From: Branchiostoma floridae
Lineage: Eukaryota; Chordata; Leptocardii; Amphioxiformes; Branchiostomatidae
Direction: 5' to 3'
DNA: 64,000 nt
Assembly: GCF_000003815.2 (NCBI RefSeq)
Contig: NC_049981.1
Span: 12,977,304-13,041,303 of the forward strand
Positions 1 to 64,000 of the stretch are shown piece by piece. The notes beneath the pieces were generated by a model. The model searched no databases, was not told where the DNA came from, and saw only the letters and a program-made list of their open reading frames with translations. Every line of letters starts with the position of its first letter. Position 1 is the first letter of the stretch. A program made the position numbers and the translations under genes.

Positions 1-1499
1 TTGGACAGTGTAGTCTTGATGAATGTGAGATAAAAGTCCGCAAAGTTGACCTGTCCTGTAACTACCTAGACAATGATGACATCTTGCGGCTCGCCAAGGT
101 ACTGCCGTTCCTGTCGAAGCTGGAGCATCTAAATCTATCCCGTAACTGTGTGACGGCAGACGGCGTGTCGGCCCTGACGCGTTCTCTTGCGTATCTGCGC
201 AACGTCTCAAAGATTGACCTTAGCAGTAACCGTCTCGGCCCGGACGGAGGGAAGGAGCTGGGTGTTATACTCAAGGTCTGCCCTGTCGTCCGCCATCTTG
301 ATGTCTCAGACAACCAGCTCGGCGATGAAGGGATGTCCGCCATGGCAGAGAACATGCCGCACGTCAAGTCTCTGAGAAGATTCCTGGTCGCCAACAACGG
401 CATGACGTTCTCCGGGATATCGTATTTATCCCAGGGGCTTCTTAAGGCAACGGCAAGGCTGGAGCTCTTGGACGTCAGCGGAAATGACGTCACGTACGAA
501 GGTGCGCTAGCTCTGGCCGCCACCCTTCCCCACATGAACCACATCCATGACGTGAACGTGTCTGACTGTAATCTCGGGGCAGACGGAGCAAGCGCATTGG
601 CCAAAACCTTCCCGGAACTGAAGAGTCTGAAGAAAGTGAACATGAGTCGGAACGCGCTCCGTGACCGCGGTGTTGTGGCGGTCCTTCAGCACGTCAGCGA
701 GCTCTCTCCGCCAATCCAAGTCAACCTGGAGGCTAATGACATTAAGAGCGACATGATTGACCAGATTGTGAATGAAATCAGCAACCTACCCCTCCTGGGG
801 TCCCTTGATCTGAGCCACCTAACCCTCCGACGGTACGAGGCCTTCGCTCTTGCCTACACGCTGCAGCGGATGTCTTCCCTAGAGACCCTGGACCTCAATG
901 ACAGCTTCATCGAGGAAGCAAACTTCGCGCCCATCGGGGCTAATCTCAAGCACCTCTCGCTGCTCCGAAGCCTGCAGGTCTATAACAACAGGATAGGGTG
1001 CGCAGGCGCCATGGGTCTGGCCAGCTCGTTACCGTTCCTGACACACCTCATGCACCTCAACATCCAGTTCAACTCCATCCCGGAATCTGCCATGCTTGCC
1101 GTGACCGAGAACGTCAAGTACCTACCTTCTCTCGTGTTCCTCGATCTGGGGTGGAACGCGGTCGGCAACAACGGAGCCAAAGCCCTCGCGGCGTCCTTCT
1201 CAAGTCTCCCTCACCTGCGCACTCTCCTCCTCCACTCAGCTCAGATCGGAGACGACGGTGCAGCGGAAGTCATCCAGGCATTGCCAATGCTCACGAAGCT
1301 GGAGGTCCTGGACCTTGCCGTTAACAAGATCAGTGACAGCTCCATCGCGCCCCTGGTGCAGAGCCTGAACGGTCTCCTGCAGCTGCAGAGCGTGGATCTA
1401 TCCTTTAACGAGTTCAGTAACGCCGGGATCTGGGAGATGAGCGGGGCGGTACGGGAGGACGTCTGTCTGACGGTCCTGCTGAAGACACCCGGGCAGTAG
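1..1499 (+). CDS. Leucine-rich-repeat protein, C-terminal part (NLR-type LRR exon), 5' truncated by window
   Basis: An open frame runs from base 3 to the TAG at 1497-1499 with no stop, about 498 codons, so the true start lies left of the window. The whole stretch is leucine-rich repeats of about 28 residues, roughly 15-16 copies, with the pattern LxxLDLSxNxLGxxGAxALAxxLP (for example HLNLSRNCVT near base 130, LDVSDNQLGDEG near 297 and VDLSFNEFSNAG near 1395). This is the ribonuclease-inhibitor-like LRR class used as the sensor end of NACHT/NLR proteins, a family greatly expanded in amphioxus. No NACHT, death-fold or transmembrane segment lies inside the window, so NLR membership is inferred only from the repeat type. 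The protein ends about 20 residues after the last repeat without a membrane anchor. One long exon encodes all visible repeats. It could equally be a cytosolic LRR-only protein. Confidence 0.85.
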   Translation, partial: GQCSLDECEIKVRKVDLSCNYLDNDDILRLAKVLPFLSKLEHLNLSRNCVTADGVSALTRSLAYLRNVSKIDLSSNRLGPDGGKELGVILKVCPVVRHLDVSDNQLGDEGMSAMAENMPHVKSLRRFLVANNGMTFSGISYLSQGLLKATARLELLDVSGNDVTYEGALALAATLPHMNHIHDVNVSDCNLGADGASALAKTFPELKSLKKVNMSRNALRDRGVVAVLQHVSELSPPIQVNLEANDIKSDMIDQIVNEISNLPLLGSLDLSHLTLRRYEAFALAYTLQRMSSLETLDLNDSFIEEANFAPIGANLKHLSLLRSLQVYNNRIGCAGAMGLASSLPFLTHLMHLNIQFNSIPESAMLAVTENVKYLPSLVFLDLGWNAVGNNGAKALAASFSSLPHLRTLLLHSAQIGDDGAAEVIQALPMLTKLEVLDLAVNKISDSSIAPLVQSLNGLLQLQSVDLSFNEFSNAGIWEMSGAVREDVCLTVLLKTPGQ

Positions 1500-4400
1500 G
1501 AACGTTTAGAACGAACACAGCCCTCACGGACACAACCCACAGTTACAGAGGTACTGTAACGCATTGGAAAATAGATTAGCCAGTAACCCTAGTCCTTCAT
1601 GGAATCGCATATTTATCAATTTTACATGAAAGACTCGAGAGGCACAGTGACACCTATGACGCTAAAAACTCCAGATGTTTCAAAGTTCCATGATTTTTAT
1701 GGGGGGAGGGGCATTAAGAAAACCCCACAAAGGTCACAAGATACTCTCTAAGCCCATCAGACGTTCATTGCAGAAACCGATACCTTTTACCGACTTACCT
1801 GATTTCCCACAGCCGATGGATAGCTTAAAAAGAGGGTAACGACATCTACATTCAACCTCTGCTTTGAGAGTATCACAAGAGAACATAATCTAAACTGTAC
1901 ATGTCTGTTGTAGTGCACAAAAGGCGCGAGCAGCAACGCCATAAACCAATGTTATGTGAATGCTTCGAACCATCGCCTCAGAAATGTTAGTAGTGAACAA
2001 GGTCTCAAAGTTCACATAATTTTAAGATACGTGTAAATACATATCTAAGAAAGCATCTGTAAATCGTTTACCAAAGCCATTGAAGTATGAACAATATTTA
2101 GAACACTATAGATGTATAAAAAGATGTTTTAAAATGCTTTATGTGTCACGTGAAAGAAAAGATTAAGAAGTGCAACAAAGATGGATAAACCAACAAGTGC
2201 AAAGAAAAAGGTGCATAGCCATGTGATGTTAATAATGTTACTAACGAAATGACATATCAAAACCTAAATATGTTAGTTTCCGTTGAGTCGTTGACTTTTT
2301 TTGAATTTTCAAAATCTTTAAATCCATGTATCAAGAACCGTACTTCTGTCTGTACGAAATCTTGTCCTTGTAACGGAACAAAGTAATATTATAACTTAGG
2401 GCGTTTTATGTGCATGCTTTAAAAGAGAGATTCAAATCAGAATCAAGTGACCACAGGTAATTCCCTCTGAATTCCTCTGATAATGACGTCATGAGAACCG
2501 CACACGTCATTTTCTGTATGTCGTAATCACTTGAGGAACACTTATTGTATGACTTTGGTGTTGAAAAGAGCACATTGCCGATACTGCATGATTTTAAAAA
2601 TTAAAAAAATTGCACAATTAATACACTTCTTGCAATTAAGATGATATCAAGAAGAATACTGAGCTGATTGTCAAATATCAAAAATATAGAAAATATGGAT
2701 GTCCTATCGTTTGTGTAAAGTGAGATAACATTATTTATTAAGAGTATTTATCCAGCTAAGAAATATATGAATATTGTAAAATGTTTTTGTGGAAATGTGT
2801 CGCCCGTATACGTGCTTCTCCAAATGTCGGATAGTTGCACTTAACTCAGACATTAATGCATAGATATGATACATATATATGCTAGTATGTTAGTTATAGA
2901 TACTTTATTGCTTAGAATTGATTGTATAGATAAGAAAATCTACTCCAGTCATGAATATCGATAAGGGGGGATATAAACTCAGTCACATTTCGGACCGAAT
3001 TCTTCACACTGCAGCAGCGACGCCTAGCTGCAGTGCGAAGTAGCACAAGTAAATATTGCCCTTAGGAAGATGACAAACGTTCACCGAAACTTCGCATAAG
3101 TACATATATGAGAACTGGGTTTTATACAAATAGCTTTATCTGCTAGTATTTAGAACGTCAGTCATTCATTTCCGTACTGTGACAAAGAGTAGACTTACGT
3201 CATATTGTATTGACCAATTATCTCTTTGTGCATTCATAGACAAAGCACTGGTTCATTCAGTATGTGTAATGACGTTTGATTGGTCCGATTGTAGAACAGT
3301 AATTCTAAGGGGCAAACTAACATGTTTTTCATTCTTGTAACTGAATCTATTTTGTTTGACAGATGTTTATGACTTGTAACACTGGATATACTGACACATA
3401 TGTTGCGAGCGTGGTGAAATCATCATATTATACATGTTCACGACTACGAGAATGGAGTTTTACTACATCTTTAGCATTTACTGCTAATGAAAATAGTATG
3501 TTTAGTCCAGCAAGCATCCCTTTCGACAACATGGTGATCACTGAGCAACCACTGGGCGATCAAAGTCGGTTTTGTGTGACCCATGATTCTATAATTAGAA
3601 GTTGACGTAAGATGTAAAAGTATACAAAACGCTCTTTCTTTATGCAAATTGTTGTGCGATCTGTCATATCTTTTGTCGATCAGCATTCGCTCAGCGTTCT
3701 CTCAGCGATCACAACGTCTTATAAGACTAAGCTTAATAAAGGTGTTCGATAATACAGTTTGATTTCGTGGTTCACCAACGCTGCAAAAGAAATCATACAG
3801 ACCCCTCCCAGCGATGAACCATTAAAGGGGAATCTGAACTGGTAAATATCTTCAGGAATCATACCGTACAGGTGTCCAACAGTGTATTCTCTGTGGTGTT
3901 TTAGGATTAGCACTATAGAATTTTCCGAGTTCTTTTGCCAATAAACATCATCGGGATTACATCATGTAACGAGCCTCTTGTCTTGACCTTCCTCTCGAAC
4001 ATTCAGTGACACATGTTTCACAGTTGATAACAGTATTAACACGATCTCGCGTCCCGTGAAATATTAAGTTTCTCGTGTCTCTAGTTTATTTGCAGTTCAT
4101 TGAAGATGCAAATTAGATTTTTATTAGCGTTACATGTTTCCGTTGATTACCTCCTATCACTCTACGATGATAACTTAAAAATATGTAACTACGAAAATAA
4201 CATCTCCCCTCAAATTAGTAGTCTCTCCCACTGAACCCATGACCTGGACTGTCTGAGTAACGACTAGTACAACGACCTCTAAACTCCTCTTCCTGTCACT
4301 CCTGAAAGTCAGATCCTTCTGGTGACACTATCTTCCCATTCACTCCCTGTCACTCTACTGACAGTCTACTGGAACACGAACACCCAACAACACCGTCACC

Positions 4401-7400
4401 TGTTTAATACTGGTTTCCCATGAGGATTCGCCATCACGTATCAGTCTTTTCCATCTCCCATATCTCTCTAGATCTTCAAGACTCTATTCTAAACGGACAT
4501 TTACTGTAAAGGGATTGTTTATATTGTATGAAAAGAAACGGGCGGAGTCGCATTTAGACAATTGCTGAACAAAAGAAAGTAATCACCCTCACTTCGATAA
4601 TCTGATCTGCGAGTTATCCCAGGAGAACTTGATATTACTTAATAGATCGCAAGGGGACGCCCATTATGATAACATACAAGCCAGTACGTCAGACCCAGCA
4701 CCATTCCACATGACTAGCTTGAATAATTACATGACATTGTGTACTCTTAGATTACGAGAGTTAAGCCTATAATGGGCTATTAGGTGACCTGTTCGGCCAC
4801 TTTCTCATTTACAGCGATAGAAAACAACCATCATTCCTGCACTACAGAGGACAGGTAGGACCGACTTCCTTCTTCATTTCGCGCTCTGTGTAGATCAATG
4901 CAGTAAAAGACAGTCCATAGGAACAAGAGAGACACTTACAGTAAAAATGAAATACAGCAGGGTTGGCACTAAACACTGAAACTGGAGGTCAAAAAAAGGT
5001 GTCCACAGAGACATGTACATGTCTTCTTCTATTCTTGTGTCTGTTTCGCGTGCTTACAAATTTCTGGGGCAAATATTTATCTAAGATTGTTTATATACAG
5101 TAAGAGCCATGTTCTGGTAGGATGCAGAAATGTTTCTGCCCTTGCCTAAAATCAACAAAATGTAAGGTATAACCAGGAATTCAACGATGCATGTGTTTTC
5201 GTTTGAAAATGATAGCCTCGGGTATGTTACAACTGTGACAGTTCTGTGTTTGGTCTTGTTTCTATTCTTTTTGCGAAGTCCACGTTATGTGTTTTTCTTA
5301 GTTTCTAAACTTTGTGGGCCACGAACTACCACTCCGCCACCCCCTAATACAGGTGCAAGGCTGCACATTTTTATCATTGACAATCTTACCTGCTCTTACC
5401 TGTACACATACAGACTGTGAAGGGATGTGACTGTTAGTTATTACACAGTTATTTCCAAGTGCTCGCGGTGTGGTCCGATTTAAGAACGGTACACAAGAAT
5501 CCTGGATAAGCATCCACCCTTAAAACAAGTGTAGATCAAATATCATAACAGTATAGCGCCTTAAAGAAGGGTGGATAAATTTGCCTTAGGACGGATGAAA
5601 CAATGTGAAATAGGTCAATCCACGTATTGAAGCATCCGGCGATGAAACAAAGGTGAGTCGGGTTATTTGTGGTCTAAGACACGCGGTAAGACTTGGGAGT
5701 CTCTAGACCTTCCCACCAGTTTGGGTTATCTTCTAAAATATCGCAGTTTAGATCGGGGGGAGGGGGGGGGCGAGTGTTTTCCTAAACGTCAGTTGACTCG
5801 AGATCGTCTAAGATTGATGGGCTAGGAGGAAGAACCGGTTTTCAGCGCTCATCTTTATTGCAGTTATTTGTGAAAGTAGCTGAACCAATCATATGGTGAA
5901 CATTTGAAAATGTTATATATACACATCGAGATGTTACTATTACAGCGTCCAAGTTTCGATATGACCTCGAGCTCATACTATGTATAGAGAGATGGATAGA
6001 TATCTTTAGATATCTCTAGATAAAGATAGATGTAGATAGATGCACGTACCGTACTACATACTTTCCATAGAGTGATGGATATAGATACATAGTTAGAAAT
6101 GATATGAAGTTCATACATATCATACACAACGTATACATTATCCCAACTTTGAACAACATGAACAGCCATGGAGAATGATTTCCACATCTGTTCAAAGCGT
6201 ACACCTGATAATATATCAGGGCGGTGTTTTATAACCACGTACTAAGCTGTGTGTTTTGGAGACTGGTCCATGACTGTTATTAGGTGGTGATTTTTCTCAA
6301 TAAGTACCTCATATATCTTACAGTTATCCATAGGTCAATAATGAGTTCGTGCCGTTGTCCGAACAGCGGTGGAATGTTGAAGACTAATAACACAGTCGAC
6401 TTGGCACCAAGCCACAAAAGTTGCAAAATAATCATATAGCTCATACAAATCAATATCCAACACCAGCCATGCCTGACCATAGACGGGGGGCGTTACAAAC
6501 TATCTGACACATTAGGCGTCACGTGTCTGTAATTTGCATCACATGACGTTGTGAGTAACCCTCTTTTAAAATTCGCTGGTTGTATTCAAAGAAATTCGCG
6601 AGAGAGTTGGCAAACGATTGGGACTTAGTCGGGAGAGAGTCGGTAGTCTTCGACTAGAAGTCAGTGTCATTGGCCAGTGAGAAAACATTCAAACGGTTCA
6701 GTTGTAAGTCGTGAGCCAACCATATACTGTCATATGATGATTGTGAAATGGTACCGGTTGTGAGACTGTCGTTCCGAACCACTGAGATGCAGTCTAATAC
6801 TGGGCCGACTGCTCTCAGCCCACTGCCGACCTTGCTTGGGAGTGGTCAGACGCAAGGGCCCGTGAGAATGTCCTGAATGTTTTTGTCCAGACAGAAAAAT
6901 ATCTGGCATTCCGCCAAAACCGAGGAAACCCCCTTAACACCGTGTACAACAACATCACGGGATGTTTATATTCGATCACTTCACTCTGTTCCTTTCCTTT
7001 GTTGTACTGAGAAACTTGGCGGCGGTCCAAACAACTCTGACAGTCATCTTTTCTAATCTAATTTGTTGATTTGTTATCGGCACGAATGTAGTACGCTACA
7101 TTATAGAAGTTGTTACTTTGCTGAGTGATAGCGGGTCACTGTACGAGTATCTTAGCTCGGGCCGTGTACCGGTACAGGACCGTGAAAATACTTTAGGTAT
7201 ATAGTTCCACAATACCGGAACATCAATGTACCGGTACAGTACCTGAAAAGAATAACATAAGTATTATGTGACTTTAACGTGTAATTCCTATCACAAAGAT
7301 GAGGATTTAGCACTGAATTAATACGAAACGTTGTATTCTGAGCACGTTTAAGGCTTATCACTTGTATAAACTATTCTATGTGTGTGTGTTTTCACAAATA

Positions 7401-10260
7401 ATACCGTAACCTTAACGTATAGCGAAAAATATTTATGCATAACTTTTACATCTTGAAACATGTTATAAATGGTTATGCGCTGTGTAACAACTAGTAGTAG
7501 TATAGCGTAACATATTTACACGTTAAGAAGAGTTTCTGAATCTGCAGTCTTATACGTAGCAGAATTGCAAAATACCGACCACATCGCTCCAGCACACGAA
7601 AACCTGAGGATGTTTGTCTTCAACAAACATTTCTCACAACTCTGTTTACCCAAAACGTCAGGAAGTGCAATTAAGCCATCCACCCTGTTGACAGTGTAGA
7701 ATATTGTTTGTAACACTGTTTGTGGATCGTGGCTGTAGGCTGGTACGGTGTTTGTCTATTTGAGACAAGAAGTCAAGAACCCTGGTCTGAAGTGAGGTGG
7801 ACACAAGAGAAACAGGTGGAACCAACTGGCATCCTTCCAGGTTTGGGTCATAATCATGTTTTCGTACTTCGTTATGCTTTGTTATTGAGGTGCGCTAGTT
7901 TGTCGAGCTATGTTATATTCCCTTCATAATTAGTGTTTTCGTTGTCGCAGTTTGCACAGGTTGGCAGCTGTCAGTATATGACCTATGTGTTACACAAGTT
8001 AAGACTTGGAGGCAAAATAGAAGCAGTGGACCGACGTTCCGCAATAAGGTTATGAAAAAAAAAGCTCTTCATTGTCATCCAAAACTCTACAAACGCCAAA
8101 TATGTTTTCGTTTGTTCTACAATACTGCACGGTGTTGCAAAGACAAACATAGTATACGTTAACAGGTTCTAAAACCCTGTCTACCTATCTATCTAACTTT
8201 CCATCCTTCTATCTTTATAATAGAATATATCTATCTATATGTATATATCTATATATGTATTGATCCACGAAATAAAACAGATACCAGCAACAGATGTATT
8301 CCATTGCCCATTGCCTTTTCCAATCCACTTAATTTGTAAATAAGAAAATGCATCTATTGATATGATAATCGGATTTCGTTGAAAAGCGACAAACATGCAT
8401 GAGATATTCTTCCGCTGTTTTTAATAATATGTTTATGTACATTATAGACCTTTTACTCTTTGTGTCCTTGCCTACGAGTATATATTGCAAATCATGAAAG
8501 ATTAATATCTAAAGTGTGTATGGCCAGTCTGATAAATCGTGCCAAAACACGTCCTTGTACACACTTGAACTGGCGGTGACTTCTTGGAGCCCGCTTGTAT
8601 GGGTGTCGCCTGTCAGCAGCCCTGCGTCAACACCGGGCGCGTTTCTAAAGACTGTTTACCTAGCACGGGACAAGGTCAACACTCCAGGCTACGTGCTCTC
8701 CCTCGGGAACACAGCATAGCATGGTTAATTATCAACCACTAATCCACGTTTGTTGACGATATGTAGTGTAATATTGATTACTACGTCCAATTTGATACGG
8801 TAACGTGGTTTATTTTGACTGCTTTAATCGAATGTGTTTTTTACCGATTATTCAAATGTATGTATACACTGTGCGCGGAAAGAAAGGGCGGGAATTCGGT
8901 CTGGAGCTAGGAATGTAAACACGGATCTTCAGTATGTAGCACCGTGGCTAATTCGTGTTTTTACTGTGTATTTACTGAATATTACTGTATATTTACTGCA
9001 CTGTGTTCTCGGCAGTACGGGTCTATTATGTAGTGTTTTGTACCGAAGTTTGGTCTAACAGTAAGAGCGGGGCTCGGACTTGACAGAAAACGGTTTTAGT
9101 GAAATATCGTGGCCGTAGGAAGTGACCCGTGATCACGTGGGTAGTGCAGGGGTCAGCGTTACCCCGCGACAGAAGGGTCGGGGTGTCCGATAGCGGGGCC
9201 CGCTTTGTTGTGTCTGAATGCCACCTGTTACCCGAGAGTTTTGTTGACTACCTAACGCAGTCTCGGCAGTAGTTAGAGCGGGAACGTGACAGGGAACACA
9301 CGCTGGAATATACGTGCGTAACAAACTGACTTTACGCTGGTTTAGTGGACACCAATTTTCACTTAGGATATTGGACATGATTTCACAAGTACGGTACGTT
9401 CATATTTTACGTGTTAGAGTTCACGTTTACAATTCACACCTTGTGTTTTCAACGTTTCTCATATAATAACATAGCAGTTTATTTGGCAGAGGTTTCGGTA
9501 AGACCTAAGCTCATACTACAGGACTAGAATGAACTCTTGTACTATAAGTTAACGTTACTCCTTGCCACATGGTTTTAGGTGTGTTACACAATAATCTTAT
9601 TTTCCAATGGCCTACCAGCGTTGTGAAGTTTCTCACGGAATTATAGATGTTTTTTCCTTGCTAACGTAAAGACTGATATTGTAAGACTACGTGTATGTAT
9701 ATTAACTTGCACAATTCGGGTATAGTTTAGATTTATACACTTTAGATACTAGTGGATGCCGGAGTAGTAAATTGTGAACACCAAGCCGGATATCTAAACG
9801 CTTGACTGGGTTTTCCAGAATAGCCCTTCCCTGTGAAACATGTGTAGACAAACGTTTAGTGTCTAGCGTCAACACCTATGTTTGTCTTTGTAGGGGATTT
9901 CTAGATTGGTCACGTAAGCCACAAATTACGTTACATAAAGTCGGGCGTTCTCTGGCAAAACGGTTGCAGGATGTCATTATACAACAAAAACGGATCCAGG
10001 CAATTGCGCAAACACGTACTTATTTAAGGAGAAATTTGATACAAGTGTCTTCTATTTCTTCAATATCATTTGTTCTAAAAGTAGTCCAGCAAGTTCATTT
10101 AATCTAAAATTCTACAAATGTCTGAAATTCCAATGAAACTCTTTTTCTTTGTTTATTATGGAATTACGTGAGAAATGGATGAGGAAGTTTGTTTGACTAA
10201 AGGATGTGGCATCGTATCCTCGTGATCTGCTTTCTTTTGTCTTCCTATCTGACTAATACT
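1500..10260. other. Gene-poor stretch after the LRR gene
   Basis: AT-rich sequence with no ORF that has a recognisable domain, no plausible exon chain and no RNA gene that I can support. The first part (1500 to about 3740) may hold the 3' UTR of the LRR gene. The clearest canonical poly(A) signal, AATAAA at 3735-3740, is far downstream, so the real 3' end is uncertain. Short GATA/GATC-rich microsatellite-like runs occur near 5985-6060 and 8180-8250, and a G-rich run lies near 5755-5770. I see nothing else in it. Confidence 0.5.
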
Positions 10261-10263
10261 ACA

Positions 10264-10441
10264 GTCACATTTCCGATGTACCGGGGCCAGGCCGAGCAGT
10301 GTGTGGTAACCAAAAGTTAGACAAAACACGTAAAACGTAAGAAAAAAATGGTCGAGAGCATATTTGTGTATATTTCTTGCTATACACTTTAATTTCCATT
10401 CCCGCAAGCAGCCCGGCCGGGTCCCGGTTCGGAAATGTGAC
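10264..10441. mobile_element. MITE-like element with about 28-bp imperfect terminal inverted repeats
   Basis: The left end GTCACATTTCCGA at 10264 is mirrored by CGGAAATGTGAC ending at 10441. The inverted match continues imperfectly inward through GC-rich sequence on both sides (CCGGGGCCAGGCCGAGC against GCCCGGCCGGGTCCCGG). The 178-bp length, the AT-rich interior and the absence of coding sequence fit a miniature inverted-repeat transposable element. CTA occurs on both flanks and could be a 3-bp target duplication, but this is weak. Confidence 0.6.
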
Positions 10442-11113
10442 CCTAGCGGCTAGCATAACACGCCCAAGGCGAATCTTTTAGTGGTTTCCTTTGGTAGATT
10501 CTTAACATACTTCGGTTATGACGGGTCAGAGGCGTGTCAGGAAAGCCATATATAGTCTTTTGTAGAGTAGATACGTTCACCAGAAATGCTGACGTATCAT
10601 CTTATACAATTGTCGTGTAACCCGTGTAGCTCCACTATTTGGTTTACGCAAATGTGTAATTCTGGTTGATATGACGTCTTAGTTAATGACGTATTTTATA
10701 TAATATTGGTGTTTATTTATTTGTTCACCAAACGGATGGTCACATTAGCAAATACTGTAGTGACAAAGGGTATTACAAAGGAAGTGAGGGGGTGGCAGTT
10801 GGAGGAGGTTATGTTTTTAAGCGACTTCCTTACCAGAATTTTACTCAATGAATCAAAGGTGCAGATTCAGCTCTGTATATTCTGACATGAGATGATAAGA
10901 AAGTAGCTATAAGCTTGACATGAAAAATTCATGAAATTCGTTGTTTATTTCCTCAGATGAGTTAATGTGCTGAGACAACAACAGACGTGTGTCATGTGAG
11001 TCCTGAACAATTCAAATACTGGAACAATTCTGTACAAGCTTCGCTAGAGAGGCGTCGCCAAAAACGGACATTTGTGTCCATATTTCTTGACACATCCGTA
11101 GAAGTGCAGAGAG
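10442..11113. other. Intergenic region upstream of the ankyrin gene
   Basis: About 670 bp of AT-rich DNA that must contain the promoter and 5' UTR of the ankyrin gene or an intron preceding its first coding exon. I see no convincing TATA box, and no coding sequence. Confidence 0.4.
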
Positions 11114-14100
11114 ATGTGCGCGCTTCTATTGGGTATGGAACACAGACACTCTCATACCAACCACCACCATACAGTCAAGAAGAAGCATGACGAGAAACAC
11201 TTAGCGCACCTGGCGGACTCCGTACAGAGACCGGGGTCTCACGCCAACCACATGCGGCGTTCGGTGAACAAGTCCACCGCCCAGAACTCGAGTTCCATCC
11301 CTAGGACTGCCGCAAGGAATCAGCGGACTGTGGTGACCGCGCAGGAGAAACAAAACAGTAGATGGAGAGAGGCGATGAAGAACGGGAACTTTGAGGCTCT
11401 GAAAGGACTGGTGGAGGAGGACAGTTTCAATGTGGACTTACCGGACGAACATCATCATGGACAGACGCCGATCATGCGGGTAAGATAAAAATTCAGACAA
11501 ATAAAAATTCTATATCGTTTACAATGATGTGGGATTAGGCACCAAAAAATACAGATACAAGAGTGAAGGTCCAAACCTGAACCAACATAGTTTGTCCATT
11601 TACTGGTAAGCTACACCTGTAGCCAACTGTCTTTTTTGTAGTGGTAAATATTGTAATCTTTGTCGGATTTACTCATTTTTGATAGTCACAAAACAAGAGC
11701 GAGTATTCGCCTCATTTTTTATTCATTATCTTGAATTGCTAATTTGTAATTTTTTTAAATCTTCCAGACGGGATTTACTTATTTTTAGTCTAGAATATGG
11801 CATCCACTGGTGTTTCAGTTGGTTCATGTGACGACAAACTGTGAGTGATCAGGGAATAATGCTTAATTGATAAAGATAGATGAATAGCAACTATGACATA
11901 TTTCTCCCGACAGTTATGCCATTGTGACATCACCGGCAAACAGCGGAGAGAGCTGTGCCACAGCCTCCTCAGCCGGGGCGTGGACCTCAATACCCAGGAT
12001 TCCTTGGGAAGGACAGCCCTGGCGCATGCGTGCATCAAAGAGCGCGAGGAGGTGGTGTGGCTACTGGCCGATGAACCTGACCTTAACCCAGGTAAGACGA
12101 TGATAACCTAAATACAGAACGACTTAAATAAATTTTGTGACTGCACGGCACCAGTCTTTGCCAACGAAAGAATCGAACCACACCGTTTCTAAAGTCACAG
12201 ATAGCCTGTGGCGTACTCCGTCTCGCCATGTTGTGTCAGCGGCACGACTGACTTGTGGGTGGCATTGGGTATGAAAGTACAATGTCATCAAGCTTAAAAA
12301 CGCACAGGCAGAGCCAAATGGCAAGAGATATGAGCTCGTCTAAAAGGAACAATGCATGGTCTGTAATATTTTCTCTGCCTGTTCAACAAGCATATGTTTA
12401 TTTTACTGATATCACAGTTACATGTATGTCGTTCTTTATTGCGCAACTAGCTTTGGCATGATACACGACATATCTACAAGTGGACAATAAGTACCGCATG
12501 ATAATGGGTACCGCACGATAATGGGTACCGCTACGTTACCCTGCAGGTCCAAACACCTGTTGCACTTGGGCATTCGGGAAAAAAAAGGACGTTTTGTAGG
12601 TCATTAACACTGGTAAAGGTAAAAAAAGTGCAAGGACGTTTCGTAGGTCATTAACACTGGTAAGGGTAATGAACTATGTTTACGATAGATGTGCAGGAAG
12701 ATAGCGTGATTCTAGAACTTAGCAGGAGGTAAAGTCGGGGGCACTTCAAACAGTTCTATACCCCAACTGTACACTACTTTGGCACGCACCAGACGCTTTT
12801 TTGGAAGCATCAATCCATTACGTACATGACTTTGTACTACAGACGCACGACTAGACTATCATGTCCCGCGATCGTTGTTGGTGTCGAACAGTTTTGTAAA
12901 CAACAAGGTTTTGCAAGTCATGACGGCTTCATCGACGATTTGTTTTTCCAAAGTCAAAGGCCTCCAGACTCCTTTGACAGAAGTATTTCTATACTGGGTT
13001 CGAGTATTTACCTGTTCTTAAATTTTTCGCAGTGGAGGTGACAAATCTAACCTCCCTGTGTTAGATCTCTGATACTGAGCTAGATCTGACTGACTTCTAT
13101 TGTGGATCGGCTCAGTGCAGCACCTCAGTCCCACCCACCACCCTTGCCCCCCCCCCCCCCCCCCGCACACACACAAACCCAAAGCCAGTACACATGCAAA
13201 CCACTTTCCTCTCCCGCCCCACCCCCACTATTCTAATGTTTTTGGATTTTCTTCTTTATAGTTTTTTTTCTCTATCTCTAGACGACTTTTCATGTAAACA
13301 CCAATTCTGCGTCCGCGGTTCCGCTGACAAAAAGTACTGTTGCACTTTGAAGCAGACATTCAAGTGCATAATAAGTCTTTGGTTCTTTAGGTATACAAGA
13401 AGTCCATTTTCTTTGATATTTTTAAGTTTAAAATGGAACAACAGCTCTTACTGATATTCCTAGCTTTGTTCAGCTGTGTGTGTTTTATACTGTTATCAAA
13501 CGCCATTTTTTTTTCAGAAACACGTGAACGTTTCTATCGTGTTTTCTTTTTCTTTTCTTTTGTGAATTGGAAAAGCAACGACGGTTCCCACAAATGTTCC
13601 CCATTTTCGTTCTGCTTTGTTTGAACTATTGCCACAAATTATTCCATTGAAGCTTTGACAACCATGCTAAATGAATATACCGGGGCGTGAAAGCCCGTTT
13701 GTCGTGTGTCCCATTACGTTAGTCAGGTAAACAGTAACCCAAGACGTGTGTGTTGACATTCTCAGCACCCGGCTGAACAATCAGGTACTACATCCGGGAC
13801 CTTTTCAGGACACCCCAGGACAATGATGGCGCTTGGAAGGGCCCGGTCAGTTTCGTCGTGCGATAGGTTGAAGATAATATTTGCTAGTCGTAAATGTGTC
13901 GTACAAAATGCTGTCGTGTGATGGATCAAGGAAAGGGTTGTCGGAGATCCTTGTCGACGGTCGGCTGTTATAGCATTACGACAAAAGATTGTACCATCGA
14001 CGAATGTGACATTTACATTAGCAAAGTACAGAATACAAAAGTTACTGAAGCGGCTGCATAAGCTTACGTGTTGTACCCTGTCACATAGTGTGTTAACATA

Positions 14101-15535
14101 AAGTGAGTTTTACAAAACGTATTCAGGTGCTTTTGTGTCATATTACCTGGATGTCTGACTGACTGACTGAGAAAGTTTTAGTATGGACAAGGGGGTTAAG
14201 TCTTTTTCTATTTACTTTCTTTCCTGTTTTCCAAAGACACTATAAATGTGATTGGGCGAGACTTTCAGGTGCAGTTAAGCTTGTAAAAGCTGTACATTTA
14301 TACATATAAACAGTGCTTTACCGAACTTTACTATGTGTCCCATACAGGAATCCCGGACAATGAAGAGAACACAGTACTGATCCAAGCCGCTAGGACGGGG
14401 AACGTGGCTCTCATCTCCAAGCTCATAGCACTCTTCAAACGGTTCCGCTTGGACGTGGATCGCGCTAACCTTCAAGGTACGGTTAGGAACGCGATGTCAG
14501 GAATCAATACAAATATCTACGACAGTGTTTATTCATTTGAACATATTGTAAGTTTATATTGCCATGAGTTTTCAGTCCTCGGTTGTTGTTTTTCTACCAC
14601 CAAACGTTAACTTTTATAAAGAATCAAAACGTCTGTTTCCGACAGGTATGACGCCGTTGATCCAAGCGGCAAAACTGGGCTACATGGACTGCTGTCGGGT
14701 ACTTGTGTGTGAGGGGAAAGCAAACGTCAGCCTGCGGGACCATATCGAGTACCAGACCGCCCAGCAGTACGCCAGTGAAAGCACGAGAGCACGGACACCA
14801 GATCTCCTCTTTCTCTCACCTGTTGTCAGACGAAAGGCAGATGCAAAGAGAAATCGTGTTGCTAGGGGGCGCAAGATCCTCTCCGAACTCGCGCTGCACG
14901 ATCATAGTCACGAGCAGGTGAAGGTCACGAAGTCTGCCGAAGCTGACGTCGGCGGTCTGTCGGGAAGTTTCGAGATCTGCCATCGGGACGTTCCGTTGCG
15001 GAAACGCCCGGAGTTGGTGGATTTACAGAGCAGCGTGGTGTGGCAGATGAGTAGAAAGATCCTGCCGAGACTAAAGGAGATAGAAGAAGGGACGACCGTA
15101 TCAGACGACGAGGACGATGAAGAGTTCACGGGCGACTTGAGCGTGCGGAGACGATCGCTATCTATGTCGTCCTTCTACGAATTCAAGAAGGTCCAAGGAA
15201 AGTTTGCCACCCCGGGTTCCCCTTCGAGTAGCGGAGGGACGTCACCATCGAACAGTCCGCCTCAAAGCAATACACCTGAGCTCAAACGTGCCGCGCTAAA
15301 AGCAAGTGCCAATGCAAGGGGGGTTCGATTCCCACCAGTTAACGCACACAGGACAAACACATCGTCTCCCAAACCTAGTCCAACACCGGGTCGATCGGGA
15401 CGTACCCTGGGTGCCAGGGCGCAAGCGGAGGACATCCCGGCAAGATCACCGAAACCTTCGCCTAAAAAACTATCTCCAGGCTCAAGACAGTCAGACAAAA
15501 GATTGAGTGCCATTCCACCCTACCTTTTCAACTAG
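11114..15535 (+). CDS. Ankyrin-repeat protein, ANKRD33/ANKRD33B-like, four coding exons
   Basis: Exons 11114-11479, 11914-12091, 14348-14476 and 14646-15535 join in frame through GT-AG introns (phases 0, 1, 1) to give about 520 residues. The ATG at 11114 opens a His-rich N-terminus (HRHSHTNHHH) followed by a basic, low-complexity segment. Ankyrin repeats follow: MKNGNFEALKGLVEED and GQTPIMR at the end of exon 1, LGRTALAHACIKEREEVVW in exon 2, NTVLIQAARTGNVALISKL in exon 3 and GMTPLIQAAKLGYMDCCRV across the exon 3/4 join. The C-terminal half is disordered, rich in Ser/Pro/Lys, with an acidic run (SDDEDDEEF) near 15105. The repeat spacing and the extended helix after the LIQAARTGN repeat resemble vertebrate ANKRD33/33B, which act in nuclear transcriptional repression in photoreceptors. 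That assignment is inference. ANKRD34-type proteins are the main alternative. The exon chain itself is solid. Confidence 0.85.
12585..12669. repeat. Two-copy direct repeat, 47-bp period
   Basis: The segment beginning AAGGACGTTTTGTAGGTC at 12585 recurs at 12632 with few changes, in intron 2 of the ankyrin gene. A smaller doublet, ATAATGGGTACCGC, lies just upstream near 12500-12530. Both look like local slippage or unequal exchange. Confidence 0.8.
13148..13178. repeat. Poly-C tract followed by CA repeats
   Basis: A run of cytosines directly followed by a short CA dinucleotide repeat, in intron 2 of the ankyrin gene. It is simple-sequence DNA and its length is prone to sequencing error. Confidence 0.8.
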
Positions 15536-17552
15536 CCTCACAATGATGTTAGCAATGTATAATCAAGTTCCTAAGTCAGTGGATATTACAGTGCATTTTA
15601 CACAATCAAATCAGGACGGGGGATACAGATGTAGCCACGTTTCGGGATCGCATTTTTTCGCCTCTGCGCCACCTAGCGGCCAGAAGTATGTAGTTCCATT
15701 CATAATCGCCTTAGGACGGTAGTGTAATGACTATATAAACGTTGGCAGGCACTTTTGGTTGTGTAGGAAACAAAAGACAAAACCTGGTATAATTTGTAGC
15801 ATTCATAACCAAAACGAAATGACAATGCTCAAAGATGTGTCCAGCCCGACAATGCGGTTCTATATAAACTGTTTCGCTGATTTAAACTGAGCTTTGTGTT
15901 AAGGCATAAACCAGAGGTACATTATGAACAAGCGGAATAGTTGATGTATAAATGAGTAACTTTGGTGACGACTGTATAAATAAAACTACAGCATTTTTCT
16001 TGCAATTAACATACTTATATAAAGGCTTAAAGTCTACTGAAAATCTTTGGGTTATAACAATAACCATACATGGCAAAGCCAAACAATGGAAATGAGATTT
16101 GATTTTTTTTCCAGCTTTTGCTTTGATTAATTTATGACATTGGGGGATCAGAACTCATGATTGTAAGCATGATTATTGTAATACAAGCATTGATACAAAT
16201 GTAAGAAACTGTTGCACTGTAAATAGTATAATGATTAAGTTACGACATATCTGTGTAGTGAAGTGCCTACATTGTGGTAGCATCCTAAGGTATGCTATTT
16301 AAAGTAATTCAGAAAGTGTATGTCCAGCTACTAAAGCAATGTACAGAATAACATATTAGGCTATGATCAACCTTCCTTATATATACAAATCCATATCCAA
16401 TACATGTTATAATTTTAAAACCTGTATTACATGAATACGTGAATAATTTCACCAGGTTGATACATGTAAATCATTGTTCCGTGTAAACAACTAAGCGTTT
16501 TGTTCAAGCCAACATCTAAGTGACTGTCTCATATCTTCCCCAGGGCAAATTAGTATTACCTGGGGAATTCTTTGTGTACAATTAGTACAATAACTTTTCT
16601 ATCTTGTACATCATCTTGTATCACCAAAATCAGCTCCATTGATACAAACGTGTCTGCGATGTTATGCCTATAACGTCACATGCATGTCGTTATTGTAGAA
16701 TTTTTAAAAATCTTTACAGTGACTTAGACTTTTTTTACCATCCATTTTTTTTTTAAATTTCAATCGCAAGCAGATACGCTCTTTAAAATATTCTGCCGTG
16801 ACAAGTCATACCATTACAATATTCAGGGTCTTACAAATGTATGTTGCTTCAGTAGAAATTGTTCAGAAACAAACATTATTACTGCTATATGTAAGTGTTG
16901 CTGGACTGATTACATATCAAGTTTGAGAGACGCGTACGGCGACTTTTGCACCAAAGTGTTGCAATCTACTGAACAATGCAACTAGTACATGATAATATGT
17001 AATAGTTCAGATTGAAGTATTGTTAATTTATTGCTGAATGTTATGAATACACATGTACGTGTGGCGTGATATTGTACCCCACTCAATTCCATACTGATGA
17101 CCATATTGATGATCATATCAGCCATACATATAGTGTACGGATGTTTCTCAATTGAATAAAAAGAAAGTAATGTCAGCTCCCAATGGAATCTCTTAATAGT
17201 AATTCACCTCAGAATGGTAAGTTTATACATATCAAGCTACTAAATAAAGTCACAAAATGTATCTAATGTGCCGTTGTCTTCATTTGTGTGATGACAAAAT
17301 ACTCAATTTTACAACGATTATGGGTAAATACCAGCTGTTTTCAAATACCAGCAATTTTCAAATAGTCGAGGTACAGAATGGACAACTATGCAAAGCTGTG
17401 AGTCCAAAGGATAAGGGTTTGATCCCCACTTGGCATTACTGGTTGGGGGTAATATTAGTCTATTACGATGGAGGCCCGGTGTAGGGGTCAGCTTCAGAAG
17501 GATTACTCAACGAATTTCAGTGATAAAGAACGAATATTCTTACATTACAGGT
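15536..17552. other. 3' UTR of ankyrin gene and gene-free DNA
   Basis: No coding exon is recognisable. Candidate poly(A) signals for the ankyrin gene are AATAAA at 15979-15984, 17155-17160 and 17243-17248. The first is closest to the stop codon (about 440 bp) and is my preferred 3' end. The rest is AT-rich without visible structure. Confidence 0.5.
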
Positions 17553-18045
17553 GGGGCCGCGTAGCACAGTGGTAGTGTATTCGGCCCGTGACCGAGAGGT
17601 CGCCGGTTCGAATCCGCATGCCGTGTTGCCGGTCTTGTGCCCTTGGGAAAGGCACTTTACACGACTTTCCTCACTTTACTCAAGTGAAAAATGAGTCGTC
17701 CCTCGGATAGGACGTTAAATGGAGGTCCCGTGTATGGGGAGAGTCATACCCTATGCACGTTAAAGAACCCGCCACATGTGCGAACATCCACCCGAGCGGA
17801 TCAAACCATTCCGGCCAAAATAGGGGTAGGGAATCTCCCGAGCAGCCCTCGTAACCCCTGCTTCGCCTATTGGGTCAGTTAGTCCTCACTCATAGTGAGC
17901 AATTGGGCTGGTCTCAATCATGATGTTTCTGACCTAGGGCGAAGAGTTGCTGTTACAGTTCCAATCATATAACCCGTAACATTGAGTGGCCTTCAGGCCT
18001 TGTTACGAGGTGACCATTGAGTAAAAAAAAAAAAAAAAAAAAAAA
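17553..18045 (+). mobile_element. tRNA-derived SINE with poly(A) tail, apparently full length
   Basis: The 5' end is tRNA-like with a Pol III A box (TAGCACAGTGG at 17562) and a perfect B box (GGTTCGAATCC at 17605-17615). A central domain follows that begins GGCACTTTACACGACTTTCC and contains TCACTTTACTCAAGTG, the segment around GGATAGGACGTTAAATGG, and CACGTTAAAGAACCCGCCAC. This core is shared by a SINE superfamily widespread in invertebrates (MetaSINE type, from memory). The element ends in a run of more than 20 A at 18023-18045. The intact boxes and long A tail suggest a fairly young insertion. Target duplications are not clear. A diverged fragment of the same core lies at 48953-49045. Confidence 0.85.
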
Positions 18046-18126
18046 CATACTGTGTATTTTGTTGTCTTCTAAATCATACTTCTACGTATTACGCAATATC
18101 TAAAATTATAAATTCTTTTTAAAAAA

Positions 18127-18206
18127 ATCGGCGAAAATAACACAACTGTGCTGCAGTGAACGAACCCCGCGGTGCCGCACCGGTGCAGTGAGATACCACC
18201 TTTACC
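18127..18206 (+). mobile_element. Fragment related to the right end of the 1249-bp inverted-repeat element
   Basis: The sequence starting TCGGCGAAAATAACACAACT and running through CAGTGAACGAACCCCGCGG to the GTGCAGTGAGA stretch matches, with substitutions and a gap, the right subterminal and terminal sequence of the element at 21522-22770. It therefore appears to be a diverged terminal remnant of the same family. Confidence 0.6.
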
Positions 18207-18334
18207 CTTTTCAAAAAGTGATGATGGGTTCTCGATGTGCTGCTCTCCTCAAACTCGAAAGAAACCTAAGCAGACGTACGCATTTTCACATGAGTGGAAT
18301 GAGGTATGAAATGCCCTTTCAAAGGCACAACATT

Positions 18335-18405
18335 GGGGTCTGGTGGGGATTGGAACCAAGAACCTTTAGAGTTCAAACGACCATACCCACAGGCCTCAGG
18401 ATAGT
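18335..18405 (-). mobile_element. tRNA-like fragment (SINE head remnant)
   Basis: Read on the minus strand, a B-box-like GGTTCCAATCCCC follows an A-box-like CTGTGGGTATGGTCG at about the normal spacing. It does not fold as a tRNA, because the T-arm and acceptor arms do not pair, so it is best explained as the head of an old tRNA-derived SINE. Confidence 0.4.
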
Positions 18406-18699
18406 TTGATAAGAAAGTCAACTTTGAAAAGTTTGTGAATGCATTTTTTGTATGAATATTGAAATGGCTCACACAAACAGAACAGGATGCAAGATATCTT
18501 GTCTTAACATTTACATATTTTGGTTATATCCATTTATATCACGTCAATTTGACTTCTGACAAAAATGTAAACTTTGATGAATGGCCTTACTAAGACTAAG
18601 AGGAAACTAGTAACCAATGAAACTTGCCTGGCCACGTGTTTTCTTGTTGCTGATCACGTGCTCTCTGTCTTCTTAAGATCTTGGACGCGTGTCCCCTCA

Positions 18700-19290
18700 C
18701 GTAACAATCGTTCTAGAACCCCAAAACAGTACGCCGTCAGTGACGTCACGTTACGTCACGGCGCAACACATCGCAGCCATCGTGACCTTGAAGAGAAGAC
18801 GTCTACGTCGTATCTCTTAATCATCGCCGCGATTTTCAGAGAAAGCTCAATAAAGATTTGAACTTTTCTAACCGTTCTTTTTACAGCGCAGTGTTCGAGA
18901 CCACAGGACTTCAGGTGAGACCCTCATTTTTTGTTGTCTTATTGTTATCTATGAAAAATATACATATAGCGTTACATATGTAGATAACCGTTATAGTAGA
19001 TACAGATATTGCTGCGACGCGCTGTCGGGACGTACAACTGTGTTATCGAACGTGAGCATGATACTAGTAGGTAGATACATAGATGTTTTGCGCTTGTTAT
19101 GCGAATCAAAGTCTCGAAAATCGCAATTTGATGAAGAAATATGTGGTATTCTGAACTTCTAAATGTGATAGAACAGCGAGCGCGGCGATTGGGCAGGTGT
19201 AAGAAACAAGGTGCTGTGCCGTCCTGTTACGGTAGGTGGCGCTACACGGCGACACACCGGCGAGAGTACAGATAAACAGGTGTTCGACTA
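18700..19290 (+). repeat. Partial third copy of the CRE-bearing repeat unit
   Basis: This segment aligns with the first half of the two full units at 19825 and 23013. It shares TTCTAGAACCCCAA, the CRE block, the GAAGAGAAGACGTC segment, the branch-point/acceptor/28-nt/donor block and the later TTACGGTAGGTGGCGC motif. It is more diverged than the two full copies are from each other, and parts are deleted. Confidence 0.7.
18741..18914 (+). promoter_or_regulatory. CRE block plus splice-bounded 28-nt segment, copy 1
   Basis: TGACGTCACG at 18741 is an exact CREB/ATF palindrome, followed by a second ACGTCAC. Downstream, TTCTAAC (branch-point-like), a pyrimidine tract and ACAG at 18883-18886 precede 28 nt that end at a GTGAG donor at 18915. 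I infer a promoter and a micro-exon. No encoded protein was found. Confidence 0.4.
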
Positions 19291-19997
19291 ATGAACGCTG
19301 TAAGCGATTAATAACCTTTTTAACAGCCCATTTTGTACTTGAGTACTCAATAAATACATTGAGCGAATTCTAAGAATAGAGTGGTATGTATACATTTAAC
19401 CATAAGGTAACACGGACATCCGCACGGACATCAATTTTCATCCGTTTCCCCGTTTCCCAAAAAAGAAAAGAAAATTAGAATCATACTGTAGACCGTACGA
19501 CGAAGCTCCAAAAAGGAGAAAATATAAATCGTGAACTGCAAAAAGATATCTGAAAATTGTCTTAGAGTTTTTAGAAAGCTGGAAATGTTATTCGAGCCCC
19601 GAGCCAAGTTTTCCAAAGTCGACAAAGATTTGAAAGAACGTTGGTAACGTTATAGCATTTTCTGTGTGTCCAGTCATTTATTTAACTTTCGAAATCCTGG
19701 CCAATAAGATGAATTGAAATTGAATGAAGACCTTTATTGTACAGTTTTGCCCAACCGAGCTAAGTACAGGTCACACTGAGTTCAAGTGACTTGAAACGTC
19801 ATTAACTTGTAGCAAATCCTTAGTACCAAATCCTTCTTTTTTTCAATCTACCCACTAGATTTGCTTCATATATATGAAACAAAACATCCCCGATTTCATT
19901 CAGGCATTAAAAACATTCAAATTGGAACGCCCCCCCCCCTCCCCGCCACCTAAAGCTGTTCTAGAACAAAAACTCCATCGTCACTACTTAACGTCAG

Positions 19998-20187
19998 TGA
20001 CGTCACGTAACGTCACAGTTCAAGCGCAACAAGAGTTGTAAACAGATCGTTGCGAGTCACCTTGAAGAGAAGACGTCTTCGTCGCATCTGTCAAGCTTCA
20101 CCGCGATTTTCAGAGAACCTCAATAAAGATTTGAACCTTTCTAACCGTTCTTTTTACAGCGCAGTGTTCGAGACCACAGGGCGTCAG
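19998..20187 (+). promoter_or_regulatory. CRE block plus splice-bounded 28-nt segment, copy 2
   Basis: TGACGTCACG at 19998-20007 is followed by a second CGTCAC. The 28-nt segment 20160-20187 is preceded by a TTCTAAC branch-point-like motif, a T-rich tract and ACAG, and is followed by GTGAG. The arrangement is the same as in the other two copies. Confidence 0.4.
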
Positions 20188-21521
20188 GTGAGCCCCTCAT
20201 TTCTTGTTGTCTTGCTGTTATCTATGGAAAATGTACATATAGGACATATAGATATAGGCACTGCGAGCAGGCCCGCTATAAGCATGTTGCTGCGACGCGC
20301 TGTCGGGACGTACAACTGTGTTAGCGCACGTCATATTTTCAGCACGTAACCACGAAAGTAGTCGGTAAATCCGTGGGCATTTGTGGCTCGTTAAAGAAAT
20401 CAGAGTCGTGAATACCGTTAAAAGAAGTACTAGTATACAGTGCAAAGAGCGATCCATCTAATTGTTATATTCATAATTGCGAGCGCGATTAACGTTGAGT
20501 ACATTAGCAGGCGTAGAAAACATCAGCGAAGATCAACCAACTCAAGGTAGGTACAACTCGTGAGGGTTGTGAAGTCATATGTAAGTAATAGATATTCATT
20601 ATATAGGATATGAGGGATTGAATCACTAGGTTAAGTTTTGCGTTTCAGGTTGACAACATAAGCTGCAGTGCCGTCTTGTTACGGCAGGCGGCGCCACATG
20701 GCGACACTTTGCGATGAGAGCCGTTGCTCTAGAACAATGTTTGGCGTTCCAGAGAAAAATACATTCAAGCGGTGTCTCCGTTTGAATACCGTATAGTGGG
20801 GTGCTATCTCATTAATTCATTAGCAAAAGAAGATTTAGTTCTTCTTCTAAGGAAATAATGAGATAGAAGGTACAAGGAGGATATATCATATACTAGTAAC
20901 CCCATTAAAGGGTAACAGTTACTACTTGTATCTTATCTTCTAGTGCAATAATGAAATAGATAGTACGCTATCTCATTAATTCACTTGTAGAAGATTGAAT
21001 TGATTGACAAACGCGATAGAATACGTCTCCGTTTGTACAAATTGTTTTCACAGGTTTAGTTATGTTTAGTTATCTAAACCACCAGTACTAATATTTTCAA
21101 ATACAAACTTTGATACCACGAAAATTATATTCATTTGGTGTTAACGTTGTAATTTGAACGACCAATGCAGTTTTCATGCAGTTTTCGTAACAACTAGGAA
21201 TTCATCTTATTTGTAATGATCAAAGTCCATCCCAAAAAAGGAAAAGGGCTAAATGCAGTACGTTGAATAACTAAAAGACGTACACACTACTTCCAGGTCC
21301 ACAGACCCTTTTCTTTAAACGCGTGTAAAGGAATTCCCAAGGTTTTTTTGAAGATGTCATATTATCAGGATAAGGACACGTCGTATTTTGCTGGAGAAGT
21401 ACATCTCTGACCTACAGTAAATATAAGCCACTGGCAAGAGAATTATTGCGCACGTCGCTATATACTAGTAATCATACATACAAAGATCGTTGCAAGTTCC
21501 ACGAAATCCATCCAGCACTTA

Positions 21522-22770
21522 AGGTCCCCCTCTCACTGGACGTGGGGCACGCTTGCGGCATTGCTGCGTTCGAAAACGCAGATGTACCCCACGGAACCTA
21601 GAGGTGCCCCGCGAAACCTAGAGGTGCCGCAAGGAAACCTAAAAGTGCCGGTTGCAAGCGCGATGTTTTTTGGAAAGTTTAAAAATAACGCAAGTGGCAA
21701 GATGCCCCAACGGTGCCCCCAACAGTGCCCCAACAATGCCCCCACGGTGCCGCCACCACGCCCCAAACAGTATCGAGGATATATTCTGCCTATTTTACAC
21801 CAAGAATCAAAAGTAAACATCCTTTTATCACCGAAAAGCTATTTTGGATGCATTTCTAATAAGTTTACAGCGGTTTTCGATCCAGTTACAGCATTGCGAA
21901 TTCCACAAAACTTACATTGTATCCGTATTCAGAGTTAACTTAAAACTTAAAACATCTTTTGATTTATTTAATGGAAAGTAGGTCAGTATTTTATACTTGA
22001 AAACAAAAAAATAAGTAACTGGTTTATCGATTAACCTACGGATGTAGAGAAAAAGACTATGGTACAACGTTCAAAATGAAATAATTTATGTGAGATGATA
22101 ACGTTTGCTTTTGAGTTTGCGTTATAACGTTACAAGCAGTGTAATCATTGCTGGTAGGCTGCCGCCGATAAAATACAAAATTGCAGTTATTCGGATCCAT
22201 GGGCCATATTTTTCTCACTTTTTACAAATATGATAGACTTAGACATCATCAATAGGCTGGCAAGCCATCCGCCGACAATGAAAATACAAAAAAGTATGAA
22301 ATATCAAACATTTTCATTTCAAAAATTTGCAAAATTGGTCAAGAAACATCAAGGAGCTTGATATCGATAAACATATAGACATACATCATTACACGTAACG
22401 TTACATGGTGCAAAACGTACACATGGAGTCAAATCTGGTATATGGTTCGTGTCTGTTCATTCGGGTCATTTCCTTTACTGTAAAAGTCTTTCAAGGTTAT
22501 TTATAGCATATGCATAATATAAGTCATTATCATAAGGGAACTCTTTTCATTATAAATCTCATTTTTGGGCATTCTCGTCATTTCACAGTGATTTTTCATA
22601 AATTGACAACGCTGCAATTGTCAATAACATGTTAATTTAGTCTAGAAACGCAAAAGTGCCGCACGTCAGTGTGAGTGCAAGACAAAATCGGCGAAATTAA
22701 CACAACAGTGCCGCAGTGAACGAACGCAGCAATGCCGCAAGCGTGCCCCACGTCCAGTGAGAGGGGACCT
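21522..22770. mobile_element. Non-autonomous DNA transposon with about 50-bp near-perfect TIRs (PIF/Harbinger-like)
   Basis: The left end AGGTCCCCCTCTCACTGGAC at 21522 is the inverse of the right end, which finishes GAGAGGGGACCT at 22770. The inverted match continues for about 50 bp through GGGGCACGCTTGCGGCATTG and differs by one C in the run near the tip. TTA flanks both ends (21519-21521 and 22771-22773), a 3-bp target duplication typical of PIF/Harbinger elements. The homologous site in unit B near 26636 lacks the element, which is paralogous empty-site evidence. No transposase is recognisable. A 125-codon frame at 21561-21938 covers GC-rich repeats resembling the TIR and is probably not a gene. 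Confidence 0.85.
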
Positions 22771-23179
22771 TTACTTGGAATGGACGTTTTTAGACCTGAA
22801 CGTTTGACACAATTCCTATTAGAGTCTTCATGTTTTTCTCCGTCTAAAACGAATAATTTCCACCGAACAGATTGTATACAATTACTTGTTATCCTACCAA
22901 AAATATTGAGACAATTAACCTTACAACTATCCATTAACCCGTAAACTAGTAACTTTCATTTCTTCAAACACTTGGTATTTCAATTTTGCCTGCGAACCTA
23001 ATTGATTGCCAAATTCTTCTTTTTTTCAATCTACCTATACTACATCAACTCAATTTATATAAAAACGAAATATCCACGATTTAGTTCAGGCATCAAAAAC
23101 TTTCAAATCGGAACGCCCCCTCCCTGCCGCCTAAATCTGTTCTAGAACCCCAACTCCAAACGTCACTCCTTAACGTCAG

Positions 23180-23365
23180 TGACGTCACGTCACAGTGGTA
23201 GCGCAACAAGAGTTGTAAACAGATCGTTGCAAGTGACCTTGAAGAGAGGACGTCGTCGTCGCATCTCTCAAGCATCGCCGCGATTTTTAGAGAAACCTCA
23301 ATAAAGATTTGATCTTTTCTAACCGTTCTTTTTACAGAGCAGTGTTCGAGACAACAGGGCGTCAG
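23180..23365 (+). promoter_or_regulatory. CRE block plus splice-bounded 28-nt segment, copy 3
   Basis: TGACGTCACG at 23180-23189 is an exact CRE palindrome. The 28-nt segment 23338-23365 follows TTCTAAC, a T-rich tract and ACAG, and precedes GTGAG. The segment length is the same in all three copies even though neighbouring bases differ. Confidence 0.4.
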
Positions 23366-24262
23366 GTGAGAGCCTCATTTCTGTTGTCTTGCTGTTATCT
23401 ATGGAAAATGTACATAGAGGACATATAGATATAGGCACTGCGAGCAGGCCCGCTATAAGCATGTTGCTGCGACGCGCTGTCGGGACGTACAACTGTGTTA
23501 GCGCACGTCACATTTTCCGCACGTAACCACGAAAGTTGTAGGTAAATCCGCGGGCATTTTTGGCTCGTTAAAGAAATCATAGTCGTGAACACCGTCAAAA
23601 AAGTATACAGTGCAAAGAGCGATCCATCTAACAGTGATATTCATAATTGCGAGCGCGACGAATGTTAAATCTCTTAGCAAGCGTAGAAAACAATAGCGAA
23701 GATCAACCAACTCAAGGTAGGTACAACTCGCGAGGGTGGTGAAGTCATATGTAAGTAATAAACATTCATTATATAGGATACCAGAGATTAAATCACTAGG
23801 TTAAGTTTTGCGTTTCAGGTCGACGACGTAAGCTGTAGTGCCGCCTTGTTACGGCAGGTGGCGCCACATGGCGACACTTTGCGCTGAGAGCCGTTGCTCT
23901 AGAGCAATGTTTTGGCGTTCCATAGAAAAATGCCGTAGGCGGACGAATCATCGATTCGTCAGTGTCTCAGTTTGAATGCCGCGTGGTGTACTAAAGGAGC
24001 GCTATCTAATTAATTCACTAGCAATAGAAGATTTAGTTCTTCCTCTAGTGAAATAATGAGATAGAAGGTACAAGGAGGATATTTCATATTATATGACCTC
24101 CTTAAAGGGTAACAGTTACTACTTGTATTTCATCTTCTGGTGAAATAATGAAATAGAAGTACGCTATCTCATTAATTCACTTGTAGAAGATTGAATTGAT
24201 TGACAAACGCGATAGATTGCGACTCCGTTTGTACCAATCGTTTTACAGGTTTAGTTTTGTTT

Positions 24263-26268
24263 TTATCACGCAAAAGAATGAGAGAGGAATCTAGTTTCAG
24301 ATACGCACACAGACAGTAGGATATGTGTAAATATGAAACATCCATATCATTATGATCGTATTACTAGTGGGCATTCTACTTTACAGTGTACACATTGAAA
24401 CAGAGATGCATGTGAATTTATCACCACCTTAATTGCAGTAATAGGTTGTAGAAAGAAGTACTAGGCCAAAGCAAGTAAATTTTGTGGATTTCTGATAACT
24501 TCGGGACAAAAAAAATTTTACCATTTAGCGATGGTAAACATATATAAAGACATGTAAAAATATGTCGTAAACGTCTATCAGTCATATGGCAAAACGTCAT
24601 AGTGTAATGAGTCACGTTGTCTTTGGTTTCCTGGTGGTATATCTGTGGAATGTGTTACACCAATCAATTTTTTACGTACATTTGATATTTAAAAAGTACT
24701 TAGAAACACAATCGCAAAGTCATTGCCGACTGGTATGAGATAGACGTTAAGCAAAGAAACGGACTTTTGTTCAGTTATTTGAGTCATTGCGATCGAGTGC
24801 TTAGGTCACAAAACATTCAGCCTGAAAGTGTTATCAAGAACCACCATTGTTAACTAATCAACGAACATTTTTTTTGATACGGTGAACCTCTGTATTTCAT
24901 TTCTTTTACATATACACGTATCAAATGATAGTTTTTTACGCCCGTTTTTTCCGTGAAAGTATTATAAAGCTACCGGTTCGCAGAAACAGACGGATGAGCC
25001 TCGGTGTTGTTGTTGTTGTTGTTTTTGCCATAGAAATGCTCATCTTATTCTGTTAGATAAGTCTAATGCTCACACGAGTGTCACTGCAGCTGTGTTATTG
25101 AATACAGAAATAAAAGCCTTGTTGGTTGTGATACAATTCTATTGTCTCCAAACTTGAAAGTATGGTCATCTTGCTTTTTGCGCACTTTTTTTCGACCGCA
25201 CGCATTAAATTTGGAGCTTGCTGAAAGCGTCATCCGTAAAAATTACTTGCTGTGGCCTTATAGTTTCTCTTTTATTCAATCAAAAGAGAACGTATTTTGT
25301 GATATTGTAAAAACGTAAACCTGGAAGTCTAAATGCCTTATAATAACGTTTACTCTTGATTAGATATTTTGATGTACACACACTTGAATCATGTAACAGT
25401 TTTTATGTACACTTCCCTTTATGCTTTTTACACCATGTGTTGAAGGACTACAATACTGCTCATTGCTACACTGTACCCATGTACATCCATTGTGTATCTG
25501 AGTGTTCGTAGATATGTTAGAGAACGCGCAATTGCAAGTACTATGTTTTCTTCTCTCTTAATCTTCTTTGCCTTGTCCAGACGGAACTTGTAGTGGATTC
25601 GAATCAATCTAGACCTCGTGTATGATAAAACACTAAAAACGATTAATTTCTTTTTTCTATATCTTTACCCCTAAACCTGATATAAGAAAGGTCAGCCTTC
25701 ATATTAGGGTATAGATTTTAACTATTGATTGTTGTAAAATATTTTGTTGAAGAGCGTTTATTATCTAAATTCCGCACATCAACAGACAGCAGTTTGGGAA
25801 AGATTAAAGTCTTAGTTCTTATTCTGCGCCAAACTAGTATTGAATTAAGAATGAGTTGTCTTATCAGAGAGATCGGCACAGTCTTAAACAAATCATTGGG
25901 TGTACATTTCTTACCCATAAGACCGAGATGTTTTCACCAACTTAATGCTTGGGACAATTTCCAGCAAATCAGTGCTCGGGTTTGGTTATCATATTAAAGA
26001 TACCTTTTATGAGGCAATTTCCATCCAACGTACAAAGTCCATATCTCTAAAATAATGAGCTTATATGCTGAATTATGTCGATAACTAGCAAATAGTTAAC
26101 CTTAGTGTGAAGTTTCTGTTTCTAATCTTATTTCCAGTAAATAGTACTGAAGTTTACTCATATAAAAAGACCGGCAAGATTTTTTTTCAAATACTTACAA
26201 AAAAGGTACGGACGTTTCCCGTCATGAAAGTTAGTCGATACAACAACGTTCAATCATTCCCATCTAAA
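24263..26268. other. About 2 kb of DNA interrupting unit B
   Basis: This sequence is absent from the corresponding position of unit A, so it was inserted into B or lost from A. I see no terminal repeats, no recognisable protein and no clear target duplication. It contains a short GTT microsatellite near 25006-25022 and is otherwise AT-rich. Confidence 0.45.
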
Positions 26269-26900
26269 CCACCGGGACGATTATACTGAGTAGTACTAAT
26301 ATTTACAAATACATAAGACCACGAAAATCATATTCATTTGGTGTTTACGTTGTAATTTGAACGACCGATGCAGTTTTCGACAAACAACTAGGAATGAATC
26401 TTCTTTGTAATAAAAATGATCAACGTCCACCCCCCCCCCCAAAAAAGCTAAATGCAGTACGTTGAGTAACTAAAAGGCGTATACACTACTGGAGAAGTAC
26501 ATCTCTGACCTACAGTAAATATATATATATAATATTTAGCCACTGGCAAGAGAATTATTGCGCACGTCGCTATATACTAGTATAGTAATCATATATACAA
26601 AGATCGTTGCAAGTTCCACAAAATCCATCCAGCACTAACTTACAATGGAAGTTGTTTTTTACCTAAACGTTTCTATTCGAGTCCTTATGTATTTCTCCGT
26701 CTAAAAACAATTTCCATCGAACAGATAGTATACGTCAAGTACTAGTAATCCTTCCTAAAAAATTGAGACAATCAACCTTACAACTATCCATTAAGCCGTA
26801 ACTAGTATCTTTCATTTCATTCAAACAAATAACACTAAAATTACCTAATCTAAAACCCAGGGACGATTTTAAGGCACTTGGTATTTCAATTTTGCTTGCG

Positions 26901-28854
26901 AATCGTGGCAACCAACATCTCTTGACTTGTGCTTAAGTTTTGTAACGTATGAAGCAAAGACTACAAACTGTATTTCCCGCCTACAGTCAGTACATATACG
27001 TTTTCATTGATGAAAAGAACATGAATTAACTACAAGAAGTTTTCTAATCAAAGAGTGGACAAATATCCATCAGCCCTTGTTGCAATTTGAATAAATAAAT
27101 AAATAAATGAATAAATAAATAAATATCCATCACAATAGAATTAGCCGGTGAGTGCAGCTATTTGACCAACGTTAACATTTTCGTGACGTTTTTATCAATT
27201 TATTCACAAATACATTTATTGGTAATCTTGTCGTGGATAAGACATTTGGCTTTCTTGATACGTATTAAGTACTGGGGTTTTCTCGGAGTTTTTTTTTTTT
27301 AATCATTGTATCAAAAGACATAAAGAAACAAATACAAATACATTCAGCCTAGCACGTTCCCAGGATATGATATCTAACTACTGGTTATGTTACATTTAAA
27401 CATTATCTAATAATTTGCTAAACATGCTCTCCTCCTGAAACTACCTATGGGATCGGTGAAATTAATTCTCTTGTAAAGGGGCAAGGTAAATGGAGTTGAA
27501 CGTTTGACATCATATTTTGGACAATAATAATCTCCGCAGCACGTGTATGACAGTGCCTTTCCGGACTTTCCTGGATACAAACAGGAACAATAGATGAAAA
27601 CTATGTTTCCATTTAACATGTATAACAAAAATGTCACCATTGTATTATAAATGAAATAATATTAATAATATTCTGCGTATTTTAGGCCACTCTAGGACAA
27701 GTTTGTGTGCGCGAACGACCTAGCAAAATTTCCCCTATAAGATTGGTATTCTCCACTTAAACATTATAACTGCTGATCTTTCCCAAAATACAATAGCCAT
27801 ACACAAAACAACCGCAAGACAACGTTTTCATGACCCTGTATGCAAACAGACGTACCAACACTGCGCGAAAAGCCGAATTTCCAGGGGATACATTTCTTTA
27901 CACATACCTGGAAATCTTAAAACCCCTTTAGAAATGCAATCAACAAACCATCTCTAGTGAAAACAAATCGTTATTTTGCGAAGGTGTCAATCTTTGTGAT
28001 TAGAAGTCTTTTGCTTGTCTTCCCATCCTCACACACCCTCTCCCTTTTCTCTGCATGTGTGCAAATGTTTGTGTTGGTACTTGAAATATTTCTTATGAAA
28101 AGGCAATCGTCGTCGGTGCCATGTCACATAACCACAACATTTGGTTGACTATGAGGGGCATGGTCAGTCCCCTTCCCCTGCAACATATATGGATCAGTTT
28201 ATTCCGTATACTGCCCATTACAAACATATCATGTACGCTTTGGGGAAAACGGAAAGATATAGAAACAGTCGTACAGTAGGGAAATCTCTCCTATTCCGTC
28301 ACCTCTTTTCAACTTAGTGCCACTCACCTCACTAGAGACTTATGTGTACCTGCAGTATTAAAGCCACTGGGTCGTGACGTTGGTGTTGTACCAGAGACAA
28401 CCGCCAGGGAGCGTTATCTATCAACATCAGGATCAAGATCAACATCACCATGTCTTCCTACACCAACCGTGACACTGATCCACCCTAGCTGTAGATTAGG
28501 TCTGTCTAGAAAACTAACTTTCTCTTTTCATCAAGTAAAATGGTAATTCAAATTTGCATTTGAATACGTGATGCAATGCGCTTGGTGGAAATTAAAAAAT
28601 CCTTTCCTACAAATTGTATTCATCTTACTGCCGAGAAAGAAGTAATCATTTTCCCTCCCTCTCCGAAGGACAACGTCGCGTCGTTAGAGGCAGCTTTGCA
28701 ATTTGGCAGACTTCGGCCATCCTCGTCAATCCCCGCCAACCACCATCACCGACGAGAGCCGAGTTCCTTCCTCCGATGCAAGCAAAGACTGTTTAATGTA
28801 GTTTATGTATAGATTGCTAAGTTGTTGTAAAAATTTACAAAAATCACAATAAAA
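26901..28854. other. Gene-free region upstream of the giant ORF
   Basis: AT-rich DNA with an AAAT microsatellite at 27089-27124. Short ORFs at 27957-28148 and 28576-28812 have no recognisable domain. The promoter and 5' UTR of the giant ORF probably lie here or in an unseen upstream exon. I see no clear TATA box. Confidence 0.4.
27089..27124. repeat. AAAT microsatellite
   Basis: Nine tetranucleotide units of the AATA type with a single interruption (AATG). Confidence 0.9.
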
Positions 28855-31800
28855 ATGAACACAGTAGAAGATAAGTTAGAAGTTAGTGCTAGTAGTGCTA
28901 GCAGTAGTGCTGGGCTAGGTCCCACACTTAGCATTGCGCGTCCCTCCCCTGCGCAGTCAAACACCGATGTATCAAAATATGCAGAGGAACTGATCAAGGA
29001 CCCAACAGTCCTCCGCAGTGCGACTAGCATCAGCAAGATGTTCAAAGGTGGCTCCAAAAACAACGTCACCACCATTTTTGCGAAAAACCTAATCGAATCC
29101 GCCACTTCAGACCTGCAGATTGAAATCGAATCTTGCTCGTCTATGTCGAGCGGCAGCTGTGAGTCAGGTGTGGACATGATGGACTCTGTTCTCAATATAA
29201 CCGGACTCATCCAAGCCGAGAAGAACCGAATCAAGGGCGAGTGCTCAAGGGAAGACCTCGGTCTCCTCTCACAGATCACGAAGTTTAAGCCGATCTCTCG
29301 CGAAACGACCGAGACCCACCAGAGGGGGAGCACACACGAGCTCGTGCACAGCCGCGACTCCAAGGGTGCAACAACAGAGCATCTCCACAAAAGCCAGTCG
29401 ATAACTACGATGGCCGATGTGAGACAGGGGAAGATCCGAACAGCATCTGGGAAGACGCTTCGGATCAGATGCTCCAAGACGAACGAAATCCTCCGCCAGA
29501 AGATGATTTATAACGCCAGACAGGAGTTGGCGCCTCCGAAAAAGAAGAAGTTCAAAACGATCGCTAAGGCGGTCGCCTGGACCGTTAGAAACAGATTGGC
29601 GTTCATGAAGGGCGATGTCCCCAAAACTAAGGAACAGGAGGACGAGGAGAAGATACAGAAACTGGCAAAGATATTCACCACAAACGTCATCAAAGGCGCA
29701 GTCAAGAAGTATGAATTGGAAGAAAGGCAGGAGGCCATAAGACAAGAAAGGCGCCGTCGAGCCAACCGCAGAAAATTCACAACCACCCCAAACTTCTTTG
29801 GCGAGCTGGAGTACTTTCCTGACCCTAGGCCGTGGGTTAAGAAGTTCGATAAGAACCACAACCCGAACAACAAGGCGCTGACATACTGGGTCCGAGAGAT
29901 CCAAAGGCAGGAAAAGGAGCACGAGTTAGGCCCGCCTCCACCCGGCCTGGACCTGCCCTGCAGCAACCTCTCCCTAAGGCACTCCAAACACTCTGACCTC
30001 AAGTTGGCGTGTCATGCGGAGACCGAAGAGGACGAATCTTCCATCTTCAGCAGTGGGCGAAAGAATTCAAGCATCTACTTCGCAGGCATCACTAAGATTG
30101 GTGACTCAGACGATCCTCAAATCCACGAAGAAGATAAGCTTGGTATGGCTGTTGGAGGGGCACCAGCTAAGAAAGAGGCACCTGGCGCAAGCCCCACACT
30201 TGAGCCCCTACTGAAGCCCTCGGAAAAGACAAACTCCCCGCAAACAGGAAACGCGAGCAAGCCAGATTATCTTGGCGGGAAATCTGGCGGCTCTAACATC
30301 ACCCGAGAGGCAAAGGGAGCTGGTATGACAGGGCTCTTCCCGGCAAACGATGTCCCCTCCGGAAAGAAGTCTCCTAAATCAGGCGGAACCCTTAAGGTAA
30401 AGGACGACAAGAAAAAAGGTGTAATGAGTTCTGTCCAGAAGGACCAGGGTAGTGAGATGTCCCCTGTGCTCACTAATGAGACACGTACACAAGCCAGGAA
30501 TTCCTCAAGCCTGGACGCAGAAGCTCTCGGCTCGTCCACTGTTGATGAGCCCGTGCCCATCTGGACAAAGGCCCCTAAGGAGAAAAAGTCGTGGACCACT
30601 CAAGACAAACCACGAGACATGACCGACCCTAGAGTCGATGCCCCTTATATGTTGCGCTCTTTGACCGAAGTCCGGCCAGATAAAAGCGTGGAAGAGATGG
30701 AAGAGCCTCCCCTTGCACCAAGAAGTTCCGAGTGCCTCATTAAGGGCATGGAAGGCCTGGCGTCTTCATCTGGGTCCTCTGGGGGGACAACTTGGACAGA
30801 GCCTGCCCAAACCAAGCAATGTGCTAGAGTCAGACCCACGGCTGTGGCAGACTCAGTTGTACCCTACGGTGCAGAGGCCAGAGTCAAGATAGCCGTTCAG
30901 AGAATAACGGTTTCCGTGACTGAGGAACTGATGGCGAACAATCGTTCCCTCCGCATTCTGAACCGCGCTGTCTCGATCATCAACCCCGTGGTGGTAGCGA
31001 CAGAGGCAGAGCTCTTTAACCCAACACTTCTTGGCGAACTGGTCCATCAAGTTAACCAGACGTACAGCACGATGGAGGCAGCCACACTGGGGCTTACAAT
31101 GTTCTTTGTTGAAATCTTGTCGGGTGTCCTGGCAAGAGCAGCAAACTTGATGCCTCTCATAGGCGCCACAGAAGAAGGCGGCCTGCCCGTACTCCCCTCA
31201 AACGCTCCTGTCGACAAGACAGACACGGCAGCGTCGACTGGAAACCGCCTGTTGGCGATCAGAGTGTCCCCACCGTCCTCTGTGTCTGGCGTGGATGATC
31301 AAAACGCTACAGACGCACAGCCACGCAGTGAAAGGCAGAAGACCAAACTGTCCAAGGGACGTTATCCAGTCCGGGAACAATCGCCAGGAATAAAGAATGT
31401 GATGCCGACAGCTTGTATGCCACGAAAAGCAAGCATTCCCTGTATGAAAAGAGACCCATTAAGGCCCCACACTGCGGCGGAGAGTGGAAAGTCAGAGAAG
31501 CCAGGCAGCAAACAAGGGGCTAAGGTGAAGTCTGCCAAAAAAGGCTCTCCTCCAAAGTTACAGAAATCTGACGGGCATGAAGAGCCAGAAGGCACAATCT
31601 GGAAAGTGCCAGACCGTAGAAGGCGCTCTAGTCTCCACCCAGAAGTGGTCGAAGACCTAAAGAACACGCTCCAACATCGCGGGGAAGATCGTCAGGAAAA
31701 GAAACAGACCCTGCACTTCACCTCTCAGTCGAGTGCCATGTCACAGAAGAGCACTGTGACCAAATACGGGAAAGGCAAGAAGAAAGACACNNNNNNNNNN

Positions 31801-34800
31801 NNNNNNNNNNNNNNNNNNNNNNNNNNNNNNNNNNNNNNNNNNNNNNNNNNNNNNNNNNNNNNNNNNNNNNNNNNNNNNNNNNNNNNNNNNNNNNNNNNNN
31901 NNNNNNNNNNNNNNNNNNNNNNNNNNNNNNNNNNNNNNNNNNNNNNNNNNNNNNNNNNNNNNNNNNNNNNNNNNNNNNNNNNNNNNNNNNNNNNNNNNNN
32001 NNNNNNNNNNNNNNNNNNNNNNNNNNNNNNNNNNNNNNCACCGCCGGAAGCTCCCCCTCTTCCTCCCCCTGACTACTATCTGTCGGGCGGCGACAAGTCG
32101 GACGACGAGACACCGAAGGCACAGGCACTGCCGCAGGAGGCTGCAATGGTGTACGTTCCGCCGCAGTTCTTGGCTCGGTTTCAGAGCAAGGAATTCAGAC
32201 ACGTAGAGTTCCACCCCTCCCCACGAAGCAGCGTCACCAGCAGTGTGGCGGGAAGTGATGTCGGCAGTGTACAGTCCTCCCGCGCAACTTCGCCCACAGG
32301 CACCCCTCGAAGCTCTAGTCCTGTTGGCAGGGACCACACAAGCCAAGGGGTCCAAAGCACGGCCCTTGCATCAGCCTTGCGTGATGCTGCAGAGAGCAGG
32401 GACACAGCACATGGCATGATGCAAACTCAAAGGGACAGTCTTGCCTTCCGACTGCAGTCCCAGGGGACGCAGCTGAAGCACTCCACCACCGTGAGGAGAA
32501 AGACGTCTACAGGGGAGACGGAAGACACGGCCGAGGCATCACACATGGTCGCCACAGTTCAGGCCGACAGAATCCCGTCACCGCCGCCCCTGCCGTCCTT
32601 TGGCCTGGGTTTATTATCTGCACACCCAGTGTCGGCCATGTCTCCTCTATCACCGGTGCCCGGGCATATGCAGTCTGGCTCACCTGGAAATGACAGCTTG
32701 TCCTTCCGGCTTCAGTCCCAGGCAACCAAGCTGAAACACTCCACCACTGTGAGGAGGAAGACGTGCACAGGGGAGACTGATGATACAGCAGAGGCATCGC
32801 AAGTGGTCGCGGCTGTCCAGGCTGAGCGTATCCCGACGCCGCCGCTACCGGCTTTTGGTCTCAGTGCACATGCACAGATAACGCCACCGGCTGCACTGGC
32901 AATTCCCAGTTCTGCACCAACTATGGGTCTGCTGTCACACCACCCTACTGCATCAGGCTTGCCTATGCCACAGCTTAGTGGAATGACTCGTCCCGGCCTT
33001 ACTGGAGGCACAGCCATGCGCCATACATCTGCGTCAGCCAAGGTGACACAAAAGACGAGCGTCAAAAAGGGTGACGAAACTGTGGAAAACGTCGCAGAAG
33101 CCAGCCAAGCCATGGCAACTACGGAAGTTGTGCAGATCCCTCCGCCGCCGCCGCTCCCAACTCCGGAACTGCTGAGACGGCCAAGTCTTCCACGAGCCAC
33201 GCCACACCTGATGATGCATGGGGCAGGATTCGGACGAGTCCCCTCGCCACCGGCTTTACCGCCTATGGACCTACTGATGGCCGGAATATCAGGTGGATTT
33301 GGACGAGTCCCCTCGCCCCCGGCTTTACCGCCTATGGACCTACTGATAGCCGGAATATCAGGTGGATTCGGACGAGTCCCCTCGCCCCCGGCTTTGCCGC
33401 CAATGGAGCTATTGATGGCCGGAATCTCAGGTGGTTTCGGACGGCCTCAGCCAAACATGGCTCTACAGTTAGCAGGACCATCGGCTCTGTCAGTGCCTCA
33501 GCCCTCACTTTTGTCCCATGGCCATGGACAAGGCGGTGGTACTTTTATGCGGAGCACTACTGCTTCCAACAAAATGACGCACAAGACTAAGGTCACAAAG
33601 GGCGATGAAACGGTAGAAAATGTGGCAGAGGCCAGCGAAACCGTTGGTACAATAGAGGTTGGCCATATCCCTGAACCGCCACCACTCCCAACGCCAGAGC
33701 AGCTAAGGCGTCCAAGTCTTCTACCTGCGGCGCCACAGCTTAACATGGCACTACAAATGGCAGGTTCTTCGGCTCTAGCAACCCCTCAGTACCCGCCTTC
33801 TTTGATATATCCAGGCCATGGACACAGCGGTGGTACTTTTATGAGGAGCACTACTGCTTCCAACAAAATGACGCACAAGACTAAGGTCGCAAAGGGAGAT
33901 GAAACGGTAGAAAATGTGGCAGAGGCCAGCAAAACCGTGGGTACAATGGAGTTTGGCCATATCCCTGAGCCGCCACCACTCCCAACCCCAGAGCAGCTGA
34001 GGCGGCCAAGTCTTCCACGAGCCACGCCACACCTGATGATGCATGGGGCAGGATTCGGACGAGTCCCCTCGCCACCGGCTTTACCGCCTATGGACCTACT
34101 GATGGCCGGAATATCAGGTGGATTCGGACGAGTCCCCTCGCCCCCGGCTTTACCGCCTATGGACCTACTGATGGCCGGAATATCAGGTGGATTCGGACGA
34201 GTCCCCTCGCCCCCGGCTTTGCCGCCAATGGAGCTATTGATGGCCGGAATCTCAGGTGGTTTCGGACGGCCTCAGCCAAACATGGCTCTACAGTTAGCAG
34301 GACCATCGGCTCTGTCAGTGCCTCAGCCCTCACTTTTGTCCCATGGCCATGGACAAGGCGGTGGTACTTTTATGAGGAGCACTACTGCTTCCAACAAAAT
34401 GACGCACAAGACTAAGGTCACAAAGGGCGATGAAATGATAGAAAATGTGGCAGAGGCCAGCGAAACCGTTGGTACAATAGAGGTTGGCCATATCCCTGAA
34501 CCGCCACCACTCCCAACGCCAGAGCAGCTGAGGCGGCCAAGTCTTCCACCTGCGGCACCACAGCTTAACATGGCGCTACAAATGGCAGGTTCTTCGGCTC
34601 TAGCAACCCCTCAGTACCCGCCTTCTTTGATGTCTCCAGGCCATGGACACGGCGGTGGTACTTTTATGCGGAGCACTACTGCTTCCAACAAAATGACGCA
34701 CAAGACTAAGGTCACGAAGGGAGATGAAACGGTAGAAAATGTGGCAGAGGCCAGCGAAACCGTGGGTACAATGGAGTTTGGCCATATCCCTGAGCCGCCA

Positions 34801-37800
34801 CCACTCCCAACCCCAGAGCAGCTGAGGCGCCCAAGTCTTCCACAAGCCACGCCAAACCTAATGATGCATGGGGCAGGATTCGGACGAGTCCCCTCGCCCC
34901 CGGCTTTACCGCCTATGGACCTACTGATGGCCGGAATATCAGGTGGATTCGGACGAGTCCCCTCGCCCCCGGCTTTACCGCCTATGGACCTACTGATGGC
35001 CGGAATATCAGGTGGATTCGGACGAGTCCCCTCGCCCCCGGCTTTACCGCCTATGGACCTACTGATGGCCGGAATATCAGGTGGATTCGGACGAGTCCCC
35101 TCGCCCCCGGCTTTACCGCCTATGGACCTACTGATGGCCGGAATATCAGGTGGATTCGGACGAGTCCCCTCGCCACCGGCTTTACCGCCTATGGACCTAC
35201 TGATGGCCGGAATATCAGGTGGATTCGGACGAGTCCCCTCGCCCCCGGCTTTGCCGCCAATGGAGCTATTGATGGCCGGAATCTCAGGTGGTTTCGGACG
35301 GCCTCAGCCAAACATGGCTCTACAGTTAGCAGGACCATCGGCTCTGTCAGTGCCTCAGCCCTCACTTTTGTCCCATGGCCATGGACAAGGCGGTGGTACT
35401 TTTATGAGGAGCACTACTGCTTCCAACAAAATGACGCACAAGACTAAGGTCACAAAGGGCGATGAAATGATAGAAAATGTGGCAGAGGCCAGCGAAACCG
35501 TTGGTACAATAGAGGTTGGCCATATCCCTGAACCGCCACCACTCCCAACGCCAGAGCAGCTGAGGCGGCCAAGTCTTCCACCTGCGGCACCACAGCTTAA
35601 CATGGCGCTACAAATGGCAGGACCTTCGGCTCTAGCAACCCCTCAGTACCCGCCTTCTTTGATGTCTCCAGGCCAGGGACAAGGTGGTGGTACGTTTATG
35701 AGGAGTACTACTGCTTCCAACAAAATGACGCACAAGACTAGGGTCACAAAGGGAGATGAATCAGTAGAAAATGTGGCAGAGGCCAGCGAGACCGTGGGTA
35801 CAATGGAATTTGGCCATATCCCTGAGCCGCCACCGCTCCCAACCCCAGAGCAGCTGAGGCGCCCAAGTCTTTCACGAGCCACACCACACCTAATGATGCA
35901 TGGGGCAGGATTCGAACGAGTCCCTTCGCCCCCGGCTTTGCCGCCTATGGAGCTACTACTGTCCGGAATAGCAGATATATCCGGACGGGTTCCGTCTCCT
36001 CCTGCGCTGCCGTCGATGGAGTTTCTGATGTCTGAAATCAGATATACATCTAGACAAGTCCCCAATCCTCCTGCTTTACCAACAATGGAGTTTCTGATGT
36101 CCGGAATCTCAGGATTCCCGGAGCGAGATGCCTCCCAGGCGTCGCCGCGGCCACTTTTGGATCTGGTCGGCTCCGGGGCCATGCAGCCGGTACCAGATCC
36201 AAACCGACAGTACACCGTCATGTCAATGTACGCCGCGCAGGAATCCACCTTGTCTCAGAAGAGAACCGTCACCCATCGTGACGAGGGCACAGAACACAGC
36301 ACGGCAGAGGAGTTCAGCATCGGGACAAAAGCAGCCGTGCTGCACACTAACATCCCGGAACCCCCTCTACTGCCAATGCTTAAGTATTTTGTCCAAAAGC
36401 CTTATGACCATCCCCAGGACACATTTGAACACCAGATAACACAGACAGTAGACAGGTTCTTCCGTCGAAGGGAATTGTCCATAAAGCTCCATCAGGACAA
36501 AGAGGATGTCACAGAATTTCTCCTCGGGCTCGAAGAAGACAAGTCACAGATTTCGTCGGAGAAACTCGAGGAGGTGAGAGCAGAGGCAAATGAAGAGCTT
36601 GCGACAATCAACGCCAGTATCTCCAATCTGCTGATGACGACATCATTAAGGAATGTGGTCGAAAACTCAGGGTCCCAGTGCTCTGAAGAATCACTAGAAC
36701 CAGGCGTGGTAGTGTCGGCTGATGACTACCAGACGGCTACAGAGTGGATAAAATCGGACAGTAAATTGACCATGAATCTGGAACGCCCATCCTTGCATGA
36801 GCTGCAAGGGGCAGAACAACACCAACTCTCACTTTGTAACCACACTGACCACGGTGAAAGCGCTTGGTACCAGTGCGACAACAACTACCAGGTTGTGCAT
36901 GGGGAGGATACCCCCTGCTGCATGATAGACCACGCCCACCACTGGACGTACGAGCCCACCAGATTCAAGTGCGGGAGTTGCAACGAGCCCCTGCTTATAA
37001 AATACCATATAGAAACTGACAGTGAGGATGACGACGAGAAGGACGAGGGGCATAAAAAAGTCCCCGTGCCTATATGCAACACCAAAAAGCACGGCCATGA
37101 GCATACATGGACGTACCGCACCATAAGAATGACATGCAAACAATGTCACGTGACGATGGTGATGAAAATGCACCTAGAAAGTGACGACGAAGATGAAGTA
37201 CCCGTTGAGAGGTCGGTTCCAATCCATCATAGGGCACCGCGGAAAGATCCCCGCACCCACACCCGTAGGATAAAGTCCCGTTCGGAAGACAGCGCCTCAC
37301 AGATTCCGCTGGTCCGGAAACCAAGTCAAACCAGCGAAAGGAAGTATCCGTACAGACAGCCAGGCAAGAAAGCCTATTCCAGCGGCAAAGAAAGGCCCTC
37401 ACGGAGCCTGCCCAAACCAAAGATTGTCGTGACTCCAGAGATGCGGCCTCAGTCTGCGTCTGAGACGGAGTTGGCATCAGGAATGGCGAAGGATCAGTCG
37501 TCCAAGACCCAGGGTCGGACTTCCCTGAAAAACGTGTACATACAGACAGCAGGTGGTTCAACAAGTCCACCTGGATCTGTGGCTGGAAAAACTGGCAAGC
37601 AGTCAGCGAAGGGCTCGGCTGAGCCCGCAGCTAAAACACAGAAGGACACTGTGAAGGGCGGCAAGGCGGGTATGAGGCGCAAAGAGAATTCCAAGAAAGT
37701 TTGGGATGCCCTTGTTGGCGACGACAATGAAAGTGGAAGCTCCAAGGCGCAAGCCACCCCGTCCAAGTATGCTAAAAAGCCTGATTCAGCATCTAAGGAT

Positions 37801-40800
37801 GCTGCAGCAAAGAGGTCTGGTCCGAAAGCTTTCACTAAAAAGGACATGTCATCCAAATTAAAGGGGTCACAAGAAGCAGGAGCCTCGGGCACTCCTAAGA
37901 AGGTCGTGGTAACGTCCAAGGACTTACCTTCTAAACCCACAAGTAAAGTAGCAAGTGCATCGAGCACCACCAAATCTTCACCACCTTCTAAGGAAGCAAA
38001 TCTTCCAGTCACAGGTCTGGACAGATCTGGACAGACAAAAGAGTCCACACAAGACAAGAAAGAAAAGCCAAGTCTTGGGGCTTCACAAAAAGGAGCAAAC
38101 GTGCCGAAAGCTGGACCGTCCGGAGACCAGACCGCAAAATCAGCGCCTACGAAAATCTCGCAAGCGACAAAAGGCGTAGATGTTAAGGGGGAAACTCCCA
38201 TTATGAGGACTACTGCACTGTCGCCAAGGCATGCAGACATGCAATCAACGGACAAGAAGTCTCTCAAAGAAACAGCGCCTTTGCTCTCGAAAATTCCACG
38301 ACCGGTTCAAGACACGACTGTTAAACGAAAAGATCCCACGATGGGGACAACAGCATTGTCACCAAGGCGCACAGGCATACAGGCAACAGACAAACCTGTC
38401 AAACAGACCTCACTATTGCCTACGAAGATTCCGCAACCATCTCAAGGCACTGCTGTTAGGCGGAAAGTTCCCACGATGGGGACAGAAGCATTGTCACCAA
38501 GGTGCACAGACATACAGGCAACAGACAAATCTGTCAAACAGACCTCACTATCCCCGATGAAGATTCAACAACCGTCTAAAGACACTACTGTTAAGCGGAA
38601 CACCCCCGTGATGGACAGGACTCCAGTGTCACAAAGGCACACAGGAGCGTCTCAAGGAGTCCCAGCCAAATCTGAGCCCATGAAGACTGTACAGTCAGCC
38701 AAGGACTCTGCCGACAGGCCAAGGACTCCCCGTATGGAGTCGACTGCACAGACGGCTGGACCGCCAATGGTCCAGACCAGACCTACAGCAGAACCTCCAA
38801 ACGCTGAACAATCCTCCGAGCCAGACACTCCTGAGCATCAGCGTCCATACGGCTGGGTGTCGTCGGGGATAAAGAAGTATAATGATGTGGAAAGGGCACG
38901 GCTGGATGCGGAGGTTAACCACTACTGGGGTACCAAGTTCTCCAGAGATAGGGAAAAGCCATGGTGGAATATTGAGGATCCAGAAGAACGTGAGAGAGCA
39001 CGGCTTCGCCAGGACCGGTCTCAGACAAACATCCGGCGGGCCGAATCGTCAGGCAGGGAGCCCGGTGCAACCTCTGCCTCCTACAAGCCACCTGACATCG
39101 AGAAACAAGTGACCTATGATGTCGACCGATCACCGGCGATGTTACCCGGTCACTTCGGGGCGTCAACAGGCGTCCGGTCCAGACCGAGCATGCCGGGCAC
39201 GGGCTTAGTACCGAAGAAACTGGACATGGAAGTCTTCGACTCGTCAGAAGACAGCGAAGATGAGGTAGACTTGGACAAACCCGTCTCAGCGGAGGATCTG
39301 AAAGATGACAAGTATTGGCAAGCCTTGGAGAAGAAGGCGTACACCATGGTGAAGAAAAGTATGGAACAACTGGAGACTGTAGAGGAGGGCTCTGCCGAGG
39401 ACGAGACACCAGTGCAGGAAGCTTCTTCCACAGTGAAGAAACCTTCCAAGTTCTCTGAAATGTTCCAGTCAAGGAAAGAAAAGGAGAGGAAAAGAGAGAG
39501 AGAGGCCAGAGAAAGGGCCATGGAGGAAGCGAGAAAGGTGGAAGAGACGTTCCCGCACAAGTCAGACACCCCGACCGAAAAACCGTTCTATGGTCCACCG
39601 CTTCCCCCGGAGATGCAGAAAAATACTCCGGAGAAGAAGAAAAAGGACTTGACAAAAAATGGACACCAGGGAAAGCCTACGCTGGCTGCTAGTAAAGCAA
39701 AAGAGGAAGAACCAACCAAATCTGAGCCCATGAAGACTGTACAGTCAGCCAAGGACTATGCCGACAGGCCAAGGACTCCCCGTATGGAGTCGACTACACA
39801 GACGGCTGGACCGCCAATGGTCCAGACCAGACCTACAGCAGAACCTCCAAACGCTGAACAATCCTCCGAGCCAGACACTCCTGAGCATCGGCGTCCATAC
39901 GGCTGGGTGTCATCGGGGATAAAGAAGTATAATGATGACCAAAGGGCACGGCTGGATGCGGAGGTTAACTACTACTGGGGTACCAAGTTCTCCAGAGATC
40001 GTGAAAAGCCATGGTGGAATATTGAGGATCCAGAAGAACGTGAGAGAGCACGGCTTCGCCAGGACCGGTCTCAGACAAACATCCGGCAGACCGGATCGTC
40101 AGGCAGGGAGCCCGGTGCAACCTCTGCCTCCTACAATCCACCTTGCTTCGAGAAACAAGTGACCTATGATGTCGACCGATCACCGGCGATGTTACCCGGT
40201 CACTTCGGGGCGTCAACGGGCGTTCGGTCCAGACCGAGCATGCCGGACACGGGCTTAGTACCGAAGAAACTAGACATGGAAGTCTTTGACTCGTCAGAAG
40301 ACAGCGAAGATGAGATAGACTTGGACAAACCCGTCTCAGCGGAGGATCTGAAAGATGACGAGTATTGGCAAGCCTTGGAGAAGAAGGCGTACGCCATGGT
40401 GAAGAAAAGTATGGAACAACTGGAGACTGTAGAGGAGGGCTCTGCCAAGGACGAGACACCAGTGCAGGAAGCTTCTTCCACAGTGAAGAAACCTTCCAAG
40501 TTCTCTGAAATGTTCCAGTCAAGGAAAGATAAGGAGAGGAAAAGAGAGAGAGAGGCCAGAGAAAGGGCCATGGAGGAGGCAGGAAAGGGGGAAGAGACGT
40601 TCCCGCACAAGTCAGACCCCCCGACCGCAAAACCGTTCTATGGTCCACCGCTTCCCCCAGAGATGCAGAAAAATACTCCGGAGAAGAAGAAAAAGGACTT
40701 GACAAGCCATGGGCACCAGGGGAGGCCTACGCTGGCTGCTAGTAAAGCAAAAGAAGAAGAACCAAGCACTTCTAAGAAATCTGGCGGCACACTCACCCCA

Positions 40801-40911
40801 ACTAAGCTTGTCCGCAAAATGAAGGTTGGCGTCAATAAGGTCAAAAATTCGATTGAATCTAAGCTATCAGGAGAAGAGAGCGACTCAATGTCGAATGATT
40901 TGTCGACATAA
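28855..40911 (+). CDS. Giant intronless ORF, about 4,018 residues, repetitive low-complexity protein of unknown function
   Basis: I do not recognise this protein. One frame stays open for 12,057 bases from ATG 28855 to TAA 40909-40911, across a 248-base run of N (residues about 979-1061). It is hydrophilic, with no signal peptide or membrane segment. In order: a Ser-rich N-terminus; a basic, charged, probably helical segment with AIRQERRRRANRRKF (about 225-350); a predicted folded hydrophobic region around VSIINPVVVATEAELF (about 665-775); Pro-rich repeats with recurring IPxPPPLP (about 1180-2440); a His/Cys-rich doublet (about 2660-2782); Lys/Ser/Thr-rich disorder; and a 350-residue tandem duplication (about 3272-3970) with acidic SEDSEDE and coiled-coil-like KEKERKREREARERAMEEA. 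The length and codon-level preservation of repeats indicate real coding sequence. A scaffold or cytoskeletal role, as for AHNAK-like giants, is only a guess. A shadow of repeat structure can be excluded because the non-repetitive parts are also open. Confidence 0.85.
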   Translation: MNTVEDKLEVSASSASSSAGLGPTLSIARPSPAQSNTDVSKYAEELIKDPTVLRSATSISKMFKGGSKNNVTTIFAKNLIESATSDLQIEIESCSSMSSGSCESGVDMMDSVLNITGLIQAEKNRIKGECSREDLGLLSQITKFKPISRETTETHQRGSTHELVHSRDSKGATTEHLHKSQSITTMADVRQGKIRTASGKTLRIRCSKTNEILRQKMIYNARQELAPPKKKKFKTIAKAVAWTVRNRLAFMKGDVPKTKEQEDEEKIQKLAKIFTTNVIKGAVKKYELEERQEAIRQERRRRANRRKFTTTPNFFGELEYFPDPRPWVKKFDKNHNPNNKALTYWVREIQRQEKEHELGPPPPGLDLPCSNLSLRHSKHSDLKLACHAETEEDESSIFSSGRKNSSIYFAGITKIGDSDDPQIHEEDKLGMAVGGAPAKKEAPGASPTLEPLLKPSEKTNSPQTGNASKPDYLGGKSGGSNITREAKGAGMTGLFPANDVPSGKKSPKSGGTLKVKDDKKKGVMSSVQKDQGSEMSPVLTNETRTQARNSSSLDAEALGSSTVDEPVPIWTKAPKEKKSWTTQDKPRDMTDPRVDAPYMLRSLTEVRPDKSVEEMEEPPLAPRSSECLIKGMEGLASSSGSSGGTTWTEPAQTKQCARVRPTAVADSVVPYGAEARVKIAVQRITVSVTEELMANNRSLRILNRAVSIINPVVVATEAELFNPTLLGELVHQVNQTYSTMEAATLGLTMFFVEILSGVLARAANLMPLIGATEEGGLPVLPSNAPVDKTDTAASTGNRLLAIRVSPPSSVSGVDDQNATDAQPRSERQKTKLSKGRYPVREQSPGIKNVMPTACMPRKASIPCMKRDPLRPHTAAESGKSEKPGSKQGAKVKSAKKGSPPKLQKSDGHEEPEGTIWKVPDRRRRSSLHPEVVEDLKNTLQHRGEDRQEKKQTLHFTSQSSAMSQKSTVTKYGKGKKKDXXXXXXXXXXXXXXXXXXXXXXXXXXXXXXXXXXXXXXXXXXXXXXXXXXXXXXXXXXXXXXXXXXXXXXXXXXXXXXXXXXXXPPEAPPLPPPDYYLSGGDKSDDETPKAQALPQEAAMVYVPPQFLARFQSKEFRHVEFHPSPRSSVTSSVAGSDVGSVQSSRATSPTGTPRSSSPVGRDHTSQGVQSTALASALRDAAESRDTAHGMMQTQRDSLAFRLQSQGTQLKHSTTVRRKTSTGETEDTAEASHMVATVQADRIPSPPPLPSFGLGLLSAHPVSAMSPLSPVPGHMQSGSPGNDSLSFRLQSQATKLKHSTTVRRKTCTGETDDTAEASQVVAAVQAERIPTPPLPAFGLSAHAQITPPAALAIPSSAPTMGLLSHHPTASGLPMPQLSGMTRPGLTGGTAMRHTSASAKVTQKTSVKKGDETVENVAEASQAMATTEVVQIPPPPPLPTPELLRRPSLPRATPHLMMHGAGFGRVPSPPALPPMDLLMAGISGGFGRVPSPPALPPMDLLIAGISGGFGRVPSPPALPPMELLMAGISGGFGRPQPNMALQLAGPSALSVPQPSLLSHGHGQGGGTFMRSTTASNKMTHKTKVTKGDETVENVAEASETVGTIEVGHIPEPPPLPTPEQLRRPSLLPAAPQLNMALQMAGSSALATPQYPPSLIYPGHGHSGGTFMRSTTASNKMTHKTKVAKGDETVENVAEASKTVGTMEFGHIPEPPPLPTPEQLRRPSLPRATPHLMMHGAGFGRVPSPPALPPMDLLMAGISGGFGRVPSPPALPPMDLLMAGISGGFGRVPSPPALPPMELLMAGISGGFGRPQPNMALQLAGPSALSVPQPSLLSHGHGQGGGTFMRSTTASNKMTHKTKVTKGDEMIENVAEASETVGTIEVGHIPEPPPLPTPEQLRRPSLPPAAPQLNMALQMAGSSALATPQYPPSLMSPGHGHGGGTFMRSTTASNKMTHKTKVTKGDETVENVAEASETVGTMEFGHIPEPPPLPTPEQLRRPSLPQATPNLMMHGAGFGRVPSPPALPPMDLLMAGISGGFGRVPSPPALPPMDLLMAGISGGFGRVPSPPALPPMDLLMAGISGGFGRVPSPPALPPMDLLMAGISGGFGRVPSPPALPPMDLLMAGISGGFGRVPSPPALPPMELLMAGISGGFGRPQPNMALQLAGPSALSVPQPSLLSHGHGQGGGTFMRSTTASNKMTHKTKVTKGDEMIENVAEASETVGTIEVGHIPEPPPLPTPEQLRRPSLPPAAPQLNMALQMAGPSALATPQYPPSLMSPGQGQGGGTFMRSTTASNKMTHKTRVTKGDESVENVAEASETVGTMEFGHIPEPPPLPTPEQLRRPSLSRATPHLMMHGAGFERVPSPPALPPMELLLSGIADISGRVPSPPALPSMEFLMSEIRYTSRQVPNPPALPTMEFLMSGISGFPERDASQASPRPLLDLVGSGAMQPVPDPNRQYTVMSMYAAQESTLSQKRTVTHRDEGTEHSTAEEFSIGTKAAVLHTNIPEPPLLPMLKYFVQKPYDHPQDTFEHQITQTVDRFFRRRELSIKLHQDKEDVTEFLLGLEEDKSQISSEKLEEVRAEANEELATINASISNLLMTTSLRNVVENSGSQCSEESLEPGVVVSADDYQTATEWIKSDSKLTMNLERPSLHELQGAEQHQLSLCNHTDHGESAWYQCDNNYQVVHGEDTPCCMIDHAHHWTYEPTRFKCGSCNEPLLIKYHIETDSEDDDEKDEGHKKVPVPICNTKKHGHEHTWTYRTIRMTCKQCHVTMVMKMHLESDDEDEVPVERSVPIHHRAPRKDPRTHTRRIKSRSEDSASQIPLVRKPSQTSERKYPYRQPGKKAYSSGKERPSRSLPKPKIVVTPEMRPQSASETELASGMAKDQSSKTQGRTSLKNVYIQTAGGSTSPPGSVAGKTGKQSAKGSAEPAAKTQKDTVKGGKAGMRRKENSKKVWDALVGDDNESGSSKAQATPSKYAKKPDSASKDAAAKRSGPKAFTKKDMSSKLKGSQEAGASGTPKKVVVTSKDLPSKPTSKVASASSTTKSSPPSKEANLPVTGLDRSGQTKESTQDKKEKPSLGASQKGANVPKAGPSGDQTAKSAPTKISQATKGVDVKGETPIMRTTALSPRHADMQSTDKKSLKETAPLLSKIPRPVQDTTVKRKDPTMGTTALSPRRTGIQATDKPVKQTSLLPTKIPQPSQGTAVRRKVPTMGTEALSPRCTDIQATDKSVKQTSLSPMKIQQPSKDTTVKRNTPVMDRTPVSQRHTGASQGVPAKSEPMKTVQSAKDSADRPRTPRMESTAQTAGPPMVQTRPTAEPPNAEQSSEPDTPEHQRPYGWVSSGIKKYNDVERARLDAEVNHYWGTKFSRDREKPWWNIEDPEERERARLRQDRSQTNIRRAESSGREPGATSASYKPPDIEKQVTYDVDRSPAMLPGHFGASTGVRSRPSMPGTGLVPKKLDMEVFDSSEDSEDEVDLDKPVSAEDLKDDKYWQALEKKAYTMVKKSMEQLETVEEGSAEDETPVQEASSTVKKPSKFSEMFQSRKEKERKREREARERAMEEARKVEETFPHKSDTPTEKPFYGPPLPPEMQKNTPEKKKKDLTKNGHQGKPTLAASKAKEEEPTKSEPMKTVQSAKDYADRPRTPRMESTTQTAGPPMVQTRPTAEPPNAEQSSEPDTPEHRRPYGWVSSGIKKYNDDQRARLDAEVNYYWGTKFSRDREKPWWNIEDPEERERARLRQDRSQTNIRQTGSSGREPGATSASYNPPCFEKQVTYDVDRSPAMLPGHFGASTGVRSRPSMPDTGLVPKKLDMEVFDSSEDSEDEIDLDKPVSAEDLKDDEYWQALEKKAYAMVKKSMEQLETVEEGSAKDETPVQEASSTVKKPSKFSEMFQSRKDKERKREREARERAMEEAGKGEETFPHKSDPPTAKPFYGPPLPPEMQKNTPEKKKKDLTSHGHQGRPTLAASKAKEEEPSTSKKSGGTLTPTKLVRKMKVGVNKVKNSIESKLSGEESDSMSNDLST
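31791..32038. other. Assembly gap (248 N) inside the giant ORF
   Basis: The run of N starts after GKKKD codons and ends before PPEAPPLPPPDYY. The frame is the same on both sides if the gap length is exact. It probably marks unresolved repeat sequence, so the protein length is approximate. Confidence 0.95.
33226..35907 (+). repeat. Nested coding tandem repeats: 69-bp units inside 825-bp units
   Basis: The 69-bp (23-residue) unit with core GRVPSPPALPPM and tail LLMAGISG occurs three times from 33226, three times from 34051 and six times from 34876. A degenerate set of three follows from 35908. Each block is followed by two NKMTHKTKVTKGDE modules, making an 825-bp higher-order unit (275 codons). 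The third is 1032 bp because it has three extra 69-bp units. Copies are nearly identical at nucleotide level. Confidence 0.95.
38200..38640 (+). repeat. 45-residue coding repeat, about four diverged copies
   Basis: Units share TALSPR and TDK followed by KIPQP and TVKRK. The CCCACGATGGGGACA start recurs at 38335 and 38470, a period of 135 bp. The units lie inside the giant ORF and are more diverged than the 69-bp and 1050-bp repeats. Confidence 0.8.
38671..40764 (+). repeat. 1050-bp tandem duplication (350 residues) in the giant ORF
   Basis: TCTGAGCCCATGAAGACTGT starts copy 1 at 38671 and copy 2 at 39721, exactly 1050 bp apart. The copies are nearly identical and stay in the same frame, including the RPYGWVSSGIKKYND, WGTKFSRDREKPWWNIEDP and KFSEMFQSRK segments. 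The near-identity implies recent duplication or ongoing gene conversion. Confidence 0.95.
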
Positions 40912-42720
40912 ATATATTATTGGCGTGGCAAAAAAATCTATGTGTTTGTTACTCACGTTTGATGTTTGGAATAGAATATCAGAAACACATTGAACATAAA
41001 AAAATGAAAGCGATGCATACTTGAAGCCACGATGAAAAAGGAAAATGAAGGAATCAAGTGCATCTTAGGTCGCAAAGACCTTATAGCAACTGCGCAGCAA
41101 GGGGACCCAATTTAAGCAGTTTCTGTTAAGTCAAATAACAATTGGTTGCCAGGCATAGATATATGCATGTACGATGGTAGTATCTAGTGTTGTAAAGCTG
41201 TGTATGCATTGGTCACACATGCTGTCAGTGTGAGAATTTCTTATATCGGCATTGAAAGGAAATGTACTAAGCACCGTTGTAAGTTGTAAATTGTATGTGA
41301 CTGACAAAAATGATACTAATGTTAACGTCTCTGCAACAGCATCAATGTCAATACACAACTTTAAATGGATTTTATGCTACATAGCTTCCTTCATGAATGT
41401 AAAATACTTGAGTCCACTACACCATGACTGAAGATAGTGTGTGTATACAATTCATGTATATATGTACAATATATGTGTGTCTGTCTTTGTAAATTGTAAA
41501 AAAAAAAGAGACAAATGTGTTATCAAGAATAAACATTCACGCCAATTTACAATTGCTTTTCTTACTGTTGGGTACGAATAGGCCCTGATCCTCTGGACCT
41601 GGACCTGGCCCATACCTGTACCAGTACCCACCCCTAGTTCAGTACAACACAACATGCTACTCTCAGGCCTTTGCTAAAACTACATATTGATAAGGGTCAA
41701 ATAAGAGTCCAACACCAAATAAAGCGTCTCTGCAATATATATTCAAATCAGCATTTTCAGCAACAAATTGTGAATGAAATACCCCATTGCCTCTATAGAG
41801 TCAGAGATTATAAGACGAGATATGATAAGTATATACTACACCATTACAACAGTATTAGTAGTACTTCATAGAAATGTGACGGGCGGGCTGCTATAATCGT
41901 GATTTAATTTTAAGCATGCTACATCGATAAACATCTAACATATTTAAACAAGGAAAACATGATTCCTTGTGATGGCTTTCCTGATGGGAAAACATTGACC
42001 TCTTCATGTCAAGGGTCATACATTGTGTATCTTACACCTTGTATAATTAGATTCTACTTCAAATACATTTACCACATCTTCTAGGCCACTACTATGTCCT
42101 CCGCAGTAAAAATTGGCTGTCAGGGTTCACCAAGTACATAATGTACAAGTCTATATCAGCAGCATCATTAAAAACCACGAAATACTCATTTCGGCTTAAG
42201 CCGTAACCATTTAACTTTCAGAGGCTTTTCAGCCTTGTTTTGCAGTCACTTTTGCCAAATAGTCGTTATCCAAGAAAATGGATATAATTTGGGAAATGAT
42301 GAGACATAGATAGTATCCACTTCCTTTTGCCAGTGACACTTAGCAGAAATGTTGCAGATCAGGTTTTGTAGTCTAACTATGAATTGATATGTAAAGGAGA
42401 TATGTAAGAGTTTGTCTTACTGTTGTACTATATAGTTAGAGTGTAAAACCTGCTCTGCAGCAGATCTGCCTAGTGTCACGGACAAAGGGTAGTGGATGTT
42501 ACCTGAAACATCTCACCATTTCCAAAACCATATCCAGTTGCTTGAGTAACTACTACTACTTGGCACATCCTATTACCTGCATGTCTAGCCTTCCTTGACG
42601 AGCTGTTCTTTAGCTTAAGATCTACAGTACTGAAAGTGAACTTCATAACACCTGTACACAGCAGAGGAATGTGGCCATTTCATGATCCTGTGTTCCTTCA
42701 AGGTAGCATACAGGGCCCTC
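40912..42720. other. Intergenic region between the convergent giant ORF and DHFR
   Basis: It holds the 3' UTR of the giant gene on the plus strand and that of DHFR on the minus strand. I see no further gene. TTTAAT at 41903-41908, which reads ATTAAA on the minus strand, is a weak candidate poly(A) signal for DHFR. Confidence 0.45.
41528..41533 (+). terminator. Candidate poly(A) signal of the giant ORF
   Basis: AATAAA lies about 615 bp after the stop codon, shortly after an A-rich run. It is the first convincing canonical signal on this strand after the giant ORF. Confidence 0.45.
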
Positions 42721-47120
<4,400 letters not shown>

Positions 47121-47472
47121 TCTGGTGCTGAGACCGTGAGTCCAGGAGGGAGTGAAAAGGAAATAGCGATGTCTTCAGGTGCAGCTAACGCGAAAAACAA
47201 CACATTTAAAAATGGCGGGAAAAGCCAGGTCACGTTTTGACCTTTCCCAGCACCCCATTGGCAAGCTTTGAGGTTGCAGAAGGGTTTATGAATTTTTTAC
47301 TTCTTTAATATCATGTTCCGTGCCTTTTGCCTGTTTGCCCCTGTGCTGCATTATATTACATTACCCATATTCTATCTTAGAGTATTTTTTCATAACCTTA
47401 TATGGTGTAAAGGTGTAAAGATCTGTGAAGTCTTTCTGTAAACTACTATACCCCATACATGGCCATACAAAA
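47121..47472. promoter_or_regulatory. Shared divergent promoter region of DHFR and TRAPPC5
   Basis: Only 352 bp separate the two start codons, which point away from each other. There is no TATA box. The segment holds two E2F-like motifs and must contain both transcription starts. This is the classic layout of a bidirectional housekeeping promoter. Confidence 0.7.
47189..47222. promoter_or_regulatory. Two E2F-like sites upstream of DHFR
   Basis: CGCGAAA at 47189-47195 and GGCGGGAAA at 47214-47222 match the two common forms of the E2F consensus (TTTSSCGC family, reverse strand). They lie 69-102 bp upstream of the DHFR start codon. DHFR is a textbook E2F target in vertebrates, activated at G1/S, so cell-cycle control is inferred here. 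Confidence 0.6.
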
Positions 47473-48742
47473 ATGGAGTCCAGAATGACGAGTCGGCCCA
47501 AACAGAGTATTCTCGACAAACCGCTCAGCAAAGGGAAGGGCGATCTCAACCTGAGCTCGTTCGCCTTCCTGTTCTCCGAGATGGTTCAGTACTGTCAGAA
47601 CCGGGTCCACACCGTGCCGGAACTGCAACAGAAACTGTCCGACCTGGGACAACACGTCGGCTTCCGGATTCTGGACACACTGTTTCTCAGGTGGGGAGGG
47701 GAGGGCGGATCTTCCCCCTCAGGTTTTTCGCCTAGATTTGTTCTCCCCTCAAATATTTCCCTCTTAAAATCTTTAGATCTTCCCCTTAAGTGTTTCCTCC
47801 TCCCCCTAAATCTCCTCTTTAATTGTTTCCTTCTATTCTTTTCACGTACACCTCTTCACAAGTATCAAAACCTCCAAGCAGATGTTGGGTTGAAATTATC
47901 CATAGCGGAAACATCTGACATTAGATGCATAAAGGGGGTGGGGCAAACATAAAGATGCATTTCTTGCCTTTACTCTATGATGAATGTCACATATAATTCT
48001 AAGTACAAGGCGGTCGTTGTGGGGGAAAATTTTGGGACTGTCAAAGATCTTGTGGGAATGGTCTGTATAGCTTGACTGTATAGCTAACTTTAATAATGCT
48101 GCATGAATTTCGAAGCAATGGCATTTCAAGCATAATGTCCTTCCTTACTTCACAGAGAAAAGAATTACAAGCGGGAAATCAAGCTCCTGAACATGCTCCT
48201 ATTTGTGAAGACGACAGTTTGGAAGACGCTGTTTGGGAAAGAGGCAGACAAGTTGGAACATGCCAATGATGATGACAAGACATACTACATTGTCGAAAAA
48301 GATCCACTGGTCAACAAGTTTATCTCAGTTCCAAAGGTATGAGACCATTTCAAGGGCATGAAATTAAGATAATTAGCATTCATATTTTAAGATTTATTGT
48401 ATTTGTAATCCATGTTTGTATGATTTTAGCAGTAATATGTTATGTCATAATGTGTGTTGAGCTTAATTGTACATAATTCTATATTTTACTCCTAACGTCA
48501 TTTAGAGTGATGGAAGTGAAATATACCACATTTGTTGCCTTTCTAGTCACTGACTGTTTTGCTTGTTTCAGGACAAGGGCAGTTTGAACTGTGCAGCCTT
48601 TACTGCAGGGATTGTGGAGGCTGTTCTGAATGGCTGTGGTTTCCCTGCTAAGGTCACGGCACACTGGCATAGAGGCACAACCTACATGATCAAATTTGAT
48701 GAGGCAGTCATCCTCAGAGACAAGAGCATGGAAGGACGATAG
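47473..48742 (+). CDS. TRAPPC5: TRAPP complex subunit 5 (Trs31), complete, three exons
   Basis: TRAPPC5 is a core subunit of the TRAPP tethering and Rab1-exchange complexes at the ER-Golgi interface. Exons 47473-47690, 48156-48336 and 48572-48742 join in phase (2, 0) to 570 bases, 189 residues, the normal family length. Family sequence is evident throughout: FLFSEMVQYCQNRVHTVPEL, GFRILDTLFLREKNYKREIK, WKTLFGKEADKLEHANDDDK, YYIVEKDPLVNKFISVPK and CGFPAKVTAHWHRGTTYMIK. The start ATG at 47473 was chosen over upstream codons because homologues begin ME(A/S)R. No signal peptide or membrane segment is present, as expected for a soluble longin-related TRAPP fold. A poly(A) signal candidate lies at 49488-49493. 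Confidence 0.97.
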
Positions 48743-51700
48743 GATTGACTTACTGTAGTCTAGTATCTAGTAAATACATGTATTACATTGAAGCTCACCT
48801 GTGTTTGGTAGAATGCAATATCGTAGAAAGAAGTTAAATACTGCAGATCTAATATCGAAACATTTCACTCACTTCAGAAGTTGTGTGGTCGTTGACTTAG
48901 AACTTGGTCTAGGTTCTATTACCTAGAAGCCCACATTGTTCTGCCCTTCAAAAGTCACTTTACTCAGGTGAAAATGAGTACCTAGCTTTGGTTAGGGACA
49001 TCCTCTCAGATGAGATGTGAAGCTGCAGGTCCCTGTGATTGATGACAGCCAAACCTCAAGTAAAAAGAGGTGTGAGTAGATCAAATCTTACAGTTCGGTC
49101 TTATGCAGCTTATACTTACTATTCAAAACTGATGTATTATGCCTTAAGGCGATGTACTTGTTATATAAAAGAAACAAACAAACATATGTTTTAATGAAGA
49201 CACTAGCATTCGGTAAAAAAAAGCTGTATGGTGAGCAAAAGTTTTGAATGTTAGATCTGCAGTATAACCTTCTCAATATCTACAAGTAGATGTGAATATG
49301 TCTTGTCTATTGACATAATAATCTATTGTAAGTCATTGTCATAATCACTGTTGTTGAATTAAAATTTGGACTGGGACAGCGATTGATGAAATGTTGGGGT
49401 CTGTATTAGCTGTCTATGTATATGTATAATATAACTACCGCAGACATTGTGGTAGTTTTGAATTGGTATTCATTTTTGCTAATGTGGAATAAATGCCACA
49501 TCTTGATGGTAGAAGGAAGTACCACTCAACTGTAGGTGTTTGTTTTTGTGTTTGTTTGCAATGAGCCACCCTACAACTCTTGATAATAAGTATGTTGGGT
49601 TCATTTGCATGCTGTGGTTTGTTGAAGCTACACACATGCACAAGCATACATAAAACTGGGCCGCCGACTTTACATTTTCAAAGGGAAAAACTAATACAAC
49701 CCATAGCCAGCTGTACCCACACAGGGATCAAACCCCTGTCACATTTATTTCACTAAACACTTAAATAAGTGGCTCTGGTGCTCAGCAAATGAATGTACAA
49801 TCATATCAAATGAGCTATCATGGTAAAGGGTAATAAATAGGACTTCCAATGGTAAGGAAACAATGTAATTGGTGAAATAACAGAGACATGACCAACAAAA
49901 GTCAACTGTAAAAACTTTCTGTTGAATTTACATTCATATATTGTGTTTGCATAATGCATATACACATATATATACATATATATATTGGCATCCATCTGTC
50001 TCGGGAGACAAAGGTAGGCAGGCAGTCACTCGCCGTCGTGGGTAAGGCAACCTGTTTGCCTAGCCTGCGCGTGGCTTTTTTAAGGTGAAGGAAGGGTGTG
50101 CAATTCCTTCTTCACCCCCTTGTCTACTTGCTTACGAAGTCCCACATATATGTACGTGTAATACACGCATGTATAAACATATATGACATTGTGTGAGACC
50201 TTGAAAGTCTGAATCCAGCTGTCTGTATGAGTCTTCATATAAATGACCCAGAAACTTCTAATTGCCTTCTACATGATGTTAGTACAAGAAACAATATGTA
50301 CATCTGTATTATTGAACAGTAAGCGAGAAATTGACTCAAAAGCCCAGGCTACCTAAGTTGGTGCGAAATATGCGGGGTAATAGTGATATTGGCCGATTGC
50401 TTGACGTGCTAATGATGTATATGGTCTCAGTAGATGGAAATATTAAATAAAAAATTCATAGAATCGTTTCAAAAGTCCTAGTACCTGTTCCAAAGCTACC
50501 TCTAGCTGTACGCCATTTTGTCCAAAAATAAATACGTCTCTTTTATAGTATATACAGCTAAAGAAAACACTAAATGAAAATAGTGTAGTGAAATGAATAA
50601 TATAGTTTTGAGAAATAGAACACGATGAGGGATGCCTATTTCCACTGCCCTTACAGATAAAAAGTAGACAGAGAATTACACAAATCTCAGTCATATCACA
50701 ATTTTCACTCATTCAACACTGTGCTTAAGCGAGATCTATTTTTCCGCAACACTTAATTAAAAAAACTATAGAATCTTGAGAATGTTAATTGCTATATTTC
50801 CATGTTTTCTTAAATGTTGTATGTATATATATTCTCATTGCTGTTATGTATGTTTTACTATGGGCCAGGTGCTGGCTAAAATGAAGAATTTAAGGATATA
50901 TTTCTATCTGTTAAAGAAAGAGACACTTGTAGTGTGATGAGGGGTGGATGGATGTGTTCCTGAATCCTATGTGACCCTCCTTTTAACGCACTTATCCCAC
51001 GACTATTCCTATCTTGGGAAACTCTGTAAAATAGAGACAAAAAACTCCAACTGTCGGTCTAAGTTTGTCCCGGTATTTTGGAAACGGTAGCTCTAAAAAG
51101 TGTTATTTCCTCCCTTTCCTTTGTCTATCGTCTTTCTTTCCGACAAAGACCAGATTGATTACCAGCAACTACATAGGAAGTGCGTACAAAGCACCCGTGC
51201 TTAGAACAAATTGACGCACGTTTTCAATGCTTAGGCCTTGGGAAAAAGTGTTATGTTTCCAGTCACTTGAACGAACCAAGCCAAGACCTGCCAAACCCAG
51301 CACTTTTTGGTTCGACCGCTGGCAAAGGACATACATTATTTTACGGACATCTGAATGACGAAAAAAAATTTAGAACCATTTTCCAGCATATCTTTCTCAA
51401 TAGAAAATACAATATAAAGAGCTAGACCCACCAAAACCAAGTTCCTCTATTAGTGTAATGTATTTGTATAATGAAAATATAATGTTGAGAGTATCAGTCT
51501 TCAGATGCATTCTAGTTTTACGTTGTTAGATCCTATTTGTTGTATCACTTCGGCTGAAATGTTAAAAGAATAATAGAAACAAAAAAGAAAATCTCTACCT
51601 ACCTACCTACCAAACCAATTTTTTCAGGACTGTAACCGAAAACACAATATAAATTGTCTATGCCGTGCACGAAGTTTTCTAAACTCGATACATTTTCCTT

Positions 51701-51993
51701 ATCCCCATGTAGACATTGCGGGTTACAGTGATTGAAAAGATTGCACGACCCCATTACAGTAAGAGGCACTTAACAATCGTGTTGTATGAGTTTGTTTTTA
51801 GTTCCTATTAGATTCTGTGGGAGAAGTGGCGGTACTAGAACACCTGCCGGTGGCGTTTCTCTTGTAAATTGTTGTAGAGACCAAACTGTTCTTGTGAATG
51901 TGGTCAGATTTGAGACAGAGAAACATCCGACATTACCCTTGTGTTTGTCCGTATGTTTGGCGCGTGGTGTGTTTGTGCAGGAAGCCTGGACTG
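48743..51993. other. Intergenic region, TRAPPC5 to antistasin gene
   Basis: No gene can be supported. It contains the TRAPPC5 3' UTR, the SINE fragment at 48953, TA-rich runs near 49950-49990, a moderately GC-rich segment at 49990-50140 that looks like part of another dispersed repeat, and a short CTAC run at 51596-51612. Confidence 0.45.
48953..49045 (+). mobile_element. Diverged fragment of the MetaSINE-type SINE core
   Basis: TCACTTTACTCAGGTGAAAA at 48955 and the following TTAGGGACATCCTC match the central domain of the SINE at 17553-18045. The tRNA head and A tail are missing. It lies in the 3' region of TRAPPC5. Confidence 0.65.
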
Positions 51994-52000
51994 TATATAA
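51994..52000 (+). promoter_or_regulatory. TATA box of the antistasin-like gene
   Basis: TATATAA lies 95 bp upstream of the start codon, so transcription would start about 52025-52030 and give a 5' UTR of roughly 65-70 nt. A strong TATA box fits a tissue-specific secreted product better than a housekeeping gene. Confidence 0.65.
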
Positions 52001-52094
52001 GGGTTGGAGGTACGGCACATAGCCACTGACTCCAGGCACAGACTCCTGACGACTAGTACAACTGAAGAAGAAGACGACCACAACTCTCGGCAAG

Positions 52095-54567
52095 ATGATC
52101 CTGGCCCTCGCACTCGTCTGTCTCGTACCACTCTGCTCAGGTACATGCAATTTCTTCTTTTGTAGAGCATAATCTTTTTGTAAGTTTATGATTCTATATT
52201 CAACATCTCAGAATGGTAAACTTTCTCTGAGTTACATTTGTGGAAATATGAACGAGTACCGAAATTTTTTCTTGGTCTTTTTGTAGAACATAGCTACATA
52301 TTCCATCCCACATTACTACGTTATCTGATTCAAATTTGTGGAACGTTTGATTTCAAGAACGCGTACAGAAAATTACATTAAGAACATCCTAAACCTAGGA
52401 TTTACTTTTGTTACGTCTTCTCTGTCTGCTATTTGTGGAACGCACACAGAAAATGTGTTATGATTTTGTGCCAAAGAAATTTTAGGCTTATAAGCACTGT
52501 ATGAGAACTGCAATGCAACCTGAACGCTGGGAATTTTTCATCCGAAACTGGGTAAAAAGCATTTTGCACTATCGAATCGATTCTAGTGTAACTAGTATCT
52601 TGTAAACTTAACGTATACTTTCTGCTTTTCGTTTCAGGTGAAACATGGGACGCACCGGTCAACTTTGACAACAGTAAGTTTGATTTCATCAATGTTGAAC
52701 AACATTATTTCTGTTCTGCTACCGACATTTGGTGCTGACTGTATAGTGTTAAAGGATACGACCATTTCGCCTCATAGTTTTCTATTAAGCACCGTCTCTC
52801 TCTCTCTTTTCTCACTACCAAAGCCTGTCGGTTTTGTCCTTGGTGCTAGTACAGTGTTCCGTAAGGCGCCACCTAGCGTCCGCCTGTCGTATTCCAAACT
52901 GTTCCCGCCAAATCTCGACATGCAAATTTTCCTCAAACAGAAAACCGTAATACGGTATTAACTCCGAAAATAGAAATGACGTTGTGGCAGGTGTCGCTTC
53001 GTGATGATTTCTAATTTGTCTGTGAAGAACGATTTATGCTTTACCCATACATGTTATTACTTTGTTAGAATACCTTTGTTGTTATAAAGTGTGGGATAAG
53101 CACAGCTGTGGTAAGTGTTCCGTCAGCATAAAAAACGGCAGTGTTCAATGAGCTATTGTTGATAGTAATTAGTTTGTCTGACCGGGTTGGTGAGCCGTGT
53201 TACAATGTTTGCTACTGGCATGGCTTGACATTAGTTTCAAATGAGTCATCGTTTTGTGACTAGGTGTTCAATACGCCGGAGGGTAATACTAACAGTGCAC
53301 ATTTGGAATCTTGTCATTTTCAATGACCTCCGTCAAAACGGAGGAACTGTAATTAGTTGGCTTGTTCGAGGCTGCAGTGATATGAATATTGCCCGGGGGC
53401 AGCATGTAAGCCTGCTGAAGTGGTGTAGGAGGATACTTGGAGTTTGGTTTGGCTCGGGTTCAATCGGGTTGTAGTTGTAATAGTTGTAGAACCAGGACGA
53501 CTCATGGCTACACCAAAATTATGATATCAGATCGCCAGGAGTGCCTATATACTTGTTTTGTTGTTGTTGTTGTGGTTGTTTTATTTGATATGAGTTGATT
53601 GTTTGTTTGTTTGTTTGTTTGTGTTAGTGTGCAGACGGGAGACCGTGTGTTTCCTGGACTGCCCGTTCGGCCGGGCTGCAGACGAGCGGGGCTGTGAGAT
53701 CTGCGCCTGCCGCATGCCTGACTTCAGCAGCTTCGGAATGGACACCGCGGGTCAGTCCTGGGTTTCCTATTTTCTGATCCATTAATTTCGTGTTTGTCTG
53801 TTTCTATACTTTTCTTCTTGATCAACAGTTATACCTGCGTCTCAAGTTTATCACGTATTTACATATCGTTTGAGTGATTCAGTAGTCGGGTCATGGTTGG
53901 GACATCCCAATAACTTTTGCATTCAGAAACATGCATGTTCATGTGTAAAATTTGTTTTGCAATAGTACACCTTCTTTCTTGTGTTCGATAAATTCTGTTT
54001 AATTTCAAAGATTTGTTTCCACAGGGTCCCATGCAGGCGTAGGCGCCCATATCCCGGACTTTGTCCCCAACCTTGTCCCTTTCTCTAACGGTCTTCCTTT
54101 CCTAGCTCCCCAACCCGAGGTTGTCCCCATGCTCCAACCCGTCCCCCAGCTTGTCCCTGCAGGCGACGCTCCCCAACTTATCCCTGCCGCTATCCCCGAA
54201 CTTATCCCAGCAGGCGGCGCCCCTGCCCTGGAGCCCGTCCCGGAACTGCAGCCTGTCCCACAGCTGCAGCCTGCACCGCAGCTGGTACCCGCTAGGAGGA
54301 GCATCCCCAGCCGCTTCCTCAAGACAGGTACTATTTTTTTTAACCTCCGTGACAAATGGAAGAGAACGTCATAATTTTTGGCCCCGTTTTTGTCTGTTTA
54401 TGTGTGGAGTTGCTGTAGTCATGCTTTTCGCCGCAAATGCGTACTAATAATCATGAACCTCCTTTTTAACCTATGGAGCTTCCTTGATTTTTATGAATGT
54501 CATGACATAGAATTCAGGAAACTGACTGAAACTGGCTCATTATTTCTTTTCAGGAAACAAGGCTTAA
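52095..54567 (+). CDS. Small secreted protein with one antistasin-like domain and a Pro-rich tail
   Basis: Exons 52095-52140, 52638-52673, 53628-53750, 54025-54327 and 54554-54567 join with phase-1 introns throughout. The first exon encodes a signal peptide (MILALALVCLVPLCSG). Exon 3 encodes a six-cysteine module with spacing C-x5-C-x3-C-x10-C-x2-C-x-C and the DERGCEICAC signature of antistasin-type serine-protease inhibitors, first known from leeches. Exon 4 encodes imperfect repeats of the PxLxPxxxP kind (PQLVPAGDAPQLIP, PELQPVPQLQP) ending in a basic RRSIPSRFLK. With the strong acceptor at 54553 the protein ends TGNKA, about 173 residues. Using AG at 54560-54561 instead extends the frame through 54588 and 55196 to a stop at 55248. 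A protease-inhibitor or defence role is inferred from the domain only. Confidence 0.75.
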
Positions 54568-55303
54568 ACATCTGGAACAGAGTTGACGGTATGTGAAATT
54601 CCTAATACTGCGAGGTCCATGTGTAGTTATTTTGATTGCACAAAATGGTTGTGACATGTGAAATACTATCAAACGTTCCAAAAGAATTGATTTCATTGCG
54701 TTAGACTCTCTAAAATAGATGCAAGAAAGATACACGTTATCTTTTTTCTACCTTCTGCCATAGAAAAACATTTGATCCGCTACGAATGCCTTGTGACTGA
54801 AATTTCGCGACGTTGTTTTTACTGACAAAAGTTTTCGATATCAAGAAGAACCAAATTGTACTCAGTGGCATTTTCAACTGACTTGCTCAGTCTTTTTGTG
54901 CCGTGTGACGCCACAATTGCAAGGGTCAAATGTTTTCGAAAATCTAGATCATCCCCCGTCGCGGTTGAGATAAGGTTGGTGCACCCTGATGTAGACGACT
55001 TCCTATCGATTTCCTACATTTGACCGATTGAAGACGTCACACGTGCAGAAAGTCACGTATTCATAGCAACTGGGTCAGTCAGTTGAACAAAACGAAAATC
55101 CGACTCATTTTAGTATAACTCTTTTATAAAATAATGTAATTTGCCAGCTCAGATGAACTTTTATGCTAATACTTTTTAATGTATTTTCTGTACAGACCCC
55201 CGCCCATCCCTGACAAGAGCTACAACCCCCTGCAATAGGAAGAACTAGTCTGAAGAACTAACTCGACGAACACGTTGACAAATATGTCCACTTAGAACGA
55301 GTT

Positions 55304-55309
55304 AATAAA
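55304..55309 (+). terminator. Poly(A) signal of the antistasin-like gene
   Basis: AATAAA lies in the presumed last exon, which begins after the CAG acceptor at 55193-55195. It gives a short 3' UTR consistent with a compact gene. Confidence 0.6.
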
Positions 55310-57371
55310 CTTAAAGCATACATGACATGTGTCCGCCTCTCTTTCCTATTGTTTCTCGTTATGTAGCAAACATACATGTAGATATAGACATAACATTAAT
55401 ATGCCATATTATTGACTCAAATGTAGTATATCACTTAACTTGAGGTCTACCCACATTTTAGGACAGAAAGAAAAGGTGCTAGAAGGAGTATATACATCTC
55501 ACATTTATTCATTGACTTGTCCGGATTATTCAATAGATTAATCTTGTATCTCCATACTCAGAGACTAAATACGCACACTTAACACAGTTTACAACAATAT
55601 GACAACTTACTGTAAAACAAGGTTATCTACTTACAGCCACATACAGTATTCACATGAGCCGGCGTTTGGGTGACTGCCTGCCATGTTCCCTAGAGAAATA
55701 ATGACTGGGTGAATATGTTGTTAACCTGACTCCGATCCCTCTTATACTAGGGACGATTCACAAATATACCCATTCTAAATAAACTAACATATGTTGTACT
55801 GCAGCTAGGTGTCACTGCATTGGTAAGTGCTATCCCAAACGAAATATCACTTTTATGTCATTATTGACCTAAGAAACGTCGGTTCCTGTAAATGCTGTAT
55901 GTGTTCGTGGATAGAGAATTTTGTTTTACAGTCATTTACCAATCTGATAGACTTATTCGCGGATAACATCTCATTGTTACGTTTACTAGAGGCACGGTCA
56001 CGGGGCCGGGAGTTTGCTCATAAATGCACCAACCAAACGCATTGTCTACGTCGACATTCAACCTCAATGACTTCGCCGTGACATACTAGTCATTGAAAGA
56101 TTAGATATTCCACATCTTCTCGCTGAACAAAGTCGGTGTCACTGTCTGAACACAGAGCATTCTAGCAACAAAACATGACACAGCTATTCTGACTAATACA
56201 TGCTTCTAGTCGGCAAACTTTTCACTGGTCAGGCCCCTAGAAGCTTGAAGGTGCCAACATGGAATAATTATCGTCAGACTGAGAGCTCTCTGTTACCATG
56301 GTGCAGGTGGGTGGGTGATGACTGGTTTCTGAAAAGCCTGGGATCCCATTGGACTGATTTACAAAGTGATCAATAATCCTAAGCTCCCATTGGTTAAAGA
56401 TTCAAACGAGTGAGAGGTGTCTGGACACAAGCTCTCGGGGAGGAGGCCCAATCAACCACTGACAGTGAAAGATCGTGTAACACAGACACGTGACACAACA
56501 CACGATTGAACTCATACGAGTTTTCTACTAACTTTCTTATTACTTTTGTCTTTCACCTCTCAAATCATCTAATGCTTAATGCTGTTTACTTGTTTAAAAA
56601 TACCTATAGTTACAATAACTTGGGTATTATCTCATAAAGTTTTCATTTTTATAGATATAGATGCCAGATCCATCACCTGATGCTTTATCTGCACGACATA
56701 TCCTGATTATTTTCAGTTACACTTTTCACAAATATCATCTGTCTATTAGTTTAATATCTAGTCTTTTTCCTGATATCATCTGTTTAATATCTGTCTAAAG
56801 TAAAGTAAGTATATATATATATCATCTCTCTATGGAAGCTTTATGACTATATAGTCCAAATCTTGTATTATATACTTTCATTTTACTTCTAACCTAAACA
56901 TGACAACAAATAACAGGCAAGCTAGTGCCAAGAAAGCAAGAATAAGATTGCTGCGACCATAAAGGTGATATAGCTTTATAACAACCAATCAGCATGAAGG
57001 ACATTCAGTAACTAAATTTAGACACAACACAGATTACGATTACGATTGGCAAACGTTGAGAGAGTGTCATGTGGAGACAATATATGTTTAGAACGGGTAT
57101 AACGTTATTTTTCAATCAATTAAATCTGTTACGTGTAGCTTCATATCACCTGAAACTCTTGCCCGTGCTATGGGCAACCTCTACAACAGCGTCTCTCTGC
57201 AACTATCCTCGAAGCCAGACTGTAACCAGGGCCTAGACATGCGAGCTCTTCGGCCCCTGGGTCAACATACCCCGAAGAAAGTTTCCCTAGCCCCCTGAGG
57301 ATTGTAGATTGCTACATTGTAGCTCGAGGATTTCCTGACTACAGTCTGGCTCCAAGGCTACACGGACAACT
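55310..57371. other. Intergenic region, antistasin gene to HDC
   Basis: No gene is supportable. It holds the 3' UTR of HDC on the minus strand. There is an inverted pair near 57210-57360: TCGAAGCCAGACTGTAACCA is roughly the inverse of the sequence around ACTACAGTCTGGCTCCAAGG. This is probably a small MITE. Confidence 0.45.
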
Positions 57372-60300
57372 CTAGTGGGTCACCAGTCCATCACCGTGAT
57401 CACTAGCATTTACCAACAGGCTTTTGATAGCCTCGGAGAGGAGGCCGTTCCCCATCACTTTGATCTCACATTCCAGCGATGTCTGAGTTCCCTTGGCTTC
57501 GAAGATCGCGCGCCTCTTTGCAGCCGCCACGGCGTCTTCTTTAGAAGACTGCAGTTCTTTGTTGTCTTTACTCATCATGAGGCTGCTCAGTAGAGAAGAG
57601 CAGCCGCAGATGTTGGCTAGGTCCTTCTCGACCGGGCGGTCGCCATCTTGAATCCGCTGGTTTTTGACCGGGATTTTAACGATGACCGTGCGGCGTCCGC
57701 TCGGGACCCTGACTACGGCGGTGTCGAGGCGCCTGCCCGCCCGCTGTGCTGCCCGGTTCCCGTTACTGTCGTCAGGTGCTGACGAGACTTTCGACACGAA
57801 CGTTTCTGTGTCCCACTTCGCCATGTCAGGTTCAGCCTCGTTCCCGCTAAGGACATGGGACGCCATCTTGAAACAACAAAATGAAACATAATCATAAGTC
57901 ACATACAAGATCTGTTTATAGCAGAACATGTTGAAGTGCCCCTATATTTACGTATTCATTATCTTTTGCACATCATACATGTAAGTTGGTTGAGGATTAT
58001 TGTAAACATCATTCTCTTCCATTGACAGCTTTGTTAATCCTCAGCTGCTTTCTGTAATAGACTTCTAAACATAAGACCATGGAATGATATAACAAACACA
58101 TACATTTGAAGTGTAGACTTCTTAAATTGCAAACAGCAAAGCAACACCAAAATACCTTCTGTATCAGCTCAAAATCGTACACGATGTCTGCCTCGGCGGT
58201 GTTTTGTGACGTCACCGTGAAGCGTATGATGTACTTGCCCTTGAGAGAAGCGGGAACCATGAACAACTTCCCCGTCTTGTTCAGACGATTCAACAACGTC
58301 TCAGTCAAGGAGTCAGGACCCTGAAGAAAGATAGTGAAAACGTTGTTATTATGGTTATGTGTTTGTATGAGACGTCACAGCCGCCATATTGGTTGGTTAA
58401 ACGAGTCAGCTCTCTAAATTCTTATACAATAATTACGTGACGTCTCATGATGTTTCCCTATCCCCGGTGCTGACTGTGTTTCCCTGGTGCTAATTGTGTT
58501 TCCCTGTCCCTGGTGCTGACTGTGTTTCCCCGTCCCTGGTACTGACGGTATTTCCCTGTCCCTGGTGCTGCGATTGTTTCCTTGTCCCTGGTGCTGACAG
58601 TGATTCACTGCTCCTGTTGCTGACTGTGTTTCCCTGTCCCTGGTGCTGACGGTATTTCCCTGTCCCTGGTGCTAACTGTGTTTCCCTGGTTCTGCGATTG
58701 TTTCTTTGTCCCTGGTGCTGACAGTGATTCACTACCCCTGGTGCTGACAGGGATTCGCTACCATGGTGCTGTGTTTCCCTGTCCCTGGTGCTGAGTTTGT
58801 TTCCTTGTCCTTGGTGCTGACAGTGATTCACTACCCCTGTTGCTGACGCTATTTCCCTGTCCCTGGTGCTGTGTTTCCCTGGTGCTGAGTTTGTTTCCTT
58901 GTCCTTGCCGCTGACAGTGATTCATTACCCCTGTTCCTGACTGCGTTTCCTTGACCCTGACTGCATGGCGTCCTATGTATATTCCCCTGTCCCTAATGCT
59001 GCTGTATATTTCAGTTAGTGAACTTGGTCATCAGTCTTTCCCATGACCAAGGCACTGTAAACTTCTGGCCGTCTGGCAAATTAGGCTTAACCCGTTTCCT
59101 TTTCCTGAGGACTTCAGTTAACAGTCCTGTAGCCAAAAGGAATTCCACATGGGGGTCTGAGACTTTTGTCATTATTTCATCGGACCAAACATCCTATATT
59201 TTCCGCAGGGGATGTCTTGGGGATGTACATGGTGCCAAAGAACTGGCCTCTGTAGGCCCTGGCAACAGTTTGACTCTCAGTTTAGGCTCTGGTAAATCCC
59301 ACTCTAATTCGACGATGGCAGCAAATCTCACCCTGCAGAACTTTTGGAAGTGAGTGGGTGTTGATTGACAGGCTGACCGGACGTTTTGGTCACTGATAGA
59401 TGTGGTGTGATACAAATCAAAGATGGCCGCCGGTGAAGTTGAATATGGATGACCTCTAGCCGCGGTATGATTCTCAAAGGTGTAAATGCTTATAATCCTC
59501 AGGGTCACACCTTTGGGTTGTTTCGTCACCACCACCTAGGGAGCAAATCCTACTTCACTGTGCAGACGCATCAGTCTCTGTGGCCCTTGCGTCAGGGGAA
59601 GTTGCTTTTAAAGGATCTAGTCAACACACTGGCTTTTTGATCAGAATGTGGTGATTACAATGTCTCGTATTATTATTGCCAACAAGTTTGTTGTTTGTTC
59701 ATACCCGGTAACCCACTTCATGGCATAACACTTTACTTGAATAGGTTTGTACTGAAGGGTACAAGTTAGTAAAATCCGAACAGATTTATTTCCCCGGTGT
59801 GGTGGATTATCAAATGTGTAGATGTGACTCCAATCACACGTGGGAGACATTTCATGTTCTATCCGAGAGACTTTCACATGAGTCAGGAGGAAGTTGAAGT
59901 ACCTAAGAGCAAAACATCGGGACCTGGCAGAGATTCGAATTCGGTACCTTCAGGTCCTGAGTCAAAAACCCTAACCACAAGACCACAGTGCAACCGTTGC
60001 GAAGAAACATCATTATGAGTCATATCTTAAAGAAAGGAGACCATCCTTCCACGAAGAACTAAGCTACATGTTTAAAACATTGTGTCCATGATGTCATATG
60101 CGGCCAGAAGCAATACATTCACTTGGTCCGATCCTCGGCCCATTGAATTGGAACTTCTCATTATCCTTGACCCCAGTAAGAAATAACTCATAAATGTCAG
60201 TGCGCTCGCAGGTTTCATGCAGGAGATATATCATGCTGGCAGAAGAGAGGTGTCCGTGACTATTGAGGGGAATTTAGTCATTCAGATGGGAAATTAGGGC

Positions 60301-61933
60301 GCTCACAAGAGGAATAATGCTTTTTCGATAGTTCCAAATGGGAATTATTTGCTCTTGTCAACTATCACATTTATTCTTGATACTTTTAGATTCTAGGTAC
60401 TATGTTTATTAGCGTGAAATAGTCGCCGAAGGGACATCATTTCATTCCGACCAATCACGTGTTCAGAAAGGCAAAACGTCCCGATTCGTTTTTTAAAGAT
60501 TCACACCAACTGAAAGTTGATGAACTCCTTCTCACTCTATAATGAAGAAGCCTTGTAAGACCTCTGGGGTACTGACCTTAAGACGGAAGACGACCAGGCC
60601 AAGGATCCGCTGTGCAGGGATCTCAAACCTCGTGTCCTTCCTAACCATCGTCTCAAACTGCTCCGCCAGCCTGACGCCCTGCAAATGGAATAAACAAGTA
60701 ACAACTGGTAACGGCGGAGAGGAAGGTTTAATAACACATTTAGAAGTGTCTGTAAATGTGATGTTTACTGTACGTGGATTGTTTATACTTACATCGATGG
60801 CTAGACGTTTTGCTTAAGGTTTGCAGAACGATGTTGTGAGTTAAAAATAATAATTTGTTATTTCCACTCACACCATCTTCTACAAGCCTAAAGAAAAACG
60901 TCTAACCATCGATGTAAGTATAAACAACCTAAAAAATAGTCTCGTGGTCAGAGTAAAGCAATCTAAGATTTGAAGTCATATATAACATGTACATATAGAC
61001 TAGATGGTACATGAAAAGTAAATTCATTGTATAAGCCTTTTCTTTGAATTTGTTGAAGGGTTTTCCTTTAACTGGGTAACTTTAGATCTAACAGGTATCA
61101 AACTTTGTCAGTGACATGAAAGAGTATTAAATAGGCGACATTTGTAACATCGTGCTTTTTTTCTCTTTGAATGTGAAACTGTACAAATGCGCACCTTCCT
61201 GACGTGGTCCCGCAGGCCGCTGATGCCGTATGACCGGATGACGAACCACAGCTTTAGCGCTCGGAAGCGGCGGCTGAGGGGGATCTGCCAGTGCTGTGTG
61301 TGCAAAAAATGTTTGTAGTTAGTATGGTCAGCTCACCGGGACGGGGGCCGATACAGAATTTCTTTAAAACCTACACAAATTGTAGATGATCTCCCACGTT
61401 ACGCCCATGTTAGACTGAATGTAAGTATAGTCTAGACTAATCATACTCGCATGCCTGCAGCTAGTATAGTCAGTTCACCGAGACGGGGGCCGATACCAAA
61501 TTACAACCCACCTTTCAAACCTACACAAATTCCAGATGATTGTTTTACGGCCATTCAAATAGTTTACATCTCTTTGTCAAATCTAATGATTTACTATAAC
61601 TCAATCAAGAATCTAATTTCTGAACCATTCGATTGAAACATATGACAACTTACCATGTAGTCAACAGCATGTCCTACAGATAGAAAAAAGAGATGTCTTT
61701 GAAAAGTTTTTATAACGGAATCGTAAGGACAAAACTGCTTCTTAAAATTATAGATAAGATAATAGTAGCTTTGCCTTTCGAAAAAATGTGTAAGGTACAA
61801 ATGAAGTTACCAATCAACCTTAGTCAATAAACATTACGATAACATAAACAAAGTTTTCTAACCTGAGTTTTCGTGTCGCAGATATAACGGGTTGACGATG
61901 AAAGCTTGTTGTAGAGCCACATTGTCTTTTACC
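57372..61933 (-). CDS. HDC: Histidine decarboxylase, C-terminal six exons (5' part outside window or missing)
   Basis: HDC is the PLP enzyme that converts histidine to histamine. Minus-strand exons 61933-61863, 61673-61654, 61293-61195, 60678-60577, 58320-58156 and 57866-57372 join in phase, giving about 316 residues. [51 protein letters not shown] and [10 protein letters not shown] match HDC more closely than DOPA decarboxylase, especially IPLSRRF and IIRFTVTSQ. The second exon is only 20 nt. The PLP-lysine motif (NPSKW in the family) should lie just upstream of VKDN but is not found between 61934 and 62305. The last exon adds about 164 residues past the decarboxylase domain, comparable to the processed C-terminal tail of vertebrate HDC. 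The gene is either intact with a large intron that hosts the esterase, or a truncated copy. Confidence 0.92.
58452..58990. repeat. Minisatellite in an HDC intron
   Basis: Repeated blocks of TTTCCCTGTCCCTGGTGCTG followed by ACTGTG, ACAGTGATTC or GAGTTTG, of variable length (about 20-40 bp), fill about 540 bp. Higher-order repetition is visible: the block with ATTCACTACCCCTG recurs. It creates long open frames in several phases that are not genes. Confidence 0.9.
59011..59535 (-). pseudogene. Coding-like fragment interrupted by one in-frame TAG, unrecognised
   Basis: On the minus strand a frame runs from 59535 to a TAG at 59196-59194 and then continues in the same frame for 60 codons to TGA at 59013-59011. 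The composition looks protein-like on both sides ([20 protein letters not shown], then [20 protein letters not shown] and [20 protein letters not shown]). I do not recognise the family. It sits in an HDC intron, same strand. It may be a decayed retrogene or transposon fragment. Chance cannot be excluded. Confidence 0.3.
59920..59990 (-). mobile_element. tRNA-derived SINE head remnant
   Basis: On the minus strand GGTCTTGTGGTTAGGG (A-box region) is followed by TGACTCAGGACCTGAAGGT and AATTCGAATCT (B-box region). The anticodon-arm-like part is intact, but the T-arm is imperfect and no CCA-type end is visible. It is best read as a SINE head. Confidence 0.5.
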
Positions 61934-62305
61934 CTGCAACATTTGAAACATAGTCAAAGTGCTGACATGTCTATGTTGTATCAACGTTTTCTAAGTAACT
62001 TTTTGCGCAATCGCGTTTTACACACACACGCGCACATGTCCACATTCTTCTATCTCGGTGTTTCTCGGTTGACTGCATAGTTAATTTTTAGCCACAGTGC
62101 TATAGTTAACGTTAATATAGTTACGTTTGTACTTTGGAGCCAAACAAGAAGTGGTGTGTACCATGTATAATGTTTAATTTTGATACAGAGGCTTGAGTGT
62201 TTGTTCAACCTCGTATCTTTTGAAGACAGTTCAACATTTTGGTGCATTTGTGGCGCTCATATTCCACCTTATTTCTTCGTAGAATATCATATATTCGTGG
62301 AAACT

Positions 62306-63979
62306 ATGTTGCTGATTAGTCTCTTGTTGCTCCTGCCTCTACAACTAGTCGGAGTGATTGGACTTTCCACGAAAGATGGTGGTACTATCGTCCAGACGCA
62401 GTACGGGCCCGTACGGGGTATATCAGCGGAAGAATGTGACATCTTCCTCGGTCTACCCTTTGCAGAACCACCTGTAGGAGATCTACGGTGGCAGCCACCG
62501 AGGCCGTTCAGCACACCGTGGGCTCCTGGTGTACGGGACGGCACAGTACCCGGCCCGGCCTGCCCGCAACATGGGTGCCAACCTGGGGGGCGCGACCCCC
62601 AACACTTATGCCCACGGGACGGAAGACAAAGTGAGAACTGTTTATATCTCAACATCTTCGTACCGCACACCTCACATCACTCCGAAAAGCTTCCCGTCTT
62701 GTTCTTCATGCACGGTGGGAATTATCGCTCGGGTTCAGGTTCGGCCTTGGGTTATGACGGACGATTTCTCGCAGAGAAGACTAACACCGTGGTGGTCACT
62801 ATCAACTACCGGCTGGGAACTCTAGGCTTTCTGGTAGCAGGGGAAGGTACGGATGCTGCAACTGGGAACTATGGCATACTGGACCAGATAGAAGCCTTGG
62901 AATGGATCCAAGCTAACATCTGGAACTTTAGGGGGGATAAAGACCGTGTGACACTCGTTGGACAAAATGCCGGAGCAGATTCTATAGGGATCCACCTTAC
63001 ATCGAAACACTCTGCTGACTTGTTTGACAAGGCCGTTATGTTAAGCTTACCCTTCACTGTTCCCCACAAATCTAAGGTCGAAGCGCTACTGATCGGAGAC
63101 TACCTCGCGGATCAGTTGAACTGCTCTCATGGTGACATGAAGTGTCTTCGTTCCAAGAGTGTAGAATCCCTCGTTGCTGCGCAGAACAAGGCAGAGAGTT
63201 ACGTTACAAACCCACTCAAACCTTTTGAGCTATTCCAGAATTGGTCACCATCTATGGACGGTGACATCTTGACTGATGAAATAGTGGACAGCTTTTCGAA
63301 TGGTCTCTTCCAACGAAAACCTTTCATCATAGGTACTACAAGAGAAGAAGCTGTTCTGTTTACTTATCAAGACTTCAAGAAGACTATGTTAAGACTCGAC
63401 TTTCAGGAAGTTATCTTGGCTTTCATGCGTGAGAAGGCGTTGGCGGTGTACAAGGAGTACAAGCCTCCGCCAGCTCCGGACTATAGGCCATACCTCGCAG
63501 TGCTGCTTACAGACTTAGTCTTTACCTGCCCGACTCGTCATGTTGTCCGTAGCGCTGTGACCGCTGGTGACACAAACGTCTGGCTTTACGTTTTTGATCA
63601 CGTTTGGTCTCTAAAACACGCGTGGGACATCGACCCTCACTGTAACGGACATGTGTGTCATGGGGAGGACCTAGTATTTCTCTTTCAGTCCGCACCGCTC
63701 TTAAACTTTACTTTTACTTTTGAGGAACAGAACATGGCGGATAATATAGCGTTTCACTACGGGAATTTCGCACACACTGGAGACCCAAACACACCTGGAA
63801 TACACACACGTTTCACAGGCGCAAGGAAATCAGGACATTTGTACTGGCCAAGGTATAACCGGGAAGGGAACTACACTTCTTTAAACATCACTACACCACA
63901 GAACGGGCTGATACAGGACTATCGGAAGGAGAAATGTGACTTTTGGGACAAAATGAAAAAGTACACAGGACAGACATGA
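62306..63979 (+). CDS. Secreted carboxylesterase/cholinesterase-like protein, intronless, nucleophile Ser replaced by Asn
   Basis: The protein has 557 residues from ATG 62306, chosen because a clear signal peptide follows directly (MLLISLLLLLPLQLVGVIG). Type-B carboxylesterase hallmarks appear in order: GPVRGISAEECDIFLGLPFA, ENCLYLNIFVP, the oxyanion-hole MHGGNYRSGSG, VVTINYRLGTLGFL, GNYGILDQIEALEWI and NIWNFRGDKDRVTLVG. The nucleophile elbow, normally GESAG, reads GQNAG, so Asn221 replaces Ser. The expected acid (Glu348 in TTREEAVLF) and histidine (His452 in VCHGEDLVFLF) are present. Several N-glycosylation sequons occur (NCS, NWS, NFT, NYT, NIT). There is no C-terminal membrane or GPI segment. 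The family includes inactive members such as neuroligins and neurotactin, so a binding or non-catalytic role is likely. The single exon of full length suggests retroposition. It lies opposite HDC and may be inside an HDC intron. Confidence 0.92.
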   Translation: MLLISLLLLLPLQLVGVIGLSTKDGGTIVQTQYGPVRGISAEECDIFLGLPFAEPPVGDLRWQPPRPFSTPWAPGVRDGTVPGPACPQHGCQPGGRDPQHLCPRDGRQSENCLYLNIFVPHTSHHSEKLPVLFFMHGGNYRSGSGSALGYDGRFLAEKTNTVVVTINYRLGTLGFLVAGEGTDAATGNYGILDQIEALEWIQANIWNFRGDKDRVTLVGQNAGADSIGIHLTSKHSADLFDKAVMLSLPFTVPHKSKVEALLIGDYLADQLNCSHGDMKCLRSKSVESLVAAQNKAESYVTNPLKPFELFQNWSPSMDGDILTDEIVDSFSNGLFQRKPFIIGTTREEAVLFTYQDFKKTMLRLDFQEVILAFMREKALAVYKEYKPPPAPDYRPYLAVLLTDLVFTCPTRHVVRSAVTAGDTNVWLYVFDHVWSLKHAWDIDPHCNGHVCHGEDLVFLFQSAPLLNFTFTFEEQNMADNIAFHYGNFAHTGDPNTPGIHTRFTGARKSGHLYWPRYNREGNYTSLNITTPQNGLIQDYRKEKCDFWDKMKKYTGQT

Positions 63980-64000
63980 CATCAGAAGGAACGAGAGCTA

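Follow-up and report, generated by a model that had tools for sequence, protein, structure and literature searches.

A giant coding exon in amphioxus belongs to a five-member gene family that appears to have spread by DNA duplication and probably encodes a largely disordered protein

Proteins encoded by giant exons are uncommon. Animal genes such as FSIP2, CMYA5, MUC16 and titin contain single exons of some 10 kb and longer. AHNAK combines one giant exon with several small ones (PMC10682155). The ankyrin of Branchiostoma floridae itself is reported to lack a death domain and to have two long exons that are homologous, and the long exons of giant ankyrins to extend over thousands of bases, with size and repeat content that differ between species (PMC5135030). 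Here we analyze a locus of the same lancelet that invites comparison with each of these systems.

The locus lies in the window, by which we mean the whole 64-kb stretch of contig C3 that was analyzed. Positions 28855-40911 (+) form one frame of 4018 codons from ATG to TAA, which is probably the last, giant exon of a gene. The original prediction described a 12-kb uninterrupted ORF. The single ATG-to-stop frame is indeed present, but it contains a run of 248 N (31791-32038), either an assembly gap or a withheld stretch, which covers 82 codons fully and two partly, so that 3935 of the 4018 residues are read. At this position the frames of the four paralogues described below stay open, and at least two of them match the window copy in the length of this stretch.

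Several features of the sequence mark this frame as coding. The remaining five frames over the same sequence contain 59-165 stops, and the longest frame found in three frames of 200 mononucleotide shuffles of the giant ORF was at most 286 codons. GC content is 0.53 across the ORF versus 0.33-0.42 in the flanks nearby. With a codon-usage model trained on three other ORFs within the window, the giant frame ranks first in 52 of the 65 segments of 60 codons that were scored, a different frame being higher in 13. Taken with the paralogues, these sequence features indicate that the giant ORF is a real protein-coding gene. The setting had been described as one in which all neighboring exons measure 20-900 bp; this does not hold, as an LRR ORF reaches 1.4 kb and a carboxylesterase ORF 1.8 kb.

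A scan of the 513-Mb assembly (431 contigs) with residues 1-648 as query recovered the window copy plus four loci. One paralogue, C3b, lies on C3 at 1.5 Mb from the window copy, on the opposite strand; two others, C16m and C16p, lie about 17 kb apart in divergent orientation on C16, and the fifth family member is on C12. Queries of the genome with residues 2430-2800, and also with the tail, added none to these loci among the candidates that were scored. Measured from stop to stop, the paralogue frames comprise 3701 codons on C3, 2593 and 1411 on C16, and 3442 on C12. All four are single open frames with 0 N and 0 internal stops, and we therefore find a gene family rather than one odd ORF.

The integrity of these frames departs strongly from neutral expectation. 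Simulation under an assumed divergence of 0.03 or 0.13 per lineage predicts 11.5 stops in C3b, 31.5 in C16m, 15.6 in C16p and 39.8 in C12, and for none of the four paralogues was a stop-free copy obtained in 300 simulations. The dN/dS ratio among copies (NG86) lies between 0.108 and 0.613 for all 39 region pairs, which are not independent because the regions overlap, and for 38 of them its upper 95% bootstrap bound stays under 1. The original prediction had named a ratio near 1 between amphioxus species as what would speak against the gene; run on the paralogues within the genome, this test is one that the gene survives. Selection is tightest on residues 1-437, with a dN/dS of 0.12-0.20 when C3 and C16 copies are compared with one another and of 0.45-0.56 against C12, from which about half of this part has been lost. 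The internal Pro-rich repeats give 0.17-0.53 in 14 of 15 pairs (the remaining pair is identical), while the tail duplicate, at 0.69, is under weak constraint. Indels between the two C3 copies, counted from three blastn alignments, are multiples of three in five of six cases within the ORF, the sixth sitting on the start codon, and in 8 of 19 cases outside it. We note that in both C16 copies about the first 37 codons are duplicated, with the first ATG altered and the second intact. The locus had been singled out as the strongest candidate for an undescribed gene in the window, and four intact paralogues under purifying selection add to that claim; it is, however, no lone single-exon ORF but one of five.

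The C3 copies are 95% identical, and C3b might accordingly be a retained allele (haplotig), which would reduce the family to fewer than five members. Lancelets are highly heterozygous, and assemblies of such genomes may over-count duplicated regions (PMC12373286). The two copies nevertheless share one contig, 1.5 Mb apart and on opposite strands, with flanks that are common only in pieces of 77-95% identity. Moreover, the dS of the C12 and C16 copies to the window copy (0.20-0.38) is excessive for alleles. We consider a haplotig improbable and retain a family of five.

How the copies arose can be read from their surroundings. Homology between C3b and the window comes in pieces that span window positions 14251 to 47445 with 77-95% identity. 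These include part of DHFR, and the piece at 14251-14522, which alone has no Pfam match, overlaps an exon presumed by eye to belong to an ankyrin-repeat gene. In the 35.5 kb examined around C3b, the window neighbors align in pieces only and the giant frame is whole. Such shared pieces over 14251-47445 point to a segmental duplication. The C12 and C16 copies have the leader and the 3'UTR in common with the window copy, the homology of the copies continues about 40 nt beyond AATAAA, and a poly(A) tract is absent from the 3' ends of all four paralogues; together, these observations argue for DNA duplication and against retroposition. Descent of the five copies as retrogenes from a spliced parent mRNA would explain their lack of introns, and the C12 and C16 homology does fade close to the expected mRNA ends. 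Besides the 3' ends, however, the duplication of an upstream block together with the gene and the scattered pieces around C3b, part of DHFR included, stand against such an origin, as does the lack of an exon-split parent, each scored match falling within one of the five frames. We regard retroposition as highly improbable; instead, the copies look like the products of DNA duplication within the genome.

Other features of the window are recorded here in their own right. The ankyrin-repeat gene, which has a disordered tail, occupies 11884-15535 (+), and it is its 14251-14522 stretch that recurs near C3b. A weak tRNA-like match at 17555-17626 (+) scores 29.7 bits against a gathering threshold of 29; ARAGORN calls no tRNA there, so this is perhaps a tRNA-derived repeat. 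The DHFR exons at 42721-44447 (-), just part of which aligns near C3b, match Pfam DHFR_1 over the cut-off for 44265-44447 and under it for 42721-43149. A TRAPP subunit gene at 47419-48742 (+) matches Pfam TRAPP in two pieces. Further on, an antistasin-type domain (53594-54374, +) is followed after 0.2 kb by a Pro-rich frame (VPQLVPAGDAPQLIPAA...), and minisatellite-like frames of repeated units (58414-59027, -) are separated by 1.5 kb from a weak match to a pyridoxal-dependent decarboxylase that remains under the cut-off (60532-60813, E 1.7e-5).

Upstream of the giant frame, the window contains three versions of a family-specific block: copy 3 at 23010-24267 (+), copy 2 at 19826-21074 (+), which is 86% identical to copy 3, and a partial copy 1 at 18765-19053 (+). 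The 1258 bases of copy 3 have at least 15 matches in the genome; a search that scored the best candidates only returned 15, itself included, and every one of them is situated 5' of one of the five family members and on the gene's strand. The block carries a candidate 28-nt 5' exon with acceptor TTACAG and donor GTGAG at 23338-23365 (+), and also at 18887-18914 and 20160-20187. A pattern allowing a spacing of 27-37 nt matched this element 10 times in the window and the regions examined, always with 28 nt and in the gene's orientation. Thirteen of the 15 block matches span the element's spot, and the 11 that are readable all have the 28-nt spacing; the eleventh copy (C16:5342249-5342474) misses the pattern, with letters changed and spacing kept. 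It is the block search that confines the element to the family. Coding by the block itself was rejected: of 10 copies, 8 have the start of a frame (PFFLQ or PFCLQ) that stays open for 41-119 codons in each of the 8, but the copies shift frame after some 20 codons and the block is therefore not taken as coding.

In our reading, the 28-nt elements would be small 5' exons, either alternative or duplicated. An acceptor-28 nt-donor element within a family-specific block suggests that the giant frame is probably the last exon after small, predicted non-coding 5' exons, as in AHNAK. Rather than of an uninterrupted gene, one should speak of an uninterrupted giant coding exon, the N run apart.

Sequences on both sides of the frame are common to the family. 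The ATG is shared by all five copies and is preceded by a leader (28330-28854, +) that is conserved as DNA in five of five and that contains a 12-codon upstream ORF, MSSYTNRDTDPP, at 28450-28488 (+), likewise in all five and without an indel. The 3'UTR and downstream element (40912-41576, +) are homologous in the other copies and partly missing in C12, and the polyadenylation signal AATAAA (41528-41533, +) is found in every copy. A giant ankyrin gene, to which the frame might contribute a long exon, is suggested by the two homologous long exons reported for Branchiostoma ankyrin (PMC5135030). Conservation of the frame, however, starts at the ATG, non-triplet indels occur upstream of it, and the common polyadenylation signal follows. 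In addition, ZU5, with 41 matches, comes no closer than 0.43 Mb, where it is on the other strand, and on C16 and C12 the nearest ZU5 is more than 3 Mb and more than 5 Mb away, respectively. We find an ankyrin origin scarcely credible and continue with a gene that has its own start and end.

The protein begins with its most conserved region, the N-terminal 400 residues (28855-30054, +), which is basic from about residue 200 and has a net charge of +21 across residues 200-350. Amphipathic helices were not above those of shuffled sequence. A hydrophobic segment at residues about 670-770 (30862-31164, +) is present in four of five copies and absent from the short C16 copy, and residues 640-800 are the most hydrophobic among twelve regions compared. 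The claim that there is no membrane segment is thus to be qualified by one marginal hydrophobic stretch, residues 742-763, which passes Kyte-Doolittle 1.6.

The center of the protein, residues about 1192-2510 (32428-36384, +), is a repeat region with units of ~66 residues of the form K-T-x-V-x-K-G-D-E...AEAS...IPEPPPLP, which contain IPEPPPLPTPEQLRRPSLP. Seven strong copies, which were the repeat model's seeds, are joined by three diverged ones (1205, 1287, 2465). Placements of the model that start just before and end just after the N run score below zero and are, therefore, only suggestive. Within the region, 15 copies of the 23-residue unit VPSPPALPPMDLLMAGISGGFGR form arrays (33238-36126, +) that belong to higher-order repeats with spacings of 275 and 344 residues. 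The number of these units varies across the family, with 15 in the window copy, 9 in C3b, 7 in C16m, 5 in C16p and 16 in C12.

Two features of the C-terminal part that had been highlighted are present but lie outside the conserved core. The His/Cys doublet (C-x2-C twice; 36832-37179, +) occurs in two of five copies, solely those on C3. Its Cys/His pattern makes it a candidate zinc-ribbon; Pfam gave no match over the cut-off, and the AlphaFold pLDDT was 36. After a basic Lys/Ser/Pro-rich linker (37222-38664, +), with a net charge of +54 over residues 2790-3270, follows the duplicated tail. Its 350-residue unit 1 (38671-39720, +) and its unit 2 (39721-40758, +) are 93% identical over 350 columns; only the two C3 copies have both units, whereas C16m has a single tail and C12 a partial one. 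The shortest copy of the family still has the N-terminus and the arrays, together with a last stretch of which 67 residues can be aligned.

Composition (P 10.3%, S 10.1%) and charge-hydropathy, by which 62% of the protein's segments are predicted to be unfolded, are consistent with a largely disordered chain. AlphaFold was uninformative, with a mean pLDDT of 35.8 for residues 2430-2800 and 37.3 for residues 1-400. We note that a low pLDDT is neither proof nor exclusion of disorder.

The prediction that the protein has no nameable domain is borne out. Pfam searches with the whole protein, ten pieces and five N-termini gave none over the curated cut-off (best E 0.0098, for a short piece), and sequence queries of the PDB, for which the whole protein, four of its pieces and a profile were used, gave nothing or an E of at least 0.2. 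Seven pieces run against PHROGs produced one match, with an E of 0.059. Viral contigs queried with the N-terminal 400 residues, and prokaryote contigs queried with residues 2430-2800, yielded no relative, and of 25 and 23 pattern stretches, respectively, none was confirmed. A mobile element or viral gene was rejected on the same Pfam and PHROGs results and on the negative viral and prokaryote contigs, each covered with one piece. Nor was the family found in the literature searched. By "undescribed" we mean the lack of a relative in Pfam, PHROGs, PDB and that literature; public amphioxus annotations may well hold the gene as an uncharacterised protein.

We judge it probable, on balance, that the locus is the giant coding exon of a real gene in a five-member DNA-duplicated family, likely its last exon after small non-coding ones at the 5' end, and that the product of ~4000 residues would be a largely disordered intracellular protein acting as a scaffold or spacer. 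This reading leans on composition, repeats, variable array length and N-terminal constraint. In the cytoplasm, this giant and mostly disordered scaffold or spacer would be anchored by its conserved basic N-terminus. The Pro-rich arrays, with 5 to 16 of the 23-residue units per copy, would display many short ligands (PPPLP; LRRPSLP), and array length may tune reach or avidity. Phosphorylation of LRRPSLP, which we take to resemble a basophilic-kinase site and, when phosphorylated, a 14-3-3 site, could act as a switch.

Counts of short motifs bear on ligand display. Among 18 patterns tried in the non-repeat parts against block shuffles, and with some of the matches falling within diverged repeat copies, PPPLP occurs 2 times versus 0.01 expected, PPP 7 versus 2.0, PxxP 30 versus 21.5 and R-x-x-S/T-x-P 7 versus 2.7; RRxS is also above the shuffles, while EVH1, SH3 class II and LC8 motifs show no excess. 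The excess is weak evidence for ligand display. The same proline-rich arrangement could belong to an actin regulator, with an FH1-like proline stretch and tandem WH2-like units in which LMAGISGG is a degenerate WH2 helix. At the position of the window's N run, three paralogues have FTPPPPPPPLPG and C12 has FTPPPSPPSLPG, and units such as LMSEIRYTSRQV presumably resemble WH2 spacing. Pfam, however, reports no WH2, whether the whole protein (E up to 1) or an array piece (E up to 10) is queried, the loose WH2 core LL..I has one match in the whole protein, and the pattern L...LK[KR], for the LKK[TV] motif of WH2, has none. A role in actin regulation thus seems unlikely, and we return to the scaffold or spacer.

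Five intact, diverging copies in one genome amount to a natural experiment on a giant disordered protein, in which selection keeps the basic N-terminus while the His/Cys doublet, the tail duplicate and the repeat number come and go. The confinement of the upstream block to one family, within one genome search, opens a way to test how 5' exons around a giant exon originate. More tentatively, the family might be a cephalochordate-specific one in which each gene couples its own array of duplicated alternative 28-nt 5' mini-exons to a length-variable disordered array in a huge exon, with both copy numbers tuning the expression of what would be a novel class of cytoplasmic scaffold, and its reach; we offer this as a possibility rather than an expectation.

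Compared with the described giant-exon systems, the amphioxus protein may be set apart from FSIP2, CMYA5, MUC16 and titin by its lack of a Pfam match over the cut-off and of a PDB relative. With the giant ankyrins it shares a very long exon, but it has no ZU5 within 0.4 Mb and brings its own start and polyadenylation signal. It is also like AHNAK and AHNAK2, where nearly the whole protein comes from one giant exon and contains long internal repeats. The amphioxus repeats, in contrast, consist of Pro-rich units that are 23 and about 66 residues long, and the gene exists in five genomic copies. Small 5' exons are predicted for it from conserved splice sites. No Pfam match to PDZ was found in the amphioxus protein (E up to 1 for the whole, up to 10 for pieces), and by this test it is therefore not AHNAK by descent. 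In sum, the amphioxus protein is, by the PDZ test, no member of the AHNAK family in descent and would resemble AHNAK in its presumed way of working.
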